Below, piece by piece: positions 1-64,000 of a DNA stretch of 64,000 nt. Below the pieces are notes generated by a model that saw only the letters and a list, made by a program, of their open reading frames with translations, was not told the DNA's origin and did not search any database. Positions within the stretch are counted from its first letter, which is position 1, and each line of letters opens with the position of its first letter. The position numbers were made by a program, and so were the translations under genes. Source of the DNA: Bolinopsis microptera (taxonomy: Eukaryota; Ctenophora; Tentaculata; Lobata; Bolinopsidae); contig NC_087074.1 in the NCBI RefSeq assembly GCF_026151205.1, positions 13,787,167 through 13,851,166 of the forward strand, read 5' to 3'.

Positions 1-144
1 AGAATGATCTGTTGCTTTTAGTTAATATGGCCTTGTTTCTAGAAGTTGAGCTTTGCTTAAATCTTTCCCTTGCTTCAAGAGCTTTACTAGCTACAGTTGT
101 GAAATGTGAGTGTAGGAAACCAATATGGTTTTGAGTGAATCGAT

Positions 145-908
145 ATGGTTTTGAGTGCGGCTCATGGAAGTTGGGGGATTGTTTTGGAGCCGGAGAGCGT
201 CCAGAGGCGGTTTACCCGTCTGATTGATGAGGTGGGTACTCTTCCTTACAGCTGTAGACTGGAAATCCTCAATTTGACAACGCTGGCAGAGCGGCGAATA
301 CGTGGGGACCTCATTGAAGCTTTTAAGGTAATTAATGGTTTGACTGATTATGGTTCAGACTTGTTCAGACCAAGCAGATCAGGTCTTAATCTGGTTTCAT
401 CCAATAGATGTAGTAAAAGTGTGACAAGGTCAAGAATATTCAGAAGTCTTTTCTCCCGGAGCGAGTTATTCCATATTGGAACAAACTCCCTCCGGACGTC
501 AAGAACTCTGTGACAGTTTTAGGTTTTAAAATTAAATTAGAAGGATTTAAGAAAGATATGATTTCTAAAAGTATAGTATTTCAAATGATTGCTTTTTTTG
601 GAATGTTTCTAATGAAGTTTTAGTAAGAATTGAAGGAGCCAGTTATGTCAGTAACAAAGAGAAACTTAACAATTACCTTTGGTTCCATCCTTATGTGGCA
701 AAGAAGCGTTTTATAAATCTTTATTCCACTGGGAAGTCTTTAAAAAAGGATAATGTTTTTGATAAAATTGTTTTTAGATATTGTATTTGATAAATAATTA
801 ATGTTGGTGGGGAAATATTTATTATATATTTTTTCACACAGTGTGATGATATTTTGTAGACATATGTGATGATGTGATGTCATAAATTTTACTTTACTTT
901 ACTTTACT
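145..908 (+). mobile_element. 3' end of a non-LTR retrotransposon (LINE), decayed
   Basis: The frame from 145 encodes the segment that usually follows the reverse transcriptase core in CR1/Jockey-like LINEs: an 'RRFTRLI' block, then 'RRIRGDLIEAFKVINGL', then a pattern ending in 'IPYWNKLP'. The last block is only readable after a frame change near 455, so the copy is broken and inactive. A further short open stretch follows to about 790. The 3' end has a short tandem tail of TTTAC units at about 884-908, typical of LINE 3' termini. The catalytic FADD part is absent, so this is a 5'-truncated copy. The LINE assignment is fairly sure; the clade is inferred. Confidence 0.7.
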
Positions 909-1020
909 GATACTGTTTTCTGATGGACAAACTTTTGATTAGTATTTTGTATTTTTTGTAGTAGCACCTGCCATAGCTGATCTCCTAGAAAGCTCTACAT
1001 AGTACTGCTTGACCTAGCAA

Positions 1021-1260
1021 AGCATTGTATTTGGTCCAGTGGTTGCTTGAATGTGGTTGCAATAGGAAGATTATATGTTCGAGACCTGCTTGTTATGTTG
1101 ATCTTAGAGGATGCGCATCTATGAAATTTTGTTCACAGCCAAAAGATCGTGAAATCTGTAGTTTAGGGTGAAATGATGACTGATGAGAGACCCTGCCAAA
1201 AGATCTGGAATATACTAACAGTAACATCAATTACACTCGTAGTCTTTTGAACTTCGGTTT
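1021..1260 (+). repeat. tRNA-derived SINE-like sequence
   Basis: An A-box-like motif (TTGGTCCAGTGG, about 1031) and a B-box-like motif (TGTTCGAGACC, about 1076) lie about 45 bases apart, as in a tRNA-type internal promoter. The flanks do not fold into a tRNA cloverleaf by eye, so a SINE head is more likely than a functional tRNA. The right boundary is uncertain. The remaining bases to 1495 are AT-rich with nothing else recognisable. Confidence 0.4.
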
Positions 1261-1499
1261 CATTTTCCTTTTTCAAAAAACATCTTATTATCATTATTCC
1301 ATTTAATTCAATTATTATCCCTTAATATAATAGTTAACACATTGTCCCTTCAGCTGTATTTGTAAGTATATACCAATGTTTAAATTTTAAAATATGTTGA
1401 TGATTTTAAACAAATATTCAAAATAATAATTTTTGACTGATGTTGTCATATTTTACCAACTTTACTGGATATTATTAAAATCATTTTGTTACTAGCAAC

Positions 1500-2859
1500 A
1501 TGGAGTATTTTGATATTCTTCGTCAGCCATTGTGTTATGTCACCTTAGAAACCAGTGATAGTCTTATCAACTGCTCAAAGTGCAAGTGTGCTTGGTATTC
1601 AAATTCTGAAACGCTAAGTCTACATTTACCCATCCATGATCTACTATGTAATGAGCCAGATTTTGAAGCTATCAATGACTACTCTTTAGAACAGTGTTAT
1701 CAGCTGCTTTTGACATCAATGACAAGCCTTGAAAATTTTGATCATAATACTGCAGCAGTTTTGGTACGCTTCCAGCATCTTGCTATGAAACAAGGCATGA
1801 AGCCACAAAATAAAAGAAGTGCCCTTGGAAAGACACTCAATGATGTTGGATGTGAGTTTAAGGAAAGTATAAGAGCATTGTTCTTGTCAACAACATGCTC
1901 TGAAGCTATTCTAAAGCATTTGTGGGCTTGTCCTGGTCTTCCACAGTTCCTCCTTTTAGGTGATATGCAGTCACTCACCTTTTATGGTTTGAAAATAAGG
2001 CATCCTAATGGGCGTCCATTGTTTAATAATAGCTATGATGAGAAAGCCTTTGAAGTTAAGTTTAATTCCCATCGTGATACTAGCGGTGAATGGTTGGGAT
2101 TTCTCATGATACAACTGCTAGTATATACATCATGTTCCACTGCTAACTTGACAGCTGGAGAATGTCATGATGGAATTGGCCTTCTAAGACAGTCATGTGA
2201 TGCTAAAGCATCTAGACTGCGAATTGGCCAAATTCTAGCCTGCCCAATTCTACGCACAAGTCTAAAAGAGTCACTCTATTCCGTTCCCAGCCTGATTTAC
2301 AACATGGCTGAAAACAACCACAAAGAGTTTTTAATGCTCTTAGATCTTGGAATGTTTCCTGGAGTCCTTGAAATGACAGATCAGCAATACGCATTAAGCA
2401 CGCTTAAAATGATGACAGGTTTTTGATTTGAAAGAACTCAGTTACTGGTCCACTGTTGATATCATTAAAACATGTTGCTACGCCTTGGAGCATCCCACGT
2501 GGATGTATCAATCTACTTCTTCAGATAAAGAAATCCAGTCAGAATGCAAGAACATTGTTGCATCATTGATATGCCAGAAAACATCTACAATTAAATTTAT
2601 ACTTGAATTTGGAATTAAACAAAGAGACACGGCCATCAGCTGGAACAAAGGAGATGCTTTTGGAGCAAAAAGAATTGTTCTTGCTTATCTTCTTGAAAAA
2701 GTTGCTGGGCTAAATTCTGATGATCTGAATGAATTAATCATTTTAAAATGGCTCGAAGAATGGAAATCTGTATCTGACAGACAGAAATTTGCAAAATCAG
2801 TTATGGATAAAGATATTTTTAACAAATGGGCTTCACATAATGAAAAACAAATTAACTAA
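1500..2859 (+). CDS. Unrecognised gene, reading frame interrupted by one base
   Basis: Two abutting open frames (1500-2426, 308 codons; 2428-2859, 143 codons) look like one gene. At 2421-2425 a run of five T breaks the frame. With four T the first frame would pass directly into the second, giving about 450 residues. The product looks helical and soluble, with no signal peptide or membrane segment, and I do not recognise its family. The N-terminus holds a Cys pair (CSKCKC, about residues 25-30). A splice-acceptor-like TTACTAG ends four bases before the ATG. A polyadenylation-type AATAAA lies near 2955, and the gene is tail-to-tail with the minus-strand gene at 3030. It is either a real gene with a sequencing or assembly error in a homopolymer, or a young pseudogene. 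Confidence 0.55.
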
Positions 2860-3029
2860 AGAATTATTAAAGAGAAAATGTGTTTAGTTAAATTGAATTA
2901 TTTTAATTAGTAATTCTATAACATGCTTTGTGTGCTCTTTTTGTGTCATTTGTTAATAAAACTTGTTCTTGATTGAAATTTAAAATATCCAAATCTTGCA
3001 GGTGTAATTGAAAAAACACAGAGATGTAG

Positions 3030-4760
3030 CTACAGAGTAAAACCTATCCAGGTTTTGTCAGATATTCCCCATATCTTCATCAATTCTGTTCTGCTGTGCA
3101 AATAGAATGATACAAATTTCATTACTTTCCGTGTTTTTGATAGTCCAAAGCAATGTCTTATTTCAAATTCTCTACTGCCATTTGTTTGGATTAGATATCC
3201 ATCAGCCTCTAATGCTGGCACAGAATCAGTCAACCTGATTGTAATCTCACATAAATTCGTCTTCATTTTCGAGTTCAATGTTTCTGCTCCTTTACCTTTC
3301 ATCTTACATTCCAACCGGATGTTTCCAGATTTTGCTAACTTTTGCTGCTTTCCTTTTGAGAGTTTCACCCAAATTATGTTTTCTGCCTCAGCATGTTTGA
3401 TGATTTTGTTGATGATATTGTAACCAGAGTCTTTCAGACAATCCTCGATTGTTTTCATGTAGTGAAAGTTACCATCTAACTTCCTCATAACGTCCCACAA
3501 CTTCTGCATGATATCCTTTTCTGGTTTATGAAACTGAAGCCATGTTATCAATAAATCTAGCTGAATTTGCCTAGGCATCTCATTTCGTTTCCCAATTTCC
3601 AAAATGTGCTGTGCATCATAGAGTTTCCAATATTCTGATAAGTCTATGAAATGCCTTTTCTTTATAAGGAATCCAACCCAAATATTTTGTGATTTCCTCA
3701 TTGCTTTACAAACTCTTCCTTTACTGTTGTTCAAAAATGAGACATGCATCCATTTTGAATTTGTCATAACTCCACAATACCAATAGTCGATCTTGTGTTC
3801 CAATTTTGAAAATGGATGAATCATCACTGCATTCCTTGATCCAGGTTTATCACCCATTTCAGGGGTGAGTGTCAGGATGGTGTATTGGTTGAAACAGGGA
3901 CAGTATGTCACTGGACATTTGATATTATTACTATAATCAAACTCATGGTAGCCTTTGTCTTGTAGCTGATCTACCTGGGAATATCATTACATTATTACGA
4001 GGTCCTGTAACCAAAATTCCATTTTTTAAATAACAGTGTTTTTAGTTCATGAGAAGAGTAAGTTAATTAAATGCATCATGTAGATTTAATATTTAAAGAA
4101 ATACATGTGATGCAGCAGGGAATGAGGGCCATGATATCTGCACGTGTTATTTTAGAAGCTATGAAGTGCTAATTCAGAACAGGTACACTTAACTGGTTTG
4201 CTATTATCACAAGATTCATGCTATGAAATTTTAAACAAGCCTGGGTGAGCCTAACTAAGCAAAACATTTGTATCTTACTGACCTTATCTTTTGGTAATTC
4301 TATCATGTTGCTGTTGTAGAAACTGGATGCCATCCCTGGATCGTATGAGTCGGAAATCTTATATCCATAGCTATTTATAACGTCACCAAGGAAGGTTGCA
4401 TAGCTGTTATTGAGGTACTCCACTGCTATCTCAGAGAATACCTTATGGTTCAGGGGGCATTAAATTATGATGAAAAAGTAGAACACATAAATAACGAATT
4501 CTTGTCTCTTGACTGAGATCCATGACTCTTGATTGTAAAAATGAGATATGGAATGTAAAATAAATAAAATATTCTACCTGGTCCACTTGGTGTTGTTTTG
4601 GTTGAGCTTTTGAAATCCAGTCCATGATGAGTTCACTTTTGACATAAGCTTCCTGGTCAGTGATTTCTATCAGTCTTCTAAACACATCGTCCACATTCCG
4701 CAAACCCTTGCCTGTTGAATTTTGGTGTGTCTCAGCCCCATGCCAAGTTCGATGGGTCAT
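3030..4760 (-). CDS. Unrecognised three-exon gene, possible death-domain-like region
   Basis: Exons are 4760-4578, 4441-4283 and 3974-3030, all joined in phase 0 with GT-AG ends, giving about 428 residues. No signal peptide or membrane helix is visible. A helical segment near the middle of exon 3 (with LLITWLQFHK and KTIEDCLKDSG) has the Trp-in-helix and trailing short-helix pattern of death-fold domains, but this is only a resemblance. The C-terminal 100 residues are basic, with strand-like spacing. The gene converges on the 1500-2859 gene (170 bp between stops) and diverges from the URB2-like gene across a 1.2-kb spacer. An acceptor-like AATCTAG ends one base before the ATG. Gene structure is well supported; function is unknown. 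Confidence 0.6.
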
Positions 4761-5991
4761 ACTAGATTCGATCGTGCAGGCTTATACTGTAGCCAATGCG
4801 TGTTATATGTTCTCTATGGGCCGTACATAACTGAAATCAAACAACAAATGAGGAAATATTGACACTTTTAAAGTAGATATGTTTTAGCCAAAGCAAAAAG
4901 CAAGCCAAATTGTTTACATAAACATCAAAAATAAATATGTCAAGCTTTGTTTTGCCAAATGTCTCTCTGGTTTACAGGTCATAGACCATGATAGTTGGCA
5001 CCGCTGCAAGTTATTTTAATCTTGCAATGATCAACAATGACACAAGTTGAGCGATATGATTAAAGTTTAATTGATATTTTATAAAATTGAGGAGGGGAGA
5101 ATTATCGAACAATCAAAATTTATCGGAAAATATTATACAGATGACACGTTGACACGCACTAGAGTAATAAATATTAATAAATAAAGTCAGAGTGTTGCCA
5201 ATAAATTAATTACTCCTCCTCGAATATTCAATATTTTATTATTAAAACAACCTATAAATATGTTTCATTTATATTGAGGTCCCAGTTAATGTGTTTATAA
5301 AGCTTGTTTTAAGGAAAGTTCAGATATTGAATTTTCTGTAACTTATGTAATATGTATGCATTTTATTATTATTATGCCACGATTGTCAAGAATTGGCAAT
5401 TAGATTTAGAATTAGATTATTGAACGATTCGAATAGACTTCTGTAAGGAAATAGAACTGTTTAGGACACTCAAATCAGGCCAGAAAATTCAGAAGTAAAC
5501 CTTGTAATTAATGTAATGATAATATTAATATAATAGACAATTTCACTGCAGAATATGATACGCATGGTACAGTTATGCTAATTTTTAAAGAATGTCAACT
5601 TATTTTAAAGTTTAACTGCACATGTTCAGAGTTGATGTATTTACCTGATGTTAAATCAAATGTATATAAATACGTATTTACATTTTTCTTGAATGGCAAT
5701 TTTAATCTTAATACAATTAAGTGGTGCATGGAATGTGATATAGGATCCACCAGGAATTCCCCGGTTCCTTAGGATTTAGGAACATTTTAATTTTGTATGT
5801 CATGTTTTGTTTACTTTTGATAACTTTGGATCTATAAAATTTTTGTTTTGATCGCAAAATTGTGTTTCATTGCATTCTCTCTTGTTATTATGATTAACTG
5901 GTAACGAGTCGAATAAAAATATCAATATAATAAATAACAAAGTTTGCGACACAATTTCAGTTAATATTCCCTAAAATATAGAGGATTTGTA
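4761..5991. other. Intergenic spacer between divergent genes
   Basis: No coding pattern is convincing here. The short open frame at 5575-5772 has no family resemblance. The sequence is AT-rich. It separates divergently oriented genes, so both promoters probably lie here, but no TATA box or initiator can be assigned with confidence. Confidence 0.5.
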
Positions 5992-8900
5992 ATGTATGAG
6001 TTCTCTTCCAGTGTAGATCTGATTATGATTGGTAGAAAAGACTGCACAAAAGACCAATTGGTGTTGGAAAAACTCAAAACTATGAAAGTTGACGACATTT
6101 TTGATATTCCCAATGTATTTCAGGTCAGTTTCGGATTTCGGAATCGTAGATTTTAATCTGTTGAATTACTGACACTTTTTAAGTATTCAATACCTAGACT
6201 GCTCTTTGTAGCTGTTTGTATTGTTAAGTTATATTTAATGATTATAAATTCCCAGACGATAACGAGAGCAGAAGAACCCTCTTCCACCGCGTGGAGATCT
6301 CTCATGTCTCATCCTTTTACCCCATCTTACATCAGACTCAACCTCCCTGCTTACGTAAGTTGTGGTCACCACCCCAAACGTAGCAACCACCGCTCCTTCA
6401 TAATAACTACTGGGACACTCTGTACTATATTAGGGGGTTGCCTGTTATTTGGATCGTCCTATTTTCGTTTCTTAAAATTACGTTAAATCATCACGACGTA
6501 TCATAACTAACAGCACAATTTACTCAGATTCAGGCGGTAAAGGTGATGGTGGTACATCACAGTGAGGACTTGAAGTTTGTCCGGGAATCACTGCAGTATC
6601 TTTACAAGAGGGTTGTGTACGAGAAGAACAAAAAGCGGGTGTATGTATCAGTGGTTGAGAATATCTTACCGTATCTCCTTGAGAAACACAACGATCCTGA
6701 TGCTAGGGCGGTTCTTGATGATATTGTGCTGAACAAAGAAGCTTTGTCATTACTGGAAGCTTATCTTACTGCCAAAATGTCCAACTTTACTTCTGTGCTC
6801 GTCCAGCAGTCCAAGTCTCTTGAGTTAGCACAAACTTGCACGCTGTTTGAGGTGATTTCCGAGTTTACGTTTTAAAAAGCCAGTAGTTTTCAGGTTTTGT
6901 TTTTCCTTGACTGGAATGATCAATTTGTATAGAATTTCTCGCATATTAAAATGATCATATTTGGTCTTATTATGAATAATTGTTAATAATAAACTGCCTA
7001 AACTACCCGTAGTAACTCTGACTAACCTATCGGTGTATCTAGATACTGTGCAGCGGAAAGAAGTCTAAGAAAAGCAACAAAATGTTGCTGAGATGGTTCA
7101 CTGAAGTATGTGATCTTGATGTTCTGAAAAACGTGGCCCTGCTTGGAGTCATACGGAAATACAGGTCAGTGAACTACAACACAAATTCAGATATTGGCAA
7201 TAGACAGTTCGTTTAAGCATTAAAAAGTAAACCTGCTTAAAATTATTACCGCGTGACTGCACCTTTAGTGACCAGGTAATGGTGAACAATAGGACACTGT
7301 GCAACTGTCATAATCTATAGAATATGTTAATTGGACGTGACTACTCTGACTAGTCGTTAACCTCACAAAAAGCACGTCATAAATGCGTTTTTCCATGAGT
7401 ACATCTTAGACAGCTTGGTACACGCAATCTAGTACTCGATAGTCTAGTTCGACACGTACTGTAGTTCGAGAAACCCTAAAGTTAGAATTTCACATTACGT
7501 CTTAGTTAGCCAAATTTTATCCACTATTAAACGACCAAATAAGTACTAGTAGGCTAGGTCGACTAAGAGTATGTTGTATAACATGTATATTGTGTATGAA
7601 GTCAAATAGTAAGTCGAGAAACCTTATCTTGCAGATATTGCCTTTAAAAATAAGAAATTAGGTATATACTTATCGTATAAAAAGCTTAGTCAAGTTATAA
7701 AAAAGTAAAAGTTGTTCAACTTCAGGATATATCAGATAGAGGAGGACAGGGAGCAGGGTTACGAGGTATCAGCCCACTTCACCTCCCTTCTCTCCTCCCT
7801 GGTTGGAGAGGAGTATTGTAGTGTTGCAATCGCTATCTTACCACTCAACTATAGTGTCGTTACATTGGAACAAGCTCTCCTACATTGCAATGACTTGCTG
7901 TTAGCTGAACTTGCTCTGACTTACCATAAAACTGGCAAACTTCTCCTTCTTTTTCAACAAATCGTACTTAGGTTCAATCCTCGTGTTTCATTAGGAAAGG
8001 AATTCAGGTAACGAGAGCAAATTTTAATCTCTATGATCAAATCATCTAATTTTCAACTACTTTTGGTATTCGTAGATTTTAATTAATTATATTTATATAA
8101 TTAATTAGTTTAATTATAATTAAACTCAGTTGAATCAGTGTATTTCCAGGTCTCAGTTATCTGAGGCAAGTAATAAGCTTTCTGAGCAGCAACTCCTCGC
8201 CCTTCTTACTCTACTATCTTCAACATTAGAAGAAAACTTATCGGTATCTAACAGTGAGCCCACAGACTTGGGATCATATGAAATAACGGAATCACGTGAT
8301 ACTTCCAAGCGTCCGAGAGTATCAGATGAGAGGCTCTGCGGGTTTATTGCAGACTGTACCTCTGTTCTTATTAGTCAGTGTAGGGTTCATATCCCTGATG
8401 ATGTCGTCATTAAGCTTTACAATGTAAGTTATTACGTCGTGTTATAATGCACCAAATTAGAACTAACCAATCAATTTAATAATCAATTGTAACTTATATA
8501 TTTGCAGGTTCATTTCCATAAATGTCCATATATGACTGGACTATATATATATAATGTCCTTTGATCACTTTCATTGGCTGTAGCGATACAAATTTATTTA
8601 TATTCAACTTCTATTCAGATAACTAAGAATCTGCCCCCGTCTACTGGAAAAACACTCCGACTATTTTTCAACTCCGCTGTTCTCTTTGATAAAATCTCTT
8701 CCTTCCATCCTTTCGAGGTCAGTTTGATAATTGATTACGGTAAAATGTAAATTCATTACTGAATACTGATAAATGTCATACATTTTTATTTTAATTGTAG
8801 GTAATTAGATAGTTACATTGTTCCGTTATTCGAGATTAATGAATGTAAAATGTAAATCTAATCCATTTCAGGTGTCTGAGACACCCCCTTCAAACGAAGA

Positions 8901-10685
8901 AGAAGTTCAGCTTCTTATTAAAAGTTTACACTACAGCGACAACCCCACCGACAAACTAGACACCATACTCTCCACCATCAGTACATACCCGGACGTTATC
9001 TTATCTAATTTTCTTATCATCTACAACAACATGATAACAGACCACCTGATGACCGTGGCTGAGTTCCTCTTATCAACGATAAGAGAACACAGCTGGTTTA
9101 TCGAGAGTGAGGTGTTCAACAGATGTACAGATCTTCATTCTGCGATAATATCTTGTGTTATGCGGGACATGGGAGCAATTGAGGAGAAGTACTATTCGGA
9201 ACCGTTGGTAGATATTACTCTGAGTTCAGCTCGAGATGTTATCAAATCAGAACTTTCGTTATCTGGACCAGGGGTACCTCTGGAAAACCACGTTGACCTA
9301 CTTTATCTGCTCTCTCAGCTATCCCTAAACTCATCCTACCACAGGCTTCTCATTACAACATGGATATTATTCCGTCAGATGTCTCTAAATAAGGATAAAC
9401 TGGATATAGGGTGTCTTTTGTCGGGTGGTGTCGTGTCGTATCTTGGTCGGTTTTGTAAACCGCCTCCCCCGCACACCCCTCTACCAGTTGTTCACGGTAA
9501 ACTAGCTGGGCAGATACTATCCGAGATATTATCATTCTCTGCTGGGGGAACTAGTGAGTTTATTGAGATATATCTGGGTGTAGGTGTTTCGATGAGTAGC
9601 GCTGATCTTAGTGCTGTGGTAGAATATCTTGGAACTCACCAGGTGCAACATTCTGATGTTATTGGATGTTTGTTAAGGAGATGTGTATCCACAAAGCATC
9701 AGCTTCCAGATATCATGAAGACTTATTGAATCTGAGGGGTCATATCAAAGGGATTCTTATCAATTCTGAAAACCTCGTTTCTAAGCCTATGTCAAATGTC
9801 ATTGCTCAGTGTGAATTGCTATGCACAATCCATGACCTTGAAAGTTATTTCAGCGACAAAGTCGAGCTCACTCTCGATAATATTTCGGATGTTTGTTTCG
9901 AGATTGCATTATCCCTTTTAAAATCTCCTCTACTAGGATTGGAATATAAATTGAAGCTGACTCAGAACCTTCTAGATAACGTTAGTCAAGATAAGGTTGC
10001 TGTATTCACCGAAGCACTACTTGATTGCAATGAAGACTTGTATCTTCTGGACGAAAAGAAGGTCGATTTAAAAACATCCAGCGACAGCTTCATAGAAAAG
10101 TTAATAGCTAGTCTACCAAACAAAAACGCCGAGTTTCTCCTTCACCACACCAAGTTTGATCCTGCCCTGGTGGAAACAATATCCGCCCCTATTATCCCAG
10201 TGTCACTTATTCCCAAGTTCATCAACAAACTGACCAAAGTTCAAGTTATGAACTCATTTAAACACGGCTGTGACGACCCTTATCTCCTCTCAAAATGTCT
10301 GCTGTGTCTGGTTCAGCACAACTACCCCATCCACCTCCTCAACAATATCTACGACTCCATACTAAAAGTGCTTGCTAACGAGGGATATATCACCGCACCT
10401 CAGACTATCTCCAACATTGTGCGCGCCAGTGAGCTGCTGTCCAAACAGAAAGAAGTGGCGCGACATCACGTGCCCTACATTCTGTGCAGTATATTCGAGT
10501 ATGTTAGCAAGAGTAACCCAGCCCTAGTGAGGGATATCACCCCAGCTGTTCACCCTTTATTTGATGTTTGTGTTGTGCAGGGTCTGCAGTATCTCCAGGC
10601 AAGGCTGTCTCAGCCTGCCAGGCAGCTGTTTTTACAATTGCAGAATCATTACAAACAGAATATCAAGTATCAGGGCAAAACTTAG
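5992..10685 (+). CDS. URB2: URB2/Npa2-like ribosome biogenesis protein
   Basis: Eight exons are readable: 5992-6123, 6256-6354, 6534-6851, 7043-7164, 7726-8007, 8150-8423, 8619-8717 and 8872-10685, with phases matching throughout the first seven junctions. The product is about 1,040 residues of helical, HEAT-like sequence with no membrane segment. The C-terminal 110 residues carry the Urb2-type ending: an 'HHVPYILCSIFEYV' block, 'HPLFDVC', then 'GLQYLQARLSQPARQLF' and a terminal 'YKQNIKYQGK'. Urb2 acts in the nucleolus in early large-subunit pre-rRNA processing. The last exon needs a frame change between about 9640 and 9730, from the frame ending at 9729 to the one running to 10685. No intron resolves this cleanly, although a 98-base GT-AG intron (9580-9677) is in phase. 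The product is shorter than vertebrate URB2, so the N-terminus may be divergent or incomplete. Confidence 0.65.
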
Positions 10686-11934
10686 ATTTGTGGCTTTTCT
10701 TCTTCTGTCCGGGAGATTTTATTGGTACCTTTTTAACTTTTATTGTTTTGTGGGGTTTCAATTTTGATCATATTATGAGTGAATTCTTTTAATGTGCATT
10801 ATCTGACGATTTGTTTTAAGATTATTACGAGTGTAATCGTGTTATAAGAATTATTAATTTATTATTTTTAGTCAACTTATTTGTCTATTTAATGCGAGAT
10901 CCCTATTTTCTAATATTCTGATTTGCCAGACAAGTTGATGATTGTCAGCTGTGCTCGGTATACCATGGTGCGCATGCTTCCCCGAAATATTACAGAACAC
11001 TTGAATAACTCTTGAAATCCGTTTTAGAACTGTACAAACATTTCAGGGATTACAGACATGGGTCAAACTTAGATTTGCTGAAAGTTTCGTAAAATTTCGT
11101 CGATTACAGTAGGTTTACCTCCGTCTCTTGCACTATTTTCCTCATAAAACGAGAACCCTTCGAGCTATGATTAAATTTGTTTAAGATAAGTAATCACTAA
11201 TCAGTGTACAAAAGTATTTATTCTCATTACCATAACAATCGATCTCATACGGGAAAAGTAAATTGATTTAGGGGCTTATGTAGTTATTCCGAAAAGATTA
11301 TCCACTAACAGAGGTACTGCGATATGATATCTGTAATCCATGAAATGTTTGTTTAATTCTGAAACTGATTTCAAGATTTATTCAAGGATTGCCGTGTGTG
11401 CAGTTACTTCTGGACCACCCTGTATTACATGCTAGGGTGTTCCTAAAAATACCGCGATTGTTTTATAATGACTTAACGTTTTTTAACAGTATCACGACAA
11501 CAATATCTTATTTAACAGCCACAATAACATCATGGAAAATAATTGACACGTGGTAACTCACACGTGGTAATTGACCGAACTTAACCACAATTTTTATTTC
11601 CATTCAAAGATCCACCAGGCACATAATCTAGAAAAATTCTAACCGAACATATCCTCACCAAAAATGATAATGACAATGTACGAATTTTGTTAGCAATCTC
11701 AAATTGAACAGCCCCGAAAACATGCATTATAAATATAATGTAAGAAAGAGATTAATCATATCTTTAAATAGCTCTGTTTAACTGTTTATTGCGTGTTATA
11801 AATACTATAACTGATCATTTGAAATAACGTTGTCAGTTTTCTGCACTGCAATCTCACTGTTCAGGTAGCTGCCAGAAGTTAAATGTGAACAACAATGATG
11901 TGACATCACGTGATATCCAACTTTTCCCAGAATA
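10686..11934. other. Intergenic spacer
   Basis: AT-rich, with no supported gene. It contains the 3' UTR of the URB2-like gene and the presumed promoter of the TXNDC15-like gene. A pyrimidine-rich TTTTCCCAG ends at 11930, four bases before the next start codon. Confidence 0.45.
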
Positions 11935-12861
11935 ATGAGTAAAGTCCTCATTCTCTTTCTCACCTGTCTGGTACTGTGCCAACACGTCCACTCCACAGAA
12001 GACACTGATTCACACCAACAAGTTGAATCACCAGAACTGCAGTGTCCCGTCCCTAACCCCCTCGATATATTACTGGGTGGCAAGTGTCTGATTGGCGAGG
12101 AAGATTCAGATGCTGAATCAGATAGTACCACTGTCTCCGACAGTGACAAAAACAGGGGTATTCTCGGTACACCCAAGAAACGGAACTTTATCGGGTTGCA
12201 AACTCTCATCTTCAAATATTTCTACATGCCAGTCAAACGAACTCTGGCGTTTCTATTCGAGGAAGTAGACAACGACACTCACTTTGTGATGAAGAAAGGA
12301 TTGAAGGACAGCGAGCAGGTTAAGAAGTACAAATGCCTGCCATGTAACGAGTCCTCTTCCACTGTAGACTATGTGTTAGAAAGTGCCCTGATAAAGGAAA
12401 TGAACAAAACAACAGGGTGCGGGCTAGTCCTATTCTACAGTCCTTACTGTAGGTTCAGTGTGAATATCCTCCCTGCTTACAAGGGTTTAGCTAGAGTGTT
12501 CCCTCAGCTAGCTGTTCTGGCGGTTAAGATAACCCCCTACTCCAGCTCATGTATACAGTTCGGTGCTGTGGGCACCCCTACTGTCATGCTCTTCTTCAAC
12601 TCTCGTCCTATTCAGAAGATGCCCGTTACCCTGACTAATATCACAGCTATGGCAGGTTATGTGGTTAATATCACTGATTTGACGCCTTCTTTCCCTCTGG
12701 AATTACAAGAATCTGACCATGAGGGAGTGGAGCTTCTGCATTCTTTTGATTGGGTCCTTCTTTTCTCAGTTCTGTTTCTATCCGGGTCGACCTGTTATAA
12801 TGTTTTTTCGACTGCAGCTGGGAAACGACTGTTGCAAAAATTCAAATTGAAACGAGAATAG
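11935..12861 (+). CDS. TXNDC15: TXNDC15-like membrane-anchored thioredoxin domain protein
   Basis: This is a 308-residue intronless frame. Residues 1-20 form a signal peptide (LILFLTCLVLCQHVHS), followed by an acidic Ser-rich stretch. A thioredoxin fold spans about 145-250 and contains 'VLFYSPYCRFS', the atypical active-site loop of TXNDC15 with a single Cys rather than CxxC, so classical redox activity is not expected. The cis-Pro strand appears as 'GAVGTPTVMLFF'. A transmembrane helix at about 274-293 (DWVLLFSVLFLSG) is followed by a short basic tail. TXNDC15 is a single-pass endomembrane protein linked to the ciliary transition zone and Hedgehog signalling in vertebrates; that role is transferred from the family. 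N-glycosylation sequons (NDT, NKT, NIT) fit a lumenal domain. The absence of introns contrasts with the multi-exon neighbours. Confidence 0.85.
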   Translation: MSKVLILFLTCLVLCQHVHSTEDTDSHQQVESPELQCPVPNPLDILLGGKCLIGEEDSDAESDSTTVSDSDKNRGILGTPKKRNFIGLQTLIFKYFYMPVKRTLAFLFEEVDNDTHFVMKKGLKDSEQVKKYKCLPCNESSSTVDYVLESALIKEMNKTTGCGLVLFYSPYCRFSVNILPAYKGLARVFPQLAVLAVKITPYSSSCIQFGAVGTPTVMLFFNSRPIQKMPVTLTNITAMAGYVVNITDLTPSFPLELQESDHEGVELLHSFDWVLLFSVLFLSGSTCYNVFSTAAGKRLLQKFKLKRE

Positions 12862-13325
12862 TGTTTGAGTAACAAATAGCATTGGTTGGATTATTTTTTT
12901 TGGCCTCGTTTTAACCTCTTAATGAATTAAAGCTTATTTATGCTAAAATTTTATATTATCAAACATTTAATTGCGAAATACCGTCCGAAAAATTGTTATT
13001 CATGTTGACGTTTTATCTTATCCAAGATACTATTTGCATATTTGCCACTGATTATTCTATAAATGTCATCTTTTAGCTCTTCAAGCTGAGAAAAGCTTAT
13101 TTTTCTAATTATCTTTGATGATTTTATGTATTTTGAAAATTTGAAATTAATGTTTGTCAATGCTCTTTACCTGCTTCCAATAATATTAGATTACAACAGT
13201 GGTTCTAAGCACTAAACTAAAAATTTATGTTGCAATATTTCTCTCAAACTAGCTCATAGACTATCATTAACTATCGACCTTTTCAGTATTACTCCTCATA
13301 GCTCCTAAACCTACCTATCAAAAGT
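12862..13325. other. Intergenic spacer
   Basis: AT-rich, with no gene seen. A pyrimidine-rich acceptor-like TTTTCAG ends at 13286, 39 bases before the FAM76-like start codon. Confidence 0.4.
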
Positions 13326-16300
13326 ATGAACAGAATGTCTACCAAGGTATGTGGGAACTGCAACATAAAGCACGCCTCCGCTGAACTCTCAGGACCCCAA
13401 CACTTATGCAAGGTTAGTTAAAAAGCAAAACCTTTCAGATATCTAAAAACCAGTGACTACTTTTCAAGCTGCTGATATTCTAAACTGGTGCTAGAAATAA
13501 AACTAATACAAATGACATTGCTTAGCTAGTGAATGTAATATGACACAGGAGAGGATACTGGTGCGCTGCCAATCACCCGTATCGTCAGTTAACAGTGAGC
13601 AAGCAGCAATCAGAGGTATCACCAACGCGTCCGGTGCCAACAACTGCTTTCTTAACTGTTCTGTCCAAGCCATCTGGAACCTTGACCCTTTCAGAGCTTC
13701 CTTCGTTCTCATAGACCAGCACGAGTGTTCGGACTCGTGTATATTCTGCAGTCTACTAACTCTCGCTGCTAACTACCAGTTTCACGAACAAGGTCCGGTT
13801 ACACCTGACGTGCTGCGGAATGCGCTGGCTAAATCCTACCAGAGTGACAATAGGTTTCAGATAGGATTCATGGAGGATGCAGCTGAGTGCTTTGAGGGGA
13901 TACTTCACAACCTACACGTCTCACTGTCAGACTCTAGTTCAGATAGTTTGTGTATTGCGGAGAGGTGTGTATCACACCGTTTATTCTCTATGACTCTTGT
14001 TGAACAGGACAGCTGCGTGTGCAGTGCTTCCTCTGAACCACTCACATTCGATCAGTACATTTTCTATACTTCTGTTTCTTGCATCACTGACAGACACAAC
14101 GCAGATCGGTCTCTTACATTCGCCACTTTACTCCAAGAAGCAACCTCCAGCATTAAACCATGTCCTGCTTCAGAGGGAAAGAAATGTGCAGGTCCAGCTA
14201 AACTTGAGGTGTCTCTCTTGGAGAAACCTGATGTTTTCTGTGTTGGCTTGGCTTGGCCCAACACTCAGGTCGATACCTTGCTCATCAAGAAGTTGACAGA
14301 TTGTATTGAACTGGAGCTTGATTTGGATGAGCTGTTTGTAAATGTGGCCTCTAACCGGAGCAATTTGTTCAGGTTAGTGGGCATCATGGTGTACTATGGA
14401 ATGCACTATTTTACATTCTTCTTCCACTCTGGAGTTAAGAAATGGTTACTGTACGATGATGCGTGTGTCAAAGAAGTAGGTCCAGATTGGGAATCAGTAA
14501 AAACCATGTTGGTGAAAGGAAAGTACCAACCGCTAGTTCTACTTTACGTAAACCCTTGTCCTGAGAAAATAGTCTCAATAAGCGGTGGAAAAAAGTCAGC
14601 TTTGTCTAAAGCATACAAAGATATGAAGGGCCACAAAGAGAAATACAGATTGAAAAACCGTCTGGCATGTTTTGCTCCAGCATCACCAATAGAGACCAAA
14701 CAAAGGCGCATCAAGACTGATATAATCAGACAAGAAAGTGCTGAGGGACTAGGAACTTCACCGGGATTCTCAGGGGATCCTCACAGGAACTTTTTGGACC
14801 ACATGGTTTCAGGTGTGGAGGAGAAGGTAACTGCAGGGCTGAGTATGCTCGGTCTCAAAGATGGAGACAAGTTTCATAAGAAAAAGTTTATCAATGATTG
14901 CATGAAACAAGCTGATAGCCAGTATTTTGAAGCTAAGAAATGTTTGGTGATCAAAGAATACACCAAAGCGTTAGACTTCGCCGTTGATGCCACTAATTTC
15001 TACAAATTTATTTTGTTACACGAAGATTCTAGCGCAACCCAAAGGGAACTAGCCCAGATACGATACCACACGGCCAGGACTAAAGCAAAAAGAATAACAC
15101 GACGAATCCCTGCAACGCAATTAACGGAAGGGCAACTCAGCGCGCTGTACCACCGGTGTGCCTTATGTGAAAACTTCAGAGAAGACGACATGAAGTACTG
15201 TCATGACTGTACCAGGTACTGTACCACGTGTAGCTGCGTTCTGGAACTTTCTGATATAGAATACTGTGCTAACTGCATGCCTGACTACGTGGTCAACGCT
15301 GATTTTGAGGAGAACTTGAAGGGTAGTGGACATTCCGCGCAGGATGTAGTTTGGTACGACAGTAAGAATAGTATGCCTTCACCGCCTCCCTACGAAAGTC
15401 TTCGAAGAACTAAGTGTCTTCTTTGTAATCGCAGTATTGTGACCAGTAATGATATTTGTCATTTCTGTGTGAACTCCAGGTATGGCACGAAATGATTTTC
15501 AGACAGTTTATATTTTAAATCGATTGTTGATTGTATAATTGAAAACTGATTTTTATGGCATTAATGATAGTTTTGGATTCTGGATGGGAGGTGAAGCATA
15601 TTTTTTTGACACGTGACTGCAATAAACCAATAAGCTTCCACCATTGACCAATCAAACACCAGAATCACTGTCACGTGCCAAAAATATGCTTCACCTCTTC
15701 ATCAGAATCCACTTCTATAGTTTTGTGTTAAAATAATGATTTGTATAAAGAGTTTAGACAAAATTCATATTTAATTGCATTGGAGTTTGGAGGTTTCATA
15801 GCTGTAGCAGGATTAGTTGTCAGAAGATTAAAATTATCAAATTTGTTCATTATTAATTGTTATAATAATCTTTAATTATAATTATTATTGACTTGTGTTC
15901 ATTTTCATTGTAGTTTACTTTATAGTAATTAGTTTTCTTTTTACAGTGCAAGTGTTTCTTTTGCTTTGTTCTATTCTAATACCATCAAGAAGGACAAATA
16001 ACATGCGATCACAATTCCTGCTGTCAATAATACTAGTAAATTCATTTTCCTCAAAGCTGTTTAGCTTTCGTATAAGAAGTTATTGCCCTAGAAATATAAT
16101 ATTCAAATATTTCACCAATTTTAAACAATATCCCTTTGTAAATGAAATGCTAATCTTAGCAAATTTCAGGAATGCCGTCGGACTCTCCCCCAAGAAAAGT
16201 GTTCATTTTGTCAGATCGATTTCTACGTTATTGGGTTAGAACTTTACGTTACATTCAATTAATAATTGTAACTCATTAAATTTTCTAAATTTATCGAAAA

Positions 16301-18266
16301 ATGGTTGATATTCTATTTTGTAAAAACTCCTTTTCAGTGATATCAACAAAAGCAAGCCTGCCTGTAAGAAATGTTCAGAGTATTACAACAAGTTTGGAGA
16401 TGTGAGTTTGTTGATTTAAATACGATCTTTTTTTAAATTACCCAGATTTTAACCCTCCTCTAATTTTATTTTTCTATTTATTAATTCCATTAATTTATTA
16501 ATTCCAGTTTGGAGTCGATTTGTCAATAAATGTCGACAATTTCAGCCAAAGGCGTGCGACTGGTGCAAGACTCCATCGGCTTTCAAGGGCAGCAAATGTT
16601 TCCAGTGAGTGAAGCTCTTGTGATTGCGAATTGCGATGCATAATTGTCAGGTAGTTTCAATGCTTAAATGGTGTTTTCGGGCGGTAACAAATTTAATTCA
16701 TAATATGCGGAAGGCGCGATGCATTTGATCTGATGAGATTCAATCTGTAGGTCTTAATTTAGCGCGCCTCGCTCTGCGTGCGCGCGTTTCTCAGTTTATA
16801 TATTGAAATCGATCGGCGAATTTGTTCGAATTTTCATTCGTCGATGAAAAAAATCACATGCTTGACTCAATAGTAATCATCTTTGTGAAGCGACTAACGA
16901 CAAAACTTTAACTTTTAGGTGCAAGTCGGCCGAAGAGAAGTATGGCAAACCATCACGCTGCGAGGGTTGCAAGAAAAACTCTTACTTCGATAAAGGACCT
17001 GAGGCGAAAAAGAAAGTAAGTCTAGCAAATTCTGTGTGTTGTCTGCTTCGATGTTAAGTTATTTCACTAAAGCTTGAACGCTGTTAGGGTCTGATTGAAA
17101 TGTCAGTGAACATTTACTATTTGTAGGTGGAAAACAAAGCACTGTGTTTGCTCTGCACATTGAAGTTCAAGAAAGAATTACACAGAAGTGGAAAGTTTAA
17201 GAGAAGTTCAGCCGAGATCGTGAACAGTAAATCGTCCAAAAGTAAACGAGCTAAAGATTCTAATGACGCCTCTTCATCAGCTCATAGGTCTTTTCCGAAG
17301 CTTATCTTTCCGCGTGCGATTCATAAGCTGTAACTAGAATTTTCTTACCAAACCCTTAAATTTAATTTCATCTATCTCATACATAATCAGAGCAAATAAC
17401 AAATTTTAAATGAACCTTTTCAGAGCGTGTAAAAAAGGACCACCCAAAGAGATGGGGATACAGGTAGATTTGTGCGGCCACAGCTCGGTAGAGGATAAGT
17501 CCAGTTCTGATAAGGATAACAGTATGGAGGCTATGTTGCTGACTACTCAACTCAAAGAGGAGGTCATCAATTGCAATTAATTATATTTTGTGATCATATA
17601 TTACATTACTTGGCAGTAGATTAATAAGTCAAATGTTAAAATTGTTCAGGTTTAAGTTTACTGTCATGAAGTCAACATATTTTAGAAAATTAAAAATTTA
17701 AGCGACATTCACATTTTCCTAATGTTCATTTTATTATGGCTGCAGATAGCCCAGCTAAAGCGACAGCTTGATGCACGAGACAGAGAGCTGATAGTGAAGG
17801 GGAAAGAGCTGAGCGAAAAGAAGACTGACATGTGGGAATTGGAGAAGAAACTGCAGAAGAAGATCACAGACCTGGGACAGGAGCATATCAAGAGAATAGA
17901 GGGAATGGAGGTAAGTTTAATTTAACTTATTCGTTACAGCTGCCCGGCTAGAATCTCACCTTATTTAGTGGAATTAATAGCTGTAATGTAAATGAAATTG
18001 CTCACAGTTACTCTAGCTCATGCAACAATTTTGTGCTTAAAACACTCTAATTTCTTGCCATTGCTTGACAAAACAACTCATTTTAAACTACATCCAACAA
18101 TACACAGTTGTTACACAAAACACAATAATTTCAGCAAATCATAAGAGACGTCAAGGCCCACAACTCAGTCCTTGTCAAGAAGTTGAAGACCGGAACCCGC
18201 AAATCAGCAGCTCCCTCCATCGCCGCCTCCCTACTTATGGACACAGAGGAGACTGACTCTACGTAG
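13326..18266 (+). CDS. FAM76: FAM76-like zinc-ribbon and coiled-coil protein
   Basis: Readable exons are 13326-13412 (phase 0 end), then 16338-16401, 16546-16604, 16919-17015, 17127-17287, 17424-17562, 17746-17910 and 18135-18266. The last seven join in phase. The order matches FAM76A/B: an N-terminal 'CGNC...HLCK' pair, 'ACKKC', 'ACDWC', 'KCFQCKSAEEKYG', 'CEGCKK', 'ALCLLCTLKFKK', a Ser/Lys-rich linker, a coiled coil starting 'IAQLKRQLDARD' and a short tail. FAM76 proteins are nuclear, and their biochemical role is poorly defined. The segment expected right after 'LCK' (another CxxC ribbon) is not found as a separate exon. The exon at 16338 needs an upstream exon ending in phase 2, which 13412 does not provide. 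The USP-like frame between them does provide one (15479), so the two genes may be nested or fused. Confidence 0.75.
13540..15495 (+). CDS. USP54: USP53/USP54-like ubiquitin-specific protease
   Basis: This is a 651-codon uninterrupted frame inside the first large intron of the FAM76-like gene, on the same strand. A USP catalytic domain spans about residues 24-350. The Cys box is 'ANNCFLNCSVQAIWNLD' (Cys36), the His box 'YYGMHYFTFFF' (His289), and an Asp pair follows in 'YDDACVKE' (306-307). 'RFQIGFMEDAAECFE' and 'DSCIFCSL' are typical of the USP53/54 branch, whose members cleave K63-linked ubiquitin chains. After the domain come a helical, TPR-like stretch (about 445-530) and three CxxC-type zinc ribbons, including 'CALC', 'CHDC', 'CANC', 'CLLC' and 'CHFC'. 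A strong donor (AG/GTATGG) lies at 15479, just five codons before the stop and in phase with the next FAM76-like exon. The stop at 15495 may therefore be an intron-retention end. Confidence 0.75.
   Translation: MTQERILVRCQSPVSSVNSEQAAIRGITNASGANNCFLNCSVQAIWNLDPFRASFVLIDQHECSDSCIFCSLLTLAANYQFHEQGPVTPDVLRNALAKSYQSDNRFQIGFMEDAAECFEGILHNLHVSLSDSSSDSLCIAERCVSHRLFSMTLVEQDSCVCSASSEPLTFDQYIFYTSVSCITDRHNADRSLTFATLLQEATSSIKPCPASEGKKCAGPAKLEVSLLEKPDVFCVGLAWPNTQVDTLLIKKLTDCIELELDLDELFVNVASNRSNLFRLVGIMVYYGMHYFTFFFHSGVKKWLLYDDACVKEVGPDWESVKTMLVKGKYQPLVLLYVNPCPEKIVSISGGKKSALSKAYKDMKGHKEKYRLKNRLACFAPASPIETKQRRIKTDIIRQESAEGLGTSPGFSGDPHRNFLDHMVSGVEEKVTAGLSMLGLKDGDKFHKKKFINDCMKQADSQYFEAKKCLVIKEYTKALDFAVDATNFYKFILLHEDSSATQRELAQIRYHTARTKAKRITRRIPATQLTEGQLSALYHRCALCENFREDDMKYCHDCTRYCTTCSCVLELSDIEYCANCMPDYVVNADFEENLKGSGHSAQDVVWYDSKNSMPSPPPYESLRRTKCLLCNRSIVTSNDICHFCVNSRYGTK
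15575..15711. repeat. Imperfect inverted repeat with CACGTG cores
   Basis: Arms at about 15575-15619 and 15664-15711 are reverse complements over roughly 45 bases with a few mismatches. Both contain the block GAGGTGAAGCATATTTTT and an adjoining ACGTGAC. The loop is about 45 bases. It resembles a short foldback element or hairpin remnant in the intron after the USP-like frame. Confidence 0.65.
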
Positions 18267-19165
18267 TAGAAAATAGACATCTGTTTTATTATCAACCAGA
18301 CCGTGCTGACGTATTATTTACTTGCCGAGAAGTTCCAAAGAATGTTGCTCGGAAGAAGTGGCCAGCGGAAATAGATACAATATTTATGTAACTCGCGGAA
18401 TCCACAAACCGTCTCTTGTATCCGACTCCCGAAACCCAGACATGTACGCTAAACAGTAACCATGGTAACCACTTCAATAACCTTATCTCAAACCGAGTCA
18501 TTTGTTTTATGTTGTATTGAAAAATTAACATTTCTGATGTCAGCTGACCGTTGCTTTTAACAGAATGAAGGCTTTTAATGAACTTTAAGGAATTGAAACT
18601 TAGTTGCCTTAACTAAATTTCATACTTATTTTTTGAATGATTTTTATCTTACTTTACATTTTAAAACAGTTTATCACCACGCCCAGTTCGTGATACTAAA
18701 GAATTCCTCGAAATGTGCTTATTTTAGTGCGATTTTAATTATATTTATACTCACCTGATAATATGCTTTATCACAAATTAGTTTGGTTATTTTTAATTTT
18801 ATCTACTTAAAAAAAAGTCTGTATCTCTTCAACTACTTCTCTAAATTCAGAACATTGTAAATTAAATAACTTTAATTTTCATTTTTTTTTATTGTTAACT
18901 CCACGTTATTAACAAGTTTCCTGGACTAGGTGTATGTTTCATGATAAGATATGTAGGTTCTAAGAGATTTTTACGAGGACACCTTAATCAAGTGGGTTTA
19001 TAATCTTACTTCACGTTTATATCAACTTGCATTATTTTTGGCATTAAATATCCTTATACTAAGAGAACTAACTACTGTCTTACTTATCGATTATTCAGAT
19101 TTCAGATAACTAAACCTGCACCATAACATCACTTATTGACTTGGTTTCCCGCTCAGATATTAAAA
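18267..19165. other. Intergenic spacer
   Basis: AT-rich; no coding pattern beyond the 3' UTR of the FAM76-like gene. A pyrimidine-rich acceptor-like TTTCCCGCTCAG ends at 19155, ten bases before the next start codon. Confidence 0.45.
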
Positions 19166-22100
19166 ATGGAGTTTGTGAACGCTAACTTCCCTGATTCCCT
19201 CTCTGCACTCGACACCCACTTGTCTGTCAGGAGTTACATTACGGATTATAAAAACAACTCTCATGACTTACAGGTACTTCTTAATCTGCTTTACTTTCTC
19301 CCTCCAGATTTTCAGTCACCAATACCGGCCTACTTGAATGCTGACGTGTAATTTTCATTGTTTAATCATGACAAGTTAAAGCCCTAATAAACTCAAAAAT
19401 ATTGGTACCCGTATTAAATAAATCTATTATTTCGCCTAACCAGTTGTAAATTTTACAGGTTTTGAAGAAAGTGTCTCAGTGCAACACATCAGAATTCCCC
19501 CACATTACAAGATGGGCTCGTCACGTGTCATCAGTCTCCGGAACTCCAGGTTACCATGGCAACCACAGCACCACAGCCCTTCTCTAGGATCTTTTCAGTG
19601 TGTTTTATATTACTTAACTTTTTCTAAAAAGCGTGTCGTTTAATGTCTTAACTGGATAAGTAATGATAATCTATGTCAAATAGTTAGTTCTGATCTTATC
19701 TAATTAGGGGCTATGTCACCAGCACCGGCACCGACCCAACCTCGTACTCCTGAACAGATGCTAGCTAAGAAGCAGCTCATCTGTCGCAACCTACAGGTAT
19801 GTATAGATTTTTAGCGTTAATGCAATGATTGAGGTTATCGAAGAAATGCGAATCAATCAAACTCTAGTAATGAATATCAGATTTCAATTATATTGGCCGT
19901 AATTATATTTCTCAGCTAAATTTGCTCCTAATTTCGAATTTTCTTCACAGGAAACAGTTGGGGAGGATCGACTGGAAACAATACTGAAAGAAAGAGATGT
20001 TAAGATCTACTGGGGAACAGCGACAACTGGCAAACCTCACATCGCTTACTTTGTACCCATGATAAAGCTTGCTGACTTTCTAAAGGCTGGATCCGAGGTT
20101 TGTCTCCGATATTACGAAACAAGTTAATATCATGACGTTACATAAATCAGGGTTTTTTGTTGATTTTAGATGTGAAATTATTGATTAACGTGGCAATGTT
20201 TTCAGGTGACAGTTTTGTTCGCAGACCTGCACGGCTACCTTGACAACATGAAGGCACCCTGGGAACTCCTTCAACTCAGAGCCAAATACTACGAAGCTGT
20301 TATTAAGGTTTGGTTTCTGAATGCAATATATAAAATGCTCGATTTCTCTTCTCTGTTAAATTAAAAGCAAACGATGTAAGAACCTTTTTTCTAAGAGGGA
20401 CGGTAGAAGGAGTATGGAATTGGGAGAGATCCACGCTCACAAAATTTTTTGAGAGCTATTGTTCCTTGAGTCACTCACTTTAATCGCCCCAGTGTCCAGT
20501 ATCTGAACATATACCCTTTTATTCTTAAAACTTACAAGATATTACATCAGTCAGTTCATTAAAAGTTCATTAAATGATTCATGTAGTTTCACAATGCTCA
20601 ACCCACCAGGCGATGTTGAAGTCTCTAGACGTTCCACTAGAAAAGTTGAAGTTTGTGACTGGTACAGATTTCCAGTTGAGCCGAGAGTACACGCTGGATG
20701 TTTACCGACTCTCCTCCGTGGTGACTGATCACGACGCGCGCAAGGCCGGCGCTGAGGTGGTAAAACAAGTGGCGCACCCTCTCCTCAGCGGACTTCTATA
20801 TCCTGGATTACAGGTAATTTATTGCTTATTAAGTTGCGAGCGTCCGCGTCAGGAGATGATCAAGAATATGAAAAAAATGTGTTTTATGTTTTCTCAAGAT
20901 GTGGTAGGAACTAAGATATGATATTATTTTAATCTTTTTAAGTATAGTCAGTATAAGCTGGTATAAATCAAGTTATATACATATTACTGTCTTTTCAGGC
21001 ACTGGATGAAGAATACCTAGGAGTGGACGCTCAATTCGGAGGAGTGGACCAGAGGAAGATCTTCATGTTCGCTGAGAAGTACCTACCTCTGCTGGGGTAT
21101 AAGAAGAGGATTCACTTCATGAACGCTATGATCCCCGGACTTACCGGTGACAAAATGAGCAGCAGCGAACCTGTTAGTTTGAGAACTTTGTGGTGGTATT
21201 ATGTCAATTATACTTTATAGCAGCCCACATAATTGTCCTGTCTTCTTCAGTCGTTGTAATGATAGTGAAATTATATCGCATATTTTTGTACATTTCGTGC
21301 TACTTATCGCGGTTCTGGCTGTTTTTATTCTTATTTTTTTATTAATTTCACCCGCTTCAGGATAGTAAAATCGATCTGATAGATCCACCGTCGGCCGTGA
21401 AGAAGAAGATAAACAAAGCGTTCTGTGAACCCGGAAATGTGACCAACAACGGTCTTCTCAGTTTCTCTGAATACGTTATCTTCCCTTATCTCGGCGAGAA
21501 AGGTCAGTGACAGGTTTTTATTAAGATCGTCATCCTATTGAGTTTTCAACCGTGTTAGTTTTGGTTAAAATTTACGCTAGGATTCCTTAAGTAACCGACT
21601 TCAATCTTACTCAGAGTTTGAGATAAAAAGAAAACCAGAGCATGGTGGGGACGCATCCTATGCAAACTTTGAGTTGCTGAAAGAAGCTTACAGAACTGAG
21701 GCCATATACCCTCTCGATCTGAAGAACGCTGTCGGGGGATATATCAACCAGGTAAAACATATCCTTGTGTTTCATGAGACTAATAACGTGACTCTAACAC
21801 CATATCTCTCAGCTTAGGATGGTTAACATGGAGACATCCCCTAGCAACAAGAAACCCTCGCCCACCAGCAAGAAACAAAAGGGAAGAACAGGAAAGGAGC
21901 ATGTCAGCAAATTCCACTGTACTACCTGTAACGTGCACTGTCCTAACGAGACAACTTTACAGCAGCACAACGCCGGCAAAAAGCACAACGCCAACGTGGA
22001 CAACACACAACGCCGTGACAAACACGCCATGAGCAGTGTGTTTGTTGGCAATTTGCCCAAATTAGCTCAGATCAGAGCGAGGCTGGTGGAGGAGACTGGG

Positions 22101-25100
22101 AGTTGTGTGGAGGGGAAGGAGAATGATAAGCTTAAATCTGACCTAAACACTGTTTTTAGTGCGTACGGGGAGATCGCGAAGATTATAGTCGATAAGAAAC
22201 ACGGGAGTTACTGTATTATTGAGTATAAGACTCCGAGTATGGCGCAGGTTGCGTTATCAGAATATCAAGCCGGGAAGTTCCAGCCTTTCTACGGTAAGAA
22301 ACTGCAAATAAAATCACGTACAGTGACAGAGATAAAACCACTACACCAGATAATTACAGAGAGTGAGCTAGATAAAGATAACATCGTGGCTCTGTTGGAA
22401 GAGGCTGAGGACGACCCAATTTGTGCTCTAAACATGGTTGATGCTGCTATTTCTGTGTCTGATAAAGTGAAAAGGACTCATCAGGAAGCTTGCTCCAGAA
22501 TCCAAACCCAACTGAACGAGAACCTCCCGTTCTACAGCATGGTCCTCTCCGTCTACGGATCAGCTGCCACTAACCTCGCTCTCCGAGACTCAGATCTAGA
22601 TATCAGCCTGACAGTGGGTAAGGACAAGAGGCTGGATCGTGATGATCTGATCAGAGTGCTGAAGGAGAAGTGCACGGGAGTTAGTCACGTGCACGTCATA
22701 CCGGCACCAGGTCAGGGCACTATCACCAGGTTCCTGGACGGGATATCCAACACCATGTTCGATGTGTTGTTCAGCAACAGACTGGGGGTTGCTAACACCG
22801 CTCTCATCAACACAGTCTTGTCGTATGATGGTAGAATAGCTAGGTTCATCAGGCTTGTTGTGTATTGGAGACGAGTTGTACTGGGAGCTAGATTCCCTAA
22901 ACAGTGTATCCCTTCTTCCTACTCCATCACCATCATGTGTATCCACTTCCTCCAACAAAAGGGCTTCTTTCCCGACTTCTTCCAAACCCCACTCATCACG
23001 GAGCACAAGATGATATATGATCTAGACTGTTCTTTTATCACGGATATCAGTAAACTACCCACCCCTCCTGATGTTGGCAGTATTCCTGACCTACTGTCAG
23101 GTTTCTGGAGCTACTATGGTTCTGAGTTTAATGTTGAGACCCAGGTAGCGAGCATGAGGAGTGTTCTGAAGAAGAGCGAGGTTGAGGAAACAAGTAAAGA
23201 TACCCCACACCACTACGTCACCCTTTTCAAAACCTCCCCTCTGGCTGTACAAGACCCCTTCGTTCTAACTCACAATCTGACCCACAATGTAACATTGGAA
23301 TGTGTTGTGTTCTTCAGGGATCTGTGTAGGAGCGCTTGTAGTAACATGAGTAAGGGTGCTCCGCTATACACCTGGATGTTTGGTGGTATTGCTGGGAACT
23401 CAGCTAGTCTTGGTGGGGACGGTGCTTCCACTTCTAGTCACCAAGACTCTGTTGAAATGGAGGAGGAGGAAGAGGAGGAGGAGGGAAATAAGACACCTGT
23501 GTGGGACGAGTCAGTTGCCGTTGGTAACAAACGTTCCGTCGAAGAAATGGAGCACTGAAAATTTAATTCTGTGTGTTATGAGGATTTTTTTCTCAACTTG
23601 TTCAGATCGTGATCTAGATTTTATCAATCGTTTATTGGTTGGCGTGTTTTTACCCATTTTAAAACTGTTTTATCGCTTGTGTGATGTGTCATTACCACAA
23701 TGGATTTTATATCCTTTATTTGTAAATTGTTCATTGAATATTAATAAGATTTTCTTCCATTTTGCTATGAAAATCTCGTCTCATTTATTCAACTCTTATG
23801 GTTTAAGTAATCTCAAGTAATTAATTACTTGACTCCAAATTTCAAAATATCAAATATGATAATTTGTCTTGATTTAAATAATATGCTTATTTACACTCCA
23901 ATTTGAGATTACATTGACCCTGCCACACCTAATAACTAGCCGAATCACATGTCATTATTTTCAGTTGCTAGCACCAATAGTAAAAGAGTTCCAAAGTAAA
24001 GAACTGAAGAAGCTCTCCTCGCAAGCGTACCCCATCGCTAACAGTAAGTAGGGTATTCAGGCTTCAAATGAAAACGAAACTCTAAAATTTCAGCATTCTT
24101 AGTTTTTATGAGCATTCTAGTTTTAATGAGCATTCTTAGTTTTAATGAGTATTCATACATATTTTCAAGCTTTTGAGCTGGCTAGCTCGCTATATAGTAC
24201 TTATAAAGAACAGGAAAATTCCTAAAAATATTTTTGCGTATTTACTGCTTGACTTACCCAACATACTTCAGCTAAGGGAGGAAAGGCTGCTGAGCCAGAT
24301 CGACCTGTGGATATCTCCAGAGTAGACATCAGAGTCGGCAAAATCGTCCATATTGAACCAGTAAGTTAATTATAAATCTTATGTAATGTTTTTAAAAGTC
24401 AGCTGCAAATTTGTGAAACATTTAATGTTCGTGAAACATTTAATAATTCAATTATCACTTTTGGACATTTTGTTTGAAAAATAAATTAATACGTACTAAT
24501 CTACTGACTTTACATCTAGCTAGCAATGTTTTTATCCTCATCCCTGCTCGTTTATACCCTTCTCTCTCTATGTCTAATATCACACACCTCCGGCGTGACG
24601 TCACATTCCTCCGACCTCGGTGTGATATCACACCACAGATCATGGAAATCCACAGAACTGGAGGAATTTGCCGAGTACATCCACTTCGGTCTGTGTTGGA
24701 AATACTACCACACCGATGACGGGATAAACTGGCAGCTGAACTTTAACGAGATCCTCTCCTCACCGCTTGTAGACCAGATGACACAGCTGGTGGAGATTGA
24801 CAGGAGTAAAGTTCAGTTCCAGAACGCTACAGGTAGAATATTGAGACGGGGGGACGATGTCAGGGTTAACAGGTTCTGCAGGGACCAGTCTCAGTCGGGT
24901 AGTGTTGTGTTGCTCGTGCTCTTCACTCCGGAGGATAGGAATGATTACGGAGAGCTCCTTTTCTTTGATGATGTCATGAGTGATGTCACAAAAACTTTAA
25001 GACCGAGTGATTTTTCTGTGATCAAGTTCTCGTGTAGACAGCCTTATCAGTGGCAATACCCTGCTATACAAACTCAGAAAGGGCTTGTTTTTATACAGTT

Positions 25101-26994
25101 TCTGTTTATCGAGGAAGGTTGGCTGGACAATGAAACACAACTAGATAACACCCAGAAACCGTTCCCTACTAACAGTGGACCTTACACGAAACTAGGGGAA
25201 AACGATCTGACCGTGAAAGTAACATCCTCTTTCAATCTAACAGCAGATAAACCTGTTTACATCCTAGATAACCTGTTTGAGGAGCGTGATTTGTCAGAAT
25301 TGGCAGAGCACTTCCTCCTCTCCCGGTATATCTACCAGGAGCATGACGACTCAGGGTACACTGACAACGTGGTGTTTATAACCCCTCTGCCGCCCTTTCA
25401 ACTGGTGAGGACTAGAGTCTGGGCGGTGTTGGAGAGAGTGCTGGTTCAGCTAACAGGAAGGGAGGGGTGGTATCCGTACGATGTGTCTAACAATCTGAAC
25501 GAGCCGTGGGACCATACTCGGATACACCCTGACTGTTTCGAGAGGGATGAGTACACCTTGCTTGTCTACTTAAACAAGGAGTATCAGCCTGGTGATCTAG
25601 GAGGGACTGTCTGGTATGATACTGAGAACGGAGAGAATATTCTGGGTTCTGTGATGAACAAGTTCGGGAGGTTAGCAGTGTTTCAGTGTTCGATCCCTCA
25701 TTCTGCTCGACCCCCGCACGCGTACAAACCTGGACCCAGGCTCACGTTTGCTGTTAAAGTAGCAGAGGGGCGAGGTAATGCCGTTGTGAGGAGTATGAGT
25801 GAAACTACAGTCAACAAGGATGGAGATGAGGAGAAATCAGAGGAGGATTTAGAGAATGAACTGTGGGAGGAGTTGCAGGATGAATTGGGTGGGGATGTAG
25901 ATAAGTTGGAAGCTCAGTTTGAGGAGATGGTATCTCAGTGGATTCATGAACAGGGGGAATTATTTGATAATATTCTTAAGTCTGCTGGATCTCCGCACGA
26001 TGATCGTCAAGTTGTCAGAGATGAACTCTAAATTTGACTGCATAATTTTAATGTGTTTAGAATTGAAATTTTTGATTTGAGAATTGGAATTTTAGTCACC
26101 ATATCTAAAGGTTTTATCATAGTTTTAGATTGTTTAGATTTTATTTATATTTATTTTTGTTAATGATAATTTATTATATTAATACATTTGTTAATATATC
26201 ATTATCTTCCAACCTTGCTTAACGTGTGATGATAATTTAAATCAGAAAAATATTTAATTCTTAAGACAATATTGCAAAGTTGTTATCTATCTCAAGAATA
26301 CAATAATGTATTGAGCACAATGAAACTTCAGGTAGGATAACTATTACAAATACATAAGCCTTCAAACTCTTTCAGCACCCAGACGCAGACTCACTTTACG
26401 TAGAGAAAATAGACGTGGGGGAGGCAGAGCCGAGAACCGTCATCAGTGGTTTAAGGAACTTTGTGGCGCAGGATAAGCTAGATGGGGCACTTGTGGCGGT
26501 GGTTTGTAATCTCAAACCTGCTAACATGAGAGGAATTAAGAGTCAAGGTGGGAGTTATTAAATATTTGTATCTTTAATGTGGTAGTTGTGGGTGATAGGG
26601 ATTCTCGATTAGCAAATGTTTATACGCATCAATTTAAGTGCTCCTCTGTATAATTACCCCAAAGCAAATCGATTTAAAAGATCACCACATCACATCTCTC
26701 TTATCTCAACCCCCTCACTCCTCAGGAATGTTACTGTGTGCATCAGACAAGGACCACACGACAGTAGAAGTGCTGACAGTAGCTGAGGGCAGCAAGCCAG
26801 GAGACAGAATCACCAGTGACTTGTTCACCCAGGCTCCGGACACGCAACTCAATCCTAAGAAGAAGATCTTCGAGAAAGTTCAATCTGATCTTACGACGAA
26901 CGATTCTTTGGAGGTTACTTATAAGGGGGAATTGTTAAGAACTTCTGCGGGTCCCATTTTAGCTCCGTCGCTTGTGAAGGCTGCGATTAGATAA
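19166..26994 (+). CDS. YARS1: Cytosolic tyrosyl-tRNA synthetase with N-terminal GST-C-like domain and EMAPII tail
   Basis: Thirteen exons in matching phase: 19166-19273, 19459-19549, 19708-19796, 19951-20097, 20206-20307, 20610-20813, 20999-21172, 21361-21502, 21615-21751, 23965-24043, 24272-24360, 26376-26547 and 26726-26994. The product is 600 residues. Residues 97-430 are the class I catalytic and anticodon regions, with the HIGH-like 'KPHIAYF' (about 124-130) and KMSKS-like 'KMSSS' (299-303). It charges tRNA-Tyr with tyrosine in the cytosol. Residues about 435-600 are an EMAPII-like tRNA-binding OB fold ([20 protein letters not shown]), as in animal YARS1. Residues 1-66 are an extra domain resembling the GST-C-like module of eEF1B subunits ('[14 protein letters not shown]', '[11 protein letters not shown]'), joined by a Pro/Ala linker. 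Introns 9 and 11 contain two other genes on the same strand. Confidence 0.93.
21819..23558 (+). CDS. TUT1: TUT1/Star-PAP-like terminal nucleotidyltransferase, nested in YARS1 intron 9
   Basis: A 579-residue intronless frame. Domains in order: a matrin-type C2H2 finger (Cys34, Cys37, His50, His56); an RRM at about 71-155 ([18 protein letters not shown]); a polymerase-beta-type nucleotidyltransferase with '[19 protein letters not shown]' carrying the DxD pair; a third carboxylate in '[11 protein letters not shown]'; then a PAP-associated region with '[15 protein letters not shown]' and '[15 protein letters not shown]'. The tail is acidic (Glu run, about 545-555). This order is that of TUT1, the nuclear enzyme that uridylates U6 snRNA and polyadenylates selected mRNAs. 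The start lies only 67 bases after the YARS1 exon 9 donor, downstream of an acceptor-like TCTCTCAG ending at 21812. No separate promoter is evident, so its transcript may derive from the host pre-mRNA. Confidence 0.85.
   Translation: MVNMETSPSNKKPSPTSKKQKGRTGKEHVSKFHCTTCNVHCPNETTLQQHNAGKKHNANVDNTQRRDKHAMSSVFVGNLPKLAQIRARLVEETGSCVEGKENDKLKSDLNTVFSAYGEIAKIIVDKKHGSYCIIEYKTPSMAQVALSEYQAGKFQPFYGKKLQIKSRTVTEIKPLHQIITESELDKDNIVALLEEAEDDPICALNMVDAAISVSDKVKRTHQEACSRIQTQLNENLPFYSMVLSVYGSAATNLALRDSDLDISLTVGKDKRLDRDDLIRVLKEKCTGVSHVHVIPAPGQGTITRFLDGISNTMFDVLFSNRLGVANTALINTVLSYDGRIARFIRLVVYWRRVVLGARFPKQCIPSSYSITIMCIHFLQQKGFFPDFFQTPLITEHKMIYDLDCSFITDISKLPTPPDVGSIPDLLSGFWSYYGSEFNVETQVASMRSVLKKSEVEETSKDTPHHYVTLFKTSPLAVQDPFVLTHNLTHNVTLECVVFFRDLCRSACSNMSKGAPLYTWMFGGIAGNSASLGGDGASTSSHQDSVEMEEEEEEEEGNKTPVWDESVAVGNKRSVEEMEH
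24526..26031 (+). CDS. Secretory-pathway 2-oxoglutarate/Fe(II) oxygenase, nested in YARS1 intron 11
   Basis: A 501-residue intronless frame with an N-terminal signal peptide ([19 protein letters not shown]). The C-terminal half holds a prolyl-hydroxylase-like double-stranded beta-helix: 'RIHPDCF' supplies the HxD pair (His333, Asp335), 'IPHSARPP' the distal iron ligand (His392), and '[10 protein letters not shown]' the 2-oxoglutarate-binding Arg (405). Spacings fit the family. The middle (about 120-190) may be thioredoxin-like, but this is weak. The last 90 residues are strongly acidic. The substrate is unknown; the signal peptide points to ER-lumen or secreted proteins. An acceptor-like CATCTAG ends at 24519, six bases before the ATG and in frame with YARS1 exon 11. 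It is not an obvious orthologue of a named vertebrate P4H. Confidence 0.75.
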   Translation: MFLSSSLLVYTLLSLCLISHTSGVTSHSSDLGVISHHRSWKSTELEEFAEYIHFGLCWKYYHTDDGINWQLNFNEILSSPLVDQMTQLVEIDRSKVQFQNATGRILRRGDDVRVNRFCRDQSQSGSVVLLVLFTPEDRNDYGELLFFDDVMSDVTKTLRPSDFSVIKFSCRQPYQWQYPAIQTQKGLVFIQFLFIEEGWLDNETQLDNTQKPFPTNSGPYTKLGENDLTVKVTSSFNLTADKPVYILDNLFEERDLSELAEHFLLSRYIYQEHDDSGYTDNVVFITPLPPFQLVRTRVWAVLERVLVQLTGREGWYPYDVSNNLNEPWDHTRIHPDCFERDEYTLLVYLNKEYQPGDLGGTVWYDTENGENILGSVMNKFGRLAVFQCSIPHSARPPHAYKPGPRLTFAVKVAEGRGNAVVRSMSETTVNKDGDEEKSEEDLENELWEELQDELGGDVDKLEAQFEEMVSQWIHEQGELFDNILKSAGSPHDDRQVVRDEL

Positions 26995-27755
26995 TTTATT
27001 TGAAAAGTTTTAGTTGGTGGTGAAAAAAAATATTTCATTTGTTCATGGCTAAGTTTAGCTACCTTGTAAACTTGTTGTTAGGTCTCTATAAAATATATCT
27101 TCATCTCTAGATCAAGCTAGTTAGATGAATAAGAGGTGCGTCCAATGTTCATAAAGTGGTGTTTTTATGGGAGTTGTTAAGCTTCTGTTGGTCATCAAAA
27201 TGAGTGCAGTAATTGTGACACGTAAGAGCGCAAATATATGAGATGCTGGGCCTACATATTCATAAACATTAACAATTAACAATAAAGTAAGTAATTACTC
27301 TACGGCAGAATTTCATAAGACTTTTAAAACTGCTCTGTCCCACACTGTCATTGACACATGAATGCACTGATTCTGACTATTCCAATGATGAAAATGTATT
27401 GAGCATTACTTACTTCTCATAAGAACTAGAAGCCAAAATATTAAAATTCACGGAGCTTTGAAAAATGTTGCGATATTTTTTAACATTGATATGACAACTT
27501 TCACCAATTTTTGATTTGATTCAAAATCTGAAATCATTCGTCTAAAGAAAACTGCGAACAGGTGATATACCCATCTAATCGTGCATCGGAAATAACGCAG
27601 GATCGAGGAGGCGTATTATATTATACTAATTGAAGCAAAGAAAATAAAACAACCATATTAGCAACAAGAGAAACGCCATTGTCGGACTTGAGGAGAGTGA
27701 GGACTCCTCAAACTACATTAAATTAATTCCTTCTGTAACGTCCTGAATAAATATA
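26995..27755. other. Intergenic spacer
   Basis: AT-rich, no gene seen. It holds the YARS1 3' UTR and low-complexity sequence up to the terminal-inverted-repeat element. Confidence 0.4.
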
Positions 27756-28558
27756 CCTTACTCGGGATTATTACGACGGATTTATTAACGACCGGTTAAA
27801 ATATGGTTCGGGAAAAATATGGCGAAATTGCTCAAAACCCACCACATTTTCCCGGTCGCCATTTTACCGGTGTCCAACCTTTCAAAATTTTAGATTCAAA
27901 AATTTTGTCTCAGATGTAAATTTCCTTATTAGAGATAAGCAAGTTTAGAAATTTTCGCATTGCTAAAACTTGTGAAACAAGTCGAATTATCAATAATTGT
28001 TGAAAGTAGACAGAAATAATGACTCGTGGTTAATAAAACTAGATGGAAAATAATTTTTAACATTTGAAGCGTAAAAACCAGATCGATATTAAGATAGAGG
28101 GAGAGCTGTTTAGTCTTCCAATAAGTTGTAATCATCTTCGTTATCTTCATCTGGATCATCCCTTTCATCAGTTTTAATTAATTCAAGTTTTAATTTAACT
28201 GTTACTTTTACTTTGAGTCCTATTTCATTATGTAGAGATAGTCAATACCTAAGAAATTAAAAATTGGCCTATTTAAATCAAATTTGACAATAAGGATATA
28301 TGACAAGAATTGGGCAAAAAGGTGCATTTTTTGCAATTTTAGCCAAATGAAGTCGAAAAACCTACAACAAGTGTCCCAATAGTCTTCTTTAGTGAATATA
28401 AGACAACGATTAAAATATGAGCACCCATACCCCTTGGGAACCCTAAAAGCTGAGTAGGCGGGTTAATTAACGACCGGTGAAAATGTGGTTCGGGAAAAAT
28501 ATGGCGAAATTACCCTAAACCCACCACTTTATCCCGGTCATAATAATCCCGAGTAAGG
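27756..28558. mobile_element. Non-autonomous DNA transposon (MITE-like) with ~24-bp TIRs flanked by TA
   Basis: The left end reads CCTTACTCGGGATTATTACG and the right end is its near-perfect reverse complement (two mismatches over about 24 bases). A TA dinucleotide lies outside each end (27754-27755 and 28559-28560), as expected for TA-targeting elements such as Tc1/mariner. A subterminal block of about 65 bases is repeated directly near both ends (about 27785 and 28465) and contains CGACCGGT and GGTTCGGGAAAAATATGGCG. No transposase frame is present inside, so the element is non-autonomous. Confidence 0.7.
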
Positions 28559-28560
28559 TA

Positions 28561-30162
28561 GTTACGAAAACAATATTTACTAAACATTGCTGAACAAGTA
28601 TATGGACCTGCGTGCGCGGCTCCAATTGCGCGGCATGTGCGTGGTGGAATTGTTACAGACGATACGAAACAGTTTACTTTCATCACAAATTTGGACGTAA
28701 ATCTAGTGATGTGAGTTTTATTAAGTGAAATTTTATTGAAATTTGTTATCCCCTTGGAGATGGGCAGTAATTAAAGTTTTCTGAACAGAATTAAACCAAG
28801 CAAAACAACACTCTATATCTGTACAATAATAATAATCATAACTGTATATTTACAATAGCTTAATAAACTACATTCGAAACTAAATTTAAAACTTTGCCAA
28901 CTACCTAATTCTTTTAAAATAACATACTGTTTCCACTTACCATCAAAAATAATTCTTATATCTAGCCTTGAAAAATCTGTGCTAGATAATAATTATTAAG
29001 ATATAAACTTTTTTGACTATGTGCATGTTGGTTATCATTAGAAATTTAAAGTCTGTAAACTGTAGAGTGATATTTTTTCTCAAAATAATTGCTGTTGCCA
29101 CGTGTTAAAAATTACCGATATACCTCAACGATAATAACTTATATCAATAATTTAAAGCAGTTTCAAAAGGCACTTTTTGGCCTGGGATAGTCGTGAAAAG
29201 TCGCGTTGTTCCTCGCCCATCGGTCACTTGCTGCCAGAAAATCGTCTGAAATATTGATGGTCAAACAATTTAAGATAAATTTCCAAAGTGCAGTCATCAA
29301 ACAGCGACAGCACTTCTTCATCATTTGATGATTGTCAATATTACTGAACATCTTCAGTACCTTTAAGAAATGATTCAAGTAAGTACAAAGATCAACGAAA
29401 AACGAAGAACCTAGAAATATCTAGAATCTGAAAGTATGCAAGGAAATTTAAATCATGCGCGATATACCTGGGGATCGATTACATATTGCGTATAACACAT
29501 CAAAACGGTTTACATAATATGTGAACGAACCCTTAAGAAAGCTCAAAGGTGTAAAATGTATTATAACCAAGAAGCATGGGAGTTCTATTAGAGTATCACA
29601 ATGTCATTTGCAAATCCCCAAAATGATCCAAAACATGAATATTTTGAACAGTATGGAATCTGCAGATAACACGGTAGTCAGTAAAAAATATGCTTCACAA
29701 TTACTAGCTTTTACATTGATTAACCTACTACTATTCGCATTTCACCCCTTTTTTTGGTTCGCTGAAAGTCAGAGAATTCTTGCTCAATGACAAAGTAGAA
29801 ATTAATTGTATATGTAATTGCACGAGGGCTTATTGATTATAAGTAGTGATGAAATGGAGAGATAACCACAGCTATCTCTCACATAAAGATAATGTAAAAT
29901 TGCTTCCACATTTTATGAATTTCAGCTCCAATCCTCAACAAAATTACAACATTCCAGATGAGCAAATAAAGAAACAAGTCAGTTTTCTGTGCTTGTAGTT
30001 TTTAGTTCCTCTAAATCTGAACGAATTATCCATTCATCTTGCTCTCATAATCTACAATTTGAGCTAATGAACGACCATAACATATTCTCTAATACATCAG
30101 TAATTGGCAAAACTTATTCGTGATCAATAAACTAAAATTCTCATCAGACTACAATCCTACAT
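28561..30162. other. Intergenic, AT-rich
   Basis: No gene is supported. Small open frames at 29163-29378 (minus) and 29521-29790 (plus) have no recognisable pattern. A final lamin exon encoding a CaaX box could lie here, but none is evident. Confidence 0.4.
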
Positions 30163-33100
30163 TTAGTTATCAACCCCACATTTATTAAGACACATACCTC
30201 GGTTTCTGTTTTGTTTGTAAGAGAGAATGTTAGGGGAGCTGGCGGCTGGAGGCATACTGAAACCCATACTCCTCTCATCTAGTGTAGTCTTAATAACCCT
30301 GTCACGTGATGGCCCCTGGTCACGTGTCACTCCCGGTGGGCTCACTCTTCTTAATAAAACACGTGTTGAGTAATACTAATATTCAGTTTGTAAGAAGTAA
30401 ATTTATTGTAATTATAAGTTTAACAGTAATAAAGTTAGTTAGTAAGCTAACTATGACGAATATGTAACTAACACTAAACATATTACTATGAATCCTACCC
30501 ATGAGTAGATTTAGGTCGTCTAGTAATAGCAGTGGTGTTGTTAAGGCCAGTAGAAGCCTGTCCATTAGGCTTGTACAGCACTGTGTTAACATCAGGTCCA
30601 ATAGCCCAGGCTTCCTGATCCTTCCATAGCAAGTCAGAGGGAGGGTTGTGTAGAGCTTGGCTCTGATTCGACCAAATCTGAAATATTATTTGTAATTAAA
30701 TGTGATTTCAGATATTATGAAGTGATGCTCGGACCGCTGGAAAATTTTATTTCTCATAAATATTTTGGAATTTTCCGTATAAATTCAAGATAAGCTCCTA
30801 GAATGCTTCAAGATAAGCTCAAGCATTTATGAACTTGATGAGGTCTGATCGTCATCTTCTAATGCAGCGTTCGATGTCTGTGTGAAGGTGAAATGGTGAC
30901 ATCCTCTGAATCAGTCAGAGGTCGAGTGTTATCGGGTATACTTCTGTAGTAGTTGTACAGCAATACTAAGGCAATGAGACTACTGCGGACCCTCCACCGG
31001 CGAAACCTTGTTAACAAAGCCGCAGTCAAGGTTTGGTGAACGGTAGTTAAAGCGCTTAATAAGGGACATAAGTCAAAGTGGTAGAGCAACATCATGTAGT
31101 GGACATCTTGAGAAATGAGTAATAGGTAGCATGTAAGGTTGCTCTTTCATAAATCGTCTTCCTACTCCGATAATAAATTACATCAAGTCTTGAAAATTAT
31201 TCGAGAAGAATCTCGAATAATTTAGTTGCAGCGTGCCACATGGCTATCTAAACTGCAAAGCCTACCCATTGCTGAGCAAGGCCGTTGTCTTCTTCGACGA
31301 GCGGGATCATCAATAATGAGGTCTGATCGTCATCTTCTAATAATCGATGTCTGTGTGAAGGTGAAATGGTGACATCCTCTGGATCAGTTAGATTTAAATC
31401 TAGATCTAAATTATTCGAGATTCTTCTCGAATAATTTTCAAGACTTGATGTAATTTATTATCGGAGTAGGAAGACGATTTATGAAAGAGCAACCTTACAT
31501 GCTACCTATTACTCATTTCTCAAGATGTCCACTACATGATGTTGCTCTTTGACTTACGTCCCTAAAGCGCTTTTAACTACCGTTCGCCAAACCTTGACTG
31601 CGGCTTTGTTAACAAGGTTTGGCCGGTGGAGGGTCCGCAGTAGTCCCATTGCCTTAGTATTGCTGTACAACCACTAAATTTATGAACTTAGCTGGTCTTG
31701 CACGAGAAACTTAACTCAAATACGAAAATATCACATGACTATCATACAACCCAGTAAGTAAGGTTGCTGGATATAAAATACCAGGACCATGTTAAAAGTT
31801 ATCTTAACCTCGTTACTTTTCTTTACGTTGAATAAAACGATAAGAAGCCAACCTTCTATTTCTAGCATTATATTACAAGTCACTTTCCTTTTGTTGCTGA
31901 CCGCTAACAATATATTTTATATTTACGATTCTCTAAATACGGTAATTTTCCCCAATAATTTGCTTGCTAGACGTCAGCAGCCTGTCACTCCACCATATCT
32001 TCGTTTTAAACACATTAAAGCCTAAGGTCCCCAGGTAAAGTGTTAACTGGTAACATAGGTTGACGATGCATAAGGTGGGACTATGTATCTTATTAATTTT
32101 GAAAAACATGTAATAATCAATTACTTAACAACCATTTTCATTCCAGATTGAACCATGGCCCCAAAAGTTTGTGTACCAGCAGATTTTGGTAGACACCACA
32201 TTGGAGCACCAAGTCACGGTAACCTTACCTTCAACCTTGGAGAGGGGGTTCAGATCAAAGCTAACTCCATTATACTGTCCCTGAACAGTCCTATTATAGA
32301 TGACCTGACAACAGACCTTCACCTGACGTCACTAGAAGCTGAGGACTTCAGCAGGGAGGCAGTGGACTGTTTTATTGAGGCTTCCTACACAGGAGAAATA
32401 GAGGCAGTAACTCTAGGAAACTTCAGAGACGTGAACAAGATGAGTCGTGTGTTTGATGTTAGTTGGCTTATTGCCAGATGTGAGAAGTACTTTGTGTCGT
32501 ACCTGGATAAACTAGACAGTGAGAGTAGCTACCCTGATATGCTGTTTGCTGTAGAGGAGGCTGTTTATCTGCTGTCTACTGTAAAGAAAAGAGATTTCCT
32601 TGACCTGGTAATACTTAAAATGAGCACTGCATTCTCCCACGCCATCAGAGGGAGTTTCATCGTGGATTACTTGTTCGATGTAGGAACCTGTACGAATATA
32701 AAACTTGATGCCTGTATCGCTATCGTCCAAGACGATTTACATGTTTTGGTGAACGTACTTATAGCGCATCTGGAAAAGCAAGGATTTGAGAGTCTTGACG
32801 TCAACAGTAAACATCTGTTAAGAAATATAGATTTGAGTGCTAGCTTTGCAGATAATTCTTCTCTCCACACAAAACTATTTGCAACGCTGGAATGTATTAA
32901 GAATGTTGGAAAAGAGGAGTATCAACTGTTCGTGGCATTGCACAAACAAATAACGAGTAGATATTGCACTTTCAATCCTGAAGCAGAGATTCTTCCTGAA
33001 CTAGAGATTCGTTCTGAAGTAGAGGTTCGTCCTGAAGTAGAGATTCGTACTGAAGTAGAGGTTCGTCCTGAAGTAGAGATTCGTCCTGAAGTAGTGAAGC

Positions 33101-36100
33101 GTCCTAAAATAGAGATTCGTCCTGAAGTAGTGATTTGTCCTGAAGTAGAGATTTGTCCTTTTTCACCAAAGGACTTTAATATTAATAAAGACACCACCTT
33201 CGACGTTGAATTTCAAAAACGTGCCTCAAATTTAGGCGTTACAAATTTATATTCATTCTTAGATGGACTAATTTGGATGAAAAAAATCTGTGATTATGAA
33301 ATTCCTAAAGACATATCATCGAGAATCGTTGCTGTTAAAAAAGAGCGTGGGTGGGGCCGGATAGATATAGATTATTTTGTAACCTGGCTTGGTATTGAGG
33401 GAAATTGTCCTGAGGCTGAACTTTTCTTTGAGGAAGATCAAGTTAACCGCATAAACTTGACGGACTATCTTACAGCTGAAGATTTTGTGAGAAAATATTT
33501 CCACCAAAACTCCTCATTTGAATTCGAGCTAGCAGATACCAAGTATGCTAATCTGAAATTTGTTTTTACGACAATCGCCATGGAAGGAGACAATCCGGAC
33601 ACATTCAAAATGAACTTAGCAGAGCTTGATCCAGACCAGCCACTTTCTCACCCAATGCCAAGATTACACGTAGCTTTACAGATCAGTATAATAACTGTTG
33701 AATCTGGGAATATTTCAGTGATAACACCCGTGTTCGGCAAACCAACATGTGATAAAACCAAAACATACTGGAATTGGAGTTATTTACAATTTCACGGTGA
33801 ACAAGTCAGTAATTTAGACATGTTATGGGGTGAATGCGGACCCCTGTTATATCGTACATTTTTGGTAGTTGAGAAATGTAGATTGGTAGCATATCTAGTA
33901 GAATAAACTAAAAACAGTTGAATTGTTTTATTATCTGTTGGCTTTACAGCTAACAGATAATTAATCGAGGAAGAGGAACTTTACCAGTCAAGTAAAAGAC
34001 TGTAAGCTTTATTACGTTGTGAGACTAGAGCGGTTAAAAGTTTATCTTGATATGGTCTTTAAAGCTATTGTTAAAATCAATATCTTTGAAAAAGTTTGAC
34101 GATTGTTGTTATTATAGAAAAAATTGGGTTAATATATTGTGTTACCTATAATAAGATAGAGTAAAATTTTCAAAGTACAATTCGATTATACTATGTGACT
34201 GAAGTTTATCTCTGAACCAGTCTATTTGTTAAATGTTACATCAATAGTACAATTCAATAGTACATATTGATTAATGTACACATAAACAGTATTATTGATT
34301 GAATAGTTGACTTGAAACTATTAATTCATAATTTCTTTAGTTTTCCTGTAATTGGTTGCAAATTTAAATCTTATTACTTCAAGTCATACATGATAAGAGA
34401 TGTTGTAACGTCAGTGAAGCAGCAGATAATTTGTTTATTTTTTCCTTGACATCCGAGAGAAGCAAACATATAATTAATATAAATAGTTACAAGAGTTATC
34501 GACATGGACACCAGACATCTCTGCCGAATAACAAATCTCCTCCGTCTCGGGGCAGTCAGGAACTAACTGCTGCTCCTGTATATTAGCGATAAGAAAGAAA
34601 ACAAATTGCAGCTCCATGTGTGCTTGTTAGCATGCTTGCTGTGTGCAGGCCAGCACGTATAGTAATCCAGCGTTAATGGCATTACACGTGTGTTTACAAG
34701 CGCTTCTAGTCGTGTAGAGAGTCATTGTGTTGTCCTTCTCGTCAGGGAGCCAGTGCACGCTGGACAACTGTGCAACATATAATCCGGAGATTGGTCTGAA
34801 GATTAACCAGTGGTGTAAATACTGGCTGAGTTGGCTGGGCTGCATGTTCGGTGTAAGGCGGTGTGTTCGAGAAAAGTGTTAGAAATATTATAAAATTATG
34901 CAGAAGTTTAGCAGCCGCCAATGGTTATCTCTCAAAGGAGTAAGAGCATTTTCATTGAGAAGCAGTAGGAGAATTGACTTGGGGTGCCAAAAGAAACTGT
35001 AGTTGTAGTTGCTTTTTATCCGCAGCAGTTTCAGAGGAATCGTAACGTAACACATTGTTTCAATAAAAACTATGTTACATTTATAAGATAGACAATAGAC
35101 AAACATTAAAAGCACATACAGTGTATTAACAGTTACACTGCACATTCGGTGCATTTATACTTACAGTGCACATACAGTGTATGTATACTTACAGTGCACA
35201 TAGCTCCGCCCCGGAGCACGAAGTTGTGAGGGAACTTGTAGCTGCAGAAAGCACTGTCACTGACCGTCTGTTGTATCACACATCCTCCCAGATACTCATC
35301 CTGGATATTGTTATGTTAAGTATTTTAGCAGACATTCACTACAGTCAGAAGCTGGCCCTGGGGTACCGGATTCAAATACCAGAGATTCCTTATCACCATT
35401 TAATAAGAACACGTAGTAAATATTAAAATTGATAAATAAATTAATATTAGATTAACGTTAAGAAGCCGAAATACTAGTACAAGTAAGTAACTAACGTGGT
35501 TGGAAGTGTTAACGAGTCTAACGTAGTCTCCTCTATCATGGACATCCCATATCTTCACACTACCTGTTGAACTGAAACAACATTGTATTGGCTTTGGTAA
35601 AGTATACATCAACCACATCTTCAATAATACTGATGTTACAATAATACTGATGTTATAATACTGATGTTATAATACTGATGTTGATGGAAATTAAGATATA
35701 ATATCACCAACTTAACATGAACATTTAAAGGAGACTTACAAACTGGTAGAATCTGAGTGAGTAGCCAGGTTCTGTCCACGTTTAGGAGACCGAGAAACAT
35801 CAGTAACAGTCTCCACCTCCTTCGTCCGAGCTGGCGCTGACGCAACAGACGCAGCAGATGGCGCACGCTTGACATCATCATTGACAAAGCGCTGGGACGA
35901 GCTGCTTATCTTCTGACCTGAGAGTTGGGAGGCGGTGACGGGTCTGTGGCGACCTACTGTCTGTACCTCCGTCCGGTACTTCAACAAACTCTCGTTTTGA
36001 TCCAGGTTCTCTTTTAGATTGCTGATCTCTTCTTGGAGGGGGATACGAGCATCTTGTAGTTCTTCACATTCCAGACACTATAAGCAAAAATGTTAGTTAA

Positions 36101-39100
36101 ATGAATTCTAACATAGGACTCAATTAACATTTTCCAAACGTTGCGGCGATTAAATTCAGTTGAACTTTTGTGTTTTTCTTCTTCATGTGTACCTTGATAT
36201 GGAACTTGTCCTTGAGTTCTTTAAGTTCGCCGAGTGACTGTGTGAGAGTAAGCGCATTGTGCGAGCGCTCGTGCTCCAGCGAGTGGGTCGTGTTGCGTAG
36301 GGTGTCTTCCAGCGCATTATTCTTTCCGATCAGATTGTTTACCTGTAAAAAAAAAGAAACTTTAAGATGAGCTTTTTAATTGTTGGTGGACGAGGGAAAA
36401 TATTTCATAATTCAAATTAGAAACTTGTTTAACAAAGTTTTAAAGCTCTTGAGGATCTGTTATCCTGTTCTACCTGAGCTTTTAGTGCGTCGTTCTGTAT
36501 TCTCAGCTGTCCGTTAGCATCATTCAGGGTGTTCTGTCTGATTCCATCTTGCTCTTGTTGCGTCTGAAATGAAGAAAATAATGATAATCTTGCACTTTTC
36601 TGTGCAATTCCAGAAGTTTCAAGCTTCTTCAACTGTTCCACTGCGATGTGAAGTTTACAGTTTTAAGTTAATCCTGACTAACACAGAAAAGTTATGTTAA
36701 GAGAGGTCCAAACCTGAGCTTGTTTCAGTTTCTGCCTCATTTTGCTCTCATATTCATTCTTCTGAGCAGCAGCAAGTTTATCCAGACGAGCTCTAGCTTC
36801 TGAGAGGTCACTTTGTAGACGATGCTCAAACTCTTGTCGTAGGTCCCGTTCCAGATTTGTGTTTATTATCTCTAGGTCGCTTATTTTGTCCTTCAGTGAT
36901 TGTATTTCCTGCAAGGTAAAGGTGTTTGAGAGGGTGTTTTACATAAATGTGCTGGGTGTTGGGAAAAACAGAGATTGCTTGGTGCAATGCTTCAGATGAT
37001 AGAAATAAACGAAAGCAAGAAAAAGAAATATGAGAGAGAATCTTGAATTACTTGAAAGAAATAAATATAACTCACAGCATTGTGAACTTCCTTGACGAAA
37101 GCAAGTTCCTGCCTGGTGGCATTTACACAATTCTCAGCTTCAACTCTCAACACTGTTTCTCGCTCGTGACCCTTTTTAGACGCAGCTAGAGTTGATCTTA
37201 TCTCGTCTTTCTCTCTCATAGCTTGCGCAATTGTTCGTCTGTCCTGAAATCATTGAAACAAATGATCAAGAAATTGTAACCCTTAGCGGTTATGTTCATC
37301 ACACTGAAAGTGAACTTAATGACCACGAGTCTTACCGTATTTACAAATCAAATATCGATTTCAGAAACTTTACTGATTACTCTGCTGTTTTGTGGGTTCC
37401 TAAATGTCTCAAAATCCAAAATCTCCACTAACAATACTAGCTCATTTCTCACGGTTGATTACAATTACATGCCCACTTCATCTGGAAAAATCCTTAAATA
37501 TGCATTTGAAATTTTGCTTTGCGTGACCAAACACTCTACTCTGATAGATCTATCATTACTACTTGATAAGTGTACGAACTCTGTTGTACTTCACTCAGAT
37601 TGTTTCCTAATGGGTAACTAGTACTGTATTGTTGTTGCTTTATTGGGGGTTGTCAGGACAACAACTCAGCTCAGATTGAATTCCCGGAGGTAAGGGAATT
37701 ATAACATTAGGTAGTGTAAGAGTGTCTAGTTACATGGACACAAGTATTAACAGACTCGTACGTATGACAACGATTAATGTGGAGAGCGAGACCGTATCGG
37801 GATCATATCTTTTAAGTATCGGGATCATATCCTGTGTATTAAGTATTATAAGCAACGTACCTTTCTGGGTGTATCTATTTGAAGAGAATGTTAATGTGTT
37901 CGCAGAGTTCAACATGTAATTATCATCGCAGCTCACATTCTCAATTATGTCCTTGATTTATGCAGCATAAGTTTGCAGATGATGCTTCATTTAATTCAAC
38001 TAATTTAGACCATGATGCTTTTTAACAACGTGACAATCCAGCATAAATCCAACATAAATCCTGCAAATTTTAACTCCACGAGTAGTAAGAGTGCTTGTTA
38101 CAACACTCAGAATATTTATGTTCGTGTTTTAATGATTTTCTCAAAGCAGGCTGTGTAGTGAATTTGAAGCAAAGTGCAGATTTTGAGTTCGTAAGCTACT
38201 ATTGTCGACGCGGTCACACTAAACACAAATAGTGATTTACTATTGGAGTATTGGTATTTAGCTTCGCAACATGAAGGAAAACATTTGTTTCGTTCTAAGT
38301 GTACAAACAATATTGAACATGTTCAACACTTCGACAAAACATTGTCTGAGAGTCTGACCAGAAAAATTTGCAACAAATTTAAATGCTCTGAGGACCGGCT
38401 CACAAGTCACAATGCATATGATTATGATCGTACTCCGCCGCCAAATTCTTGGCGGCACACAAAACCGCCGACACACATGGCGCAATATAACAGCTACATT
38501 TTACTTTACCTCGTCGTGCTCCCTGAACGCAGCTAGCAGCAGTTTCTCCTTATGAGCTAGTGCCTGTTCTGTACACAACAGATTCTCATCGGATTTCTTT
38601 CTCACAGCTTGCTCGTCGTCTAGCCTGGATGATTATTATTATAATAGCATAAAGATGGAGCTAGGGCTCACAAGTCATATTATTATTTAATATAAGCATT
38701 TTATTATTTCCCAGATGAAACTCCACTTATTTTAATATAGGTACATATTTTCATGTGAACTGAAACAAAATCACTTCAAAACTAATCTTGCTTGCTAATA
38801 ATGAATATTAAATCCACAGATGTTTGACAAGATTGTTTTTTATTGACCACTGAAGAAGATTACAAAGAGGCACTCAAAACTGCATGGTATAAAGAACTAT
38901 ATTTAACAAATGGCAGAGGTTTTAAAGTATTTGAGCCAGTTACAAGATGACGATAATAAAAAGATAAGTCGCATTACGTTGCTTTAACATTTCTTCAAGC
39001 AGGTCAATTGCTTGCAAAACCTAATTTTTAAAATTGGCACAACTCATGTTTTCCAGAAACCGTCTCAGTATAAATTAAAATTTTTCTGAAAAGAGCACAA

Positions 39101-39878
39101 TATCTCACCTAGAACTAAGATCTCGAACCATGGCTGCAGTTTTAAGTTGAAGATCGTGTTTCTTGGCAAGTTCAGACCCGTTATTCTCCAGAAGATGTCT
39201 CGATTCTTTCAACTCAGCTTCGTACATCTCCTTTATAGTCTTCAGCTCTTCTTCTGTTAACTGGGGTAGTTGTGGGTCAGTGGGTGGTGGAATGTACATT
39301 TTTGTCTAGAAGCGTGGTGTGGCTACCTAAAATGATTGGTATGTGCATAGATCATATTATTACATGAAAATGGTCAACAACTTATAACAGAGGGGTTAGA
39401 ATAGGTGCTACGTTAGTGACATATTTCAATTTAAAAACCTACTCAAAACCAACCTTTGAGTTTACTAGGAGTGATTCCAGTTTTTGATTTGTATCAGTTA
39501 GCTGATTTACACGACTGGTGTAATTACTGAACCTGGCCAAAAATAATTTTACAAATGAGGTACAAAAAAATGAATATGAAAGTCAAAAGACAACTAACAA
39601 TATTTTGTTGTACTTCCCTTTTTAATCTATCCTCCCGTTTCCCGTAACAAAATATTACAAACAAAAGCAATAGTGGAGAGGCGACGCACGTTTGTTTTGA
39701 AAATTAACAGCGATCACCTCCCCACTATTGCCCACATAGCTTGATATGATATTATGAATATTGGTTACCTGTCGTGTATGTGCTGCAAGGCATGTTTCTC
39801 ATCCAGTCTCGTCATCTTGAGATTGAGATCAGGGAAGAGACTACTATTCCCATACTTCTCATACTTTGTGGAGATCAT
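30163..39878 (-). CDS. LMN: Nuclear lamin (intermediate filament protein) with lamin-tail domain
   Basis: Thirteen exons, all phase-consistent: 39878-39769, 39532-39454, 39305-39109, 38624-38510, 37243-37076, 36908-36714, 36563-36474, 36342-36193, 36077-35740, 35571-35496, 35300-35193, 30677-30499 and 30346-30163. About 662 residues. The short head leads into rod coil 1A ('LQHIHDRFSNYTSRVNQL'), then long heptad-rich segments such as 'VLRVEAENCVNATRQEL' that match lamin coil 1B. The Ser/basic linker contains 'SPKRG', a possible nuclear import signal. Residues about 481-600 form the Ig-like lamin tail domain: 'TGSVKIWDVHDRGDYVRL', 'SYKFPHNFVLRGGA' and 'NPPSDLLWKDQEAW'. Lamins polymerise beneath the inner nuclear membrane. 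The predicted end lacks a CaaX box. A donor (GAG/GTATGTG, 30198) suggests a further small exon, not found. The 4.5-kb intron between exons 11 and 12 hosts other genes. Confidence 0.9.
30950..31672. mobile_element. Foldback element, ~270-bp inverted arms, in lamin intron 11
   Basis: Arms at about 30950-31226 and 31406-31672 are reverse complements with few mismatches, separated by a 180-base loop. Inner arm ends carry ATTATTCGAGA and its complement. The loop repeats, in direct orientation, a block also found just left of the element (about 30842-30912 and 31320-31388, beginning GGTCTGATCGTCATCTTCTA), so the left flank and loop share a duplicated segment. No coding capacity is seen. Confidence 0.75.
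32155..33906 (+). CDS. BTB/POZ-BACK protein with internal Glu-Val-Arg-Pro hexapeptide repeats
   Basis: A 583-residue intronless frame. A BTB/POZ fold spans about residues 15-110 ('GVQIKANSIILSLNSPI', 'FSREAVDCFIEASYTGE', 'FDVSWLIARCEKYF'), followed by a BACK-like helical region to about 250. Residues about 276-334 are a degenerate six-residue repeat around VEIRPE. The C-terminal 230 residues are unrecognised, with no Kelch repeats. BTB-BACK proteins often act as dimeric cullin-3 substrate adaptors; this is family knowledge only. The gene lies opposite to the lamin gene inside its intron 11. An acceptor-like TTTTCATTCCAG ends at 32146, eight bases before the ATG. A hydrophilic protein with no membrane segment. 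Confidence 0.75.
   Translation: MAPKVCVPADFGRHHIGAPSHGNLTFNLGEGVQIKANSIILSLNSPIIDDLTTDLHLTSLEAEDFSREAVDCFIEASYTGEIEAVTLGNFRDVNKMSRVFDVSWLIARCEKYFVSYLDKLDSESSYPDMLFAVEEAVYLLSTVKKRDFLDLVILKMSTAFSHAIRGSFIVDYLFDVGTCTNIKLDACIAIVQDDLHVLVNVLIAHLEKQGFESLDVNSKHLLRNIDLSASFADNSSLHTKLFATLECIKNVGKEEYQLFVALHKQITSRYCTFNPEAEILPELEIRSEVEVRPEVEIRTEVEVRPEVEIRPEVVKRPKIEIRPEVVICPEVEICPFSPKDFNINKDTTFDVEFQKRASNLGVTNLYSFLDGLIWMKKICDYEIPKDISSRIVAVKKERGWGRIDIDYFVTWLGIEGNCPEAELFFEEDQVNRINLTDYLTAEDFVRKYFHQNSSFEFELADTKYANLKFVFTTIAMEGDNPDTFKMNLAELDPDQPLSHPMPRLHVALQISIITVESGNISVITPVFGKPTCDKTKTYWNWSYLQFHGEQVSNLDMLWGECGPLLYRTFLVVEKCRLVAYLVE
32980..33157 (+). repeat. Degenerate 18-bp coding tandem repeat in the BTB gene
   Basis: About ten copies of an 18-base unit close to GAAGTAGAGATTCGTCCT, in frame, encoding the VEIRPE-like hexapeptides. 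Units vary at third positions and at a few residues (R/C, V/I, P/S/T), so the array is not freshly expanded. Confidence 0.85.
34474..35154 (-). CDS. Putative small cysteine-containing protein, three exons
   Basis: A phase-consistent chain 35154-34979, 34795-34657 and 34575-34474 predicts 138 residues starting with a hydrophobic segment that could be a signal peptide (NTLYVLLMFVYCLS). The rest holds about five spaced Cys (ACKHTC, DCPETEEIC, NSC). It lies inside lamin intron 11 on the lamin strand, and its ATG is only a few bases after the lamin exon 11 donor. Unlike the other genes it has no acceptor-like motif just upstream of the start, so exon 1 is doubtful. Exons 2 and 3 look more coding-like. 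Family not recognised. Confidence 0.25.
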
Positions 39879-42800
39879 ATCTCCTACCTAAAATATCGTG
39901 TCATTATTCTAATTTGACAAGTATTGAAAATCATAATGATAAACCAAGGACTTTGGGGAAAGCAAAAAGCCGTGGTAGTTAATTTTCAACAAGGTGATTC
40001 AAAATGATAACTGAAAGTCTGATTAGTGAATATTGAAAGTAAATCGTCAGACATCAAAGAATTTAACCGCTTTTGTATTGTTGACGGATTTGCTCCTTTG
40101 GAAAATGAGCTTAACAATTCTTGCCTGTTATTTGTAAATAGAATTTTAAAGATCTTGATCATTTTAAAAGCAAGCATTCAACACCAATTTTAAAAGCGGC
40201 AATCTGGAACTTTAGGACAACATAGTCCTTATCATCTTAATTAAAATTTAAGTACCAACTCATCAACAAACAGTGACCGAAAATATTCGATTCATTCCTA
40301 AATGAACTTCATATAAAACCGAAGGTAGTTAAATATATAAATTCAGATATAAATACATGAGTACCTGTGCGATGTGATTTCATTGTATGAAATTCGCAAA
40401 GGAATCGATGATGTCAATATGAATATAGCACATAGCCTTTTCATCGGAAAAGGAAGCTACACAATTACATATTATTTATCATGTCCAATTTCAGTGTTTC
40501 AACTTTCAAGTACTAGACATGTTAGCAGTGATTACTGTGAGCCATATTAGAGATTTTTTACGAATTTCATTGATATTCGAGTTTTTGTTTAGAATTAAAA
40601 CAAGTCCTTCATATTATGGAGCCCAGTAATCGACCGGGACATGATTTCAGGCCTGACCGGGACCGGGACCGGGACCAAGAATCCTGAATTAACCGGGACC
40701 GGGATCATAAATTAGCATTTGACCCGGACCGGGATGAAAAATGTGACTTGACCGGGACCAGGATAGCTCAAAATTGCCAATCCCGGTACCGGGATTCCCG
40801 GTACCGGGAATTCCGGTCGATTACTGGTTAATTCATGATCATAATTTATTACTCAAACTTGTTTAGCAATTTTAAACATTGTTTTATTTGGCTCAGAATC
40901 CCGGTCGATTACTGATGGAGCCAGGGTGTGGACTGGCTACACCTGGTTAAAACACTTTCATCCCATTACATAATATTGAAATAGAATAAATTTACAATAA
41001 ATAAATTATGCAATTTCATAACATTATAATCAACAAAATATATTTAATGACTGAATCTCAAAATACACAAATACGAATTAAACAAGAAAAAGATGAATCT
41101 ACAAAGTCTTTTCAGATGTCATTGCCATTTGTCAACTTGCTCCTGCATAAATTTAAATTCTAAAAATCATTTTATAGACGATATTGCAATGGCTACTAAT
41201 TTATAAGTCACAAATAATAAATTAATACAAATTAAATGCAATTATAATCAAACAATTAATTAATATTACAAAGGTATCTTTATGACTGGAAAAATATAGG
41301 TATGACAATAAAAATTACAAAATAATATTAGGTAGAGATTCTTGTTGGTAAACTCTTCTCTTCTTTTTTAGTTCACTTCTACTCCTCCTCTACCTCTGGA
41401 CATCATGTCGCCAAGTATATCACCAACTGTTTCAACAAAAGTAAAATGTTCTTGGAGTCAATAAATTCTGATTCTTGCCATAAACGTACATCTACAACAT
41501 TTTCAACATTACTCTTTGAGCACCGTTGCCCAAAAAGCTGCACTCATTGATCAAGGGTACCCTATGCAAGTGGCGATATAACATAGTTTATCAAATAAAA
41601 CGAAGATTTAAATATAGTCAAATTCCATTCATATTTTTTAATACTAATATTATTATTATGGAGAGGGGCGAGTAGTATTTTTTAATCTTGACAGTTACTG
41701 TTGTAACTTAAGATTCGAAATTTGTATTCCTTGTATTCCTTGATTCATTGCTATATATCCTCATTATAATTGAGAATTCTTAACATGCCCATTCAAGTAG
41801 AGTATTCTCGCCACATGGTAATCAGTGCTTTGAGTAGTCTTAAATTGCCCCAGGGTTTCAACTTTGGCACTAAACCTTACTACTACAACTCTGTTTCAGA
41901 TCATTTCAATATTTTTTATCTAACACTTATTCTACTTCGGAAATTACAACAGCCACATTGTTACACGAGTATAACCAGCCAATTACAGGAAGCCAAATAA
42001 TTCTTACAAGGATTCTTACAGAATAGCATTATATTATGAGTAGGTCTGATTCAGTCCCATATTGCTAATATGAGAACTTCAGTTTTTGATGAAAATTCTT
42101 ATGAGATTTCACTCTATTAACGCGTGATGTTATAAACCGAGTTTCTGGTTATTATTCTATACCTTTCAATTAGTTTTATCTGCACCCCACTGATTAATAT
42201 CACATCGGAAACGCTTTCAGCAAAAAACAAAATGGGAGTTTCTTCACCCATTCTTGTAGCTGGTACATGTTTTGCTATTTTGTGATCACTGTATCTAAAG
42301 TTCATTTTTGAAATTAGGCCTATATATTAATTATTTAACAGCCTCTGTTTTTAAGGCGCATTGTCGATCGATTATATTTTTTACACCTCAAAAAGATTCC
42401 TTAAGAACAATTTTCTAGAGAAAAGACAATTTTTTGAGAAAAGACAATTTTATTATTTATCACCAATTCAATACATAATCAATAAATATATATCCGAATA
42501 AATGTGATTTAAAATTAAATGAAACAAGTATGCTAGCAGCTAGCGCGCTTGTATTTAATAAATATTCACGCTGTTAAAAATGGGTCTTACCACACGGCAC
42601 ACCGCCACTCACATTAGCACAGTTGGTGAACGGACCCAGGCGCTGTTAAGCTTTTATGAGCCCTGGTTGACTGCTGAGAGTGGCGACGGGTCTGACATTA
42701 ATTTTATTTTAGTTTTCCCTATATTCCAATAAAAGTTTAGTTTTGAGTTAAATGATTTTTATGCGATAATTATGATTTAAGTTGAAGCTGCTTGCAATAC

Positions 42801-43369
42801 ATTATTGCTTGAAAATTGTTTAAATATGCTCGCTATACGCTTAATTTTTAGATACCGTATGTATATGTAGTATGTACATATCAGCTCATAATACATAATA
42901 CTAAATAACAATAATAAATAAATTAAAAGCATGAAGAGGTCCAAAACCAGTTCAAGCATGCGACACCAGGATGAATACATTATATTGACATCGGAAGCTG
43001 CAAGCTTATTAACGTTTGATTCCACGTTGATCCGTTATTATGAAGTCACCTTCAGGCGGTGTCGACGGATCATGCGAAAAGGGTTTTTGACAGGCTGTGC
43101 CCTTACCATAATTAAACTGAACCATTGCCTGGTACGATGTAGACATGAGTAGTGGATAAGAGAGCCGCGCAAGCGCTCGCGCGCATTTGTGTTGCTCTGA
43201 CAAATAGCGCTTGACTAATTTAGCTACCAAGACGTAAATCGCGCGTTACGTAAAGTATCATTTTTCCCTTCAGATAAAGCGAACGGTACACCCGCGTGTA
43301 ACCTTCTTCAATGGGTTGTGTGCGTGTTTGGTGGAGTGAGTGTATAATGTAATGATTGAATGAATCTTT
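39879..43369. other. Intergenic, AT-rich
   Basis: No supported gene. Apart from the CCGGGA-rich palindromic element at 40623-40827, a further piece of it at about 40899-40915 and short unsupported open frames, nothing is recognised. The stretch is unusually AT-rich from about 40960 to 41350. Confidence 0.4.
40623..40827. mobile_element. Short palindromic element with ACCGGG clusters
   Basis: Perfect 15-base inverted ends CCAGTAATCGACCGG (40623-40637) and its complement (40813-40827) bracket repeated GACCGGGACCGGGA units in the left part and TCCCGGTACCGGGA units at the right. A fragment of the same end (CCCGGTCGATTACTG) occurs about 80 bases further right. No coding capacity; probably a non-autonomous element or a self-pairing satellite. 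Confidence 0.65.
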
Positions 43370-45000
43370 TTATTTTGTGGTGTATATATGATGTGAGTGA
43401 CAGGTGTAAAATGTAAAAGATATAAATATAAATGGGGGTCTTTTCATCGGAAAGTGTTGAAGTTTAAGTCCTGCCAGTTAATATTGTTAGGTTGGTGTTG
43501 AGCCTTCATGATAGAATACTTCAATTGGGATTTAATTGAGCCTAGTGAACCTATTTTACCACGTGCATTTGACTGTTCAAGAAACGTATTCCATAGATTT
43601 GCCCCTTTATATGCGAAATTGTGAGATGAGTGTGGTGTCACAAATCTGTCATCTCTGAGCTGAGACTTCTTAAATAGAGAATACATGGATATGGGCTGAT
43701 GACTCTTCACTATCTTCATTGTTTCAGTAATGCATCTGTATCTATATATGTTATGTACTGTCATTAGTTCCTTAGATTGGAAAATCGGTTTTGATGATTC
43801 TCTAAAGTGGAATTCTGCCCCAAGTATTTGGCAGCGATGTGGCCTTACTTGTCTATCACCAGTCTTCCTCAAGCTGATACATATAGAACACGGTTTAATG
43901 TGAGGTATAGTTGATTCATTGGATATTTGACCTTTCTTGTTTATACTGCACTGGATTGGCCTGCTACGAGAACAAGTTTTAAACTTGTCGCTAAATGCTT
44001 CCGAGTCCCCAAATAAGATTCGGACACATTTCTTCTGTGCAAGGAATAGCGGTGAAAGCTTATTAATTGATACACCACCCCATACAGTTATACCGTATCC
44101 TAGATGAGATTCAAAAAGAGTGTGGTATATCTGTTTGTACAGCTGGCTGGGGAGGGAGTTTTTTATTCGATAAATACGGCCACATATACTGTTTAATTTC
44201 TTAGTTAGTTTCTCGATATGAGGTGTCCAACTCAGTTTGTCATCTATAATAACACCTAGAAATTTCGTTTCAGTAACCTGTTTGATCGGGATTCCATCAA
44301 TTTCTAGATTCAAGTCATTTTCAGTATTATCAATGGTCTTACGTTTAGTAGGCGAGAAGTACATGTAACAGGATTTTTTAACATTAATGTGCAGTAGATT
44401 ATGGCGCATATATTGGCACACAGAGTCAAGAATTTCATTCGCTATTTTGTATGCTAGTTCCTTAGTTTCAGCAGCTACAAAGATGTTTGTGTCATCTGCA
44501 AATAGTACAAACTTTCCTAATGTACTACATCTATAGATGTCATTTATATAGATAAGAAAGAGCAAGGGGCCCAAAACGGATCCTTGTGGTACGCCTAGTT
44601 TAACTGGGAGAGGCTCTGATTCTTCACCAAGTACACTAACATACTGGTATCTATTATTTAGATAGCTGGAGAGCAGCTTTAGTGCGTTTCCTCTAACTCC
44701 GTAATTACTAAGTTTCTTAAGTAGCATATCAAATGGTAAGGTATCAAATGCTTTAGAGAGATCGATAAATATTCCTAATACGTGGTTTTTATTATTCCGT
44801 TTTTCTTCGACATGATTTACGGAGTAATTAAGAGCATGACTTGTCGAGTGGTTTTTTTCAAAAGCCGAACTGATTTTCGAATATTATTCCTCGAGATAAG
44901 AAAAAGTTGTATAATCCGGAAAAGTCAATGCGGAACTCGGGTCCTTGGTATTGTCGTCGGTATATTGTCCATTATCTACGTTCTGCTTTCGTAGTTTAAA
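43370..45000 (-). mobile_element. Jockey/CR1-type LINE, 5'-truncated, reverse transcriptase ORF
   Basis: The minus-strand frame 44727-43444 (427 codons) extends upstream in frame to about 44860 and encodes reverse transcriptase motifs: 'FIDLSKAFDTL', 'GVPQGSVLGPLLFLIYIND' and the catalytic 'FADDTN', then 'KFLGVIIDDKLSW' and a thumb region. Further upstream a one-base frame change in an A/T run interrupts the 'NQFGF...NHSTSHAL' motif, and earlier sequence decays. The endonuclease domain is missing. The 3' flank has a TGAATGAATC-type tail (about 43352-43362 on the plus strand), common in these LINEs. Inactive. Confidence 0.85.
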
Positions 45001-46233
45001 CAATAGTGAGTTCTAAATATACAGCTTTAAACCGATTAAGTATGAATGAATGAAATACCTGACAATCCGCACTCTTATAATCCAAAAGCATGAGTAACTC
45101 ATAGTGATGTATGATTTCTAGAAACTTTAAATTAATTTTGGCGCTCACAGGTCCTCATGAATATGTGGTCGCCGCATAAGGTTCTGTAAATGCGCAGGGC
45201 ACCTTCAAGCTTAAATTATTCACCTTACTGAGGCAGTCAACCAACGCGCGGCTTTATTTTTATGATATGATATGTTTTGATTGTTATTAATAAATACCAA
45301 AATTTAAATTTGTTTTCCTACTGTAAATAATTTTTTCAAATTTTTTAGATGAAAACGATGAACCGTATTCTTGAAAATTTCAGCTCTGATTTTTTCCTTT
45401 TCTGTAGTAGAATTCATGTTCACATATGACATAGCCATGTGTATACGCATACTGCGGTCGCGCTACTGCAAGCGAGAGGGCTCTGGTTAGAGCAAGAAGT
45501 CATGATGGGCTGCACGACTTACTGTGCTCCAACTCAGCGGGGTGCATAAAAGATAAGCATATCAACAGTGGCTTACGTATGAAGTGGTGTAAGCAGCTTG
45601 CAAGGGAGGCTAAGAAGCGAGCCATCAACATTTCATGGAAAAGCTTGTTTAATTTTGGTAGGTGATTAAGTTTTGTCCTTTCGATCTGCATCAAATTCGG
45701 TTAGAGTCATGAGATTTCCTCAAATCATAGCTCAATTAATGATTAACGAAAAAGCTTTTGCTCATTTCAGAAAAAGAAATGCAGTCAAAAAACCAAAATG
45801 TGATCAAGATATCAAATCGGTTCTATGTAGTTAGCTACTGAGTTTCACTAACAATACAATGATCACAGAGACTTGCAACGATCTTGTATCACGTCGTGAC
45901 CCCAAATATCGTTTCACTATATTGTAGAGCTAGTTTTACGATACAGGGGGAGCCGCGCACTCTTGCGCGGCGGGTCATACATTGTAGGTTTACTTGACCA
46001 TTGTTAATCATTAATGATCTGGCCCGGCGCGCGCTACTTCGTAGCACTTGCCATCGGGCCATAAAATTTCGAGAAGAAAGCGGCGCGCGCTACTTCGAAG
46101 AAATTTAGACGAGTAACATCCGTCAATAGGTTTACAACCTACCAGGACGCGCGCCGAGTTGGACTCGTCGACGGTCCAATATATGGAACAAATATTTTAC
46201 GAGTATCACCCGTTAAGTCATACAACGTATGAC

Positions 46234-46317
46234 TTACCTGAGGACCCCAGGCTATTATGTTCATTAACATAATAAATAAAGATTTGGCGGAATGACAGGC
46301 TGAGCGCGGCCCAGTAA
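46234..46317 (+). mobile_element. Micro-element, copy 1 (84 bp)
   Basis: Begins TTACCTGAGGACCCCAGGCT and ends CTGAGCGCGGCCCAGTAA, with short inverted ends (TTACCTGRGG versus TTACTGGG). Flanks CGTATGAC and CGTATGTG match at six of eight bases, suggesting a decayed 8-bp target duplication. Confidence 0.65.
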
Positions 46318-47012
46318 CGTATGTGGTATGACAACCACGATTGTGGATTTCTGGAACATTCACATTAAAGCCATTAAAAAGAATTACAGTGGTGCTACGG
46401 TTGTTAGATGTGGTGTCATGGTGTGGCTAATTATTCTCAGAAAGCATTAAAGACATGATCTTAGTTGTTTGTTACTAGTATAAGCTAAAGTTTATAATGT
46501 TGTCCATTATTATATTGTTGATGGACATCTGTCAATTAATACAATCATCATCCCAACATTTCGGGCCAATAATGAATAATTCGTTTGCAATTGCACGTTG
46601 TCACTTGCTCTATCAACAATCCAGAGCCCTTGCGCTTGCGGTAGCTTAACGAGTGATACTCTTGACGGATGTTACTCGTCTAAATTTCTTCGAAGTAGCG
46701 CGCGCCGGGCCAGATCATTAACAATGGTCAAGTGATACTCGTAAAATATGTGTTCCATATACAAGACCGTCGACGAGTCCAACTCGGCGCGCGTCCCGGT
46801 AGTGTATAAACCTACAAGCGGTAGCGCGCGCGCGCCTCCCGCGCAAAAGCACATGGTTAGGTGAAGTTGTATGTTTAAATGATTTTTTAATCACAAAACA
46901 TAATAAATGTGGATTAGCTTTGAATTTGGCACATTTAGTGCCAAATTTACAAATATATTATTGGGTTACTGTCACCAATATGCAAGCAATTAGGTCTAAC
47001 CAGTTGCAGTTA

Positions 47013-47094
47013 TTACCTGGGGACCTCAGGCTATCATGTTCATAAACATAGAATAGTGATTAGACGGAATGACAGGCGGAGCGCGGTCCAGTAA
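47013..47094 (+). mobile_element. Micro-element, copy 2 (82 bp)
   Basis: Same ends as copy 1 with several substitutions (TTACCTGGGGACCTCAGGCT, then GGAATGACAGGCGGAGCGCG and CCAGTAA). The flanking eight bases match only partly, so this copy is probably older. Confidence 0.6.
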
Positions 47095-47266
47095 ACCAAT
47101 TAGACCTAACGCAGAGTTAGGCCTAAATTAGGCGTTAAGCCTAATGCCTATAACAGTAACTGTCATGAAGATGCAGTAAGGCCGTGCTCTAACCAGAGTA
47201 GAGCCCTCTCGCTTGCAGTAGCGCGCGACCGTGTCACGCAGTACGCGTATACACATGGCTATGCGA

Positions 47267-48247
47267 AATTTAGGCCTAGCGCCTAATTTAGGTCTAATTT
47301 AGGCATAACTCTGCGTTAGGCCTAATATAACTGGTTAGGTCTAACTGGTTACGTTAGACCTAACTGCATCTTAGTGACGGTTACGATGTTGTTGTTTGTT
47401 TTTGCACTGTGTTGAATTGTGTGTTCATGATATGAACATATGATATTGTGCGCGTGCCAACTAAACTGCCATATAATTCAAAATTGAAAATATACATTCC
47501 AAATAAAAAACAAACCCCATGCCGCATGCACAATGCAACTCAGTAGTCAAAACAATGGCTTTTTATGTTTATGTGATTTTTTGCCTTACTAATTTTACTT
47601 TAATTTTACTTTATGCTTTAACATTTAACATTTAATTTTAGGCGCAGTTTATATCTCCACCGAAAGCACACTCCCCAAATTAAAAATTGCGCGCATTGCT
47701 GTAACTTTAACTTCTTTCAAACTTCATGAATCGAGATAAATTATTTTGCAATGTATTCAGAGTTAATATATGCACTTATACAAATCAGTTCGATTTGGAA
47801 TACTTTTGAAAGAGAATAACAAGCTCAAAAACGCTACTGACGTATATAATTGGATGTGCTTTTTATTTGGCGGAGATATAACCTGCGCCTTATTAATTTT
47901 ATTGTCTGTTGTCTATGTTCGAGAATTAGAAAATGTTTGTAACTAGCAATTTGTTTATTAACTGACTTATATCTCATTTCATTATTACCCATGCATTACA
48001 TACACAATAAGAATAAATGATAAACAAGCTATTTTTTAAAGTGTTCTAAAATAAAGATTGAAGATACAAGATTCAGCCACAGAACTTCTCAGAAAAATAA
48101 ACTCAAAGCAATAGTGTAACACGGTAGCTTTAAACTCTCTTCAGTTTTACTATCACGTGCACAAATCAGTCTGTAATCAAATCACAAGTTCATCACATTC
48201 CCATAATATGAAATCACAAGGAAGATCCGATATCAGATATCTGCTGC
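47267..48247. other. Intergenic, AT-rich
   Basis: No gene recognised. Contains more TTAGGCCTAA-like repeats near its left edge and otherwise AT-rich sequence. Confidence 0.4.
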
Positions 48248-49188
48248 TCAGTAGTTCTGCGTTACCAGGACCCGCCACGAGGAGGCACTGTACCCGGGAT
48301 CCCATGGGTCTAGAACTGCCCTCGGAACACTAGCTACCTGACAATGGTAGATTGCGTGCCTGCTTACCGAGAAACAGGTCCAGACCTTGTGTGTGCGATC
48401 TGCGCATGCGTCCCACTTATAGGTTTGTAACCTACCAAGACACGCGCCGAGTTGAACTCGTCGACAGTCTTGAAACGGTCAATATTTGAAACAATTATCA
48501 ACCGTTAAGTGTTACTGGTCCACGTGCAGACCGCGTCGTATGTCGTGCTATCACCTTCCTCCAGAAGAGTAGATTGATGCGGGGTTCATCTCCAGATAAA
48601 TGGAGGACGTGGTTCTTGTCGGACGGTTTACCCCTCTCCCACACCTACAAGCTGAAATGAAGTGAGGGTTAAGTAATAGTTGGAACACTAGCTACCTACA
48701 AGCTGAAATAAAGTTATCAGTGTTACATTAGTTAAAAGATGGAGAAACAAACTCTCAATCAATGGTTGCATATTTGCATATTGATTGACTACTTTACCAG
48801 CTCTCACAAGTCACAAAACATTGTTGACGGAGCTGGTAAGATTTAAACCTATCTCAATCCAAACAATGAAATTGAAAGTGAAACAGTAATTAAAAGTAAA
48901 TCTTGTCTTTGTCAGTTGTTCGTACCTCTAGATGAGGGAGAGGGGCGAGGGTGCTGAACACATCTACAAAAGTCGAAGTAAGCAGAACCGTTCTCTCCAT
49001 GACGTTGGAAAGGCGGCTATAAGTGTGTACAAGGAGTACTGAGGACAGACAACGAGATGCACACAATATAAAGCCAGCAGCGCCTCACTCACAGACCCCT
49101 CGTGAGATTTAATGAGCTTCGTAGTGAAGAAGTCACGTGGCGTGTTGTTGCCATGGTTTATTCGGCGGCTGAAAGCACGTGGTTCCAT
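48248..49188 (-). CDS. Putative five-exon gene, 141 residues, family unknown
   Basis: Predicted from a chain of short exons with consistent phase: 49188-49097, 49016-48926, 48644-48524, 48399-48368 and 48337-48248 (stop). An acceptor-like CTATCAG ends 15 bases before the ATG, as at the other genes. Notable segments are 'MEPRAFSRRINHGNN', 'HVLHLSGDEPRINLLFW' and the ending 'LDPWDPGYSASSWRV'. No signal peptide or membrane helix. The donor after exon 3 (GTGGAC) is weak, and the intron that follows holds a fragment of the foldback family (48425-48511). I do not recognise the family. The phase agreement of five junctions is the only evidence. Confidence 0.4.
48425..48511. repeat. Fragment of the 45431-47266 foldback family
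   Basis: Shares GGTTTGTAACCTACCAAGAC, CGCGCCGAGTTGAACTCGTCG and a terminal CCGTTAAGT with the block at 46128-46215. It is inserted in a predicted intron of the 48248-49188 gene. Confidence 0.6.
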
Positions 49189-50337
49189 CACGTGTAAGTC
49201 AGCTGATAGAAAGTATTAGATCATCGCACCGCTAATATGCAGCCTCTTCCACGGGTCATTATCTTTGTGCTGCAGATCTACTCTCTCGGTAAATAGAGTT
49301 AGAGCTAGATGTTATTAGCACGTAGTAAGACCAATGACTAGAAAGTGTGTGGTGGGCTTATCCAATGGTATCACAGTTTATGTGTTTACTTTCTGGGCTG
49401 AAATAGCTGCTAAGTGATAGAAATCAACACAGGATTAGTTATCAGTTATGATAAATGTGCCGCGCCTGTACCCAAAATAGTTTTCAGCAACATCACACAG
49501 TCAAATTCGCTCTTTCAGTAAATAAACAGGGGACAAGGAAAAGGGCACATGTTTGCTAGTTGCTACGGTCACCTGTTTTCCGGCCAGCTACCTAATGAAT
49601 TTCTTGCCCTGAAAGTCACGCCACCTGGGCCACCCGTCAGCAAGTTTGGATTGTATCAGGTTTCTTTGGCGATACAAACTATAAACCAGTGTTCTAAATA
49701 ACAAAGCCTGTTGTTCTAAAACACAGCGCTGTTATCTTATCCGTCTATCAGAATATAAAATCGAATTACTTGCATTCTTCATCAGCAAATTCACGGTCCT
49801 TCTGAAGTCTGATATTATTCATGGTGATGTTATTTGGTTATCATGATAATGCGGAATGTCGGTTTCATTTTTAACGATAAAAAATATTTCCTAATTCTAT
49901 CTAGTATTATCTTGGGGCGGTTGCAGCACTTCATCAGCAGTACACTGTACAGATCAGCTCAAAATAATAAACATGTTATTGGGTAAATTTGGCAAATCAA
50001 ATTGAAAATTGTACAACTTCAGCGGCTCCTCTCCTCAGTCTGGGTAATTATAGGACGGCGTTATTTTAAGACAGCTTGTGTAACTGTAAGTGTAACGTGC
50101 AACAGATTCTAACTCTTACTTCTGATAATGTCACTTAATTCCTCTTGACAAGTGTTTTCCACTGGTCTGCAGATTGTCATTATGTCAATAATTAGTTAAA
50201 GTACCGTTCTTCACCAGTATCAAACTAATTAGAGGACCAACCTGTCATTTACATAGTCGTCAGAAAAGAGTTAAATCAGCTACTTCATTTCGTTTATTTG
50301 TTTCCACTTAACTGTGTACTGACCGCTAATCGCTATT

Positions 50338-50430
50338 CGGTATTCCATAGAGTAAGATCTGCCGGATACGGTATTCCATAGAGTAAGATCTGCCGGATAC
50401 GGTATTCCATAGAGTAAGATCTGCCGGATA
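50338..50430. repeat. Three perfect 31-bp tandem repeats
   Basis: Unit starts CGGTATTCCATAGAGTAAGA and ends CTGCCGGATA; copies begin at 50338, 50369 and 50400 and appear identical. Confidence 0.95.
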
Positions 50431-50449
50431 CGAGAAGGCCATAGAAAGT

Positions 50450-50490
50450 GGGGGGGGGGGGGGGGGGGGGGGGGGGGTGGGGGAGGGGGG
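50450..50490 (+). repeat. Poly-G tract (28 G plus G-rich extension)
   Basis: An uninterrupted run of G from 50450 to 50477, followed by T, five G, A and six G. Such a tract can form G-quadruplex structures and is error-prone in sequencing, so its exact length is doubtful. Confidence 0.9.
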
Positions 50491-51689
50491 TTTGGTCTTT
50501 GTGTTTTCTCAGCCTGAGCAGTCTCGCCACAAGAAGCTGCACTTGCACAGAACTTGTCAGCCTTGACAGGTCGTATTAATACCGGCTTCTCAATCCCTTC
50601 AGTCTATAATGTGCCTCATTTATTTTAGGAAAGAGTTCCCAATTCTCATGCTCGTCTAAAGTCATATGACTCATACAATTACACTGCGTCCCTCAACAAT
50701 ATCGTCATTTTTACTTTGCTGTCTCTTCTAAAGCGTATTGATTGAGTTTATTGAACAGTCATCGGCCTCTGCTTTAGCCTATCTAGAACTGATAACCAGG
50801 TAATCTGATATTATCGCAAGCAGCTGCTAATTTTTCTACCATGCCGTATAGCCATTTTAAAAATGCAGGGACAGGAAAAAATTTTCTAGAGCTTCTGCTA
50901 TAATTATGAATTTAAGAATTTTAACCATCTTAAATATAATTCCCTTTCCGACTAAAATTAAACGTCAATATACATTTATTATATTTCTTACTTGCATACA
51001 GAGCCATCGAACAACACATGGTTTGTACCTAACTTAGACTTAAACGGCACAGAGTCGAGAACATACCGTGATACGTAATACTCGAGTATGTACCGTTTAG
51101 TTCGAGACCAACAGTGCTATTCCCTTTATTACCGTAGCAGGAGTATAATAGGACACACGATTAATTATAGGCGGGCGAGTTGCTTGAATCTGATGACAAT
51201 CATGCTCTACTGCAGTCTACATTCTACAAGAAGACTATTAACAATTAACATATTTAAAAGCTTCTATAACAAATGATCTGGCGTATTCTGGATACCTCCC
51301 TCCGATAAATTTAAAGGCTTATAAGGCATGATTGTCACGTGACCTGTGAAACCCGCCCATCTATTAATCATGGCCTATGCCAAATGACATACGACCTACG
51401 AGGGACACCACTGCGCCATCTTTTAGTTACACGATTGAATGATATCCGTGCGGCGAGCAGCACTTTTATCTTATTATCTAGCCGATTTAACAACTTTCGT
51501 ATCAACTATTTATGCTCCAAGAACAAATTCTTTTGTAGATTAATCTTTTCTATTCGTTATTGTCAATAGTATTGATATTGAAAGTTTCGACTTTCGATCT
51601 AATCTAATATTAGTTCCGTTAATTTTAACGAGATCACAAGTTATTAACGGAACTATGATACTATAATTCGGAACTTGTCACCACTTCTA

Positions 51690-51830
51690 ACTTTTTCTTT
51701 AAGTCCTATGTGCAGTGATGAAGAGGAGACTGTCTTGCAGTTGAACTTCCTCGGACAGTGCCCAACTATCGCAAAGCTCAGAGGGCAGTACTTTTAGGAT
51801 TATTACCTCTCCGTCAGTGAAATGTTTGAC
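51690..51830 (+). pseudogene. LINE C-terminal fragment
   Basis: A short stretch reads 'MCSDEEETVLQLNFLGQCP' and 'AKLRGQYF', the Cys-rich C-terminal pattern of Jockey/RTE-type LINE proteins, followed by a stop and decayed sequence. No reverse transcriptase core is nearby. Confidence 0.45.
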
Positions 51831-52169
51831 AACAAACATAGAACCACTATTGTCGACTTCTATAATCACACCAAACGCTTATCAGACAGGAGTGACCTAG
51901 AGCCTACACTCATGTTGGTTCAGTTCATTCTCTCTGGCCATCAGCCATCCGGCAGTACTTGTCCCCAGGCAATAGAGCATCTACTCACCCCCTTTATCTC
52001 ACTTGACACTTGTACTTCATCATTAGTTAACTCGTAGGCGGATTATCATTGTGAAGTACTGTAATGTGAATGTACTATGAACGTATTAACACAAGATGCT
52101 TTCAATCCACTCAATGAACAAGCTCGACTCCCAAGGGTGTATGCACCGTGAGATCGGTTCGCTTAGATT

Positions 52170-52266
52170 GTGGGTTGGGCTATGATTGTATCAACCATGT
52201 GTGAAAATCGAGTCCATTCAAATATCTGATGGTACACATGGTCAATACAATCATAGCCCAACCCAC
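52170..52266. repeat. Hairpin-forming inverted repeat
   Basis: Arms at 52170-52201 and 52233-52266 pair almost perfectly (TGGGTTGGGCTATGATTGTA and its complement) around a loop of about 30 bases. Possibly a tiny foldback element. Confidence 0.8.
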
Positions 52267-54519
52267 TAACTAATCATAGTTAACTCCGGCATCCATCAGG
52301 GATGCCATGATACCACAGAGGCAGGCAGAGCATCTTCATGCTATCCTTTCTTGGGCCACCTAGGAAAAGAAGCTTTTTTTTCTTTTTTTTTTTCTTTTTT
52401 TTTTAAATTTTAATTATTACCACAGGAAATTACTGAAACTCTGGAGGGACCTATTTCGTTACACGAAATGGATGCTATTGTGAACAAGTTAACAAACAAT
52501 AAATCCCCAGGTTGGGACGGGTTATCTGCTAAATTTTATAAAACCTTTTGGTTGGATATCAGGCAGATCATTTACGACTGCTATTTAGAATCTATTGACA
52601 GTGGATGCCTGTCGCCTTCGCAGAGAATAGGTATTCTTACTCTTATTCCCAAGCCTAAAAGCCCAGCGGAACTTAACTACATAAAAAATTGGAGACCTAT
52701 TACTCTGCTAAACATTGACTATAAAATCTTCACACATATAGCTAAGAATAGGATTATGAAGGCTATCCCTAGCATAATCAGCAACACCCAGTCAGGCTTT
52801 CAAGCAGGCAGGAGTACAGCAGATAATCTTATTCTCATGTCAATGGTTCTGGAATCATTTAACAACGACTCGGAACAAGAGGGTCTCCTTTTACAGATTG
52901 ATTTTGAAAAGTGTTTTGACTCAGTAGAACATAACTTTGTCTTCAGTACGCTTGAAAAATTAGGTTTCAGTGATTATATTATTAAGTTGATTAAAGTGGC
53001 TTTTCAAGCGTGCTTTAGCTATGCAAATATTAATGGGTTTTTAAGCGCACCTATTTATCTCCTCAGAGGTCTTCATCAGGGTAGCCCACTCTCTCCTATT
53101 CTATTTCTACTTGTGGCTCAAACATTCTCGAATAAACTTCAGATCAACCCTAATATCAGGGGTATTAACATATCGGGTGTGGAAATTCTACAGAGTCTCT
53201 TTGCAGACGACACTGATCTGTTTCTGAAAGCTTCAATAGAGAGTGTAGAGGCAGTTATGGTAGAACTCAGAACGTTTGCTAAGTGCTCGGGGTGTAAAGC
53301 TAACATCGACAAAACTAGATGCATTCCTTTAGGTCGTGCTCGCCTTAATACAACTCTTCTAGCGTCCCTTCAAATGAACTACGACGATGATTTTATTACA
53401 AACAACTTTACGGCTTTGGGTATAGTTTATAGGAATGATGGCTCACTTATGGATATAGTCAACAGTAATTATAATGATAAATTGATTAAGGTTCGGTCTT
53501 GGATTAACAGGTGGAACAAGAGGGATCTGACGGTAATGGGTAAATGTACGGTTATCAAAACTCTCCTCTTTTCCCAATTAACATACCTGGTTCCTCCTCT
53601 CCCCAGACCAGATGCTTCCTTTATCAGAACTTTTGACACGATTATATTCCATTTTCTTTGGGGTTGCAAACGGTATAAAATAAAACGTGAAATCATAACC
53701 CGAAACAAGGAACATGGAGGCCTGGGACTATTTTATTTGTCCGATTTTATTATAGGTCTTAAAACTAGTCTTATTTCAAAGCTACTAAATGATTCCTTTC
53801 ACCACACTTGGAAAGATATTATGATTATGCAACTGAAATTTCCCGAGCACATCACCATCTCTGTAGAAAACGGTCTCGCTAACATCAACTGTTATTTTAC
53901 ACAGGACGTACTTAATTGCTACACTGAGTGGAAGATTAGTTCGGCTAATGCAGCCTTGGGTTCTATTGATCACTGTGTGTGGTCCAACCCAGCAATAACT
54001 GACATCGGGACCAAACTTTGGAACAACCATCTTATTGATAAGGGAATATTTTACATCTCAGATTTCCTTTCTATAGATCAAAGTACACTCCTTAACTACG
54101 ATATGTTCATGAACAAGTGGGAGCTGTCTCCGAATACGATTTCCAAAATTGATTACTGTAACATTATCATGGGGATACGGATATATAACTGTCCCACGAT
54201 TAACTCAAGGAATATCGAATTTGTTGACCCGAATATAAAACTTCAATTTTTACATTCTGCAAATGGGCAGGTGAAGGGAAGCAAAATTCGGGATAAAATG
54301 TACGATTCTATTTGCCCAAACGAGCTGTCTCCTTTACGTCAGTGGGTTATCGACTTGAACAGTCATTCCATCGACTGGGCAGTCGTTCTAAGCAACCTGT
54401 TTTTCTTAGTATCTAAAAACTTTAAGTTGATTCAATTTCAGTACAAACTTTTAATGAGGATCACAACTTGTAGATACATGAGACATAAGATGAAAATTGG
54501 GCACTATCCGTCGCGGAGT

Positions 54520-54990
54520 AGAGTCCGCGGCGGAGCCGCCGGACTCCGAGCGGACACCGAGCGGACTCCGGCGGAGCCGCCGGACTCCGAGCGGACACCG
54601 AGCGGACTCCGGCGGAGCCGCCGGACTCCGAGCGGACTCCGGCGGTGCTCCGCCAAAATGTATTTACACTGGACTCGAGTACATTTTGGCGGACTCCGAG
54701 CGGAGCCGAGCGGACTCCGAGCGGACTTTAAAGTCCGCCGCGGACTCCGAGCGGCTCCGCGGCGGCTCGGCGGAGTGTCCGCCGCGGACTAAGCCACTAG
54801 GCGGACTCCGGTCCGCCACGGACTCTGGCGGAGTGCTTGGCGGACTCCGCCGGACCTCTCCGCCAGACTTGAATCCGGCGGAGTCCGGCGGAGCTTGGCG
54901 GAGTCCGCCAGCTCGGCGGACTCCGCTCGGAGTCCGCCGGACTCCAACAGAGTCCACTGACTTCCGACCTCCGACTTCCGACCCTCGGCT
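54520..54990. repeat. CGGACTCCG-type short tandem array (left arm)
   Basis: Interspersed units of about 9-18 bases around GGACTCCGAGCGG and GGCGGAGCCGCC, strongly GC-rich. The mirror array lies at about 57030-57400 in the right arm. The array is itself palindromic at small scale. Confidence 0.85.
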
Positions 54991-56301
54991 AAATTTGTCA
55001 CGTGACATACAACATATTAGCATTTTGCAATATTGTGGTCAGATGAAAAGGTCGCTAGTGATAAACCTTAACCATTACCCTCACAATGTCAATAGTGTAC
55101 AACTCTAGTCCTAACTTTGACCCTATAATGTATAAACGTTGACCCTAACCCTCCACCAAACCGTCCGCAGCGAAATATCAATGTCATTGACTGGTCACGT
55201 GACCAAAACAATTTTTGTCATATTATCTCATATAGGGAAGCGTTTTTAGTTTTACCCTACACGTTGCATGTGGCGTCATTCGGCCGGATCCCAGCAAGCA
55301 AAAATACGTCGACCATCACAGGACGACGCCAGCACTCTCTACGCTCTTCGAGCTCCGATCGTCCTGTGACGAAGTAAGGACGAAGCCTGAGGTCCTCAGG
55401 TAACATCGACCACCGATTGAAAATTCAAAGATTTTTTGACATAAAGGTCAAATGTAAAACTAAAATCTTGATGTTGATTGATTGACGACGTCAATTTTTG
55501 AGCACAGCGCGAGCGCATGCGGAAAAGGACCGCGTAGCTAGTCAAGATGTTGATAAATATTTGGCTTGTGGCGCGATGTGTTGCTCTAAGTATAGCCCTC
55601 TCGCTTGCAGTAGCGTGCGACCGCCGGAAATGACTTGTGGAACAAGCGCGCCCGCAGCGGCGCGAAAGCACCTGGTTAGCTATAAGATGAACGCGACGTG
55701 CCTTGCATTGTAGGATGAAATCCTACTAGCTGACGCCACTCGCAGCTGTGATGTTCGCTGTACGTCAGCGATCGAAATTTATACGCGTATCACCCGTTAA
55801 GATGTGCCACCCGACGCGCCACGCAATTTTTCTCGTTGCTCGTCGCACGTCGACGAACAACGAAGCTCGTTGCGACGCGCAATGAGCTGCCAGGCTAGGA
55901 CATCGTCCTGGTCCAACAAATTTTGGCGAGCGCGAGCGATTTTCTCCAAAAATTTAATGAGGGCGCCGACTTCCACTCTGGCTAGGTTTCTTCTTATAGG
56001 GGGTGCACGATAAAAATAAAGTTGCTTGGATTTAAAAACATTTTGTACCACTGTTTTCTAGAGACTGTGAGAATTTTCACAATATCAAATTTGTTATACC
56101 TTTTTGGAGAAAAATTGTGTGGCACGTCGGGTGGCACATTTTAACGGGTGATACGCGTATAAATTTCGATCGCTGACGTACAGCGAGCAGCACAGCTCTG
56201 CGAGTGGCGTCAGCTAGTAGGATTTCATCCTACAAGGCACATCGCGTTTACTTAGCTAACCAGGTCTTTTCCGCCTCCGGCGGTCGCGCGCTACTGCAAG
56301 C

Positions 56302-56375
56302 TTACCTGAGGACCCCAGGCTTTAATGTTGTTAATAGAGATTAGGCGGAATGACAGGCTGAGCGCGGCCCAGTAA
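56302..56375 (+). mobile_element. Micro-element, copy 3 (74 bp) with perfect 8-bp target duplication
   Basis: Same ends as copies 1 and 2 (TTACCTGAGGACCCCAGGCT, CTGAGCGCGGCCCAGTAA). CTGCAAGC flanks it on both sides (56294-56301 and 56376-56383). The matching site in the left arm of the host foldback (about 55602-55610) has a single CTGCAAGC and no insert, giving an internal empty site. Confidence 0.85.
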
Positions 56376-58511
56376 CTGCAAGCGAGAGGGCTATAGTTAG
56401 ACTTAAAGCAACACATCGCGCCACAAGCCAAATATTTATCAACATCTTGACTAGCTACGCGGTCCTTTTCCGCATGCGCTCGCGCTGTGCTCAAAAATTG
56501 ACGTCGTCAATCAATCAACATCAAGATTTTAGTTTTACATTTGACCTTTATGTCAAAAAATCTCTGAATTTTCAATCGGTGGTCGATGTTACCTGAGGAC
56601 CTCAGGCTTCGTCCTTACTTCGTCACAGGACGATCGGAGCTCGAAGAGCGTAGAGAGTGCTGGCGTCGTCCTGTGATGGTCGACGTATTTTTGCTTGCTG
56701 GGATCCGGCCGAATGACGCCACATGCAACGTGTAGGGTAAAACTAAAAACGCTTCCCTATATGAGATAATATGACAAAAATTGTTTTGGTCACGTGACCA
56801 GTCAATGACATTGATATTTCGCTGCTGGCGGTTTGGTGGAGGGTTTGGGTCAACGTTTATACATTATAGGGTCAAAGTTAGGACTAGAGTTGTACACTAT
56901 TGACATTGTGAGGGTAATGGTTAAGGTTTATCACTAGCGACCTTTTCATCTGACCACAATATCGCAAAATGCTATTGGCTATGTTGTATGTCACGTGACA
57001 AATTTAGCCGAGGGTCGGAAGTCGGAAGTCGGAAGTCAGTGGACTCTGTTGGAGTCCGGCGGACTCCGAGCGGAGTCCAAGCTCCGCCGGACTCCGCCGG
57101 ATTCAAGTCTGGCGGAGAGGTCCGGCGGAGTCCGCCAAGCACTCCGCCGGAGTCCGCGGCGGACCGGAGTCCGCCTAGTGGCTTAGTCCGCGGCGGACAC
57201 TCCGCCGAGCCACCGCTCGGAGTCCGCGGCGGACTTTAAAGTCCGCTCGGAGTCCGCTCGGCTCCGCTCGGAGTCCGCCAAAATGTACTCGAGTCCAGTG
57301 TAAATACATTTTGGCGGAGCACCGCCGGAGTCCGCTCGGAGTCCGGCGGCTCCGCCGGAGTCCGCTCGGAGCCCGGCGGCTCCGCCGCGGACTCTACTCC
57401 GCGACGGATAGTGCCGAAAATTGTTACAGATACTCCCATGTGTAGCCTGTGTAAAACATATTTAGAAACTATTCCTCATATTTACCTCCATTGTATTCAC
57501 ACAAATAGCTTCATCACAATACTTGAAGACTTTATTAAAAGGAAAATCGATAGAAATTACGAAGATCCCACTAAAATTAATTTTATAGTCTGTAATCACA
57601 CTTCACAAATTATAAATTATTTTAATATCGTTGCCAAATGGTACATTAGCAAAAAATTTCAGGCAGGAGACTTGCCGATCTGGCAGGGGTATATCAAACG
57701 GCTTAAGCTATCACTTCAAGGAGATAAAATAGGTCACAAAAGTTCTATTGTGTCGATCTTGGCCGATTAGGGTAATATGTCCACTCCATTTTTATTGCTG
57801 TCTATGTTATTTAATTTTTATCGGTTATTGTTACAATCTTGCAGTACTACTAGTAGCTGTCTTTTTGTAGTACATGCCCTGCTTCCTTCCTTTCCTAAAT
57901 TTCTTACAAGCTCCTCCAGCCTCCTCTCTTACACCCTTTTCACTCCCTTCATTTCACTCATTCACTTTATATTTTATTACCACAGTATCTGCCAAAACCA
58001 ACATGGCCTAAGTAGAAAGGGGCCTTGACGTTGTTTGCCGCTTGGCCCTGCATCCCAAGCTGACGGTTGGCCTCCACTCTAAAAAACTTACCTTCAGTGA
58101 AGGCCGATGGTCAACAATTAGCGATGTAAGAGCTTGGCGGGTACAAATCCTGACCTCCTTTTACACCTTTGGGACGACTTTCGCAAATGCGAGAGGAATG
58201 ACCCCGAGGAGGGCTCCATTGGTTTTAGTAGGTTGCATATTTTAAATTTTTTTTTTAAAGAAGCTTTTTCTGATACAATGTTTTGAATAAGATCCACAAC
58301 CACATTTGCTGGTTATTTTATTTACAGTTGTGGTGCTATTGTTTATTCGTGCCGTACAAATGATAATTGATATCGATTATTTTATTAATCGACGGTTATT
58401 TTGTTAATTAGTACTACAAAAGAGAAAGTGACTTTTTTCACTAGACTCCAAATTTTCGTTTAAGCAGGCTCTAATGCTCATATTTATAATTTTCAAGTTG
58501 ATGGTCTTAAC

Positions 58512-59486
58512 ATGATGAACTATTCCAACGAGACTGTATTCGGAATTCAGAACAATGTCATAAAGTACACGTGGATCGGATACTTTCTCTTCGTTTTTCT
58601 ATCTTCTCTGATCGGGGACACGCTGATTCTGGTAGCATCCATAAAACTTCGTGCCTTCAAACTTCATAGCTTTATCGTCGTCTGCATCCAGCACATTGCA
58701 GTCTGTGATTTAATGGTTTCTTTCACATCTGTCCTTCCCAGACTTGTTTCTCTAATGGCAGGTGGTTGGGTTCTTGGTGATGCTTTATGCGCTATTGGAC
58801 CATTCATCATGATATATCCGGTTACAGTCAGCCTTCTTCTCATCTGTTTGATGACCACTAGCAAGCTAATAATTTTAAAATTCCCATCTAAATCAAGTTA
58901 TCTAACATCAAAAATCGGACACGTGATGTGCTCTTTCATATGGCTATCAGCAACAAACATCTCCGTCGCATTATTCATAGTTGACAAAAATGATGTAACA
59001 TTCGATTACAGGAGTTACAGTTGCCAATACGGTTTCTCCTCCGAGACGTGGAAATGGCTAAGACCCCTTATCGCTCTGCTTAACTCGATAATCCCCAACC
59101 TATTAGTGATAGGATCTACTGTGCCTCTGATAATATATCTACTTAGAGCAAGAAGACATTCAAAGCGAAGCAGGGGGGCTGTAAGATGGCAAGGTATCCT
59201 GACAACCTTCATTACTGCTGCTGTCTATAGCATATCCGCAATCCCGTACGCAGTGTATCGTTTCTTAGAATCACAAGCTGATGGGGTTCAAGATCCAGAT
59301 AATTCTTATTTCAGGCTGGCAGTGTCTTTCCTGTTTTTAAACACCCTCAGCAACTTTTACATCTATCTGTTCACGGTTCTTAGTTTCAGAAACTATGTTC
59401 AAGCCAGGTTTCAGACATATACAACATATTTATCATCTTTCAAATATCTTGGATCTATCAGTACCAACGGTAAGGAAATATACTAA
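58512..59486 (+). CDS. Class A (rhodopsin-like) G-protein-coupled receptor, orphan
   Basis: A 324-residue intronless frame with seven hydrophobic segments and N-terminal glycosylation sequons (NYS, NET). TM1 has 'IGDTLILVAS' (D where N is usual), TM2 has 'IAVCDLMVSF' with the conserved Asp, and the start of TM3 has Cys ('LCAIGP'), pairing with Cys in the second extracellular loop ('YSCQYGF'). The DRY site reads 'TSKL', and the TM7 NPxxY site reads 'SNFYIY'. These departures are common in expanded receptor families of early-branching animals. The cytoplasmic tail is about 35 residues. The ligand is unknown. A near-identical copy begins at 63598. The second ATG of the 'MM' start could equally be used. 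Confidence 0.85.
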   Translation: MMNYSNETVFGIQNNVIKYTWIGYFLFVFLSSLIGDTLILVASIKLRAFKLHSFIVVCIQHIAVCDLMVSFTSVLPRLVSLMAGGWVLGDALCAIGPFIMIYPVTVSLLLICLMTTSKLIILKFPSKSSYLTSKIGHVMCSFIWLSATNISVALFIVDKNDVTFDYRSYSCQYGFSSETWKWLRPLIALLNSIIPNLLVIGSTVPLIIYLLRARRHSKRSRGAVRWQGILTTFITAAVYSISAIPYAVYRFLESQADGVQDPDNSYFRLAVSFLFLNTLSNFYIYLFTVLSFRNYVQARFQTYTTYLSSFKYLGSISTNGKEIY

Positions 59487-59915
59487 TAATCACGAGTAAA
59501 ATTAACCCTTTGGAACCATGACATTTGGAACCATGACATTTGTATCAAAATTGTACTTATATTATATTGTCAGCCCAGCTTCAATTGTCATATTTATCAC
59601 AGCGAAATAAAAATAAATAATGAAGATGAAATATGAATTGACCATCTGCAGGTTCAACTTCACGAAGAAAAGATGACGAACACCACGGTGAACAACATAG
59701 ATTTTCGCGAATGAAAAAATTCGTGGTAGTAAAGTAACGACGATCTGATTTTTTCGAACGATATTTTTTGGATTGCTACATTATAATTTGATTAATTTGA
59801 TTTTATTTGATGTCAATTGTTCGTTTTTGTAATTTTATTTCAAATTTGTAGGAAACAGACGAAATATGAATTTACTTGAATTAAAAAATGAACGAGCGAT
59901 ATGGAGGATCTATCA

Positions 59916-60240
<325 letters not shown>

Positions 60241-60310
60241 GTTAAGGTATTCGAACCATGTAATATTGCTATCTATCGCACAATTTCTCATCCCTGGAAT
60301 AGGATGATTT

Positions 60311-61025
60311 TCCGTTTATCAAAGCTTTCTTTGGGAATAGAACTTTGAGTACCTCAATCGTGTCTTGTGCCATCCTCAGTGACCCTTTAAGATGGTCATT
60401 CAAGAAAAATTCGGTCAAAACAGTGAAATTTGGGTCTCGGAAAGCTGAAATTCGAATATGTCCTTAGTCCTACCAGTAGGACATATTCAAAATTTTCATT
60501 GCATCAAAGTTTTCTCTGGATATACTGCCTCCAGTACCTTGATGGCAACTTGTGTCAATCTCACCGACCTCACTGATTGGTCACTGGTTAAAATTGCTGT
60601 CAAAACCGCGAAATTTCGGTCAAGGGGACGGCAGAAAAGCTCCTCTTCAAGAATCTTCCAAAATCTCTTTTTATATTCTGATAATTTTCCGATTATCAAA
60701 GCTTTCTTTGGGAATAGAACTTTGAGTACCTCAATCGTGTCTCGTGTCATCCTCAGTGACCCTGTAAGATGGTCATTCAAGAAAAAGTCAGTCAAAACAG
60801 TAAAATTTGGGTCGCGGAAAACTGAAATTCGGATATGTCCTACCGGTAGGACATATTCAAAATTTTCATTGCATCAAAGTTTTCTCCGGATATACTGTTT
60901 CCAGTACCTTGATGGCGACTTGGTACTACTCACTGATTGGTCACTGGTCAAAATTCGGTCAAAACCGCGAAATTTCGGTCAAGGAGACGGCAGAAAAGCT
61001 TCTCTTCAAAAATCTCTCAAAATTT
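60311..61025. repeat. Two tandem copies of a ~377-bp unit
   Basis: The block ATCAAAGCTTTCTTTGGGAA recurs 377 bases apart (about 60318 and 60695). The following sequence matches through GGTAAGGACATATTC-like and ACCGCGAAATTTCGGTCAAG segments. The second copy has a small deletion. No coding meaning is apparent. Confidence 0.8.
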
Positions 61026-63597
61026 CTTAAGCTTTAAATCGAAACAAAAAACCATCGCACATCATCAATATTCAATATTGGTAATGTAACAAATATTATC
61101 AAGTCTAAAATAATTTTATGGCAACTTTTTAGGCACGATGCAGTGCTCTTTTTCTCATTTAAGCCAGGAGAAACATTAATTATCATACCGTTCTTTGGCA
61201 GTCTCATTAAACAGGTACTGTTTGAGGAAATTGAAGTGGCTCTTTTGTGACTGCAAGAATACCTCGGATTGTGGTTCAATATAGTTACAAGAGCTTCAAG
61301 AGTTACAAATTACAATTTGAATTAACCAGAATTGTTAAAAAATTAAAGTTAACAAGAGTTATCCGCTAACTACAGTAAGCATTATACTTATACATTGAAT
61401 ACATAAGATCAACACCATAAAAATCTAATCCTCCGCCATATCATGTCGGAGGGAGTCAAGGTAGGTGGTAAGGTTGAAATTAAAAGTCGGATAGTGACGG
61501 TGTTGTACGTGACGGTGTTGTACGTGTACGACGCACGTGTAAGAATTATTGTTATAACATTATTATATTCGGTTGACGGTTTGTGTCATTACGTTGTATT
61601 GTGTTTAATCAGTGTTACATTTCATCGGCTGTATCTAAATTCGGGATGCATATTTCTTGAAGCGATAAAAAAAGACTTTAAAATAACACTCTCTGTGACC
61701 ACGGACATCTTAGTTGGATATAAAATTAGATCTACTTTTAGCGAAAATTAAAAAAATTATTGTTGCTGCCCTAGACTCCAGTCCTATAGTCTTTTTTTCG
61801 CGCTGCCTATGCGTGTGAATGGTAATTTTCAATTTGCAATGGTTGTGAATCGAAACCTTTAGAGATCACGAAAAAATTCTAAAATTCTAGCTGGTTTGGA
61901 CGAGGAAAGCATGAAGTTTATTTTTTATTGTCGAATGTCTGCTTGTAGTTGTGACTTTGAGTGGTCCTAAAGTTAAGATCGTGTAAAGTTAGTTAAGATC
62001 ATTTACACGAAAACCACACTTGGCTAATATAAAAGTATAAATAGCAATTCATTAATCATTGTCGGTGCAAGTTCTCATATTGTTACTTGTCAGTAGGGTG
62101 GAGCACATCATCCAGAGCGGCTTATTCGTTTGTTTCATGAAAATTAGGAGGGCTTCTATGATATGACATCTCATCATTTTGATTACCATACCAGTATTCT
62201 AATTCTCTCCAATACCGTCTGGAAAGTAGGACGTAATTATTATTCACAGTAAGATAGTAATAGTCTGCAGTATTTTGTATGTCAAATGAGCAATATCAAA
62301 ATAACATATTGTTTTTCTCAATCATATCTTCTATAAAGAATGGTTAGAGTCAACCTGTTCAGTCTCTATGAGTTTAACTAATCGAAAGTCGCTTCATAAA
62401 GCATTGTGTTGTATTAGAACTAGTCCAGTAATTTAAATCTTGTCCAGAACATCTCAATAAGTAGTCTGTTATAATATTTGATTTAGATTGTAGGTATCCG
62501 TTTATAATGTTCTGTCACTCCTTGTAGGTACTGCAGCTGTGGTTTGATCTTAAATACTGTCTTGTTTGCTTTTTTTTTAATTTAAAAAAAATATTACCCG
62601 TCCCCAATCTCATTATATCGGGAAATTATCATGATCCAACTTAAGGGTTTAAAGTAAATACGGGTGCAAACTGCAAGGGTTAAGCATTTAGAGTTCTGTA
62701 AAACAATCGTTACAATCGTGCTAAAATATTTAGTAATTTGGATCGATATCAAATTAGTGGTATTAGCACTAAGGTTTTACGGACACACTGGGCACGACAA
62801 TCCTTGATTAAATTGCACAAATACTGTGAGATTTGTGTGACAAACGTCTGCCCAAAATTTGTTAGTGTAGTTTTTGCTCCCCTAATATCGACCCCTGTGG
62901 GCTGCGTGTGCTACATGCTTCCAAATTTTTAAGTTATAGTATGTCTTCCCGATTTAAGACTTTCAGAGCTTAGGAAGCGGTTTTTTTCTGTTCAATTCTG
63001 TGCAGTTTTCCCCAACTTATGTTCGGATGTTCCAAGGTTTTGCGCTCAGATTATCTGTCTTATATAAATACTAGTATAATATGTACTATAGATATATACT
63101 ATATATTTATTATATACTATATATATATATATATATATATCTATACTTTCTATATTATCTATACTGTAAATATTATAAATATTACATCTAATATAAATAC
63201 TACATCTGATATAAATATTGCCTCGCTTTTACGAATATCATAATTATCAAGATTAAATTATATATTCAACGGCAGTTTTTTTAGTAGTAGTGCGATTTTT
63301 GGCTACGTCATTTAAGTACTTAGCACTGTGATATTCCACAGTGCACACCATGATTGAGGAAAGAAATGCATTAATTCACAGAAAATGCACGATTATGTAG
63401 GAAAAAAAGTGGGGCAGTCCGCAATATCTGACAATTGTGCTGATCCGATCCTTGAGTAGCCCTGTAGCACAAGTATTGACTGTATTTGTAATACCCCGCA
63501 AAGGAATGTAATATGCTTCCTTCATCGTATCGTATATACAACTTCTTTTGCTCTTTTGTAACTTGTAATTGTTAACTCGTAAGCTTTTAAGACAGTG
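61026..63597. other. Intergenic, AT-rich, between GPCR copies
   Basis: No gene supported. The open frame at 61443-61751 has no recognisable pattern. An AT microsatellite lies at 63096-63142. Confidence 0.4.
63096..63142. repeat. (TA)n microsatellite
   Basis: Alternating TA run with occasional interruptions, within a longer T/A-rich stretch. Confidence 0.9.
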
Positions 63598-64000
63598 ATG
63601 GTATTAAACTATTCCAACGAGACTGTATTCGGAATTCAGAACAATTTCATAAAGTACACGTGGATCGGATACTTTCTCTTCGTTTTTCTATCTTCTCTGA
63701 TCGGGGACACGCTGATTCTGGTAGCATCCATAAAACTTCGTGCCTTCAAACTTCATAGCTTTATCGTCGTCTGCATCCAGCACATTGCGGTCTGTGATTT
63801 GATGGTTTCTTTCACGTCTGTCCTTCCCAGACTTGTATCTCTAATGGCAGGTGGTTGGGTTCTTGGTGATGCTTTATGCGCTATTGGACCATTCATCATG
63901 ATATATCCGGTTACAGTCAGCCTTCTTCTCATCTGTTTGATGACCACTAGCAAGCTCATCATTTTAAAATTCCCATTTAAATCAAGTTATCTAACATCAA
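63598..64000 (+). CDS. Second copy of the orphan GPCR, cut by the window end
   Basis: From the 'NYSNETVFGIQNN' segment onward it matches the 58512 receptor with about eight substitutions in 395 bases (about 98%), two of them changing residues (V to F near the N-terminus, S to F after TM3). The start differs: 'MVLNYS' here and 'MMNYS' in the first copy. Sequence upstream of the start codon is not similar, so the homology edge is close to the start. The first three transmembrane segments are inside the window; the rest continues beyond 64000. Confidence 0.85.
   Translation, partial: MVLNYSNETVFGIQNNFIKYTWIGYFLFVFLSSLIGDTLILVASIKLRAFKLHSFIVVCIQHIAVCDLMVSFTSVLPRLVSLMAGGWVLGDALCAIGPFIMIYPVTVSLLLICLMTTSKLIILKFPFKSSYLTS

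Follow-up and report, generated by a model that had tools for sequence, protein, structure and literature searches.

Introduction

A close counterpart of the arrangement reported here comes from the ctenophore Hormiphora californensis. The consulted part of its genome report counts 2,357 nested intronic genes in 1,654 hosts, many of them parallel to the host, and finds leaders on 56% of Iso-Seq reads, a lower bound (PMC8527503). A second counterpart is the cholinergic gene locus, in which, by the portion of the source at hand, VAChT is a single-exon open reading frame (ORF) in the first intron of ChAT (PMC3053374). As for the protein families involved here, USP53 and USP54 have an elongated Cys loop ahead of the catalytic Cys (PMC12037411).

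In this work, we analyze a locus of Bolinopsis microptera in which a FAM76 gene hosts, in its first intron and on the same strand, the complete ORF of a USP53/54-type deubiquitinase. The analysis covers a window of 64 kb, the whole stretch of DNA studied, and the positions of the features are collected in Table 1. The locus is an ordinary nested pair, and nested pairs are already known from comb jellies, in whose kind of genome they are described as frequent. It shares with the parallel nested genes in the consulted part of the Hormiphora report (PMC8527503) the placement of a whole gene (here, an ORF) in one host intron on the same strand and, with abundant spliced leaders in that genome, has a parallel in the leader-like sites of this one; the species is another one. 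With VAChT it shares the single-exon ORF in a first intron. Two side points are of some interest, namely the placement of a candidate splice acceptor and the variant of USP53/54 that the nested gene encodes. Unlike VAChT and ChAT, whose products act in one pathway, USP53/54 and FAM76 have, to our knowledge, no functional link. A literature search combining nested-gene and leader terms gave no paper, and neither did one on USP54 in ctenophores.

Table 1. Features of the FAM76–USP locus, in window coordinates.
Feature	Position	Strand	Remarks
Candidate 3′ splice acceptor (first exon base)	13287	+	score 13.57; possible leader or 5′UTR acceptor of FAM76
FAM76 coding exon 1	13326–13412	+	29 codons, ends in phase 0 with HLCK; matches P0019
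FAM76 intron 1	13413–16169	+	2,757 nt, houses the USP gene; splice model with protein-level support from P0019
Candidate 3′ splice acceptor (first exon base)	13439	+	score 11.75; proposed spliced-leader acceptor of USP
USP53/54-type deubiquitinase gene, nested, intronless	13540–15495	+	651 aa plus stop
Six CxxC motifs in the USP tail	15157–15468	+	start at residues 540, 554, 561, 576, 626, 640
Putative USP donor	15479	+	ordinary score, judged unused; following residues kept in P0001 and P0002
Inverted-repeat (MITE-like) element	15567–15718	+	between USP stop and FAM76 exon 2; AATAAA at 15621 inside
FAM76 exon 2	16170–16234	+	65 nt, ECRRTLPQEKCSFCQIDFYVIG; phase 0 to phase 2
FAM76 exon 3	16338–16401	+	splice model
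FAM76 exon 4	16546–16604	+	splice model
FAM76 exon 5	16919–17015	+	splice model
FAM76 exon 6	17127–17287	+	splice model
FAM76 exon 7	17424–17562	+	splice model
FAM76 exon 8	17746–17910	+	splice model
FAM76 exon 9, including the stop codon	18135–18266	+	splice model

The FAM76 Host Gene

The FAM76 gene has nine coding exons, which extend over 4,941 nt and join in one frame of 322 codons and a stop; all eight introns are bordered by GT and AG. A preliminary description of this DNA had set its limits at exactly the FAM76 start and stop, and it read correctly that exon 1 ends in phase 0 and that the exon at 16338 requires phase 2. Its conclusion that exon 1 does not fit the remainder of the gene is mistaken, as the short exon 2 was overlooked. 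Exon 2 opens with the expected E-C, so that the exon 1–exon 2 junction reads HLCK followed by ECRRTLPQEKCSFC, and it turns phase 0 into phase 2. The exon at 16338 is thus fed without any USP sequence. That description had itself listed a small concealed exon, joining 13412 with 16338, among the findings that would refute it, and both the sequence and a database protein, P0019, bear this exon out.

The spliced product matches Pfam PF16046 with 202 bits over profile positions 4–296 of 298. In spanning nearly the whole Pfam FAM76 model, it is like the FAM76A/FAM76B family; the sole notable difference that we found is that intron 1 hosts another gene. A protein database search with FAM76 returned P0019, P0020, and P0021 as the sole matches at E ≤ 0.001 among 699 candidates. 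P0019 (322 aa, tagged PF16046) aligns without gaps over the full length, with 318 of the 322 residues identical (99%). Its source is four contigs, the longest of 1,627 nt, and contigs of this size are too short for the unspliced gene. Either spliced cDNA, which would be expected to give such contigs, or a processed copy must underlie P0019. Its source tag, “lgn”, is taken here to denote assemblies of public reads, and an origin from a processed FAM76 copy is possible in principle. P0020, which aligns at 61%, carries a diverged version of the exon 2 segment as well. P0021 is a shorter entry that lacks the N-terminal part and is uninformative on exon 2.

The Nested USP Gene

The start and stop of the USP ORF are those given in the preliminary description, and the ORF lies wholly within FAM76 intron 1. 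Its product matches Pfam PF00443 (UCH/USP) with an E-value of 5.9e-24 over profile positions 2–254 of 254, and among solved USPs human USP54 (PDB 8c61) is closest, both in sequence and in fold; the VIA-align structural rows for the USP model span residues 31–345. The AlphaFold model has a mean pLDDT of 64.2; confidence is fairly high in the catalytic domain and in the helices near residues 445–530 and poor in the linker and the ribbons.

The catalytic set, N29, C36, H289, and D306/D307, aligns with the USP53/54 rows. By sequence, N29 would be the counterpart of the oxyanion residue N35 of USP54. The Cys loop is elongated as in USP53/54, N-ASGANN-C being equal to N-EPGQNS-C in length, with different letters. 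It is expected from these residues that the enzyme is active and trims ubiquitin chains, and K63-linked chains may be among its substrates. At the S2 site, whose position is assigned by alignment, V154 (codon 13999–14001) stands where USP54 has Phe161 and USP53 has Tyr160. In seven close relatives, each encoded by a single ORF and with identities of 44 to 98%, this position likewise holds a hydrophobic, non-aromatic residue (V in six, I in one). Among the other rows, the position is V in P0012 (fish USP54a), E in P0015, and a gap in P0018.

Beyond the catalytic domain, the CxxC motifs noted in the preliminary description are present; they number six and likely form three zinc ribbons. Such a tail was not seen in 11 other rows, save for one lone CxxC. 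Pfam gives a DZR_2 match in the tail under its cut-off and no named domain above the cut-off. Homology of the helical segment (residues ~445–520) with the one at the C-terminal end of fish USP54 was considered and set aside, the score of 10.5 lying within the range of 100 shuffles (mean 9.2, maximum 15.6). That comparison used five of ten fish rows, the rest being without the motif or without sequence beyond it. Relative to USP53 and USP54, then, the protein described here has 651 residues, a six-CxxC tail, an intronless gene, and, by alignment, Val154 (Ile in one relative) in place of the S2 Phe/Tyr. The S2-site Val/Ile together with the added ribbons offers a natural test of the origin of the K63-chain preference of USP53/54.

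Origin of the Intronless USP Gene

One possible origin of the USP gene, though we lean against it, is retroposition into FAM76 intron 1, the new copy then taking the place of its parent. Vertebrate USP54 has many introns. The ORF here has none, and a search of the genome (264,652,675 bases in 232 contigs) gave one USP53/54 match at E ≤ 0.001, with the proviso that a copy split into short exons might escape detection. Against a retrocopy, a repeat search of 12862–16400 found no long direct repeat flanking the USP ORF. Furthermore, several neighboring genes are likewise single long frames, and 10 of the 32 glutamate-receptor matches in the genome lie within open frames of at least 900 aa. One glutamate-receptor frame of the genome has ML032222a (5cmc), a Mnemiopsis receptor, as its best PDB match (E = 5e-54), followed closely by a vertebrate kainate receptor (1.4e-51), in keeping with a ctenophore. 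Since single long frames are common nearby, retroposition is possible but is not needed to explain the structure. The intronless state is common to P0002 and P0005, which lie on long contigs (1.26 Mb and 0.31 Mb, respectively), and it follows that this state is old.

Formation of the USP Message

The distance from the FAM76 exon 1 donor to the USP ATG is 127 nt, and an acceptor-like site at 13439 lies in this gap, 26 nt past the donor and 101 nt ahead of the ATG. Its score is reached by 15 of the 3,751 plus strand AG sites in the window, six of which are training sites; the matrix is built from the eight FAM76 acceptors, a small set, and six of these eight pass the threshold used. Among sites outside the training set, nine on the plus strand (13439 included) and one on the minus strand score as well in the 64 kb. 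At the plus strand rate, about 0.02 sites of this score would be expected in the gap, by arithmetic done after the fact. A rival acceptor-like site inside the USP ORF, at 13695, scores slightly better (12.1). Ahead of the host gene itself, the candidate acceptor at 13287 lies 39 nt before the FAM76 ATG, and its score is reached by six of the 3,751 sites. Four other long ORFs have no acceptor scoring above 5.7 within 300 nt of the first ATG.

An intron of 26 nt is taken here to be too short for cis-splicing. On this view, the site at 13439 is too close to the FAM76 donor to be joined to it and would serve a leader only. The strong acceptor is suggestive of trans-splicing of the USP message, a reasonable proposal that we hold tentatively and at somewhat less than even chances. 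An acceptor beyond the cis-splicing reach of the host donor, usable by a spliced leader, is a testable answer to how the message is formed.

As for the leaders, a 31-nt pattern in which GT comes after the 3′ portion of a similar leader finds, at up to two mismatches, 1,384 leader-like sites genome-wide and none in the reversed control. The Hormiphora leader (34 nt, at most three mismatches) has no match in this genome. A local leader was traced from AATTTGAGGTA sites, which number 659 versus 200 in the reversed control, and is visible by eye in six of the 30 sites fetched; its 3′ end is AATTTGAG. No leader-like site was found within the window. About 254–276 kb upstream of it, at G000:C3:13511056-13533420, exact leader-like sites stand in tandem, mostly one per 589–592 bases; those listed are all on the minus strand. 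This run is probably a cluster of spliced-leader RNA genes.

In the trans-splicing proposal, spliced-leader trans-splicing at 13439 would free the USP message from the FAM76 pre-mRNA, and polyadenylation inside FAM76 intron 1, at AATAAA 15621 or at ATTAAA 15827, would end it. The first of these signals lies in the inverted-repeat element, which has many relatives in the genome (366 first-look candidates, of which 40 were scored, giving 58 rows), and the second lies downstream of the element. The repeat that contributes AATAAA is perhaps young, which makes the poly(A) site no more than a guess. It is tempting to extend the proposal to an intron that works as an operon, FAM76 and USP being co-transcribed and the leader acceptor freeing USP without disturbing FAM76 splicing. 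The extension would also take in a USP53/54 lineage of ctenophores that carries three zinc ribbons at the C-terminus and a changed S2 site and perhaps recognizes ubiquitin chains different from those of the vertebrate enzymes. Taken as a whole, this extended picture is unlikely.

Two other routes to a USP message do without a leader or do not depend on one. In the first, USP would be transcribed from a promoter of its own that overlaps exon 1 or intron 1 of FAM76, and its message would have a separate 5′ end within the intron. Own promoters are usual for nested genes generally, and one here would be compatible with a leader as well; however, the sequence gives it no direct support, and the tight space is occupied by the strong acceptor-like site. 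We regard this route as doubtful. In the second, USP would share the FAM76 promoter and pre-mRNA without leaders and would be expressed by alternative cis-splicing or by intron retention. The 127-nt gap leaves scant space for a separate core promoter, and VAChT/ChAT, as given in the part of the source consulted (PMC3053374), is a precedent for a first intron that houses a single-exon ORF. However, exon 1 does not join USP in frame at either 13526 or 13530, acceptors that score poorly (−0.4 and −9.6); joined to 13526, it meets a stop at the sixth codon, and joined to 13530, an immediate one. The in-frame S-E-C-N ahead of the USP ATG, as pointed out in the preliminary description, is indeed there. 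The good acceptor at 13439 is just 26 nt from the donor, which again goes against cis-splicing, and the shared transcript without leaders seems distinctly improbable.

Two Genes Rather than a Fusion

The preliminary description had left two readings side by side, a tight nested pair and a deubiquitinase with a FAM76-type tail spliced from 15479 to the exon at 16338. Only the former is supported. The phase-2 GT at 15479 is present, in a usable CAG/GTATGG context, and its join to 16338 is in frame and open through to the FAM76 stop. Such an agreement of phase would come about by accident one time in three. However, the join omits exon 2, and a join to exon 2 itself, at 16170, shifts the frame. 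Nor is the donor a strong one, as had been claimed: with a matrix built from the eight FAM76 donors, 572 of the 3,724 GT sites in the window score as well or better (itself and the training sites counted), and several GT sites within the USP ORF outscore it, the best being 14372.

The relatives bear on the same question. All seven USP relatives end 5–8 residues past the same last CxxC, and the frame never runs into FAM76. The last 38 USP residues, which span 15479, are identical in P0001 and P0002. They include RYGTK, the five residues from the putative donor onward; since these five are kept in P0002, which is 84% identical overall, it would be unexpected for their codons to be intronic. On the FAM76 side, P0019 and P0020 begin with FAM76’s own N-terminus. 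A kinship of the USP CxxC tail with the FAM76 ribbons is likewise rejected, as the hhalign score of 12.7 (E = 0.4) is exceeded by 34 of 40 Cys-preserving shuffles. A fused USP–FAM76 protein, whether as the main product or as a minor isoform, is thus extremely unlikely given exon 2, the common end of the relatives, the ordinary donor, and a tail without FAM76 similarity. We conclude that USP and FAM76 are almost certainly two separate genes, with USP nested whole in FAM76 intron 1. A false fusion is thereby removed, and a correct model is supplied for both genes.

Other Features of the Window

An Rfam search (gathering score) and a tRNA search of the window found nothing. Upstream of FAM76, one long frame at 11935–12861 encodes a thioredoxin-domain protein (Pfam Thioredoxin, 3.3e-6), which is TXNDC15-like by reading. 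Downstream, a poly(A)/TUT-type nucleotidyltransferase with a zinc finger and an RRM (21819–23558) and a 2OG-Fe(II) oxygenase whose start looks, by eye, like a signal peptide (24526–26031) are each encoded by one long frame. Reverse-transcriptase frames with Pfam RVT_1 matches, non-LTR type by appearance, lie at 43444–44883 (minus strand) and 52414–54792 (plus strand). At 59920–60240, the dinucleotide TC is repeated about 160 times and yields spurious long SLSL/ERER frames. Two receptor frames, one at 58464–59486 with a rhodopsin-type match and the other at 63583–63999, cut by the window end, are near-identical by eye and probably represent a recent duplicate.
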